Part shown: piece by piece, positions 1 through 28,096 of the stretch
Numbering within the stretch: the first letter of the stretch is position 1
How the letters are laid out: each line of letters opens with the position of its first letter
IMG/VR virus record: IMGVR_UViG_3300025417_000071
Coordinates: 1 to 28,096 of that record
Length of the DNA: 28,096 bases
Source of the DNA: a virus
Strand: one strand, 5' to 3'
The notes under the pieces: generated by a model
Database searches by the model: none
The model's input: only the letters and a program-made list of their open reading frames with translations
Told to the model about the DNA's origin: nothing
Program-made: the position numbers and the translations under genes

Positions 1-16
1 GTTCTTCGTGGGTCAT
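1..16 (-). CDS. Start of a further gene, cut by the window edge
   Basis: An ATG at 16 overlaps the TGA of the preceding gene in an ATGA junction and reads M-T-H-E-E before the window ends. The same 4-bp coupling links most genes in this operon, and the upstream GGAGAGAAACT could serve as its ribosome site. Nothing can be said about the product. Confidence 0.4.
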
Positions 17-156
17 AGTTTCTCTCCGCAGGTCGGGCAGTAGTTCACGTCCTTGATGAACGTGATGCTCAGGTGATTGGTGAACTGTAGGTTTGCTCGG
101 GGATGAGCCAGACTGCTGTGGGTAATTGGGCAGGCTGGGCGAGTCCCCTCACTCAT
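13..156 (-). CDS. Small zinc-ribbon protein (47 aa)
   Basis: A 47-residue ORF whose ATG overlaps the stop of the upstream gene (ATGA) and whose own stop overlaps the next start the same way. It ends in CPTCGEKL, the second half of a zinc ribbon; one further Cys and several His lie nearer the N-terminus. The upstream neighbour ends in the similar CPDCGKRL, so the two look like neighbouring zinc-ribbon proteins, perhaps duplicates that diverged. The role is unknown. Coupled overlaps on both sides make it likely to be translated. Confidence 0.65.
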   Translation of the reverse strand: MSEGTRPACPITHSSLAHPRANLQFTNHLSITFIKDVNYCPTCGEKL

Positions 157-422
157 CTCTGCTCCGGTCTTAGCTGGAATGGCTTGGTCTTGCCTGGTGC
201 TTCAAGTCTCTTCCCACAATCTGGGCAGAAGATGCTGGTGTGAGGCTTCAGGACTGGGTTGCCATCAAAGTCAGTGATCTGCAGGGCATGGAGACAGACT
301 TCTTGGTGATGCTCCTTCAGAGACTGCTTTGCTGAGGCCATCTGCTCCTGATGAACTGAGATGTCCACAGCAATGTCAATCTCATAAGTCTGGTCATTGT
401 CGTATGGAAACCCAATGGTCAT
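153..422 (-). CDS. Small zinc-ribbon protein (89 aa)
   Basis: An acidic N-terminal half is followed by a C-terminal zinc-ribbon half-site, FCPDCGKRLEAPGK (Cys66 and Cys69), with His and Cys residues upstream (HHQEVCLHAL) that could complete a metal site. The start ATG overlaps the TGA of the 22-residue membrane peptide upstream, and the stop overlaps the next ATG, so it sits inside a translationally coupled run. I do not recognise a family; small zinc-ribbon proteins of this kind are common in actinophage early regions. Confidence 0.75.
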   Translation of the reverse strand: MTIGFPYDNDQTYEIDIAVDISVHQEQMASAKQSLKEHHQEVCLHALQITDFDGNPVLKPHTSIFCPDCGKRLEAPGKTKPFQLRPEQR

Positions 423-487
423 TTCTTGTTCCTTAGATTGTTGATGGAAACCACCAGCAACAGTGTAGAGAGTAGGGCAACCAGCAT
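419..487 (-). CDS. Single-span membrane micropeptide (22 aa)
   Basis: This ORF fills the gap between two genes exactly. Its ATG begins on the last base of the upstream stop (TGATG) and its TGA overlaps the next ATG (ATGA). The ribosome site AAGGGA is about 5 nt upstream. The peptide starts MLVALLSTLLLVVSI and ends with a polar, basic tail (NNLRNKK), which predicts one membrane helix with its C-terminus in the cytoplasm. Two other micropeptides of the same design occur at 4413..4348 and 5979..5908. Function unknown; the tiling is the main evidence that it is real. Confidence 0.6.
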   Translation of the reverse strand: MLVALLSTLLLVVSINNLRNKK

Positions 488-795
488 CAGATTCCCTTCA
501 GTTCACACAGCATGGTAGAACGCTCTGGCTCTGGCAGGCTTGCAGCAAACTTCTCAGCCTTCCTGATGCGCTTCTTCAGTTCCTCCACCAGCTCATCAGC
601 ATTCTCCATGCGCTTCTTCAGGTGAGCCACGTTCTCATCCAAGTCATTGATTTGAGCCCGAAGCACATTGATGGTGCTGTTCTTGAAGTCCAGCAGTTCC
701 TCCTGCATCTTCATGATGCTATTGGAGGTGCATGATGGGCAGACCTGCTCACTGCTCCATCCATGTGGGCAGTCTGGTGTGTTGCGGATGCTCAT
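487..795 (-). CDS. Coiled-coil protein with N-terminal Cys/His cluster (102 aa)
   Basis: The N-terminus carries CPHGW-SSEQ-VCPSC (Cys9, His11, Cys19, Cys22), a plausible zinc site. From about residue 28 to 90 the protein is a charged heptad-rich helix (ELLDFKNS..., HLKKRMENADELVEELKKR), so it probably forms a coiled-coil oligomer. Its start overlaps the end of the upstream methyltransferase (ATGA), so the two are likely co-translated. Unlike that methyltransferase it is CpG-poor, matching the bulk of the window. Role unknown. Confidence 0.75.
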   Translation of the reverse strand: MSIRNTPDCPHGWSSEQVCPSCTSNSIMKMQEELLDFKNSTINVLRAQINDLDENVAHLKKRMENADELVEELKKRIRKAEKFAASLPEPERSTMLCELKGI

Positions 796-1655
796 TTTGT
801 CTCCACTTTGTTTAGCATTGGTGCGTCTTTCGTTATGCGCTCTCGGGCGATTTCTGCGTAATCGGCGTTCAGCTCAGTCCCCACGAAGTTGCGCCCATAT
901 CGGTTTGCCACGACTGCCACTGTGCCAGAGCCCGTGAACGGATCTAGCACCGTGTCTCCCTCGGCGCTACCGGCCAGGACACAGGGTTCGACCAGTGCCT
1001 CTGGCATCACAGCGAAGTGTGCGCCCTTGAATGGTTTTGTCGTGATAGTCCAGACATCACGCTTGTTGCGTCCCGTTGGGTTCACGAAGCGCTCTCCCAT
1101 TTGGTCGGTGTGGATACCTGCTCCGCCCATACTGGCGTTTTTGGTGCTGGGCCTATCGCTGTGGAAAGCATACTTTGAGCGAGCCAGACTTACATCTGAA
1201 ACAGGCTCTTTGATTGCTTCGTGGTCGTAGTAGTAGCGGGGTGACTTGGTGAGCAGGAATAGATACTCGTGGCTCTTGGTCGGGCGGTCAGTCACGCTCT
1301 CTGGCATCGGGTTGGGCTTTGCCCAGATAATGTCTGAGCGCAGATACCAGCCGTCAGCCTGGAGAGCTAACGCTACTCGCCACGGGATGCCGAGCAGTTG
1401 TTTTTCCTTTGCGAAACTATCGCCTAAGTTCAGCCACAGCGTTCCGTCATCGGCTAATACCCGACAGACTTCACGGAATAGGGCGACCATTTCGGCAACG
1501 TAAGCGTCGGGCGTTTCTTCCAGCCCGATTTGCCCGTCCACTCCATAGTCTCGAAGCCCGAAGTAGGGCGGTGACGTGACACAGGTGCGAGCCGAGCCTG
1601 CTGGCAGCTCTGCTAGGCGCTGGCGAGCGTCTCCTATCAGGATGAGTGAGTTCAT
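792..1655 (-). CDS. Site-specific DNA methyltransferase, SPPY (beta-type) class
   Basis: S-adenosylmethionine-dependent DNA methyltransferase with catalytic motif IV TSPPYFGLRDYG (residues 27-38) ahead of motif I LDPFTGSGT (237-245) and the following VGTELNADYAEIARERI. That order, with the target-recognition region between them, is the beta-group arrangement. SPPY is typical of N4-cytosine enzymes but also occurs in some N6-adenine ones, so the methylated base is uncertain. At 287 aa it is full length. No restriction partner is visible, so protecting phage DNA from host enzymes is the likely role (inference). It is far richer in CpG than its neighbours (20 in 961-1260 against none in 1741-2040), which suggests recent acquisition. 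Its start overlaps the exonuclease stop (ATGA). Confidence 0.92.
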   Translation of the reverse strand: MNSLILIGDARQRLAELPAGSARTCVTSPPYFGLRDYGVDGQIGLEETPDAYVAEMVALFREVCRVLADDGTLWLNLGDSFAKEKQLLGIPWRVALALQADGWYLRSDIIWAKPNPMPESVTDRPTKSHEYLFLLTKSPRYYYDHEAIKEPVSDVSLARSKYAFHSDRPSTKNASMGGAGIHTDQMGERFVNPTGRNKRDVWTITTKPFKGAHFAVMPEALVEPCVLAGSAEGDTVLDPFTGSGTVAVVANRYGRNFVGTELNADYAEIARERITKDAPMLNKVETK

Positions 1656-2674
1656 TCTGCCACCAGCCGGAGAACTCGTGCGCCAGGCTTGACTTTGGTG
1701 AACTGGGCTGCCAAGTCTGGGTGAGCCTCCTTGAAAGCCTTAGCATCAAAGGTTTCCCCAGCCTTGTTGGACTTGTAGGTGTAGAGGATTTCACCCTCAT
1801 AGGTCACAGCTTGTGCTGATCCAATGACCTGCTCAATCTGAGCCCTCAGAGTCTTCAGTTCTTCCTCAGCAGTCTCCACCACTTTTTTCTGGGCTTTGTA
1901 TTCCTCATACAGACCCAGCACAATTTCATCAGCCTCAATGACCTCATCAGTGCTTTCTGGATAAAGGGTCTTTAGAGCATCCAAGTCATTGCCCAGTGCT
2001 TCTGGCTCAATGTCTGACTTGACCTGCACCCAAAACTCAGACTCAACCTGCTCCAAGTTCAGCAGTTCCTCATCAGTGAAGGTCACATCTCTGGTGACAA
2101 TCCCCTGCCCACCCACTAGGCAGACAAAGGTGACATCCTTAATTCCAGTCACACAGGAATAGTGCTTACCTTGACTGAGATATCCAGCCGGAACACTGTT
2201 GTCTGCCCAAGCCTGCCCATTCCCACGACCTGACAGCCCAGTGGTCTTGACCTCCAAGATGCGCTCAATGTTTGCTGGTGGGAACTTGCCATCATGGTCA
2301 TTGACCTTGCCCAGTTCCAGCCCATCAACATTGGCATCAGTCACACGGCAAATGAAGAAGTCCACATTTGCCAACTGCCACTCATATGCTCCCTGAAGCA
2401 GAACGGGCCAAGCCACCACAGCCAATCCTTGCTCAGCAATCATCTGGGCGTAGATTTCTGCCACTGGTCGCTCAAACGCCTGACCGAGCCTGGTGGCTTC
2501 ATTCCCCTTGAAGGTGTCCTCAACCCTTCCAGTCTTTTCCAGCCAAAGCTGAAGACGAGACTTATATGGGTTGATCCCTTCAATGGTTCCAGCATCTGAA
2601 CCACCAAAGCCCTTGCTTCTTGCTTCCAGCCATTCCTCATGGGTGAGGATGTCTGTTCTTGTCACTACTTTCAT
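1652..2674 (-). CDS. YqaJ-type viral exonuclease/recombinase
   Basis: A lambda-exonuclease/YqaJ-like PD-(D/E)XK nuclease of 340 aa. Family marks are RSKGFGGSDAG...INPYKS (residues 19-39), LWLEKTGR (43-50), LGQAFERPVAE (63-73), the metal-binding aspartate in ANVDFF (about Asp105), the EVKTT core (Glu141, Lys143) and a downstream Gln in GYLSQGKHY (Gln168). The C-terminal third is a helical, probably coiled-coil extension. Such enzymes resect double-stranded ends for phage recombination, normally with a single-strand annealing protein; the ERF-like gene at 9696 could be the partner. The ATG follows CTGAGGAGGGACA, a strong site shared with other operon-leading genes. Confidence 0.9.
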   Translation of the reverse strand: MKVVTRTDILTHEEWLEARSKGFGGSDAGTIEGINPYKSRLQLWLEKTGRVEDTFKGNEATRLGQAFERPVAEIYAQMIAEQGLAVVAWPVLLQGAYEWQLANVDFFICRVTDANVDGLELGKVNDHDGKFPPANIERILEVKTTGLSGRGNGQAWADNSVPAGYLSQGKHYSCVTGIKDVTFVCLVGGQGIVTRDVTFTDEELLNLEQVESEFWVQVKSDIEPEALGNDLDALKTLYPESTDEVIEADEIVLGLYEEYKAQKKVVETAEEELKTLRAQIEQVIGSAQAVTYEGEILYTYKSNKAGETFDAKAFKEAHPDLAAQFTKVKPGARVLRLVAE

Positions 2675-2700
2675 TGTCCCTCCTCAGGGTCTTAGTTGAT

Positions 2701-2730
2701 CTATAACTTACTGCGCCACTGTCACATCAA
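2701..2730 (-). promoter_or_regulatory. Weak candidate promoter ahead of the exonuclease
   Basis: Read on the minus strand, TTGATG (2730..2725) is followed after 18 nt by TTATAG (2706..2701), about 27 nt before the exonuclease ATG. The gap between genes here is one of the few in this region, and the next gene has the CTGAGGAGG ribosome site seen at the head of other units. The -35 is a poor match, so this is only a candidate. Confidence 0.3.
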
Positions 2731-3071
2731 GTGGTTGCAACTCTGATACTTGCCAGAAGGCTTCTCAGCCCATCCAGCCTTGCTTGTGATGCTCTCAGGG
2801 CTTCCCTGCAAGTGGTCAGCCTGTTTTCTGAGATTTTGTAGGCGAGCAATTCTGCTTCAACCATGCTTTGGGCTCTGTCAGCCACTTCATCCACTGTGAG
2901 CTTCTCCTTGCTGAGAGCCCTCACCTGAAGTCTGGCTTTGGAATAGGCAGTCTTAAACTCCACCTCAAAGTGAGCTGCATCATCCCCTGCTTTGGCAATC
3001 TCCTCCACCAGTTCATCAATGCGCCTAAGACACTTTGCAATTCCCTCATGGACTGCTTCAACTGTGATCAT
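2727..3071 (-). CDS. Coiled-coil protein (114 aa), unknown function
   Basis: The frame is open upstream, but the likely start is the ATG at 3071 (MITVEAVHEG), overlapping the end of the methyltransferase C-terminal subunit by 14 bp. The protein is almost entirely charged helix with Ala and Leu heptads (IDELVEEIAKAGDDAAHF, AQSMVEAELLAYKI), so an elongated coiled coil is likely. No catalytic motif is visible. It lies between the C5-methyltransferase and the YqaJ exonuclease, which hints at DNA metabolism by association only. Confidence 0.75.
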   Translation of the reverse strand: MITVEAVHEGIAKCLRRIDELVEEIAKAGDDAAHFEVEFKTAYSKARLQVRALSKEKLTVDEVADRAQSMVEAELLAYKISENRLTTCREALRASQARLDGLRSLLASIRVATT

Positions 3072-3636
3072 TGTCAGCCTCCACCAGTCTTGCCATAATC
3101 CACTCCACCACAGGGACTGCCACAGCATTTCCCATCTGCTTGTATCTGGATGAGTCTGCCTGGTCAGTCAGTCCTTTTTTGTCATCAACCCTCTTGGCTG
3201 TCCAGTTGTCAGGAAACCCTTGCAACCTCTCACATTCCACTGGTGTCAAACGGCGCACTGTAGGTGGTGAAGCAATAAAGGTCTGAGCATGGTGGCTCTG
3301 GGGACTGGGTTGCATGGCATTCAATGCATTGCTCACTTTTAGTTCAGTTGCTGAGAAATTGTTAGCTTTGGCATCTTCCCTCACTGAGTAAGCCACCATT
3401 GGTGTGTTGTTGCCGCCGGTCCCCATAAAGGCTGACAGTGTTTGTGTTGTGTCACCTTGCACTCTTACCTCCCCACTTTGGTGGGCTTGGAAAATGATGA
3501 CTGTTGCTCTTGATTCACCTGTGTTGTCCATGATGTTAAGAGTCGGAATGGTGGCATTTTCAGACCAGACTTCTGCTGGAAGACTGCCATCAGCAAATCT
3601 CTTCCCTGATCTCACTGTCTTGACCCACCACGACAT
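3058..3636 (-). CDS. C5-cytosine methyltransferase, C-terminal part (TRD, motifs IX and X)
   Basis: This frame carries the missing C-terminal half of the methyltransferase upstream. Motif IX is RRLTPVECERLQGFPDNW (128-145) and motif X is SRYKQMGNAVAVPV (163-176). Residues 30-120 are target-recognition-like, with recurring 'TL.A....G....V' segments. It lies +1 relative to the N-terminal ORF and overlaps it by 47 bp. Its ATG at 3636 has its own ribosome site (AGAGAGGAACAGAGA-ATG), so it can be made as a separate subunit, as in the two-subunit M.AquI. Other readings are a +1 frameshift making one chain, or a recent indel or sequence error. It is CpG-poor, unlike the N-terminal part. Confidence 0.8.
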   Translation of the reverse strand: MSWWVKTVRSGKRFADGSLPAEVWSENATIPTLNIMDNTGESRATVIIFQAHQSGEVRVQGDTTQTLSAFMGTGGNNTPMVAYSVREDAKANNFSATELKVSNALNAMQPSPQSHHAQTFIASPPTVRRLTPVECERLQGFPDNWTAKRVDDKKGLTDQADSSRYKQMGNAVAVPVVEWIMARLVEADNDHS

Positions 3637-4351
3637 TCTCTGTTCCTCTCTTGTATTGAGTTGCGTTAAGAGTTTTCAGTTGTCCCTCTGTGTATCTGGC
3701 AAATCCTGTTTCACCGAACACATGAGAGCCTGCTCCAGTGTTGGTGGCAGACTTTTTCCTCTTCGGCTTGCCCTCTGCAAGATTCCCTTGCAGGCCTTCG
3801 CTGATAGCGAGTATTTCTGCAGATGTGTCCCCTCTGTCTCCAGCACATCCGACAATGAAGACTCTACGCCTACGCTGTGGGACTCCAAAGTATTGAGCAT
3901 CAAGCACTCTCCAGCTGATGCCGTACCCGAGTTCAGAAAGCGCCCCGACAACGGTTCCCATATCCCTTCCTCCGTTTGATGACAAAAGGCCAGGCACGTT
4001 CTCCAAGACGAGATATTTTGGCGATAACTCATCCACAAGTCGAACAATTTCCCAAAATAAACCGGAGCGTTGTCCGGCAAGACCGGCTCTTTTCCCCGCA
4101 ACCGAGAGGTCTTGGCAGGGGAAACCTCCTGTGATAATTCCTCTGTCTGGAACAAAGCCTGCTGTTCTGAGATCACTTCCACTCACTTTCATTACATCCT
4201 CAAAGTGTGTTGCTTTGGGGAACTGGTGCTGTAAAACGCCTCTGGCGTTCTTGTCGATTTCTACTGTTGCCACTACATCAATCCCATTCCTCTGCATGGC
4301 GAGGTCAAATCCACCCACACCTGCAAACAGGGAAACTGCTGTCAAGGTCAT
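3590..4351 (-). CDS. C5-cytosine methyltransferase, N-terminal part (motifs I-VIII)
   Basis: The SAM-binding and catalytic half of a Dcm-type DNA (cytosine-5) methyltransferase. Motif I is AVSLFAGVGGFDLA (5-18), motif IV GGFPCQDLSVAGKR with catalytic Cys79, motif VI VLENV (115-119) and motif VIII PQRRRRVF (158-165). The reading frame stops after 253 residues, inside the target-recognition region. Motifs IX and X follow in the overlapping +1 frame. The ATG at 4351 is chosen because it starts just before motif I and makes an ATGA overlap with the upstream micropeptide; the longer open frame upstream is non-coding. With 25 CpG in 3781-4320 against 5 in 3061-3600, its composition differs from its own C-terminal half. 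Confidence 0.88.
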   Translation of the reverse strand: MTLTAVSLFAGVGGFDLAMQRNGIDVVATVEIDKNARGVLQHQFPKATHFEDVMKVSGSDLRTAGFVPDRGIITGGFPCQDLSVAGKRAGLAGQRSGLFWEIVRLVDELSPKYLVLENVPGLLSSNGGRDMGTVVGALSELGYGISWRVLDAQYFGVPQRRRRVFIVGCAGDRGDTSAEILAISEGLQGNLAEGKPKRKKSATNTGAGSHVFGETGFARYTEGQLKTLNATQYKRGTENVVVGQDSEIREEIC

Positions 4352-4413
4352 TTTGGTATCCCAAAAGCCAGACCCACAAGGGTCACAAAAACCATAAATC
4401 CAAAGGTGATCAT
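4348..4413 (-). CDS. Single-span membrane micropeptide (21 aa)
   Basis: The ORF tiles the 58-nt gap between two genes, with ATGA overlaps at both its start and its stop. A ribosome site, GGAGAGGAAGA, stands directly before the ATG. The peptide (MITFGFMVFVTLVGLAFG, then IPK) is nearly all hydrophobic and predicts one short membrane helix. It parallels the micropeptides at 487..419 and 5979..5908 in size, character and placement, though the sequences are not clearly related. Function unknown. It also removes any need for an N-terminal extension of the methyltransferase. Confidence 0.55.
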   Translation of the reverse strand: MITFGFMVFVTLVGLAFGIPK

Positions 4414-4580
4414 TCTTCCTCTCCTTCTTCCTCATCAATTGGAACGCTCTCCCTGTATGCCAGTTCCCAAGTGTCCAGCCAGTAGAAGTGGTCAGATAGT
4501 CCAGCCTGCAGTCCATCCATCAGTTTCTGAAAAACTTCCCATGTCATCTTGATGTGGGTCTGGTTCTTGAAGTCGGTCAT
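4410..4580 (-). CDS. Small acidic protein (56 aa), unknown function
   Basis: Starts at the ATG of an ATGA overlap with the winged-helix gene (4580) rather than the earlier in-frame ATG at 4592. It is rich in aromatic residues in the middle (HFYWLDTWELAY) and ends in an acidic tail of about ten residues (IDEEEGEEE). The purine-rich codons of that tail also supply the ribosome site of the next gene. No family was recognised. Confidence 0.65.
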   Translation of the reverse strand: MTDFKNQTHIKMTWEVFQKLMDGLQAGLSDHFYWLDTWELAYRESVPIDEEEGEEE

Positions 4581-4858
4581 ACTGCACCCCACAGGATTGC
4601 TGTGCGACCTGACTTGGTTTTGGCTGTGCCAACTTGAATCACTTTTCCCTCTTTCACTAATTCAACCCTTCTTGGTCTGGCTGTGTTTGGAGCCAGTTTG
4701 CAGGACTCTGCAATCTCCTCATCTGTCATGGGGAGTTTCTTCAATGCTTGATACACCAACTGTCTCAGCGACTCCGCTTGTGGCGCAATCTGAATAGCTG
4801 CATCAATGCTGGTAGGTGTGTTCTGGTATGGAGGGAAGTCAAAAAGTGAGTAGGTCAT
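4577..4858 (-). CDS. Small winged-helix DNA-binding protein (93 aa)
   Basis: The ATG at 4858 overlaps the previous stop (ATGA) and is preferred over the longer open frame. From about residue 30 the sequence reads as a winged helix: a first helix (LRQLVYQALKKLP), MTDEEIAESC for helix 2, KLAPNTARPRRVELV for the recognition helix, then a beta wing (KEGKVIQVGTAKTKSGRTAILW). This layout matches small phage winged-helix proteins near nuclease and replication genes. It may be a transcription factor or replication accessory; DNA binding is inferred. Confidence 0.7.
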   Translation of the reverse strand: MTYSLFDFPPYQNTPTSIDAAIQIAPQAESLRQLVYQALKKLPMTDEEIAESCKLAPNTARPRRVELVKEGKVIQVGTAKTKSGRTAILWGAV

Positions 4859-5040
4859 GATGCTGTCACCACCCCCTCGCACTTGCAACACTCCACAATA
4901 AATGATTCATCACCATTTGCCCAAAATGGGTAGGTCAGCCGGTTCTGGTGGCTTGGGCAATACCACACTGGGACACCATCCTTATTCCAGCGATAGTAGG
5001 CAGTGGGAGACTCAACATCCTTTCTGCACTCAACGCACAT
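4855..5040 (-). CDS. Small two-site zinc-ribbon protein (61 aa)
   Basis: The ORF begins MCVECRKDV and ends with ECCKCEGV, with YCPSHQNR between, giving CxxC...CxxH...CxxC spacing typical of a small zinc-binding fold. Its ATG shares a base with the stop of the gene before it (TAATG), and its stop overlaps the next ATG. Tyr and Trp residues (YYRWNKDGVPVWY) sit between the first and second Cys groups. The function is not known. Confidence 0.75.
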   Translation of the reverse strand: MCVECRKDVESPTAYYRWNKDGVPVWYCPSHQNRLTYPFWANGDESFIVECCKCEGVVTAS

Positions 5041-5360
5041 TACATAATCCCCTTTGCACGCATATCTGCATTGTTGAAGTCAATCTGCTCTTGGCTGACA
5101 TCCAGAGCCTTGCCATTGATTTGGATACCAGAGAAGTAAATGCTCTGGGCACTGCAGAGGTTTGCATTGCCCAGAGCCATTGCAACTTCAATGCTCTGCC
5201 CTTCTGCTGGCGTGACATAGATGAGGCCATCTTCACGCACCTCAATCTCAGGCTTGATCTTCAGTTTTGCTACTGCGTCAATGATGTCCTGGTCAGTTGC
5301 TTCCACAACCTCTGGGCGGTGGTAGATGTGTCCATTGCTCTTATACCAAGTTGCTTCCAT
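5040..5360 (-). CDS. First gene of a promoter-led operon (106 aa), unknown function
   Basis: The ATG at 5360 follows CTGAGGAGGACAA, the strong ribosome site seen at several unit heads, and lies about 40 nt after the -10 element of the promoter-operator at 5453..5399. The protein is soluble and acidic, with a middle segment (KIKPEIEVREDGLIYVTPAEG) that looks like beta strands. No catalytic or metal motif is visible. Its place directly after an operator makes it an early gene and a candidate host-directed or regulatory protein (inference). Confidence 0.75.
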   Translation of the reverse strand: MEATWYKSNGHIYHRPEVVEATDQDIIDAVAKLKIKPEIEVREDGLIYVTPAEGQSIEVAMALGNANLCSAQSIYFSGIQINGKALDVSQEQIDFNNADMRAKGIM

Positions 5361-5398
5361 TTGTCCTCCTCAGAACTATCAGCAGGTTTTGCTGATGC

Positions 5399-5453
5399 AT
5401 TCATTATTGTCCAACATTTGGACAGGATGCAAGTCATTCCCAAAATATTTTTA
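5399..5453 (-). promoter_or_regulatory. Promoter with palindromic operator, copy A
   Basis: On the minus strand an A/T-rich stretch (AAAATATTTT) precedes a -35-like TTGCAT (5432..5427), an 18-nt spacer and a -10-like AATAAT (5408..5403). The spacer holds the inverted repeat TGTCCAANNNTTGGACA (5424..5408; perfect 7-bp arms), overlapping the -10 by one base, a classic place for a repressor to block polymerase. The whole 55-bp block, with identical spacing, recurs at 11000..10946. It drives the gene starting at 5360. The cognate repressor is not identified; small HTH proteins in the window are candidates. Confidence 0.75.
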
Positions 5454-5464
5454 TTTTCTTGCAA

Positions 5465-5911
5465 TTACAGCGTTTTGGCTCGCTTCTTTGCCATGTAGCA
5501 GGCTCCACACATCCCTGACCTCAGCCTGTCAGCTGGTGTGCATTCCACAATGCGCCCACAATCTTTGCACTCAGTGATGGTGGCTTTCTTTGCCCTCTCA
5601 CCATTGTCTTGAACAAACTGCACCAAGTCATTGATGGTCATGCTCAGTCTTGCCATCTCATTCAGGAGTCTGCTGATGTCCCTCACTGCATCAAACACTG
5701 GGTCAGCGACCTTCACTTCATTCATGCGAATCACAGCTGCAAGTGTTGGGTCTGAATAAGAGCCCTTCCCTTTAGGCCCACTTGATGAACCTTCTTTGAC
5801 TGCCCTGGTTCCAGCACGTCTGCACAGATCAAGCATCACACCATCTGTCAGTTTGCTCAGTCCCTTGTCAATAATCCTGCGGTCACGAATCATTCTGTCT
5901 GAGTTTTTCAC
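5465..5911 (-). CDS. Protein with C-terminal zinc ribbon (148 aa)
   Basis: Starts with GTG at 5911, overlapping the TGA of the upstream micropeptide (GTGA). A basic N-terminus (MIRDRRIIDKG) and a helical middle (VFDAVRDISRLLNEMARLSM) lead to a C-terminal zinc ribbon: ECKDCGRIVECTPADRL, then GMCGACYMAKK, giving two CxxC pairs about 20 residues apart. This arrangement resembles short DNA- or protein-binding zinc ribbons in phage early regions. It is the last gene before the operator-promoter copy A. Function otherwise unknown. Confidence 0.8.
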   Translation of the reverse strand: MKNSDRMIRDRRIIDKGLSKLTDGVMLDLCRRAGTRAVKEGSSSGPKGKGSYSDPTLAAVIRMNEVKVADPVFDAVRDISRLLNEMARLSMTINDLVQFVQDNGERAKKATITECKDCGRIVECTPADRLRSGMCGACYMAKKRAKTL

Positions 5912-5979
5912 TTGCCCTCATTCACCAAATGCAGGAATGCGCCCAACCCAAGAATGACAAACACAATCAAGACACTCAT
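5908..5979 (-). CDS. Single-span membrane micropeptide (23 aa)
   Basis: ATG at 5979 overlaps the stop of the VRR-NUC gene (ATGA), with an AGGAGG ribosome site (5990..5985) 5 nt upstream, inside that gene's last codons. Its stop overlaps the next gene's GTG (GTGA). The peptide opens MSVLIVFVILGLGAFLHL and ends polar (VNEGK), predicting one membrane helix. A nearby ATG at 5983 in another frame is too close to the ribosome site. Same design as 487..419 and 4413..4348. Function unknown. Confidence 0.6.
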   Translation of the reverse strand: MSVLIVFVILGLGAFLHLVNEGK

Positions 5980-6314
5980 GCATTCCTCCTAGAAATAATT
6001 GCTTCAATCGTATCCCAGTCACTGGGCTTCCACAGATAGACCTCAGCACAGGGGATGAGTCTCAGTTCTCCAAGCACCTCATCCTGAGCTGGGGAGGTCT
6101 TCCCCTTCTCCCTCTTCAACTCAGCAAAGATGAGCCTGTTCCCTCTCCAAGCAGTTATGTCTGGATAACCAGCCAGTGACACTCTGCGACTGTCCGGCAC
6201 AGAATAGACACTCCAGCCATTGAGTCTCATGACATGGGCAACCTGCTCATGGAACTCTTTCTCCAGCATGGAGGACTTCCAGGTGGCTTTGCCAAACAAT
6301 GGATCAGTTGTCAT
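5976..6314 (-). CDS. VRR-NUC domain nuclease
   Basis: A 112-residue stand-alone VRR-NUC, a PD-(D/E)XK nuclease fold. Visible parts are the N-terminal helix Glu (EKEFHEQVAHVMRLNGW), the GYPDITAW strand with catalytic Asp52, the IFAELKREKGK strand with Glu65 and Lys67, and SPAQDEVL with Gln77. Phage VRR-NUC proteins are thought to act as structure-specific endonucleases in replication or recombination. Its start overlaps the 59-aa gene upstream. The set HNH, VRR-NUC and winged-helix in one operon is a usual early DNA-metabolism grouping. Confidence 0.9.
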   Translation of the reverse strand: MTTDPLFGKATWKSSMLEKEFHEQVAHVMRLNGWSVYSVPDSRRVSLAGYPDITAWRGNRLIFAELKREKGKTSPAQDEVLGELRLIPCAEVYLWKPSDWDTIEAIISRRNA

Positions 6315-6483
6315 TGGTTTCTGGGTTGTTCTCTAGGAATATCTCAAAAAGTGCTGTCAGGACATCATGCTGAGCCCTACGCTTAATGTCCTTCTTCCTT
6401 TTCCTGCTGAACCTGCGCTCTGACACATACCAGACAGAAATACTGCCTGCCTGCCCTAACTTAAATCTGCGCTTGCGAATCAC
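6304..6483 (-). CDS. Small basic protein with GTG start (59 aa)
   Basis: This gene fills the apparent gap between the HNH and VRR-NUC genes. GTG at 6483 follows GAGAGG with a 9-nt spacer. It overlaps the end of HNH by 23 bp, and its TGA lies 11 bp inside the VRR-NUC gene. The N-terminal two thirds are strongly basic (MIRKRRFKLGQ, SERRFSRKRKKDIKRR), and the C-terminus is a hydrophobic then acidic helix (DVLTALFEIFLENNPE). The basic part suggests nucleic-acid binding (inference). No family was recognised. Confidence 0.65.
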   Translation of the reverse strand: MIRKRRFKLGQAGSISVWYVSERRFSRKRKKDIKRRAQHDVLTALFEIFLENNPETNDN

Positions 6484-6826
6484 GTCTGAAAACCTCTCTG
6501 GCTCTGTCTGCTGCTATCAGGTCTGCACTAGTTGCCCAGCTGTGGACAGTGAACCCATGCTCTTGGCTGAAGGCTGGATTCTCAGTCACAAAAGTGTGAC
6601 AGCGCCGACACAGTGCAAGAACATTGTCCTCCATCAAAATGCTACCGCCTCTGGCTCTGGTCATGATCTCATGAACATCAGATGCATAGTGCAGGCAAAT
6701 GGAGGGAATCATGGCCTCACACTCTGGTCTTTCCTCCAAGATGCGCTTGACAAAAATCCTGCGAGCCACATTGACCTTTTGTCTTTTCTTAGAAACTGGA
6801 TTGATGCGACTACGCTTCATCTTCAT
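6461..6826 (-). CDS. HNH endonuclease
   Basis: The ATG at 6826 has GGAGG 9 nt upstream and is preferred to the TTG at 6832. A basic N-terminus (KMKRSRINPVSKKRQK) precedes the nuclease core. Cys36 and Cys44, with the CRRC pair (Cys73, Cys76), probably bind a structural zinc. DVHEI (50-54) holds the first HNH histidine, the Asn is in EDNVLALC (68), and CRRCH ends with His77. At 121 aa it is a compact phage-type HNH. Such genes act in recombination or packaging, or are free-standing homing enzymes; here, inside a coupled early operon, a DNA-processing role is more likely. Confidence 0.88.
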   Translation of the reverse strand: MKMKRSRINPVSKKRQKVNVARRIFVKRILEERPECEAMIPSICLHYASDVHEIMTRARGGSILMEDNVLALCRRCHTFVTENPAFSQEHGFTVHSWATSADLIAADRAREVFRRDSQAQI

Positions 6827-7196
6827 CCTCAATTTCCTCCACTAAAAAGGTCTCACCAGGGAACCAGTTCCCTTCAGGCCACCTGTCATTCTTCTCAAAG
6901 TATTGGATTGACCACTGCAGGCAAAGAAAGCAAAAGTGTGGGTGGGCTCCCCAGTAGGACTCAGTTCTCTCTATAACCCAAGCTGTGCAACCATCACATC
7001 TGCCAGGCAACCAGTGAGCCGCTTGGTGGTAGTGCTTCTGTATCCACTCCACAACCTCCAGATCAGCAGTCCCAATGATGGTCAGTTGCCCTCTCACTGG
7101 GTTGTTGTTCACACTGATGTCATTCCTCCAGAGGTGGCACATCAAAAGCAGGAAGTCATCTGGTTTCTGAGGGTTGTCTTCTGTTGCCAACTTCAC
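6810..7196 (-). CDS. Zinc-binding protein (128 aa), unknown function
   Basis: Begins with GTG at 7196; an in-frame stop lies just upstream, so no longer start is possible apart from a CTG. The core is WLPGRCDGCTAWVIERTE...PHFCFLCLQW, two CxxC pairs about 20 residues apart, a zinc ribbon rich in Trp. The acidic C-terminus (VEEIEDEDEA) overlaps the HNH gene and supplies its ribosome site. The ribosome site for this gene is poor, so an internal start such as Met19 is possible. No enzymatic motif was seen. Confidence 0.72.
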   Translation of the reverse strand: MKLATEDNPQKPDDFLLLMCHLWRNDISVNNNPVRGQLTIIGTADLEVVEWIQKHYHQAAHWLPGRCDGCTAWVIERTESYWGAHPHFCFLCLQWSIQYFEKNDRWPEGNWFPGETFLVEEIEDEDEA

Positions 7197-7579
7197 ACAG
7201 CCCAGCGTAGTTCACTCACTGAACTGCTTACTTCGTTTGAGGCGATTGACTGCTGGGAACTGCTTGCTTAGAAAGGGGAGTCAATTGCAACATCCGCAGA
7301 TGAGTGATGGGAACTGTGGGCTCTGGGTGCGGTTCTTAGTTCCCACCTCGCCCCACTTCACCACTTGATTTTTCATCAAGGACATCCTCCCGTCTTGGTT
7401 CAAGGCTTGTCCTGATTATCGAACTTTTCACCCAGATGTTCTTGGGCGTGAACCGACCCAACCGAGCTCTAACCCCTGTCAATCCTCGGTCTCACCAGCC
7501 CGATTAACCATGATCTGAATGGCTGCCAGTCAGCCTTACTGCCCTTTGACCCAGTGAGTGGTCTGGCTGTCAGAGACAA
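7197..7579. other. Gene-poor stretch of about 380 nt downstream of whiB
   Basis: The longest stretch without a convincing gene. It holds one small ORF candidate (7376..7281), a 17-nt hairpin (CTTGAT-5 nt-ATCAAG, 7364-7380), a second hairpin with arms TTGGG/CCCAA (7442-7461), and an imperfect direct repeat GAACTGCTT[A/G]CTT (near 7217 and 7259). By hand I count about 13 CpG, more than in most neighbouring genes. It could be the leader of the next operon, a structured RNA or gene remnants. No tRNA fold could be built from it. Confidence 0.5.
7281..7376 (-). CDS. Possible 31-aa peptide
   Basis: The ATG at 7376 has a good ribosome site, GGGAGG (7391..7386), 9 nt upstream. The peptide starts MKNQVVKWGEVGTKNRTQ and ends with a Cys-rich tail (ICGCCN). 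A second ATG in the same frame three codons upstream is too close to the ribosome site. It is isolated rather than coupled to neighbours, so support is weaker than for the other small genes. Confidence 0.35.
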   Translation of the reverse strand: MKNQVVKWGEVGTKNRTQSPQFPSLICGCCN

Positions 7580-8161
7580 CTACATCCCAGACATCCTCTG
7601 TCTCCTATATCTGGCACGCATGAAAGCATTGTGTGCATTTTTGCAGGCTTCACACTTCACCACTTGACCCACTGCTTTCCCACCACGCTTCTGCGCCCTG
7701 CGAGCCAGCATCTGATAAGCCTTCTCAGTCCCACAGTTTTGGTGGTCAGCCTCTGGATTCCATGTCTTGGTCAGTGGCTCCCCAATCAGGAAGATGCTGT
7801 GAGCCTGAACACATTCACTGCAGGAGAAGCCATTCTCTTGGCAATACCTGTATCCCTCTTCAGTGCCACAGGCTTTGTGTCTGTTCAGGGAAACATTCCT
7901 TCTGAGGCTGATTTTCTGCTCACGCCTCATCTGCTTTCTTTCCTTTGCAGTGGTTCCACCCCAGATGCCATACAACTCTGACTCCAGCCCAATTTGCAGG
8001 CATGGCTCTTGGTATGGGCATTCATAGCAGATGGCTTTTGCCATCTCCTTAATTGTGTGGAACTGTTCCATGACCTCATACAAGGGTCTCCCCCTGCCCT
8101 CTATGTCCTGCGGATAAAACAGGTCAGTCTTCCCTTTGCATGGTGGGTTGTGAAAAGTCAT
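7580..8161 (-). CDS. WhiB-family iron-sulfur regulator with two extra Cys repeats
   Basis: The N-terminal 75 residues have the WhiB pattern: Cys8, then Cys45, Cys48 and Cys54 in AICYECPYQEPC for a [4Fe-4S] cluster, and the GIWGGTTAKER turn (65-75). Ordinary WhiB proteins are about 80-130 aa; this one has 193. The extra part holds two matching units, CGTEEGY...CSECVQAH (98-121) and CGTEKAY...CEACKNAH (143-177), each with a CxxC pair, probably zinc-binding. WhiB proteins are actinobacterial transcription regulators, usually acting with sigma factors; phage versions may redirect host transcription or block superinfection. It overlaps the upstream membrane gene (ATGA). Confidence 0.9.
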   Translation of the reverse strand: MTFHNPPCKGKTDLFYPQDIEGRGRPLYEVMEQFHTIKEMAKAICYECPYQEPCLQIGLESELYGIWGGTTAKERKQMRREQKISLRRNVSLNRHKACGTEEGYRYCQENGFSCSECVQAHSIFLIGEPLTKTWNPEADHQNCGTEKAYQMLARRAQKRGGKAVGQVVKCEACKNAHNAFMRARYRRQRMSGM

Positions 8162-8352
8162 TCTGAAATCAGAGCCAGTCCAACTGCAGTTGCAATTGCC
8201 ACGCCAATCCCAGCTGAAATTGCTGAGACATAGAGATCAACTTCATCCCAGTAGAAACCAAATCCCCACAGCTCAATGGCCACAAATGTCCAAATGCCTG
8301 CAAACAGGGTGATGTTCCTGCCACGCTCCAGGCTAATCTTGCGCTTCTTCAT
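8158..8352 (-). CDS. Small membrane protein with two predicted spans (64 aa)
   Basis: The ATG at 8352 follows CTGAGGAGGAAAG. A basic N-terminus (MKKRKISLERGRN) precedes one hydrophobic span (ITLFAGIWTFVAIELWGFGF), a short acidic turn (YWDEVD) and a second, small-residue span (VSAISAGIGVAIATAVGLAL). The positive-inside rule puts the N-terminus in the cytoplasm. It sits directly before whiB and overlaps it by 4 bp, so the two are probably co-expressed. A role in exclusion or membrane signalling is possible but not shown. Confidence 0.75.
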   Translation of the reverse strand: MKKRKISLERGRNITLFAGIWTFVAIELWGFGFYWDEVDLYVSAISAGIGVAIATAVGLALISE

Positions 8353-8447
8353 CTTTCCTCCTCAGAAAAGTTTGTCAGTGCGCTGTGCAGCTGACCCTTG
8401 AACTCTAACTGCTCTGGCTGAACCAAGTCAAGGTTGATTTCTGACAT
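8349..8447 (-). CDS. Possible 32-aa acidic peptide
   Basis: An ATG (8447) a few nt after the terminator opens a 32-residue frame (MSEINLDLVQPEQLEFKG...). Its TGA overlaps the ATG of the membrane gene (ATGA), like the real genes here. There is no ribosome site before it, since the upstream bases belong to the terminator hairpin. It may be leaderless, or the segment may only be a promoter region (a TTGACT lies inside it). Confidence 0.3.
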   Translation of the reverse strand: MSEINLDLVQPEQLEFKGQLHSALTNFSEEER

Positions 8448-8450
8448 AAA

Positions 8451-8486
8451 GCAAAAGACCGGCTCCCGAAGGAACCGGTCTTCTGC
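8451..8486 (-). terminator. Intrinsic terminator with TTCG tetraloop
   Basis: On the minus strand GACCGGTTCC-TTCG-GGAGCCGGTC forms a 10-bp GC-rich stem with one G-T wobble and a very stable TTCG loop, followed by TTTTGCTTT. It lies 17 nt after the gene ending at 8503, closing the unit that begins at 10900. The flanking bases (AAGA and TCTT) can extend the stem, so some bidirectional activity is possible. Confidence 0.9.
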
Positions 8487-8502
8487 ACGCTAGGGGAAGC
8501 GA

Positions 8503-8778
8503 TTATTTGGGGAGGATAAGACCCTTCTTCTCAGCAGCCCTGCGCTGAGCCCTGTTTGGTTTTCCCATGTGTTCAATCTGGGCAATGAGTCCCTGAATCT
8601 GCAGGTGCGCATGAAGCAGTGCATATTGAATCAGGTTGGAGTGAGCCAAATCCTTGACCTTGCAGGCTTTGTTGCCACCAAAAATGGTCTTGGCATCATC
8701 CTCTGACAGTTCTATGTCCCCATAGTTTTCAAGGATTCCATCCAAGATTGCCTGGACACCGGTTGAAGTGGTTGCCAT
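8503..8778 (-). CDS. Unknown protein (91 aa) downstream of SSB
   Basis: Starts at an ATG sharing a base with the SSB stop (TAATG). The N-terminal half is acidic (ILENYGDIELSEDDAKTIFGG), followed by a Leu/His-rich helix (LIQYALLHAHLQIQGLIAQI). The C-terminus is basic (KPNRAQRRAAEKKG), a tail seen on various small phage proteins. It is the last gene before the TTCG terminator. Nothing in it suggests an enzyme. A partner of SSB or of the annealing protein is possible from position alone. Confidence 0.75.
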   Translation of the reverse strand: MATTSTGVQAILDGILENYGDIELSEDDAKTIFGGNKACKVKDLAHSNLIQYALLHAHLQIQGLIAQIEHMGKPNRAQRRAAEKKGLILPK

Positions 8779-9170
8779 TAGAACCCGTAATCTTCCGCAG
8801 GAGCCGTTTTCTGCTGAAGCCCCTTACTGGACTGTGCCGTGTTCCAGCGCAAATCAGGCCCACAAGCCTCCACCTTTACCTCCACAGTGGAACGCTTCTC
8901 ACCTTTGTCGGTCTCCCAAGAACGCTGCTCCAGAGTGCCAGAGACAACAGCCCTGTCTCCCTTGTGCAAACTGTCAGCAATGTTCTGGGCAATAGACCCC
9001 AAAGCACTGCAGTCAAAGAAGGAGGTCTGCTCCTGCTCAGCACCAGTGCGGTCTTTCCACTTCTTGGTCACAGCCAAACTGAAACGCACCGCAACTGTGC
9101 CACTGTTCAGAAACTTCAGTTCAGGGTCTCTGGTGAGATTCCCCACAAGTGTGATTGTTGCATCAGCCAT
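8778..9170 (-). CDS. ssb: Single-stranded DNA-binding protein
   Basis: A 130-residue SSB with the usual OB-fold order: ITLVGNLTRDPELKF (6-20), VAVRFSLAVTKKWKDRTG (26-43), TSFFDCSALG (49-58), AQNIADSLHKGDRAVVSG (61-78) and TLEQRSWETDKGEKRSTVEV. After a short linker it ends AEDYGF, like the acidic C-terminal tip by which SSB recruits other proteins. It coats single strands during phage replication and recombination. It overlaps the ERF-like gene by 8 bp, and that pairing is common in phages. Confidence 0.95.
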   Translation of the reverse strand: MADATITLVGNLTRDPELKFLNSGTVAVRFSLAVTKKWKDRTGAEQEQTSFFDCSALGSIAQNIADSLHKGDRAVVSGTLEQRSWETDKGEKRSTVEVKVEACGPDLRWNTAQSSKGLQQKTAPAEDYGF

Positions 9171-9696
9171 TGGCTGTCTCCTTTTCCTTTAGGTCTGCCA
9201 AAATGCTATCGCACTCCTGCTCTGAAAGTTCATACAAACCAGCCAAGACACGACCAGCAATTTTCTCCAAGTAAGCCTTGCGGTCAGCAGACTCTGGGTG
9301 GAACTTCAGCAGTTCAGCCCTGACATCCTTCTGCTTGGCAGTGAGATCAGGAGCCTTTGCAGTCTGTCGCTCCACCTTCTGCATCTCCTCCCTGCTTGGT
9401 CGCTTTCCCTTTGGCGCATACCCTGCATTTGCCAAAGCTCTACCGGTTGAGCTGGTCTCGCAATTTTCCAAAGCACTGGTCTGGTTCACACCCCTGGTGC
9501 TGACCAGTTCCTCTGCATAGCCTGTGGCAAATGGCTGGTTGTCTCCCTCACGGAACAAAGCAGTGCGCACAATGAACTGCCCATCACCATGATGAATCAG
9601 TTCAGTCAGGACACGCCCATTTGGGTGTTCCTCCCAGAACTTTGCCAGTCGGACTTCTACTGGCTCATAGTCATTCAGGTTGAACCCAGCCATCAT
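9163..9696 (-). CDS. ERF-like putative single-strand annealing protein
   Basis: A 177-residue protein. Its core FIVRTALFREGD, ATGYAEELVS and TSALENCETSSTGRALANAGYA resembles the conserved part of ERF-type annealing proteins, where a Thr/Ser-rich segment ends in a helix (GRALAN.GY). The C-terminal third is basic helical (RPSREEMQKVERQTAKAPD, TAKQKDVRAELLKF). Function by context: it is fused by overlap to ssb, and the window also holds a YqaJ exonuclease, the usual partner of annealing proteins. The family call is a reading by eye. It starts ATGATG at 9696, overlapping the gene before by 4 bp. Confidence 0.6.
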   Translation of the reverse strand: MMAGFNLNDYEPVEVRLAKFWEEHPNGRVLTELIHHGDGQFIVRTALFREGDNQPFATGYAEELVSTRGVNQTSALENCETSSTGRALANAGYAPKGKRPSREEMQKVERQTAKAPDLTAKQKDVRAELLKFHPESADRKAYLEKIAGRVLAGLYELSEQECDSILADLKEKETANG

Positions 9697-9863
9697 GCAC
9701 CAGCCTTGATTTCAATGAGTGGCTCAAAATTGCTGGTGATGTCTTTGACCAGTTCTTCAACTCGGTCGTGAAACTCACCCTCATGGAGTGTGGCATCCGT
9801 GAATGCCAGTGCTGTCATCAGGGTCGCATACTGCGCTCCCGACAACGTGATTTGATACTTCAT
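9693..9863 (-). CDS. Small protein (56 aa), unknown function
   Basis: The ATG at 9863 follows AAAGAGGAAGAAACA, a good ribosome site. The product begins MKYQITLSGAQYATLMTAL and is a short acidic helical protein. Its TGA overlaps the start of the ERF-like gene (ATGA). The size, clean ribosome site and coupling support a real gene. No motif is recognisable. Confidence 0.7.
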   Translation of the reverse strand: MKYQITLSGAQYATLMTALAFTDATLHEGEFHDRVEELVKDITSNFEPLIEIKAGA

Positions 9864-9880
9864 TGTTTCTTCCTCTTTCT

Positions 9881-10006
9881 TTAGTTGTGCAGCCAGTAGT
9901 GGACTGCTGATTTTGAGACTGTGATTCCAGTCTCTTCTGTCAGGTATTTTGCTATCTCCCGATAACTCATCCCATCAGACCTTGCGGAAGCCAACCAGAC
10001 AATCAA
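9881..10006 (-). CDS. Small helix-turn-helix protein (about 41 aa)
   Basis: The open frame ends LHN-stop at 9881 and reads SYREIAKYLTEETGITVS, then KSAVHYWL: a textbook helix-turn-helix, in which helix 2 (REIAKYLTEET) and recognition helix (SKSAVHYWL) are joined by GITV. The start is unclear. TTG at 10006 (LIVWLASARSDGM...) is the best fit, with GGAAG upstream; the frame is open back to about 10030, and an ATG at 9970 would give only 29 aa. It may be a regulator of this early operon and a candidate for binding the palindromic operator, though nothing ties it to that site directly. Confidence 0.6.
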   Translation of the reverse strand: MIVWLASARSDGMSYREIAKYLTEETGITVSKSAVHYWLHN

Positions 10007-10025
10007 GTTGCTTCCAATCCGTTCC

Positions 10026-10286
10026 TCAATTAAACACTGCAGGTGTGACATCCCCAGACCACTTCCTCAACAGGTCAGCCAGTTCATCACAGGTGCGATT
10101 GAAGTGGATCACTGTGGTTGGCTGGTCTTCGCTCTCCGGCATCTTGACCGCCTGGATGATGCCATCACCAACACTCAAACTGACATAGATGTTGAATCCA
10201 TTGCCCTGCTTCCCATAAACCTCGCCGGTCTCGTCGCTGTGAGCCAGCTGGAATCCCAAATCATTCAATGTGTCTCTAATGCTCAT
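10026..10286 (-). CDS. Unknown protein (86 aa)
   Basis: Overlaps the previous gene by 11 bp. The sequence MSIRDTLNDLGFQLAHSDET is followed by beta-rich segments (GFNIYVSLSVGDGIIQAV, TTVIHFNRTCDELADLL), a small alpha-beta protein. There is one Cys and no metal motif. It is co-transcribed with the gene upstream and the HTH gene downstream. Family not recognised. Confidence 0.72.
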   Translation of the reverse strand: MSIRDTLNDLGFQLAHSDETGEVYGKQGNGFNIYVSLSVGDGIIQAVKMPESEDQPTTVIHFNRTCDELADLLRKWSGDVTPAVFN

Positions 10287-10515
10287 TGCTCCTCAATTTC
10301 TTTTGCTTGATTTTGCTTACTAATGATGGTGGGAAGTGGCGGTATTTGGAATGTTGCCATGTCCCTCCAATGACAGTAATCCACAAAGGATCACCTTCCC
10401 CACCCAGCCTCACCGAGTAAAACGTGAACTTCCCTCTGACATGGGCAACCTTAACCTCATCACCACGCTCAAAGCCGTTCCACGAACTCAGCACTACTCC
10501 TTCTGCTAAGGCCAT
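10276..10515 (-). CDS. Small beta-rich protein (79 aa), unknown function
   Basis: The ATG at 10515 has GATGAGGAGG 6 nt upstream. The sequence reads as strands joined by turns: RGDEVKVAHVRGKFTFYSVRL, DPLWITVIGG and TWQHSKYRHFPPSLV. This resembles small SH3-like or KOW-like barrels found in actinophage early operons, but that is only an impression. It overlaps the zinc-finger gene upstream by 10 bp. The C-terminus is basic (KIKQKKLRSN). Confidence 0.72.
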   Translation of the reverse strand: MALAEGVVLSSWNGFERGDEVKVAHVRGKFTFYSVRLGGEGDPLWITVIGGTWQHSKYRHFPPSLVSKIKQKKLRSNEH

Positions 10516-10637
10516 GTGACCTCCTCATCTCTCTTTGTGTAGTAGTCAAAGGCTGTGTCAATGCAGGTCAGGCAGACAAACTCAAAGGAGAACATCATGC
10601 CCTCTGCATACTTCTTGCACCACTTGCAGAAACCCAT
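10506..10637 (-). CDS. 43-aa zinc-finger protein
   Basis: The ATG begins on the last base of the upstream stop (TGATG), and the frame runs 43 residues into the next gene. It starts MGFCKWCKKYAEG and continues with FVCLTCIDTAF, two CxxC pairs 17 residues apart, a compact treble-clef or ribbon-like zinc site. The C-terminus (YYTKRDEEVTW) encodes the ribosome site of the gene downstream. Both the coupling and the Cys pattern support it. Confidence 0.68.
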   Translation of the reverse strand: MGFCKWCKKYAEGMMFSFEFVCLTCIDTAFDYYTKRDEEVTWP

Positions 10638-10900
10638 CACTTGCCTGCATTTTCACCAGTAAGTCCGTGCTTTGCGAACGCTGATGCGAACGAGTCACGA
10701 ACTTTCTGAAGTTCCTCTGCGGTGCGCTTATACCAGATGACACCACGACTGTCGATAATCTGCTCACGGTCTGCGATTTCTGATGCGAACGGCATCTCAA
10801 CGAGTTCCTCCGCAGTGCGAGTGCAGTAGTAGGCCTTGTAGCCAGCCTTCATCAACGCCGACCTCTCTGCGCTGTCTTTCATTTCATTCTTTGTTGCCAT
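10637..10900 (-). CDS. First gene of the early operon (87 aa), unknown function
   Basis: The ATG at 10900 follows CTGAGGAGGAAGAA and stands about 50 nt after the -10 of promoter-operator copy B, so the longer open frame upstream is leader. The protein contains an internal near-repeat: CTRTAEELVEMPFAS (residues 26-40) and KRTAEELQKVRDSFAS (58-73), each after a Tyr-containing strand (KAYYC and GVIWY). Two copies of a small strand-helix unit are therefore likely. As the first gene after an operator it may be a regulator or host-takeover protein (inference). It is richer in CpG than most neighbours. Confidence 0.75.
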   Translation of the reverse strand: MATKNEMKDSAERSALMKAGYKAYYCTRTAEELVEMPFASEIADREQIIDSRGVIWYKRTAEELQKVRDSFASAFAKHGLTGENAGK

Positions 10901-10945
10901 TTCTTCCTCCTCAGGAACACTCACTTCATCACCACTTGGTGACAT

Positions 10946-11000
10946 ATTCATTATTGTCCAACTGTTGGACACTTTGCAAGTCATTTCAGAAATATTTTTT
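10946..11000 (-). promoter_or_regulatory. Promoter with palindromic operator, copy B
   Basis: The minus strand reads A/T-rich AAAAAATATTT, TTGCAA (10979..10974), an 18-nt spacer and AATAAT (10955..10950). The spacer is filled by TGTCCAACAGTTGGACA, a perfect palindrome with 8-bp arms at 10971..10955. Element order and spacing are the same as at 5453..5399. A strong terminator lies just upstream (11085..11031), so this promoter starts a new transcription unit whose first gene is at 10900. Confidence 0.8.
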
Positions 11001-11030
11001 GGCAACGCTACAACCCTTGAAATTGCTGGG

Positions 11031-11085
11031 AAATACAAAAGCCCACTGGCTCTGATCATTGCCAGAAGCCAGTGGGCTTTGTATT
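11031..11085 (-). terminator. Long hairpin terminator, probably bidirectional
   Basis: Arms AAATACAAAAGCCCACTGGCT (11031-11051) and its complement (11067-11086) pair over about 20 bp with a single bulged base, around a 15-nt loop. On the minus strand the stem is followed by a T-rich end (GGGCTTTTGTATTT). It lies between the last lysis-region gene (ends 11147) and promoter copy B, so it separates the structural/lysis unit from the early unit. Confidence 0.92.
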
Positions 11086-11146
11086 TTTCTGAGGAAAGAA
11101 AAATGAAATGTCTACAAAGAAATTGCAGTGCAAGTCACTTGTTAGT

Positions 11147-11674
11147 TTATTCGGTTTTTGTGTAAGCCTCAAATAATTGTGCTGGTGTGACTGTATAGAT
11201 GTCTTTCCAGCTGTGAAGCCATCCACCAAACCTCAGTGACTCAGCAACCAGTGCAGAGCAAATGAATGTCCCAGCCCTGCGGAAACTTGGAAACCAGTTC
11301 GGCGTGATGATGTCTATGGCAACAGAGATGATTGTTGCCCAGCCATACTTGGAGCCAACTTGGGCTCTGGCAAACTCCAGAATCTGTGATCTGGACTGTC
11401 TGGGGAATGGCTCTATCAAGGTGTAAGCACCCACAGACTCAATGCGCTTGTCATTGGTCACACCAGATGGCTCAGCTTGGATGATGTAAGTGATGAACTT
11501 GACATCACCATTTTCAATGGTTCCCTCCATCACAACCCTGTCCACAATGAATGCATGGTTCCAGTGGCTGGGCTTCTCTCCCCACCTGATGCGCTCACCA
11601 AAGCGAATCAGTTTGCCAAAGATGCCATCACTGTGAGCAAAGCCAATGTCACCAGGCTGTGCCATCTCACTCAC
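11147..11674 (-). CDS. Permuted NlpC/P60 (YiiX-like) cysteine peptidase
   Basis: A 175-residue circularly permuted papain-fold protein. The His motif comes first (AQPGDIGFAHSDG and SHWNHAFIV with His40), and the catalytic Cys is near the end (AGTFICSALVAE, Cys139), after KYGWATIISVAIDI. GDI followed by a buried His and a late ICSALV is typical of YiiX/LRAT-like members. Such enzymes cleave or transfer amide or lipid bonds; in phages they are suspected cell-wall enzymes. It overlaps the holin-like gene by 4 bp, which fits a lysis role, but another NlpC/P60 enzyme is encoded at 18752, so which is the endolysin is open. Confidence 0.8.
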   Translation of the reverse strand: MSEMAQPGDIGFAHSDGIFGKLIRFGERIRWGEKPSHWNHAFIVDRVVMEGTIENGDVKFITYIIQAEPSGVTNDKRIESVGAYTLIEPFPRQSRSQILEFARAQVGSKYGWATIISVAIDIITPNWFPSFRRAGTFICSALVAESLRFGGWLHSWKDIYTVTPAQLFEAYTKTE

Positions 11675-11913
11675 TTGGCAGGTGGCAGAGTGCCTGCAGC
11701 CTTAACTGGCAAAGCACCAAGCAACCAAGACAACTTGGGAAACTTCACTTCCAACTGGCGAATGGCTCCATAGTAAATAGTTGATCCCAATGGAAGCACA
11801 ATTGCCAGCTCTGCTGGAGTCAGGTGCTTCTCAGCCTTAGTCAGCCAAGCGACCACTGAGGCCACCAGCACTGGCACAAAGGTGCGGACAATGTTCTTCT
11901 GGTAATTGTTCAT
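11671..11913 (-). CDS. Holin-like membrane protein (80 aa)
   Basis: Two hydrophobic segments, TFVPVLVASVVAWLTK (11-26) and ELAIVLPLGSTIYYGAI (35-51), are separated by a charged turn, followed by an amphipathic stretch (RQLEVKFPKLSWLLGALP). This layout is widespread in actinophage lysis regions, where it is thought to be a holin or antiholin. It directly precedes the peptidase gene with an ATGA overlap. Membrane location is well supported; pore function is inferred. Confidence 0.72.
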   Translation of the reverse strand: MNNYQKNIVRTFVPVLVASVVAWLTKAEKHLTPAELAIVLPLGSTIYYGAIRQLEVKFPKLSWLLGALPVKAAGTLPPAK

Positions 11914-12056
11914 GCTGCTTCTTTCTTACTGCACTTGTGACTGTCAGCCTGGAGAACCAAGTTTGGCAGTCTGTTGAATGGGATGTCTGCAAGAGACCCC
12001 CGACTTAGGATGACCATCTTGGAACAGTGGTCACACAAATAGATAAGTTGAGCCAT
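11910..12056 (-). CDS. Small Cys/His protein (48 aa)
   Basis: The ATG at 12056 opens a 48-residue frame whose TGA overlaps the ATG of the holin-like gene (ATGA). An in-frame stop lies two codons upstream of the ATG. It has LCDHCSKM near the N-terminus and SHKCSKKEAA at the end, a possible one-zinc fold. No good ribosome site precedes it, which lowers confidence. It fills most of an otherwise empty 190-nt gap. Confidence 0.55.
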   Translation of the reverse strand: MAQLIYLCDHCSKMVILSRGSLADIPFNRLPNLVLQADSHKCSKKEAA

Positions 12057-12106
12057 AGGTCACGAGACTACACCCAACCCTTTTCTGTTCGTTCAACCTT
12101 TGGACA

Positions 12107-13282
12107 TTACAGAACAGCCATGTCAGACCAGCCACGCTTGTCATGGTTGCCCACCAGCATGGTCAGTGTTCCAGTTGTAGACCACTTGCCGGTCATGTCA
12201 GTGAACCACTTGGAGCCACCATCCATGCTGGGACACTGGAACCTCCAGAATGCTCCAAAGTCATCCACAGCTAGGTGATGCCTGTGGGCAGTGACCCAGA
12301 GCTTGGGCATGACCCCAGTTTCATATTGCAGTTTCTGGGACTGGCCTCTGAGCCACTCAAACTCTTTGCCTGAAATCTTGTGACCATGAGTGATGGCAAC
12401 ATCCACTCCAGACAGCGTGATCATCTGCACCATCTCATCATGGGCAATGTGCCACTCAGATGGGCTGTCCTGCCCAGCAAAGATTCTCTGGAGTGTGTCC
12501 CCTAGATAGCCTCCAACATTGTCAGAGTCTGAGGTCACTGGCTTGGAGCCACCATTCCTAGTCCACTCTCCATGATTGCAAAGCACACTGGCAAAGATGT
12601 CTGGCTGGAGTGCAGACAGTCCCTGAGTCCAGAGGTCAAGCACCAAGTTCAACTGGGCTCTCAGGTTCAACTGGACTGTGAATCTCTGACTTGCATAGTT
12701 ATTGTCGCAACCCTCAGAAGGGTCTCCGAGATTGAAGATGGCAACTTTTTCAATGTTCCTGCCCAGCTTCTTCAGTTCTTTGAGCCTCACCAGGCAGTTG
12801 TTGAAAGACTCCTGAATCCTCTCAACAGTGGCCTCAACTCCACCCTGTTCACTTTTCCCTATCTGCCAATCGGCCCACGAAATTAGGAATGTGCAGGGCT
12901 CACCACTCACCTCAGTGGGCTTTTGTGGCTTGGGCCTCCACTTGTCAATCTTGGCTTTGAGCTCTTCAATGTCAGTCTCACTAGCCTGTGGTGACCGCCT
13001 AGCAAACCTGGCTTTGTAGGAGTAAAGCCACACAATGTCTCTGTCCCCAGATTCAGTCCTCTTGGACTGTTGCCACTTGGACATCCTCACAGTGTCATCC
13101 ACCACAAAGAACTCTGCAGGATCAAGACCAAATCCCTTCAGGACTGCATCCCAGTCAGAAGCCAGCTGGATGGGTTGGCTCATTTCCCCTGTTTGGAACT
13201 CACCACCATCAGCACCAACCTCCACCGAGGAGCGCACAACCTTTTCAGGTCGCTGGTCAAACTCGCTCAAATCCGCTGACAC
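12107..13282 (-). CDS. Metallophosphoesterase-like protein
   Basis: About 391 aa. The GTG at 13282 is the probable start; TTG at 13288 is the alternative. After a 130-residue N-terminal region come the calcineurin-type metal motifs in order: SWADWQIGK (Asp about 140), FNLGDPSEG (Asp about 189), VLCNHGEW (Asn-His about 239), AITHGHK (about 302) and TAHRHH (about 335-338). The first motif has D-x-Q rather than the usual D-x-H, as in many phage members. The substrate is unknown; relatives act on DNA ends or cyclic nucleotides. The gene follows a small HTH-like gene and precedes lysis genes. It overlaps the upstream gene by 16 bp. Confidence 0.82.
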   Translation of the reverse strand: MSADLSEFDQRPEKVVRSSVEVGADGGEFQTGEMSQPIQLASDWDAVLKGFGLDPAEFFVVDDTVRMSKWQQSKRTESGDRDIVWLYSYKARFARRSPQASETDIEELKAKIDKWRPKPQKPTEVSGEPCTFLISWADWQIGKSEQGGVEATVERIQESFNNCLVRLKELKKLGRNIEKVAIFNLGDPSEGCDNNYASQRFTVQLNLRAQLNLVLDLWTQGLSALQPDIFASVLCNHGEWTRNGGSKPVTSDSDNVGGYLGDTLQRIFAGQDSPSEWHIAHDEMVQMITLSGVDVAITHGHKISGKEFEWLRGQSQKLQYETGVMPKLWVTAHRHHLAVDDFGAFWRFQCPSMDGGSKWFTDMTGKWSTTGTLTMLVGNHDKRGWSDMAVL

Positions 13283-13500
13283 GCGCAATTCTTTCTGCGG
13301 TGCAACATCATTGCATTGAGCCTGAAGTCAGCATTGCGCTGCTCAGCCCACCTAAAGATGGCAGATGTGCTGATGTCTAAAGTCTCTAGTGCAGCCTGAA
13401 ATTTTTCTTGATCTTCAGTTGGAAGTTTGTCGCTCCAACGTGACACAATGCAGGGCTTCACCCTGATATTGGTTCTGAACTCTGACAGGTCTATGGACAT
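13267..13500 (-). CDS. Small HTH-like protein (77 aa)
   Basis: The ATG at 13500 has ACTGAGGAGGGAACA just upstream, so the longer open frame is discarded. The sequence KPCIVSRWSDKLPTEDQ is followed by LETLDISTSAIFRWAEQR, matching helix-turn-helix proteins in which 'IS.SAI.RW' is the recognition helix, and it ends with HRRKNCACQ. The same layout occurs in many actinophage proteins encoded near nuclease or phosphoesterase genes. It is a candidate DNA-binding regulator, possibly for the palindromic operators (untested). Confidence 0.72.
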   Translation of the reverse strand: MSIDLSEFRTNIRVKPCIVSRWSDKLPTEDQEKFQAALETLDISTSAIFRWAEQRNADFRLNAMMLHRRKNCACQRI

Positions 13501-13535
13501 TGTTCCCTCCTCAGTTATCCACAGCCCTGACGCTA

Positions 13536-13883
13536 TCAGAACCCAACTGGGGAAACTGTAATTTCTCCCTGCCACACAGCAGAGGTCTTGGTGGTATCCA
13601 TGCCACTGGAGGGCTGACCTGACCAGATGACATTCCATACACCAGCAAGGTTGATGGTGGAGAGGTCTGCATGGAAGACACCAGTGCTGTCATGGATGAT
13701 GGTTCCAGTGGGATCACCAGTGGGATTTGTCCATGTGTAGGTCTGGGCAGTCTGTCCCTGCACAGAGACCTGCAGAGTGACCACATCAGGATTCACAGCA
13801 GTGCCAGTGATGCTGGTGAATGGGTAGTCCTGAGTGGTGAGCCTAAGAGTGGCTCCCTGATAGAAGGTGTATGAACTGCTCAT
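13536..13883 (-). CDS. Ig-like beta-sandwich structural protein (115 aa)
   Basis: The protein is all beta in appearance: YTFYQGATLRLTTQDY, VVTLQVSVQGQTAQTYTW, GVFHADLSTINLAGVWNVIW, ending in an SAVWQGEITV strand. The pattern of one domain with a final 'G.W.V.W.G' strand resembles the Ig-like modules found in phage fibres and baseplate proteins (BppU-like). Its ATG overlaps the stop of the repeat protein upstream (ATGA). It is the last gene of the tail-fibre block. Confidence 0.7.
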   Translation of the reverse strand: MSSSYTFYQGATLRLTTQDYPFTSITGTAVNPDVVTLQVSVQGQTAQTYTWTNPTGDPTGTIIHDSTGVFHADLSTINLAGVWNVIWSGQPSSGMDTTKTSAVWQGEITVSPVGF

Positions 13884-14581
13884 TGGTAGGTGGTTCCTCT
13901 CACGCTTGCGGAATATGCCGTTGATTCAACTGTTGCTTGATACTCAGTCCCCTTGACATGACCAGAATAGGCGGTTCCCTCAACTACTGCTTGATAAGTA
14001 GTCCCTCTGACATGGGCAGAGTAGAAGGTTCCTTCCACCACACCTGGTGATGGGTGGATTGCCCTGCCTGATGCAGACCCAGCAAATGCATAGGTTCCTG
14101 CACCATGAGCTGGGTAGAAATTTGTCCCAGTTCCACTCCCTGAGAATGAGCTAGTGGCAGAGCCAGTGGCAGACACTCTGGCAATTGCCACACCAGCAAA
14201 TGACCCAGTGGCAGAACCAGTCCCAGCAAGTGTGTAGGTTGCTGACCCAGTGGCTGAGAAGGAATAGGCTCCTGCAGCCTGAACCACCAAGTAGTCGGCA
14301 GTTGATGCTGCATACATTCCACTGAGCGCACCAGTGGCTGGATATACAGGGACACCAGTTGCAGAGCCCAAGAAGGAGCCTGCCAAGTTTCCTGTGGCCT
14401 CTAGGGTCGCAGTTCCTGCACCACTGAATGAGCCAGAGCCAGAGCCAGTGGCTGGGTAGATGACAGTGGCTGTGGCAGAACCAGAGAAGGAGCCAGTTAG
14501 TGATCCAGTGGCAGTGAACTGTGTCAGTCCTGCGTAGGCCTGCCCAAGATATGGTGCGCCTAGATAGTTTGCGCCCAGCAT
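13880..14581 (-). CDS. Low-complexity fibre-like protein with two kinds of repeats (233 aa)
   Basis: The N-terminus (MLGANYLGAPYLGQAYAGL) is followed by about eight loose repeats of 'ATGS-A/L-TGSF-S/A-GSAT' plus 'YPATG' between residues 24 and 180, rich in Gly, Ser, Thr and Ala. The last 52 residues form a second, tidy repeat (see 14038..13883). Such composition suits a fibrous or surface-exposed virion protein; phage proteins of this make-up are often neck, capsid or tail decorations. Reading-frame use is constant, so the repeats are not sequencing noise. Function unproven. Confidence 0.75.
   Translation of the reverse strand: MLGANYLGAPYLGQAYAGLTQFTATGSLTGSFSGSATATVIYPATGSGSGSFSGAGTATLEATGNLAGSFLGSATGVPVYPATGALSGMYAASTADYLVVQAAGAYSFSATGSATYTLAGTGSATGSFAGVAIARVSATGSATSSFSGSGTGTNFYPAHGAGTYAFAGSASGRAIHPSPGVVEGTFYSAHVRGTTYQAVVEGTAYSGHVKGTEYQATVESTAYSASVRGTTYQ
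13883..14038 (-). repeat. Three 18-residue repeats with alternating charge
   Basis: Codes for nine-residue units of the form V-(E/R/K)-G-T-x-Y-(S/Q)-x-x. The second residue alternates E, R, E, K, E, R, and the seventh alternates S, Q, S, Q, S, Q. The true period is therefore 18 residues (54 nt), three copies, the last truncated by two residues. Third-base differences between copies indicate an old or selected repeat rather than a fresh duplication. Confidence 0.85.
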
Positions 14582-14590
14582 TGGGTCTCC

Positions 14591-15370
14591 TTACAGAAGT
14601 TCTAGGAAGTTGGTGCTGTTCGTGGTCGTGGCAGGGTTGATGACCAGACCGAGTGCAACCGAGATGTTGATGCCGGTAGTCGCTGCCGGTGACTGCCAGA
14701 AGCCCAGTGCGCCACCACTTGTTGTTTGCGGATAGGTGGCGATTTGGTAGGTGATGGCTGACTGACGTGAGCCGGTGACGTAGGTAGCCACTGTGTCATT
14801 GTTTGGCAGGTTGTAGGGAGAAGTTCCCCAGCCACCACCAGAAGGTGGCGTGGTTGAGAACGTAGGTGCGCCAGTCATACCGAGAAGAAGTTGCCCAGGC
14901 TGCCAGTAGTAGTTGAAGCCTTGCGCCTGACTGGTGGCGTTGGCGATTGCGGTTCCTTGTCCGTGTGGCGTTCCGTTGATTGCGATTGGGTTTGTTGTCG
15001 AGCATCCGGAGAACGTCGCTGTGCAGAAGCCGCCCGTTGTTGTTGGCACTCCGCTAAGCGTCACCGAGGTTGTGCCGGTGGTGGTCACGTTGTAGCCCAG
15101 CCAAGCGGAGAAGCCGTTGTTGGCGTTTGGTGCGCCGTTGCCGTTGGCCGTCAGACCGACCCACGTTGCTCCAGCTCCACTGACAGTGTAGGCAGGCAGG
15201 TATTTGTTCGCACCAGTCTGAGACCAGGCAGTGGTGTTGGTTGAGGAGACCACGATGAGGATGAGGTCACCTGGCAATGTTGAAAGCACAGGGACAGTTG
15301 TGGAGATTGACGAAGTCGTTGTCCCACCTCGGTAAGCAATAGCCACTACGCCACCGCCACCAATCGCCAC
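14591..15370 (-). CDS. Fibre-associated structural protein (259 aa)
   Basis: A Gly/Thr/Ser-rich, all-beta protein starting MAIGGGGVVAIAYRGG and containing STTVPVLSTLPGDLILIVVSS, TWVGLTANGNGAPN and GQLLLGMTGAPTFS. The layout ('P.GDLL.....S....W') resembles phage structural proteins encoded next to tail fibres. It overlaps the fibre gene by 25 bp and shares its CpG-rich composition, so both probably arrived together. It may be part of the fibre tip or an attached adhesin. No enzymatic motif was found. Confidence 0.7.
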   Translation of the reverse strand: MAIGGGGVVAIAYRGGTTTSSISTTVPVLSTLPGDLILIVVSSTNTTAWSQTGANKYLPAYTVSGAGATWVGLTANGNGAPNANNGFSAWLGYNVTTTGTTSVTLSGVPTTTGGFCTATFSGCSTTNPIAINGTPHGQGTAIANATSQAQGFNYYWQPGQLLLGMTGAPTFSTTPPSGGGWGTSPYNLPNNDTVATYVTGSRQSAITYQIATYPQTTSGGALGFWQSPAATTGINISVALGLVINPATTTNSTNFLELL

Positions 15371-16896
15371 TTGGAGGTTTCAGAGTCCCAGACAAATCCC
15401 ACGTCAAGACGAGCCGTTCCTGCGGTTGCCACTGGGAGAAGAACTCCACCAGATGACTCGAACATTGCTCCCCACGTCAGACCGATAGAAGTTGTGCCGG
15501 TCATTGAGATCCGCAAGGTGTCGCCGTCCACGGGCGTTCCTGAGCTTGTGAACTGCACCGGCGTTGTGGTCTGGCTGGTGACGTGATACACATCAACATT
15601 GTCGGTGTTGATTGCGTAGGACGAAGCGTTGGCCGTCGTCGAGGTCACTCGCTTGGTGATGCGCTTGTTTGTCAGAGTGTCGGTGGTGGCACGTCCGACC
15701 AGCGTGTCCGTCGAGGTCGGCAGGGTCAGCGTTCCGGAGTTCACAATGCTGGAGAAGCTGGGAGTTGTAAGACTTGGTGATGTTGAAAGGACATTGGAGC
15801 CAGAGCCAGTTGATGTGGTCACACCAGTGCCACCTGCAGTCACAGGGAGAACGTTTGCCATCTGCGCCAAGTCAGTCGTGACGAAAGCGTACCAAGTGCC
15901 TCCGGTGCCAGTTCCGCTGTAGGTGAACGTGTAGGCGGCGTTCACAGTCACTGCGTAGTTGGCCTTGATTATCTGGCCTGTTGCCGATGTGGTGGCGTTG
16001 GCGCTGAGTGTAATCGTGGATGCGCCTGAGTTGATTGACACGATGGTTGTGCCAGCAGGTGTGTAGGTTCCCGATACTTCCTGACCAACGTAGAGGTTGC
16101 TCGTCGAACTTACGCTGGTCAGCGTTGGGGACGAGGCTGTGGTCGTTGCGGTGAATGAGGGAGCGTAGACGTTGCCCGACACCGAAACGTTGTTCAGCCC
16201 ACCGTTGATGTAGACGGTGTTTAGTGAGAGGTTCTTGATTTGGTAGGTCGAGCCGTTGACGGGGTTCAAAGGAAGCGTGATGACCTGATACTGAGTCGAG
16301 CCGTTGAAGATGGTGAACTCACCAACTCCAGCCGTCGCAGTTGACGAGCGAGTGACCAGCGAGTTCGGGACTACGTTCGTCCAAGTGCCGGGAGTGCCGC
16401 CGGTAATACAGACCCAGAACGTGCCGGTCTGGTCGGCCACTACGTCGCCAGCCTGAAACGTGCCGGACGTAGGAGCACCAGCAGCGGTGACACCGACGAG
16501 GCGAGTCGTTCCGGCAGTAGCACCAGTGAGACCAGTGACCTTGATGTCTGGGACTGATACTTCACCAGTGAAGGTTGCACCAGACAGGGGAGCCAACTGG
16601 CTCAGGAGGTTGGCATCTATGGTCTGAGCAATCTGATAACCAGCAGTGATGCTCTGGGCTGTGGTTCCATACTGAGCCCGAGTGATCGTGAAGGTGTCGG
16701 TTGCCACAGCAGTGACCCTGACAATCTCAGCATTGGTGCTGAGTGGCTGGACACCAGCAGGCCAAATGGTCGCATCAAATGGAGCCGTTGGGAACAATGC
16801 ACCCTGCCCAGCAGTCACCACAAGGGAGGTTCCAGATGTGGCAGGTGATGGTGGTGTTGCCACCAGTGAATAGGCAAAGTTCTTCAGGGCATCCAT
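15346..16896 (-). CDS. Tail fibre protein (516 aa)
   Basis: The N-terminal ~120 residues (MDALKNFAYSLVATPPSPATSG, then a TIWPAGVQPLST / TRAQYGTTAQ segment) form the likely tail-attachment region. A second region carries a short collagen-free beta module. The C-terminal half includes the fibre signature GGTGVTTSTGSGSNVLS, PSLTTPSFSSIV, GTLTLPTSTDTLVGR and DTLTNKR, and ends with a small domain finishing TSKWRLVAVA. From about 16540 downstream it is very CpG-rich (55 CpG in 15901-16500), while the N-terminal part is CpG-poor (about 5 in 360 nt). This is the mosaic expected when a receptor-binding tip is swapped. It probably decides host range. Confidence 0.82.
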   Translation of the reverse strand: MDALKNFAYSLVATPPSPATSGTSLVVTAGQGALFPTAPFDATIWPAGVQPLSTNAEIVRVTAVATDTFTITRAQYGTTAQSITAGYQIAQTIDANLLSQLAPLSGATFTGEVSVPDIKVTGLTGATAGTTRLVGVTAAGAPTSGTFQAGDVVADQTGTFWVCITGGTPGTWTNVVPNSLVTRSSTATAGVGEFTIFNGSTQYQVITLPLNPVNGSTYQIKNLSLNTVYINGGLNNVSVSGNVYAPSFTATTTASSPTLTSVSSTSNLYVGQEVSGTYTPAGTTIVSINSGASTITLSANATTSATGQIIKANYAVTVNAAYTFTYSGTGTGGTWYAFVTTDLAQMANVLPVTAGGTGVTTSTGSGSNVLSTSPSLTTPSFSSIVNSGTLTLPTSTDTLVGRATTDTLTNKRITKRVTSTTANASSYAINTDNVDVYHVTSQTTTPVQFTSSGTPVDGDTLRISMTGTTSIGLTWGAMFESSGGVLLPVATAGTARLDVGFVWDSETSKWRLVAVA

Positions 16897-16899
16897 GAT

Positions 16900-16974
16900 C
16901 TAGTCCTCTTTGGGCTCTTCAGGTTCTGGCAGTGTGTAAGTTGCCACAGCAGTCGCTGTGTATGTCTGCTCCAT
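16900..16974 (-). CDS. 24-aa acidic peptide coupled to the fibre genes
   Basis: The ATG at 16974 shares its A with the TAA of the upstream gene (TAATG), and the frame ends four nt before the fibre gene. The peptide reads MEQTYTATAVATYTLPEPEE and ends PKED: an alternating Thr/Ala/Tyr strand followed by an acidic Pro-Glu tail. The tight fit between genes suggests it is translated; the TAG stop codon and GGACTAG give the fibre ATG its local context. Confidence 0.5.
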   Translation of the reverse strand: MEQTYTATAVATYTLPEPEEPKED

Positions 16975-17345
16975 TAGGAGATGGCAACAGTGACAGCACC
17001 AGTGGCGAAGTTCACCGAGATGCCTGCAGGCAGTGAGCCAGTCAGACCAGTGGTGCTTCCTCCGCCAATGTAAGTTCCACCAGTGGCTGCAGACCAAATC
17101 CCAAAGTAGGGGATGCCTGATGCTTCAGCAGGGAGGTTGGTGAAGGTCTGGGAGTTTGTTGAAGCTTCTGAGCCACCTGATGCTGCACCAAAGGTCAAAG
17201 CCTGACGAGCATATGAACCACCAGTGATCTCACTTGCACCATTCTGACCAGGTGTGGCTGAGTGGAGGCTGAGGTAGTAGGTGGTGCTGGGGACAAAAAC
17301 TGCACTGATTGCAGTGTTCTCTGCGCTGACTGAAAGAAGAGCCAT
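16974..17345 (-). CDS. Tail fibre-like/structural protein (123 aa)
   Basis: Begins MALLSVSAENTAISAVFVPS and contains YYLSLHSATPGQNGASEITGGSYARQALTF, the typical 'SLHTA.PG..G..E..G..YARQ' segment of a small protein often found among actinophage tail-fibre genes. It ends in LPAGISVNFATGAVTVAIS, a beta strand. The start shares a base with the stop of the upstream membrane gene. It is likely a virion component. Confidence 0.75.
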   Translation of the reverse strand: MALLSVSAENTAISAVFVPSTTYYLSLHSATPGQNGASEITGGSYARQALTFGAASGGSEASTNSQTFTNLPAEASGIPYFGIWSAATGGTYIGGGSTTGLTGSLPAGISVNFATGAVTVAIS

Positions 17346-17713
17346 TAGTTTTCCTGTTCTATGTCTGGGTAATGCATTGTCTCTAGGTCTGTTTCAACCC
17401 TTGTGATGAGGTCTTTTAGTTCCTCAAACTGGTTGGTTTCCATTGCCAGAATCTTGCGGATCACCTTTGCATCATTCTTGGTCTGCTCATACATGGCAAT
17501 TCCAACAACTAGCTCAATGAACACAGCCATGTAAGAAGCTGAGTAGTTCCACCAAGCCAAAACCAGTGGAGTCCCTACAATCCAGCATACCGCAGTTGCC
17601 AAAGTCACATAGCCGACAAACGACCAACGGCGAATTCTTGCCTGCACCAACCAGGACAAATGCTCACCAAGACCAATTTCATCACTGGTGATTGGGTGCT
17701 TAAATCTCTTCAC
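17345..17713 (-). CDS. Membrane protein with two spans (122 aa), holin-like candidate
   Basis: Starts with GTG at 17713, overlapping the previous TAG. A basic N-terminal part (RIRRW) leads to two hydrophobic segments, FVGYVTLATAVCWIVGTPLVLAW and MAVFIELVVGIAM, separated by a short WNYSASY turn. A charged cytoplasmic coiled-coil follows (QTKNDAKVIRKILAMETNQFEELKDL). It comes third after the NlpC/P60 gene. Membrane location is clear; a role as holin or spanin-like helper is inferred from order only. Confidence 0.7.
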   Translation of the reverse strand: MKRFKHPITSDEIGLGEHLSWLVQARIRRWSFVGYVTLATAVCWIVGTPLVLAWWNYSASYMAVFIELVVGIAMYEQTKNDAKVIRKILAMETNQFEELKDLITRVETDLETMHYPDIEQEN

Positions 17714-18036
17714 TACAGTCCCTCATGTGCGCCCAGATGCCGGTCAAGTTCTGACTGCACCATGTCTAGTTTCCTGTCCAGCTTGTGAACTGTGGCCTCA
17801 ATTCTGTCCACAGCATCTCTCAGGGTTGATCCAGAGTTTGGCTGATATTGCTTCTTAATTTCTTCAATTTCAGAAGCCAAGTTCCCTGTGGCAACTGAAG
17901 CAATCTTCCTGTGCCACCAAGCAACAAACTCATTGACTGTCTTGATGGCTCCAAAGACGATGCCGACCAAGAAGCCAACGCTCACAATCAGGTTCACCCA
18001 GAAGTTGAACGAGTTCAGATTCAGTCCGAGCATCAT
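17713..18036 (-). CDS. One-span membrane protein with coiled coil (107 aa)
   Basis: A single N-terminal span (FWVNLIVSVGFLVGIVFGAI, residues 12-31) is followed by a basic patch (WWHRK) and a long charged helix (TLRDAVDRIEATVHKLDRKLDMVQSELDRHL) predicted to be a coiled coil. It overlaps the peptidase gene by 4 bp (ATGA), so the two are probably made together. Similar small one-span proteins lie beside phage endolysins. It could be a holin or a lysin-anchoring partner; neither is proven. Confidence 0.7.
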   Translation of the reverse strand: MMLGLNLNSFNFWVNLIVSVGFLVGIVFGAIKTVNEFVAWWHRKIASVATGNLASEIEEIKKQYQPNSGSTLRDAVDRIEATVHKLDRKLDMVQSELDRHLGAHEGL

Positions 18037-18752
18037 GACTTAGGGCCTTCAACAATCGCCTGAGCGATGTGTTCGATTTCCTTCAGCAAAGGCCAGCCAA
18101 TCGTGGCTGGTGACGTAGGTGCGACCTGTTGCTCTACTACCGGCGCAGGAGCCGTCTGAGAGGCTTCTGGCGTGGTCTGGTGGGCTTGTGGCGCAGACTG
18201 CAGGTGGGTCGTGTCAGCCACTGGCTGAGGTGCAGCCACTTTGGTCAAGTCAGGAGTGGCAACCTTGACAACAGGCTTGTCAAGTTGTGCCGGTGTGCGA
18301 ACAGTCTTGGCCTCAGTCTTGAAGCGCAAGTATCGCTGTGGCTGCCTGCCATCTGCACTCACTGGGACAATGGATGGGTCTCCCTGCTGACCCATTGAGA
18401 TGGTCAGTGGGTTTGCTCCACCCTGAATGATTAAGGCGGTGTGCCACCCAGTGCCCGGCCCATACACAATTACATCACCAGCTTCAACCTGCTGCAGAGG
18501 AATCTCCAAGCCATGTGAGAGCAGGGTTCCTGTGTAGCCAGTGTGGTTGTATCCCAGACCATTGGGATCATCAGCACCAGCCAACCAGAAGCAGAGGGTC
18601 ACAAATGCAGAGCAGTCGCAGTTGATGGGGAACTTTGGAGGCCACACACCAATAGCACTCATGCGCTGGTTGCCCTCTGTGTAGTTCATCTGGTGGCTGT
18701 GGTCTTTGAGCCACTTTGCCCATTCCACAATTGCTTGGCGTGTGTCAGCCAT
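18033..18752 (-). CDS. NlpC/P60 cell-wall peptidase, putative endolysin
   Basis: A 239-residue protein. The catalytic domain (about residues 5-140) shows NCDCSAFVTLCFW with nucleophile Cys47, GDVIVYGPGTGWHTALII with His104, and SMGQQGDPS after it as possible third polar residue. After RYLRFKTEAK a Pro/Ala/Gln-rich linker (180-220) leads to a short helical end (LLKEIEHIAQAIVEG), possibly a wall-binding or dimer segment. NlpC/P60 enzymes cut peptidoglycan stem peptides. The position after a minor tail gene and ahead of two membrane proteins suggests an endolysin; a tail-borne wall enzyme is the alternative. Part of the linker is CpG-rich. Confidence 0.85.
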   Translation of the reverse strand: MADTRQAIVEWAKWLKDHSHQMNYTEGNQRMSAIGVWPPKFPINCDCSAFVTLCFWLAGADDPNGLGYNHTGYTGTLLSHGLEIPLQQVEAGDVIVYGPGTGWHTALIIQGGANPLTISMGQQGDPSIVPVSADGRQPQRYLRFKTEAKTVRTPAQLDKPVVKVATPDLTKVAAPQPVADTTHLQSAPQAHQTTPEASQTAPAPVVEQQVAPTSPATIGWPLLKEIEHIAQAIVEGPKS

Positions 18753-18760
18753 GTTTTCTC

Positions 18761-19234
18761 CTAGTTGATTCCAATGACAGTGATTTGTGCAAATGATGCG
18801 TGAAACGTTCCACTTTCAGCTTTAGCAAACAGATAAAGGCTGAAAGGCTGGATGCTTCCAGGTGTTGCAGTAGCAATCCCAGAGAATGAGCCACCAGCAG
18901 TGGTGTAATAAGCCACACGACCAGGCCCAAATGATGGTGTGGTGTTGTTGTATCCCAGTTCAACGTCAAGGTAGGAACTGGTGCTGGGAGCAGTGTTGCC
19001 ACTTCCCACAGTCCAAATCACTAGGTAGGTGGTGAACCCACCAAGCACACCAAAGGCTGTTCCTCCAGTGTTGTCCAAAGACTGAACAAGTGTGTAGGTA
19101 GTGCCAATACTGGTGTTGGTGTTGCCTGAGTTGCCTGAGTCCCAGATGCTGTTCTGTCTCCAGAAGGAAGCATCTGATCCATCCCCAAGAGCAGCCAGTT
19201 GAGCTCCATAGTTGGTTGTATTTCTAATAACCAT
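18761..19234 (-). CDS. Beta-rich structural protein (157 aa)
   Basis: The sequence is rich in Gly, Thr, Ser and Asn, with strands such as TTYLVIWTVGSG, SSYLDVELGYNN, GRVAYYTTAGG and FSLYLFAKAESGTFHASFAQITV. It has the look of a jelly-roll or carbohydrate-binding-like tail appendage. It directly follows the large minor tail protein, with TAATG coupling. No metal or catalytic site was noticed. A receptor-contact or tail-decoration role is possible. Confidence 0.7.
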   Translation of the reverse strand: MVIRNTTNYGAQLAALGDGSDASFWRQNSIWDSGNSGNTNTSIGTTYTLVQSLDNTGGTAFGVLGGFTTYLVIWTVGSGNTAPSTSSYLDVELGYNNTTPSFGPGRVAYYTTAGGSFSGIATATPGSIQPFSLYLFAKAESGTFHASFAQITVIGIN

Positions 19235-21783
19235 TAGGACTGCCTAACTGGGTATGGGTCAAGAATCAGGCTGGTGTGCCAGTAGCCTGGCTCAGCAGCA
19301 AACTCGTGGCTGATGCTCTCCACTGCCATAGGCAGGTTGATGACTCCATTGCTGGTTGCGTGTGGCTGGGTGCGCTTGAACTGCACCACATCTCCCAGAG
19401 CAACGCTCAGCATGAATGGCAGGTTGGTTCCCTGATTTGTGCCATCAGTGGTCTCACTCAGCAGGGTGACATTGTTTACTCTTGCCAATGGGGTCTTGTA
19501 GATGTATCCCAAGAACCAAGCTGATGACAGGGCATCCTGCAGGGAGGTGGACAGAGTTGATGACTTGCTCAGAGTCGAGTATCCCCAGCGAGCCTCGTTC
19601 TGCACGTTCTCGTAAATCTGATCTACACCAGCCTGTGGTGTGATGCGAACAGTTGTCCACAAGTCAGCATCATCCTGAATGACCTGCAGGTTGTTCACAT
19701 CATATGGATAAGAGCCTGTGGTGTTGTCATCAGACAGGACATTCCCAACGCTGTAGTTGTAAGTCCAGCTGAAAGATGGTGTGCCTGGTGGCAGGGCATT
19801 AGTGAATGTCCAAGTTCCGTAATAGTTCTGGTCATTGAAGTAGAACCGGCCTGCTGGGTCTTGGTAGAAAGCACCAATGTCAGTGTCTGTCACCTGCTGA
19901 ATCAGGTCAAGAGCAGTGGAGCCATCAACTGGGCTGTCCCAGTAGTAGGGCTCTGTTGCCATTGCTCCATTGGTGGAGGCTCCTGCACTGAAAGCAGAGA
20001 AGGTCTGATATGAGTTGCCAATGTAGAACCCATAGGTTCCACCACTGGGGATTGAGACAGTTGCCAGAGCAGAGGTGGTTCCACCAGAGATGGTTCCCAT
20101 GCCTGCCAGTGTCAGCAATTCAGCAATCCTGTCACCAGACAGAACCTTTGTGGAGGTCACTGGGTATCCAAGCTGCAGCAGTGTCCCGGCTCGGTATCGC
20201 TGCTGAACCTCTGAAACCAGAGTGCTGAGGCTGGACAGGTTGCTCACCACAATCTCATCCACATAGCCGTTATATGAAGCAACCTGGGTGGCAGTGGCTC
20301 CCACATACAAACCACCAGTCACAAAGTTCAAGCTTGTGCCAGTGAGTGAGGTGGGGAAGAACTGCCCATCACAGTAGAGGTTGATGGTTCCTGTTGATCC
20401 AGAGCCAACCACCACCAGACCAACATGATGCCAGTATCCATCATTAACTTTTGGCTCACCAGAGATGGAGACAGTTGAGCCATTGACAGCAATGGAGATG
20501 TATCCATTGGGGTTCACAAACAAGGAAACAGTCCCAGCACCACTGCCATATTGAGTGACCAAGAGAGTGTTGCCATTCACCTGCTGACCCAGAATCCAGA
20601 AGTCAATTGCTCCATAGGTGGACTGGGTTCCAAAGGTGGGGACAATGTTCAGGGTTCCTGAAGCGACGTTCCCCTGACCAGACAAGTCCACACAGCCATC
20701 AGTGTCATAAATCAATGCACCATGCTGTGGGTAGGAGACCTGACCTAAGAAGTAGCCATCATTGCTGGCAATGTATTCATGGAGTGCAGTGATGTAGGCC
20801 ACACCAGCAGAGGTGGCTGATGGGTTGCCAGTAGTGGTCAGAGCCACTGTGAATGAAGTCACCACACCATTGCTGACAGTGGTTGCTGTGATTGCAGCAT
20901 TAGTCACATTCAAGGTGGAGAGCCCAGCCAGACCATTCACAGTCACATTGGAGCCAACGTTGAAGTTGGTGCTGGCATTCACAATCTGGTAGGTGACAGT
21001 CCCAGCAGAAGAGTTTGCCTGAGCTGCAGTCACAGTTGCAACTGCATAATTGCTGCACCTATACCAGTAGCGAGCAGATGCAGCCAACCCACCCTGACTT
21101 GCTGGCGTGGTGTATTGCTTCCAGAATGAAGGTCTCAGCAGATACTTCAGGCTGAGATACTTCAGGAGATCACTTGCTTCAATGTCAAGGTCAGAGTTGA
21201 GCTCATCAACAGGATTCTCAGTGATGGAGTCAATGATGCCAAAGAAAATTGGATATGCCTGACCCACCCATCTGGCCTTGATAGCAACAGGCATTCTGGG
21301 AGTGATTGTGTATGGGGAGCCATTGAAGAACCCATCACGATTGTTCACAGTCAGCTTCAGTGTGGTGGCTTCAACCCTGTCCAGGTAGTGCTGTTTTCCT
21401 GACTTGGTGGTGAAGTCCCTGACATACTGACCAACCCAAGTCCAGTAGGAGTTGGAGACTGCAGCATGACCTGAGCCTGATGCAGTTCCCACCAAAGAGC
21501 TGGTCACAGTGAACTGGGTGGAGGTGGCACTGGCAATGGTTGCCCTAGTGACATTCAATGATGATCCAGAGGCCACACCAAGCCCATACACAGTCACCAC
21601 ATTTCCAGCCGAGAAACTGTTGTTGCAGGTGTAGGTAATGGTTGTGCCATTCCCCACCGCTGCAGAAACATCCCTGGTGATGTCTGGCAAAGACTGCTGG
21701 TTGGCAGTTGCCAGTGTTGCACCATTGGCAGTGGGAGAGAAAGCAATCCAAGCATCAATGATTGGAAGGCTCTGGATGCTCAC
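19234..21783 (-). CDS. Large minor tail protein with lectin-like domain (849 aa)
   Basis: Starts with GTG at 21783, overlapping the previous stop (GTGA). Order of parts: a tail-hub-like region (residues 115-225: VRDFTTKSGKQHYLDRVEATTLKLTVNNRDGFF, then IFFGIIDSITE and LDIEASDLLKYL) typical of actinophage minor tail/baseplate proteins; a LamG/concanavalin-like domain (about 340-520: DGYWHHVGLVVVG, TINLYCDGQFFP, NGYVDEIVVSNLS); and a C-terminal hub-like part (ISHEFAAEPGYWHTSLILDPY). Two copies of a beta module are inserted at about 44-112 and 248-334. It probably forms the tail tip and may bind surface sugars. CpG is nearly absent (4 in 20041-20640). Confidence 0.85.
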   Translation of the reverse strand: MSIQSLPIIDAWIAFSPTANGATLATANQQSLPDITRDVSAAVGNGTTITYTCNNSFSAGNVVTVYGLGVASGSSLNVTRATIASATSTQFTVTSSLVGTASGSGHAAVSNSYWTWVGQYVRDFTTKSGKQHYLDRVEATTLKLTVNNRDGFFNGSPYTITPRMPVAIKARWVGQAYPIFFGIIDSITENPVDELNSDLDIEASDLLKYLSLKYLLRPSFWKQYTTPASQGGLAASARYWYRCSNYAVATVTAAQANSSAGTVTYQIVNASTNFNVGSNVTVNGLAGLSTLNVTNAAITATTVSNGVVTSFTVALTTTGNPSATSAGVAYITALHEYIASNDGYFLGQVSYPQHGALIYDTDGCVDLSGQGNVASGTLNIVPTFGTQSTYGAIDFWILGQQVNGNTLLVTQYGSGAGTVSLFVNPNGYISIAVNGSTVSISGEPKVNDGYWHHVGLVVVGSGSTGTINLYCDGQFFPTSLTGTSLNFVTGGLYVGATATQVASYNGYVDEIVVSNLSSLSTLVSEVQQRYRAGTLLQLGYPVTSTKVLSGDRIAELLTLAGMGTISGGTTSALATVSIPSGGTYGFYIGNSYQTFSAFSAGASTNGAMATEPYYWDSPVDGSTALDLIQQVTDTDIGAFYQDPAGRFYFNDQNYYGTWTFTNALPPGTPSFSWTYNYSVGNVLSDDNTTGSYPYDVNNLQVIQDDADLWTTVRITPQAGVDQIYENVQNEARWGYSTLSKSSTLSTSLQDALSSAWFLGYIYKTPLARVNNVTLLSETTDGTNQGTNLPFMLSVALGDVVQFKRTQPHATSNGVINLPMAVESISHEFAAEPGYWHTSLILDPYPVRQS

Positions 21784-21995
21784 GTCAGTCTCCGTTTGGT
21801 TGCAGGTGTTGGCTTTGGCTTCTCAGCAGTCTTCCCATACAGGTTGCCCATTGTGCGAACCTGCTTGGTCTGTGCTGTCCTGATTGCCAATGCTACCGCA
21901 TTGATGAAACGCTGGTCTTGAAGAAGAGCATTCACAATCCCTGAGATGCTGATTTCAACTTCAACCTCTTGCTCCAGATTCAACTCACCAGCCAT
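21780..21995 (-). CDS. Small protein between tape measure and minor tail (71 aa)
   Basis: The ATG at 21995 shares a base with the tape-measure stop (TAATG). An acidic N-terminus (MAGELNLEQEVEVEI) leads to an amphipathic helix (GIVNALLQDQRFINAVALAIRTAQ) and a basic, Pro-rich tail (KPKPTPATKRR). No family was recognised; its place suggests a role in tail-tip assembly. Confidence 0.72.
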   Translation of the reverse strand: MAGELNLEQEVEVEISISGIVNALLQDQRFINAVALAIRTAQTKQVRTMGNLYGKTAEKPKPTPATKRRLT

Positions 21996-23782
21996 TACTT
22001 AGTCACCTTGAACTTGTGGCGAGTCACCACCACTGGAGGCTTGGTGATGTTATGGCCGTTTGCCCATGTCTGCTCGCCTGCTCCAGTTGCAGGAGTCCAG
22101 CCAGACACCATGCGACCACGACCACCACCCTCGAAGATTGCTCCGGTCACTTGGTCAATGACGTATGCCTGATTTTCCTGCTCACCGGCCTTGACTTGCT
22201 TCATGATTGCCGCAGCAGTTGCGCCCTTGTAGAACTTCTCCACTAGTGCTGGAGTCACATCTCGGTTGTTGCCTCGTGTTGCGTAGTATCCACCAGCAAA
22301 GACTGCTGCTGCCAGAGCAATGGGGACTGCTGCTGCTGCGCCTACTGCCAGCGCACCTCCGCCCTCTGCGCCACCGAGGGCGCCTGCGGCTGCTTCAGTG
22401 CCAGAGATGCCACCTTCACCAGCCATGATTGCAGTGTTGTCAGCAATGGCAGTCAGCAAAGTGATTTGAGTCTGAGCCTGCTCAGTGGACAGACCACCGG
22501 AAATGGGACTGCCACCACCAAAGAGCCCTTTTACCTTGCCAATGACACCTTGAATCCCACTGAAGAGCTTGAAGCCCACAGCAGCAACAAAGGCTGCAAT
22601 GGAGGCCTTACTAGCAATTTCTTTCAGGAGTGGGTGCTTCTGCAAATAGGCAACAGTGTTTGTGACCCAGTTGGCAATGTCCTGAACACCTGGAAGCAGC
22701 AGCAGACCAAGACCAGTCAGGGTATTCTTGGCTGAGTTTTTCAGTTGCTCCAGCCTAAAGTTCAACTGATTCTGTGTGATGCCAAAGCTCTTGGCAAGGT
22801 CAGCACCAGATGCTCCTCCCAAAGTCTTCACATTCTTGGCAAGAGTGTTGATGTGGGTTGAGAGGGTGGAAACCAAACCGACTGCACCAGGCCCAAAGGT
22901 CTGAGTAATCAGTGTGTTCATTGACACACCAGTTTTCTTGGAGACTTGCTCCAAGTAGCTCAGAACATCAACCAGACCAGTGCCAGGGTGACGTGCAGTT
23001 TCTGCCAGTGTCTGAGCGTTAATGTGCAGTTCTGCCATAGCCTTTGATGAGGCTTTGGTGGGGTTCTCAATCCTGTGCAGGCCAGTTGCCAGTTGCGTGT
23101 AGGACTTGGCTGTGCTGTATCCAGCCTTTGATGCCACATCAGAGACAGCAGCCATCTCAGCCAAGTTCAGGCCTTCAGCAGCCAGTGCGCCACCAACTTT
23201 GCCAGTGAGAATCCCAGTCAGGCTTTCCAGTGATCCAATGTGGCTCTGGTTTGCTTTCACCATCAAGTCAGAGACAGCAGCAACACTCATCCCCTTAGCA
23301 ATCTGCAGGTTCTGGATGCCAATGAGGGTCTGGGTCATCTGAGTGACATCCCCACCAGTGATGGCTGCAGCCTTTGCTGCATTGTCCACTACCTGATAGG
23401 CAGCCTTCCCACGAAGGCCGGCCTTCTCAACTTGGAGAAATGCTGATGAAATGTTGTCAGAGGAGATGGCAGTCTGGTCTGACACCTTCATGATGGCAGT
23501 CTTCAGGTAGTCCAGTTCCCCTGAAGAAACACCAGCCTGATTCTGAATCTTGTCCAGAGACTCAGTGAACTTTAGAGCTTGGTCAATGCCATATCCAGCA
23601 ATGGCTGCACCAACACCAATGACAGCAGTGGAAGCCTTGTCAGCAAACTTGGAGAACTTAGAACCAGCAGTGTCTGCTGAGAGACCAAACTTGTCCATCT
23701 TGTGCTGGGCTTCAGTCATCTTCGCCATGTATTCCTTAGTGTCAGCAAGGAGTGTGGCAATTACTGGAGGGAGAAGTGGCAT
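21995..23782 (-). CDS. Tape measure protein
   Basis: A 595-residue phage tail tape measure of the TP901/PhageMin_Tail type. The N-terminal part has the family segments TESLDKIQNQAGVSSGELD, LQVEKAGLRGKAAYQVVDNAAKAAAITGG, SDLMVKANQSHIGSLESLTG and GLNLAEMAAVSDVASKAGYSTAKSYTQLATGL. The region around residues 480-520 is hydrophobic (AVGAAAAVPIALAAAVFAGGYY) and could cross the host membrane during DNA entry. Using the usual 0.15 nm per residue, the tail would be roughly 90 nm, a short siphovirus tail. It lies downstream of the assembly chaperones, as expected. Confidence 0.93.
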   Translation of the reverse strand: MPLLPPVIATLLADTKEYMAKMTEAQHKMDKFGLSADTAGSKFSKFADKASTAVIGVGAAIAGYGIDQALKFTESLDKIQNQAGVSSGELDYLKTAIMKVSDQTAISSDNISSAFLQVEKAGLRGKAAYQVVDNAAKAAAITGGDVTQMTQTLIGIQNLQIAKGMSVAAVSDLMVKANQSHIGSLESLTGILTGKVGGALAAEGLNLAEMAAVSDVASKAGYSTAKSYTQLATGLHRIENPTKASSKAMAELHINAQTLAETARHPGTGLVDVLSYLEQVSKKTGVSMNTLITQTFGPGAVGLVSTLSTHINTLAKNVKTLGGASGADLAKSFGITQNQLNFRLEQLKNSAKNTLTGLGLLLLPGVQDIANWVTNTVAYLQKHPLLKEIASKASIAAFVAAVGFKLFSGIQGVIGKVKGLFGGGSPISGGLSTEQAQTQITLLTAIADNTAIMAGEGGISGTEAAAGALGGAEGGGALAVGAAAAVPIALAAAVFAGGYYATRGNNRDVTPALVEKFYKGATAAAIMKQVKAGEQENQAYVIDQVTGAIFEGGGRGRMVSGWTPATGAGEQTWANGHNITKPPVVVTRHKFKVTK

Positions 23783-23785
23783 TGT

Positions 23786-24256
23786 TTAAGCTTCCTGTGC
23801 GCCCTGCATCATGGATGCATAGAGTTTTGAGAGATGATCTTGTGACTTTTCAAGACCAGGTTGCATGAATGGGAATGATCTTGTTGGGTAGTAGGGGAAA
23901 TGCCCACCACCAAGTGATGTGTTGTTTGGGGTGGGATAACCAAGTTCCACTCTGCGCCCATACTTAACTGTTGGCCCAGTCTGTGAGACCCAGTAGGAGC
24001 CCTCTTTGCCAACTTTTACAACCCTGATTGACCTAGCTAATCTGCCACTTCTGCTGGTTGGAATAGGCCAAGCATCAGACCGCCAATCATCAGTTGCCAA
24101 TGATTCCTGACCACTTATGAAGATGCTCTGTGCATTAGAAGCAATCAGCTCACCACCCTTTTGCACAAACTGTCTGGTGTAGATGTCCACCATAGCCTTC
24201 AGCATTTCAGTGGCATCCTCAAAGTCACCATCCTCAACAGTGATGTCACTGGGCAT
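23786..24256 (-). CDS. HK97 gp10-like tail completion/neck protein (156 aa)
   Basis: The ATG overlaps the end of the frameshifted chaperone by 11 bp. After an N-terminal helix (LKAMVDIYTRQFVQKGGELIA) it has SRSGRLARSIRVVKVG, WVSQTGPTVKYGRRVELG and TRSFPFMQPGLEKSQDHL. The sequence 'G.L..SI', 'Y...VE.G' and 'PF..PAL' marks the HK97 gp10-like family. That family normally sits between the connector and the tail terminator; here it is placed after the chaperones. A tail-completion role is inferred from the family. Confidence 0.7.
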   Translation of the reverse strand: MPSDITVEDGDFEDATEMLKAMVDIYTRQFVQKGGELIASNAQSIFISGQESLATDDWRSDAWPIPTSRSGRLARSIRVVKVGKEGSYWVSQTGPTVKYGRRVELGYPTPNNTSLGGGHFPYYPTRSFPFMQPGLEKSQDHLSKLYASMMQGAQEA

Positions 24257-24838
24257 TGCTCACCTCCGCTTCCACATTGGCAACAGCTAAGAGCCAGTCA
24301 GTCACCTGCCTGGGCTGGTCTAAGAAATCCTCATGACTACCGCCATAAGTTTTGCGGAATCTATGCTCTCTCCAGTAGGCAGCAACTTCAGGATCAACAT
24401 CAGTTGTCTTGCCCTCTAGAGCAGCCTTCAGTTTCCCTAGTCGGCGGTAGGCACTTTTGGGTCTGGGTCTGGCTCCACATTCACTACTGAGCCATTGAAC
24501 TCAATCCCACACGCCTCAGAGAGCGCATCAAACACAGCTTTGGGCAGGTCTAATGCACTCTCTAAGGTGGGCAGGTCTCCCAATGTCCACTGCTTCACCA
24601 AGCCCACAATCAACTGGGCTTGGTATCCATTCAGGTTTGCCTGGTCTTGCTCTGAGATGTCAGCAAAGATTCCCCAAGTCTTGGGGTCATTGTCATCAAA
24701 TCCCAGTGAAGCAAGCTTGGCTGCAGTGCCTGCTGCTTTCATGTAGGCCTGAGCAATGGCGCGGTTAGTGCGCTCAGTAATCTCATCACGCCCAGCAATC
24801 ACAGCAGACTGGTTGTTTGGTAGTTGAATCAGTGGCAT
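24246..24838 (-). CDS. Tail assembly chaperone, -1 frameshift (GT-type) product
   Basis: A -1 shift at CCCAAAA (24461..24455) carries ribosomes past the TAG at 24437 into a frame open to the TGA at 24246. The added part is about 70 residues (SAYRRLGKLKAALEGKTTD..., EVAAYWREHRFRKTYGG, ending VANVEAEVSNAQ). The fused protein would be about 197 aa. In lambda-like phages the shorter (G) and frameshifted (GT) forms bind tail-tube and tape-measure proteins, and their ratio is fixed by the frameshift. This extra frame exactly fills the 180-nt gap before the gp10-like gene, with no start codon needed. Confidence 0.88.
24437..24838 (-). CDS. Tail assembly chaperone, unshifted (G-type) product
   Basis: A 133-residue protein beginning MPLIQLPNNQSAVIAGRDEI and rich in Ala helix (TNRAIAQAYMKAAGTAAKLAS, SALDLPKAVFDALSEACG). 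It ends shortly after the slippery site (EPDPDPKVPTAD). Place and size fit a lambda gpG-like chaperone: between the tail-tube gene (ends 24857) and the tape measure, with the longer form made by frameshifting. The ribosome site is AAGGGGAACTA. It acts in the cytoplasm during tail assembly and is not expected in the virion. Confidence 0.85.
   Translation of the reverse strand: MPLIQLPNNQSAVIAGRDEITERTNRAIAQAYMKAAGTAAKLASLGFDDNDPKTWGIFADISEQDQANLNGYQAQLIVGLVKQWTLGDLPTLESALDLPKAVFDALSEACGIEFNGSVVNVEPDPDPKVPTAD
24455..24461 (-). promoter_or_regulatory. -1 ribosomal frameshift slippery site CCCAAAA
   Basis: On the minus strand C-CCA-AAA-G, an X-XXY-YYZ heptamer in the right phase: the zero-frame codons CCA and AAA re-pair as CCC and AAA after slipping back one base. 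It stands six codons before the zero-frame stop. I saw no convincing downstream hairpin by eye, only a short CCTA/TAGG pairing. Confidence 0.88.
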
Positions 24839-24856
24839 TAGTTCCCCTTAGTTGGA

Positions 24857-25900
24857 TTAGTAGGTGGTATTGACGTTGTTAACGATACTCGTCTGAATAG
24901 GTGAGTATCCAGTGGTTGAGTCATTGTTGTTGGCGTTGGCAGTGAACTCAACTTCAAGCTCAGTGTATTCCTTGCCTCGTGTGCGCTTGATGCTGTGAAT
25001 CTGAGCAGCCGACAGCAACAGGGTCACAGAGTGCTGAGTGCCAGAGGTTGCATCATTGGGGTCAGTCAAGGTAATCAAGATGGGCTCAGGTGAACGAGTC
25101 AAACCATATGCACCAGAACCAGTTGAGAAGACATCACTGGTGCTGTTCACAACAAAGGTGAACTTGCCGGTCACTTCGATAGGGCCAGCGAACAGGTTGT
25201 AGGGAGCCTGAGTGCCGAGCGTGAAGATTGCCTGCGTCTTTCGGTTGATGGTCAGTTCACCAGTTGAGATGTTGGTGTAGGTGACACCACCAGTGTTTGC
25301 CAGTCCTGACTGCGTTCCACCAATGGTCACTGAAGTGTCCCAAGCTGGAATCATGTGTTCAGTGCTGAGGCTCTGGGTTGCAAAGACAGTGGGCGCAGAA
25401 GTGTAGGAGGTGTAGGGGTTGCCCAGATACTTGACAGTTGCTTCTGCTGCAGCATCAGCACCAAAGGTGATGCCCAAGCTGTCAGCCTGTGCGCCAGTCA
25501 CAGTGAAGTAGTTTGCACCATCAAAGTCCAGAATGGAGTAGGTGGGAGGCTGTGAGCCGGTTGCTGGGTTGTTCAGCACCTTGATGCCGTGGGTGTATGG
25601 GCCTGCGCCAGTCTTGCTGTCAGTGCCACCCAAGATTGAGCGAACCAACACAGGGAAAGTGTCAGCGAACAAGTAAGTCTTGAACTCAAATTCGTCATGA
25701 CGAACGCCCTGAACCTGGTCATAAACAGTCGTTGGCGAGCCACGCAGAGCCTCATCACGCAAGAACATTTGCTGTGGAGTGATCTGTGGTGAGGTGACTG
25801 GCAACCAGTAGGAGGTTCCAGTCGTGGGGAGCGTTCCCTCGGTGGTCTCAATGACCATTCCAAGATAACTGTTAGCTGTTAAAAAGGCTTGGTTTGCCAT
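24857..25900 (-). CDS. Major tail tube protein
   Basis: A 347-residue tail tube protein. The N-terminus MANQAFLTANSYLGMVIETTEG and the segment LRDEALRGSPTTVYDQVQGVRHDEFEFKTYLFADTF match the start of actinophage tail-tube proteins. The central region is beta-rich (TNISTGELTINRKTQAIFTLG, GPIEVTGKFTFVV). The C-terminal part (HSVTLLLSAAQIHSIKRTRGKEYTELEVEFTANANN) is the usual end strand. Its position directly before the frameshifting chaperones and its size support the call. Parts are CpG-richer than surrounding genes (25160-25760). Confidence 0.9.
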   Translation of the reverse strand: MANQAFLTANSYLGMVIETTEGTLPTTGTSYWLPVTSPQITPQQMFLRDEALRGSPTTVYDQVQGVRHDEFEFKTYLFADTFPVLVRSILGGTDSKTGAGPYTHGIKVLNNPATGSQPPTYSILDFDGANYFTVTGAQADSLGITFGADAAAEATVKYLGNPYTSYTSAPTVFATQSLSTEHMIPAWDTSVTIGGTQSGLANTGGVTYTNISTGELTINRKTQAIFTLGTQAPYNLFAGPIEVTGKFTFVVNSTSDVFSTGSGAYGLTRSPEPILITLTDPNDATSGTQHSVTLLLSAAQIHSIKRTRGKEYTELEVEFTANANNNDSTTGYSPIQTSIVNNVNTTY

Positions 25901-25909
25901 GATGATTCC

Positions 25910-26134
25910 TTAGTTGGTAGTGGTTGGAGCAGGGTCAGGTGTAGCGGGCGCCACAGGCTCTTCTGGAGCCGTCTGAGTGGCTTGTGGTGCAGGTGCTGAC
26001 TGGGCAACCCAGCGACCATCACCAGGGTCAGCACTGAGAGTGGTGACATTTGGCACAGCCACCAGAACATTGCCATTCTCGTCAAGCAAGTCTGGATAGA
26101 TGCGCTCTTGGCTGTCAGTGAAGATGAATGACAT
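25910..26134 (-). CDS. Small protein with Pro/Ala-rich tail (74 aa)
   Basis: The N-terminal half (MSFIFTDSQERIYPDLLDEN, VLVAVPNVTTLSADPGDGRW) looks like a small folded unit. From residue 45 it becomes a disordered Pro/Ala/Thr tail (APQATQTAPEEPVAPATP). A similar linker occurs in the NlpC/P60 protein, and 13 nt are identical between the two (25965-25977 and 18148-18160). Placed between tail terminator and tube gene, it may be a virion appendage. Function unknown. Confidence 0.65.
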   Translation of the reverse strand: MSFIFTDSQERIYPDLLDENGNVLVAVPNVTTLSADPGDGRWVAQSAPAPQATQTAPEEPVAPATPDPAPTTTN

Positions 26135-26142
26135 GAGGTTCC

Positions 26143-26670
26143 TTAGCTGATGTAGGAGTTGGAGTTGGTTATTTCAATGATACGAACTTTTACAGTGGAC
26201 ACAACTTGGGTCACTGCTGCTGATCCATTCAGTTGTCTTGGGTAGTAGGAGACAACTTCAATGTCAGCACCATTATTTGTGCCACTCTCTCCCCACTGGA
26301 AGATTGGGCCATTGCCACCACAGTTCTTGGATGCTCTGATGGCATTGGTGAAAGAGTCCAAGAAGGTCTCAGCATCCACACCAGCATCCTCAGTCTTGCG
26401 CTTGTTGCTTCTAAAGATGCAGGTGAAGGAGACATCATAGGAAATCTCTTTGCCACCACCAGTGGCTCCAGTCAGCTCAATACGCTTCTCTGACTGGCTC
26501 TCAATGTAGGGGAACACAATGCAGCCCTGCTGGTGACCAGGGTCTTCACCTTGATAGAAGTCACCTTCAGGAGTGAACTTGGCAGGGAAGTTCTTGACCT
26601 CAGACAGATAGGTGATCCCAGCGTTGTTGAGATAATTAACAAACTGAGCTCTGACTGTGGTTCTGCTCAC
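26143..26670 (-). CDS. Tail terminator-like protein (175 aa)
   Basis: Overlaps the connector gene by 4 bp. It starts MSRTTVRAQFVNYLNNAG and has CIVFPYIESQSEKRIEL, KEISYDVSFTCIFRSNKRKTEDA, FLDSFTNAIRASK and ends VTQVVSTVKVRIIEITN. The alternation of strands and one helix (V.....D..T.AIRA) with a closing strand resembles the tail terminator/neck family. Position between the connector and the tail tube gene supports this. The identification is by shape and order rather than a firm motif. Confidence 0.65.
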   Translation of the reverse strand: MSRTTVRAQFVNYLNNAGITYLSEVKNFPAKFTPEGDFYQGEDPGHQQGCIVFPYIESQSEKRIELTGATGGGKEISYDVSFTCIFRSNKRKTEDAGVDAETFLDSFTNAIRASKNCGGNGPIFQWGESGTNNGADIEVVSYYPRQLNGSAAVTQVVSTVKVRIIEITNSNSYIS

Positions 26671-27578
26671 TGTCTGCCACCCAAGACCTTGAATGGCTCC
26701 AGCAAGTCATAGGCCTGCATCTCATCTTCTGCAGAAGACTGGGTGCGTGATGACACAGCACTGGGTTCACCAATCTCATTGATGACCAACCCACCCTGAC
26801 CACGCTCCTTGATGAGAGCAACCACAAGGTGAATCACAGCCTGCTTGACTGCTGCAGGCATGGTGGAGACATTGACACCAATCCCATGATTGTAGAGAGT
26901 GCCAGAAACCAAGTTGATGACAGTGCCAGAAACTGAGGCCACAGTGACAACCTCATCACTCATGCCATCCCAGATGGTGAACTTCATTCCTGGATAGATG
27001 CCAGTTGTGTCAGTGACAGTCAGGGCAGTTGCACCAGCAGTGGCAGAAGCTGTGAGGAATGAGTTGAACCAGCCATTCACATAGGTGTATTGACACCACA
27101 TATTGGTCTGGTATCCCCACCGCCCACCAGCAATGCCCAAGTTCCCAAAGTAGAGACCCAGAGTGCTGGGTGCAGTCAGGATGAACTGGTCTCGGTCAAT
27201 GGCAATGTTGCTGGAGGAGATGCTGATCTCTTGGAGACCACTACCAGGCCCCCAGCCAACTTGCACATCAGTCACTTCAAGGATGGGAGTGAATGAAGGA
27301 GTGAAGGTGATGTTCCCATCACGGCTTGGCCTATACCAACCATTTTCAGTGTTGCTGGTTGCATTCAATGTTCCCAATCGCCCATAACAGAAGATGTCTG
27401 CTTTGGAGGAAGCCCTGCGAATTACATCAACCAGGGCTCTATCCTGAGCGACCTGGGATGCATTCTCAATCAGGTTTGAGAAGTCAATGGCAGAAGCTGT
27501 AGGGCTGAACTTGACCTCATTCAATGAGACATAGGGCTCAACAATCCCCTCTGTCTGGAAAAAAGGTGCAACAACCAT
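26667..27578 (-). CDS. Head-tail connector protein with inserted beta module (303 aa)
   Basis: The N-terminal 170 residues (EGIVEPYVSLNEVKFSPTASAID, QDRALVDVIRRASSKADIF, VQVGWGPGSGLQEISISSS) and the C-terminal helix (PAAVKQAVIHLVVALIKERGQGG) suggest an adaptor or connector fitting under the portal. Between them, about residues 178-235, lies a small beta module (TASATAGATALTVTDTTG, GMKFTIWDG and EVVTVASVSGTVINLVSG), common in actinophage structural proteins. The order capsid, this gene, terminator, tube supports a neck role. Confidence 0.72.
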   Translation of the reverse strand: MVVAPFFQTEGIVEPYVSLNEVKFSPTASAIDFSNLIENASQVAQDRALVDVIRRASSKADIFCYGRLGTLNATSNTENGWYRPSRDGNITFTPSFTPILEVTDVQVGWGPGSGLQEISISSSNIAIDRDQFILTAPSTLGLYFGNLGIAGGRWGYQTNMWCQYTYVNGWFNSFLTASATAGATALTVTDTTGIYPGMKFTIWDGMSDEVVTVASVSGTVINLVSGTLYNHGIGVNVSTMPAAVKQAVIHLVVALIKERGQGGLVINEIGEPSAVSSRTQSSAEDEMQAYDLLEPFKVLGGRQ

Positions 27579-27836
27579 CTAGGCCTCTTCTAAGTTAGTG
27601 CCACCGCATTTGCCACACTTGTCTTTGATGAGGGCATTGAACCCACAGTCAGTGCAAATGAAGCCCTGTCGGACATGGCGAAAGTTTGTGCCAGCAACAG
27701 CAAAGTCACCGGACTTAATGAGGGCTCTGGCTGCAGCACCCTCAACATGAAATGTCCCATCCTTCTGCTGAGGGATCACAGTTCCCTCATTGATGGTGAC
27801 TTCTTTTAGATTCCTGTCTGAACCTACAAGTCTCAT
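27579..27836 (-). CDS. Small protein with C-terminal zinc ribbon (85 aa)
   Basis: The ATG at 27836 has AAGGAGAAGC upstream and lies after the hairpin, so the longer open frame is rejected. MRLVGSDRNLKEVTINEGTV and GAAARALIKSGDFAVAG make a compact alpha-beta unit. The C-terminus is a zinc ribbon with FICTDCGFNALIKDKCGKCGG (four Cys in two CxxC pairs). Small zinc-ribbon proteins directly after the capsid gene are seen in several actinophages; some act as head decorations, but this is only suggestive here. Confidence 0.72.
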   Translation of the reverse strand: MRLVGSDRNLKEVTINEGTVIPQQKDGTFHVEGAAARALIKSGDFAVAGTNFRHVRQGFICTDCGFNALIKDKCGKCGGTNLEEA

Positions 27837-27861
27837 GCTTCTCCTTTCAAGACTGGGAGGG

Positions 27862-27908
27862 GAGCAAGGCGGTGGAGGAAAGGGGAAGGAAACCCCACCG
27901 CCCTGCTC
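27862..27908 (-). terminator. GC-rich hairpin after the capsid-end gene
   Basis: On the minus strand GAGCAGGGCGGTGG pairs with CCACCGCCTTGCTC (14 bp, one wobble) around a pyrimidine-rich loop of about 19 nt. It is not followed by a T-run (CCCCTCCCAGTCTTG follows), so it may attenuate transcription or protect the 3' end of the abundant capsid message rather than stop polymerase fully. Confidence 0.65.
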
Positions 27909-27953
27909 AACCCTCAGTGCTAGTGGCAACAGCCAGCTAGCGAGTGTGGGTCA

Positions 27954-28091
27954 TCAGCCCGTGATACCAGTGATGATGCCCGACCAGGCTGGCGCACGGA
28001 ACGCCAGTGAGCCGTAGGTGTAGGAACTGATGTCGTAGGAGAAGCCGATTTGCGGCCACTCGATGATCATGCTGTCCACGACGTTGTGGCA
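27954..28091 (-). CDS. C-terminal fragment, probably of the major capsid protein
   Basis: An open frame enters from the right edge region and ends at TGA (27956..27954). It reads NVVDSMIIEWPQIGFSYDI, then SSYTYGSLAFRAPAWSG and IITGITG. The pattern and the place (followed by a hairpin, then neck and tail genes) suit the end of a capsid protein. An in-frame TAG occurs at 28094..28092, five bases from the window edge; it may be real, giving a 38-aa ORF from the ATG at 28070, or a contig-end error. Confidence 0.45.
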   Translation of the reverse strand, partial: CHNVVDSMIIEWPQIGFSYDISSYTYGSLAFRAPAWSGIITGITG

Positions 28092-28096
28092 CTAAA

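Follow-up and report, generated by a model that had tools for sequence, protein, structure and literature searches.

The sequence studied here, hereafter called the window, is the whole of a 28,096-bp IMG/VR virus record of unstated completeness, which derives from a lake-water phage. It contains two overlapping open reading frames, ORF N and ORF C (table 1), over which the motifs of a C5 cytosine DNA methyltransferase (C5-MTase) are spread in order: ORF N carries FAGVGGFD (motif I), GGFPCQD (motif IV, PCQ), LENVPG (motif VI, ENV), and QRRRRVFIVG (motif VIII, QxRxR), and ORF C carries motifs IX and X. Both ORFs match the Pfam family PF00145 above its cut-off, ORF N at positions 2–168 of 324 (187 bits) and ORF C at positions 198–322 (52 bits), so that a single family is covered by the two ORFs in succession without overlap of the matched positions. 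ORF N also matches TIGR00675 and has M.HhaI as its closest PDB relative by sequence (E 6e-27 over residues 4–171), and ORF C matches several short PHROG families (210–236 positions) named DNA methyltransferase. A sequence-only reading of the window had proposed this split, with the second ORF in the +1 frame; when the ORFs and motifs were relocated, its coordinates proved exact, and its division of the motifs (I–VIII in the first ORF, IX–X in the second) is borne out by the Pfam matches. The second ORF also has, as claimed, its own ATG (at 3636) and a sequence resembling a ribosome site.

Table 1. Features of the methyltransferase locus and its neighbour, in window coordinates
Feature	Positions	Strand	Description
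YqaJ-like exonuclease gene	1652..2674	-	Neighbour, outside the enzyme; PF09588 1.1e-18; clock for CpG decay
ORF C, C-subunit CDS (192 aa, 192 codons)	3058..3636	-	Modules P, C, D, then motifs IX–X
Motif X region, YKQMGNAVAVPVV	3106..3144	-	In ORF C; Pfam match and motif location
Motif IX region, VRRLTPVECERLQGFP	3211..3258	-	In ORF C; Pfam match and motif location
Module D, YSVREDAKANNFSATELKVSNALNAMQPSPQSHHAQTFIA	3271..3390	-	Module HMM
Module C, QAHQSGEVRVQGDTTQTLSAFMGTGGNNTPMVA	3391..3489	-	Module HMM
Module P, TVRSGKRFADGSLPAEVWSENATIPTLNIMDNTGESRATVIIF	3490..3618	-	Module HMM
ORF N, N-subunit CDS (253 aa, 253 codons)	3590..4351	-	C5-MTase motifs I–VIII and module A
ORF N/ORF C overlap, 47 nt	3590..3636	-	ORF C in the +1 frame of ORF N
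Module A, VFGETGFARYTEGQLKTLNATQYKRGTENVVV	3626..3721	-	Recognition-like unit of the N-subunit; module HMM
Shine-Dalgarno-like AGAGAGGA	3644..3651	-	7 nt before the ORF C ATG, within ORF N codons

Relatives of the enzyme were collected in two viral scans with the query halves, each limited to its 80 best matches; the 147 loci with both halves were reduced to 111 non-redundant ones. The search for split homologues that the earlier reading had proposed found 90 of these 111 viral relatives split and 21 encoded by a single ORF, which is no unbiased rate, resemblance to the query halves having decided which loci (at most the best 80 per scan) were included. The halves stand in the +1 relation in 70 of the 90 split loci. 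In a tree of 103 catalytic cores the split label is clustered and requires at least seven changes, four of them forced by well-supported branches, from which it follows that the split is old and has been gained or lost several times. Bacterial relatives are mostly single-ORF, for the 80 genome loci that remained after phage records were excluded comprise 56 intact and 13 split enzymes, together with 11 that have no recognised tail nearby. (Three Bacillales genomes of different genera, L283, L284, and L285, carry split C5-MTases of identical coordinates and scores, which suggests a mobile copy.) Both ORFs of the window enzyme are under purifying selection, since in the comparison with L333, which is nearest to the window among relatives from outside its population, nonsynonymous divergence is far below synonymous divergence in the core (dN 0.087, dS 0.71) and in the tail (pN 0.11, pS 0.78).

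Because the same split is found in dozens of environmental phages, it is best seen as a real two-part enzyme rather than a broken gene, and the comparative evidence from sequences makes it very probable that the window encodes one C5 DNA methyltransferase as two polypeptides of the M.AquI type. The likeness to M.AquI, already drawn by the sequence-only reading, is well supported by the identical junction in two other contigs, the 90 split loci among 111 relatives, and the conserved start of the second ORF. In the mechanism that we propose, the N-subunit would provide motifs I–VIII with the AdoMet site, the PCQ nucleophile, and ENV, and the C-subunit would provide most of the recognition modules together with motifs IX–X. 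Translation of the C-subunit would begin at an ATG of its own, served by its own ribosome site, and would probably be coupled to that of ORF N; the two chains may then assemble non-covalently into an M.HhaI-like active enzyme. Its recognition region would consist of about four TL..V modules of 30–40 residues, of the kind present in multispecific phage methyltransferases; given such an array, the enzyme probably protects phage DNA from restriction at one or more sites.

Structure prediction was carried out with both ORFs read through as one chain of 430 aa, TGCT being taken as one residue, and with 64 relatives. The fused model has a pTM of 0.66, with pLDDT above 90 in most of the core and in the motif IX–X tail, and its best PDB matches in Foldseek are to M.HhaI (TM-score by target 0.60–0.67). 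As a model of a single-chain fusion, it supports the view that ORF C completes the C5-MTase fold begun by ORF N. The variable region (about 186–359) has pLDDT below 50, is unreliable for the placement of modules and for the contact between the subunits, and counts against the two-subunit reading.

The contrast in CpG between the two halves, which the earlier reading had pointed out, is present in the window as 25 CpGs in 3781–4330 versus 9 in 3061–3780 (o/e 0.72 vs 0.21); CpG-type codon choices number 28 of 97 in N versus 6 of 67 in C (Fisher P = 0.0018). The contrast stems from a loss of CpG that affects the entire genome. Overall, the window has a CpG o/e of 0.35, with TpG at 1.52 and CpA at 1.58, and spared CpG islands lie at about 600–1800, 3700–4200, and 14400–16500; its relatives by capsid protein have a CpG o/e of about 1.07 and a GC of 0.60, L170 being intermediate (0.76, GC 0.56). 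(The capsid relative L234 has the opposite bias, with CpG o/e 1.60 and TpG 0.45.) At four-fold sites compared with L170, C has changed to T in 63–68% of cases before G versus 7–9% before other bases, transversions being hardly raised, and NCG has changed to NCA in 31–37% versus 0–3%, a spectrum like that which deamination of methylated CpG would leave. This genome-wide loss of CpG to TpG and CpA, considered in the window and in the relatives L169, L170, and L333, is recent in the phage lineage and absent in close relatives. In the YqaJ gene, an excess of such changes at CpG is found on the L333 branch (15/47 vs 7/77) and on the window branch (20/27 vs 6/63), both lineages having a split MTase, and no such excess appears between relatives in which no MTase was found (2/47 vs 6/80; 3/47 vs 7/66). 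PF00145 has no match in long relatives, G009 (38.0 kb) and G015 (36.7 kb) among them; the phages of the short contigs may still have the gene. Among the close relatives of the window, CpG decay is confined to the two MTase-bearing lineages, which amounts to one lineage contrast. Since CpG-normal phages carry the same module types as the window enzyme, host methylation is as good an explanation of the decay as the phage's own MTase. The depletion was also considered as the signature of one target motif and this was rejected, all NCGN contexts being depleted and no motif emerging.

The CpG contrast had been taken to mean that the halves have different origins or that the catalytic part was replaced. 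Different origins are unsupported, since the same phages stand nearest to both ends (L005–L009 for N; L007 and L006 for the C tail). The second idea, that the catalytic part was recently exchanged by recombination so that the enzyme is a mosaic, is compatible with the two-subunit reading and in our judgment falls a little short of an even chance. It accounts for the excess of CpG-type codons on the core side (28/97 vs 6/67), for the smaller synonymous differences that the core shows, relative to the tail, in each of the 14 pairs compared (least so in L007–L008, 0.33 vs 0.37) and also in comparison with L333, and for the 20 of 23 core CpGs that are common to the CpG-normal L006. However, besides the identity of the nearest relatives at both ends, an AU test on the tail leaves the clade unrejected (p = 0.35), the excess of CpG in core over tail is a habit of the family (medians 0.96 vs 0.78), the same synonymous asymmetry is seen between relatives, and in synonymous divergence to L333 the core (0.71) falls just somewhat short of the neighbouring YqaJ gene (1.04). 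The proposed replacement is retained insofar as the lower synonymous divergence and slower CpG loss of the core are compatible with it, or else with frequent exchange; the data suggest, with moderate confidence, that the catalytic core has been exchanged more often than the tail throughout the family, possibly recently in the window. A hidden overlapping gene behind the low synonymous divergence of the core was rejected, its +1 frame having 7 stops in the window and 6.8 in shuffles.

How the second half is produced can be judged from the junctions. The N-terminus of ORF C, MSWWVKTVRSG, is of a type common to split relatives, in which the C-subunit usually begins with M-(L/S)-W-(F/W)-x-K followed by RRAQ or RSG, whatever the junction type. 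A start codon occurs no more than 10 codons upstream of the conserved 'W-F/W-x-K' segment in 66 of 67 alignable split cases versus 25.0 expected, a count that is descriptive and not a probability because the sequences are related; ATG is the start in 52 of the 68 split loci with an assignable start. ORF C starts inside ORF N in the +1 frame in 55 split loci (overlap 14–53 nt, median 29), overlaps the ORF N stop by 1–4 nt in five (mostly TAATG), follows an in-frame stop and a gap in five others, and is placed past a gap in another frame in three, two of which resemble spurious anchors. The remaining 22 of the 90 split loci have no recognisable conserved ORF C start, several of them resembling poly-G frameshifts, and this counts against the two-subunit reading. 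So does the overlap in the window, which at 47 nt is longer than the 1–4 nt typical of coupled genes, and so does Shine-Dalgarno pairing that barely exceeds its level in synonymous shuffles (P = 0.028 over 60 loci, without correction for kinship), the duplex energy for ORF C being -7.6 kcal/mol versus a shuffle mean of -5.8 (p 0.30 at the window locus). In favour of the two-subunit reading, short overlaps are enriched among genes whose products join in heteromeric complexes (PMC10666635).

Programmed +1 ribosomal frameshifting in the overlap would instead produce a full-length single chain, alone or beside a short N product, and would suit the dominance of the +1 relation (70/90 split loci), the C frame that is open upstream of its start in most loci, and the existence of 21 single-chain relatives. 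We nevertheless consider it improbable, for the overlap sequences come from unrelated modules and vary from 14 to 53 nt, the start codon is nearly universal, and coding in both frames suffices to explain the commonest N-phased heptamer, GTGGTTC (31/55), which is missing at the window junction; no canonical slippery site shared at a fixed position of the overlap was found among the split relatives. Moreover, junctions with 1–4-nt overlaps or gaps, in-frame stops included, share the same type of C start, hence no frameshift is needed, and the variety of junctions (+1 overlaps, TAATG, in-frame stop plus gap) fits independent starts better than programmed frameshifting. The evidence favours independent initiation of the second half, with likely coupling, over frameshifting. 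A pseudogene, in which a recent frameshift inactivated the methyltransferase, is less probable still: frame breaks do occur in some relatives, notably at poly-G tracts, but all catalytic motifs of the window enzyme are intact, both parts are under purifying selection, the split is common to highly diverged phages, and the start of the second ORF is conserved. A sequencing or assembly indel at 3590–3640 is hardly credible, since the junction is identical in contigs L003 and L004 (distinct sequences, perhaps from non-independent samples), whose alignments to the window (6.8 and 7.6 kb) contain 15 and 29 substitutions, respectively, all outside 3058–4351, and no gaps; moreover, most relatives are split, and runs of 8 or more G or C are absent from the window.

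Within the predicted two-subunit enzyme, the recognition-like modules form the array A / P-C-D. The TL..V repeats noticed by the earlier reading are indeed present, as one unit in N, two clear units in C, and a longer fourth without the exact TL.A signature. Across the variable regions of the family, the signature TLx[A/G/R/S/T/Q/N] is about 2.2-fold more frequent than in shuffles (398 vs a mean of 179 and a maximum of 219). Module HMMs, seeded by eye from the same sequences, distinguish 16 modules in 70 different orders among 108 enzymes, counts that are approximate because of the hand-seeding and the similarity of C to O, E to F, and B to P. Of 87 C-subunits, 78 begin with module B or P; in the single-ORF relative L085, P-O-D is joined straight to the core, which is nearly the array of the window's C-subunit. 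The MtbP protein of phage SPbeta is a multispecific enzyme, and modules E and F of the relatives match residues 345–372 in its variable region (i-E 8e-8 and 7e-8, respectively); the HMMs of the window's own modules A, P, C, and D gave no significant match to MtbP. Because the repeats belong to a shuffled pool of modules, two types of which match the variable region of MtbP, more than one methylation target is plausible for the window enzyme.

Natural two-subunit C5-MTases, namely M.AquI and M.EcoHK31I, have been described as rare exceptions. In M.AquI of Agmenellum quadruplicatum, motifs I–VIII and part of the variable region are in one subunit and the remainder with motifs IX–X is in the smaller one; detached fragments of other C5-MTases also complement (PMC3404938). 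Compared with the published description, the window has this layout, but its pair is phage-encoded, has no recognised adjacent endonuclease, and carries several TL..V modules divided between its two ORFs, with many junction types in its relatives. M.EcoHK31I, whose small subunit contains motif IX alone and whose large subunit contains motif X (PMC3404938), resembles the predicted window enzyme in having two polypeptides for one C5-MTase; its layout was rejected for the window, where motifs IX and X are both in the second ORF. The tandem modules in the variable region recall the multispecific C5-MTases of Bacillus temperate phages (SPbeta MtbP and kin), although MtbP is a single chain and is not significantly matched by the window's modules. 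M.HhaI and M.HaeIII, the nearest solved structures by sequence and fold, differ in being single chains with a single recognition domain.

Related N and C parts in adjacent ORFs are also found in the Omegavirus mycobacteriophages Lucky2013 (gp113/gp114), NihilNomen (123/124), and Bombitas (109/110), which differ from the window in their lower core identity (about 50–68%) and varied junctions; Thibault looks disrupted. The pair of Lucky2013, a cultured phage, has the same arrangement as the window with a 35-nt overlap in +1, and its gp114 (L163 2306–2701), annotated merely as hypothetical, supplies motifs IX–X of the methyltransferase whose first part is gp113. (A further pair is gp83/gp82 of Alma, the C part of which goes unrecognised by the tail model.) Public phage genomes already contain split versions as gene pairs that have drawn no comment. 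A second subunit may end up labelled 'hypothetical' by automated annotation. A partial literature search turned up papers that were general or off the subject, none of them on a split phage C5-MTase family, and PMC3706429 and PMC11855218 do not describe one. If confirmed, the two-subunit layout would be routine in a large viral family with modules on both sides of the split, which would provide split methyltransferases from nature for use in engineering, a testable model in which module exchange alters a phage's protection from restriction, and, with Lucky2013, a cultured phage for testing.

Poly-G tracts are present in modules B and G of several relatives (L028/L029, L008, L026, L062, L099, L101, L136, and L333, the N ORF of the last being truncated at a run of ten G). 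The 'GG' of module B is encoded as GGGGGG in 44 of 76 cases versus 27 of 632 elsewhere, and frame breaks affect 7 of 31 loci with runs of seven or more G versus none of 45 with shorter runs (P = 0.0012, without correction for kinship). These tracts suggest candidate phase variation in the relatives, or else homopolymer assembly errors; the window enzyme has none. It is conceivable, if rather unlikely, that the C5-MTases of environmental phages constitute a combinatorial system of switchable specificity, in which a catalytic subunit with exchangeable modules is joined by a separately translated specificity and tail subunit with its own array and, in many cases, a poly-G tract for on/off contingency, the window being a tract-less member.

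Elsewhere in the window, the ORF at 8161..7580 encodes what we take to be a putative WhiB-like protein. Several palindromes are strongly avoided (GTAC 2 vs 43 expected, CGCG 2 vs 23, CCATGG 0 vs 10, GTGCAC 0 vs 6.5), which suggests restriction pressure. A second DNA methyltransferase, of the N4/N6 type (PF01555), lies at 792–1655 on the minus strand inside a CpG-rich island and is probably a recent arrival; the substitutions that separate L004 from the window fall mostly at 760–1061, in and just past the 3' part of this gene. The CpG-rich island at 14400–16500 spans two tail-like ORFs and was possibly acquired recently.

Follow-up and report, generated by a model that had tools for sequence, protein, structure and literature searches.

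How does one stretch of a viral genome come to carry CpG at about its expected frequency when the DNA around it falls to about 0.2 of expectation? The question is raised by the 28,096-nt contig analysed here over its whole length (the window), in which CpG observed/expected (O/E) is 0.35 overall (661 CpG in 28.1 kb, or 23.5 per kb), whereas positions 14591-16540, covering the distal part of a tail fibre gene and an adjoining gene of 259 aa, hold 151 CpG at an O/E of 0.96. The initial annotation described a CpG-rich island in a CpG-depleted genome, having counted 55 CpG at 15901-16500 and 4 at 20041-20640. Our recount gave 56 and 4, and the contrast stands, but the richness does not: the island is merely normal, and its surroundings are abnormal. 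The contrast reflects a CpG-depleted recipient and not a CpG-enriched import.

At 18753-27929, CpG O/E is 0.22 and the deficit is accompanied by an excess of TpG (1.60) and CpA (1.69), with TpA at 0.40. Among all CG, TG and CA dinucleotides, CG accounts for 151/473 within the island and 510/5616 elsewhere (binomial tail 5e-44). Amino-acid content does not explain the island, since a null model in which amino acids are kept and synonymous codons are drawn by base composition gives CpG ratios of 0.85 for the fibre gene and 0.93 for the 259-aa gene; the majority of the remaining genes lie at 0-0.5. Two-state HMM segmentation on CG/TG/CA sites placed the CpG-rich state at 14545-16515, and the island is not the sole patch of its kind, as the same segmentation returned CpG-normal patches at 819-1684, 3791-4113 and 10657-10873, together with shorter ones. 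Beyond the CpG-rich patches, the window is strongly short of TpA as well (O/E about 0.34-0.40, lower than the 0.5-0.8 of most relatives).

A search of viral contigs with the fibre yielded 32 loci (loci counts here and below can include several loci of one contig), among them L002, from IMGVR_UViG_3300025648_000121. The block at 14528-16548 (minus strand), which comprises the distal fibre and the 259-aa gene together with the ribosome-binding region and opening 18 codons of the gene that follows, is 98.7% identical to L002 over 2021 bp without gaps. The CpG O/E of L002 is 1.29, against 0.35 for the window. Outside the block, identity drops to background on both sides with sharp edges, at fibre residue 117 on the right (16548) and at codon 18 of that following gene on the left (14528). 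In the 11.7 of 19.3 kb of the L002 contig that were examined, the only matches to window proteins besides the block are the two genes adjoining it, at 31% and 37%. The onset of the signal had been put near 16540 and its end at the gene boundary at 14591; the homology instead starts at 16548 and runs 54 bases into the next gene. The proposal that the 259-aa gene belongs to the same exchanged unit is supported by the extent of the L002 match, and the proposal that the receptor-binding part was exchanged while the attachment domain was left gains support from the near-identity of the distal part to an otherwise dissimilar, CpG-normal contig.

Within the block, fibre residues 117-516 (15346-16548, minus strand), the exchanged shaft and tip and the presumed receptor-binding part, hold 101 CpG at an O/E of 1.03 and are 98.4% identical to L002 at the nucleotide level. 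The product of the 259-aa gene (14591-15370, minus strand) is 99.6% identical to its counterparts in L002 and in L004, and 97.7% identical to that in L009; the block itself is represented in L004, a 4.3-kb contig, by 1532 bases at 98.3% identity and in L009 by its left two thirds at 90%. Searches of Pfam, PHROG and NCBIfam with the 259-aa protein gave no match, its structure model was unusable (pLDDT 34), and that of the fibre was too poor (pLDDT 53). The following repeat-rich gene (13880-14581, minus strand), imported only in its first 18 codons, has a CpG ratio of 0.17. Fibre residues 389-516 (15346-15732) share 48.5% identity with a stretch of Methylophilaceae phage P19250A that bears a tape measure annotation in that phage, so the tip domain also occurs in phages of proteobacteria.

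The 26 differences between the window and L002 lie at 16545 and 16534, in a cluster at 15467-15387, at five sites in 14996-14918, and at 14539 and 14537, and there is not one mismatch from 16533 to 15468. Given the mismatches close to either edge, the likeliest crossover points are about 16533 and 14540 or positions further inside the block. The window retains 152 of the 157 CpG that L002 has in the block, its own total there being 154, and four of the five lost ones fall in the 15467-15387 cluster or beside the right edge, together with other changes; CpG decay since the import is thus not visible. The HMM state has two short gaps, at which the sequence is common to L002.

The N-terminal part of the same fibre presents the opposite picture. 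Residues 1-116 (16549-16896, minus strand), which hit tail fibre families of PHROG over residues 5-115, contain 5 CpG (O/E 0.19). Homologues with a like CpG pattern along the gene, the finding that the initial annotation regarded as telling against an exchange, were sought without success: over residues 1-101 the O/E is 0.22 in the window and at least 0.89 in 29/29 N-terminal loci (0.89-1.56, median 1.07), and L003 and L009, in which both fibre parts are present, are CpG-normal in both. Compared with L026, L027, L028 and L030, residues 1-101 show 95-96% identity in protein but only about 73-77% in DNA. One PDB fold search on the fibre, and sequence comparison as well, paired residues 19-101 with the tail-fibre chain of phage GP4 (PDB 8jov), and the gene at 16974-17345 matches the GP4 gp80 fibre family, which makes an attachment role for the N-terminal part a reasonable assignment. 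The alignments of L028, L026 and L027 also stop at 16548. Because this one fibre base terminates the alignments of several distinct phages, the KVTGLTGAT linker encoded there looks like a recurrent module boundary. The L002 contig ends within its fibre gene, short of the N-terminus; the part of its shaft that lies upstream of the junction is similar to the shaft of L028, whose fibre N-terminus is 95% protein-identical to the window's.

We consider it very probable that the block records a recent swap of the tail-fibre tip by crossover, a CpG-normal import into a recipient that was losing CpG. Homologous crossover would have taken place recently in a conserved linker at either end of the block, on one side where the fibre gene encodes KVTGLTGAT and on the other in the conserved opening codons of the gene downstream, and may have been assisted by the phage's own YqaJ/RecE-like recombination exonuclease (1652-2674, minus strand; PF09588, phrog_434) and SSB. 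The resident distal fibre would have been replaced and the resident attachment domain kept, and the swap may have changed the receptor or the host. The recipient lineage would have had a raised rate of C-to-T change at CpG, as if methylated CpG deaminates, perhaps with some additional selection against CpG. The block would then appear as a CpG island because CpG disappears fast from the recipient and the import arrived too recently for its own CpG to have decayed.

That the recipient is peculiar can be seen from its relatives. The strain loci L034, L114, L115/L257, L133 and L213 are all CpG-poor (O/E 0.24-0.43) and rank as the six lowest among the 305 loci that reach 3 kb, the next, at 0.53, being AT-rich contigs. 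The close relative L134 is nearly normal at 0.76. Distant relatives, from which matches under 65% amino-acid identity had been dropped, proved saturated and uninformative as a source for the spectrum of loss, with NCG going to A, C and T about equally, so L134 was used, over a stretch (22245-28048, minus strand) aligned at 84.4-84.6% nucleotide identity. In this comparison only 72 of the 343 aligned CpG of L134 survive in the window and 271 are gone, whereas the other dinucleotides listed are kept at 64-81%. The loss amounts to about four fifths of CpG, against changes of mostly about 10-30% at other synonymous third positions.

We favor CpG hypermutability, perhaps via cytosine methylation, as the cause of the loss; that mutation was the main driver, with or without methylation, seems to us probable, if with less assurance than the swap itself. 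In two-fold codons, a third-position C followed by G became T in 56/66 cases, against 13/184 where any other base followed, and in four-fold codons the ratio of T to transversions is 51:13 before G and 16:40 otherwise (p 2e-8). When changes were polarised with outgroups and sites with disagreeing outgroups were dropped, C-to-T changes on the window branch affected 62/281 CpG and 47/872 other sites, compared with 8/281 and 17/872 on the L134 branch. At the codon level L134 lost CpG as well (16/47, in 918 usable codon columns), so the process may have had an earlier start.

Selection against CpG, for example through host restriction or a modification-dependent nuclease, could instead have driven the depletion of the background; we give this reading a lower but substantial chance. 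Polarised CpG gains number 0 on the window branch against 20 on the L134 branch, NCG codons became NCC or NCT in 39/74 cases against 26/90 in the control (p 0.002), and 14/43 arginine CGN codons became AGR; none of these is a product of deamination, and together they suggest selection. Yet at codon boundaries transitions are raised at CpG and transversions are not (13/76 versus 40/207, p 0.73), and the phage persists with 154 CpG in one 2-kb block. Polymorphism among the strains, polarised by L134 after exclusion of 11 variable sites whose neighbours had changed and 7 unpolarisable ones, also speaks for mutation: transitions occur at 6/188 CpG bases and 20/4320 others (p 6e-4, about 7-fold), and CpG gains, at 3/1137, are not clearly suppressed.

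The depletion has no single tetranucleotide target, a possibility ruled out by the finding that all 16/16 NCGN contexts in the CpG-poor parts are at or below 0.55 of expectation. GCGC, at 0.55, is the least depleted, and 16 of 30 GCGC of L134 are kept in 22245-28048; CGCG is almost absent from the CpG-poor parts (4 on both strands, 0.02 of expectation).

A candidate agent of the loss is encoded in the window itself. A predicted cytosine-5 methyltransferase is split between a first, catalytic ORF (3590-4516, minus strand; PF00145 profile positions 2-168, TIGR00675), with a CpG ratio of 0.52 to the synonymous-codon null, and a second ORF for the C-terminal part (3058-3636, minus strand; PF00145 positions 198-322), which overlaps the first in another frame. 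The two-ORF form is identical in L114, L115 and L034, which represent two contigs (L114, and L034/L115). Among relatives, the enzyme is also split, in different frames, in L117, L118, L124, L120 and L128 and is a single ORF in L119, L122, L126 and L129. Catalytic and C-terminal parts lie in two overlapping genes in the cytosine-5 methyltransferases M.AquI and M.EcoHK31I as well; the setting here differs in that close relatives with the split enzyme are not CpG-poor. The enzyme is no more than a candidate because L258, a close relative that, to judge by its GC content of 0.56 and its similarity, probably represents a phage of L134's kind, carries a relative of it (82% in the first part) and yet has a CpG O/E of 0.88. 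It is conceivable, although we would not count on it, that the lineage acquired a vertebrate-like CpG regime through its own split methyltransferase or through its host, and that young imports are marked by their CpG as a result.

The swap would be illusory if reads of an L002-like phage had been joined into the contig of a CpG-poor phage during assembly. The window is a metagenome contig, and its right junction is unique to it: an exact 67-base pattern search of the viral contigs for this junction found no match, and L034, a contig of another metagenome that is 99.79% identical over 2110-15034, stops inside the block. L034 nevertheless spans the left junction, which was therefore assembled independently, and it carries strain differences. 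Six of these fall within the block (14918 to 15032), and at five of the six sites L002 also departs from the window. At the right junction the 516-aa reading frame is unbroken, and the two positions where the window departs from L002 there, 16545 and 16534 (the second without L002's CpG), resemble resident sequence ahead of a crossover. We therefore regard a chimera as improbable. That the tip is native and kept CpG-rich by codon or expression constraint is scarcely credible: fibre genes are rich in Thr, Ser, Ala and Gly and the block has a higher GC content (0.575), but the synonymous-codon null already handles the amino acids, constraint cannot make DNA nearly identical to that of an otherwise dissimilar phage, and the N-terminus of the same gene is CpG-poor.

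A recent tip swap is a known kind of event; the fast CpG loss that exposes it here is unusual. Vertebrate genomes are depleted of CpG by methylation and contain unmethylated CpG islands (compare PMC4804638). The window is like them in its O/E of about 0.2, its TpG/CpA excess and the elevated CpG transitions among strains, and unlike them in that it belongs to a phage, that its CpG-rich patches would be young imports and not protected islands, and that methylation is only presumed. A study in fission yeast reports that CpG can be hypermutable even without methylation (PMC4704713), and a survey of 7,011 phage genomes gives a range of 4-169 CpG per kb, with a phage-host correlation of 0.74 (PMC12132194); the window stands at 23.5. 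Modular exchange of receptor-binding proteins and tail fibres is described in a report on Alteromonas phages A5 and V22 (PMC10579305), and another paper surveys domain mosaicism (PMC10684548). As in such systems, dissimilar phages here share a near-identical distal fibre and adjoining gene and the N-terminal attachment part is retained; unlike in them, the crossovers lie within the fibre and within the following gene, and a CpG contrast flags the import. Our literature searches for CpG-depleted freshwater phages and for CpG contrast marking fibre swaps returned no paper.

The swap offers a clean natural case, with sharp edges, of a receptor-binding tip that moved between dissimilar phages while the attachment end stayed. 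The recipient is of wider interest, as its CpG collapsed while a relative 15% away remained nearly normal. If methylation is the cause, phage DNA can gain a mutational regime of the vertebrate type, and young imports would be flagged by their CpG content without a reference genome. As to the host, scanning alignments A1 and A2 against genome contigs found no relative. The window has a match to the WhiB family, its exonuclease-like protein matches mostly actinobacterial phages among cultured phages (about 31% for the best matches listed), and its tail tube matches 6 records of cultured phages at 28-29%; together these suggest, but do no more than suggest, an actinobacterial host.

How far CpG content can serve as a marker of import may be judged from the other patches. 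An N6/N4 DNA methylase gene (792-1655, minus strand; Pfam PF01555) forms a second import-like patch, with a CpG ratio of about 1.0. It is 88% identical at the nucleotide level to L050, from contig 3300006123_000028, over 805-1532 and 95% identical over 1546-1658, and L266, a locus of the same contig, likewise matches 792-1655 at 88-95%. Outside the strains and L134/L258, this gene and the block are the only parts of the window with DNA identity above 85%, both at a CpG ratio of about 1, and all three segments above that level (fibre tip, 259-aa gene and methylase) are CpG-normal. The ORF at 10637-11059 (140 aa; CpG ratio about 0.86-0.87), for which family searches and a search for a close match came back empty, is possibly another young import. 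As a graded clock, CpG content was rejected: in 37 of 41 segments, the remaining 4 having no match, the CpG ratio did not track best identity (rho 0.21, p 0.22). The marker has so far been borne out only at the extremes. In strain L115 the sequence departs from that of the window both up to 1061 and past the end of the methylase gene near 769, so this locus seems to be actively exchanged.
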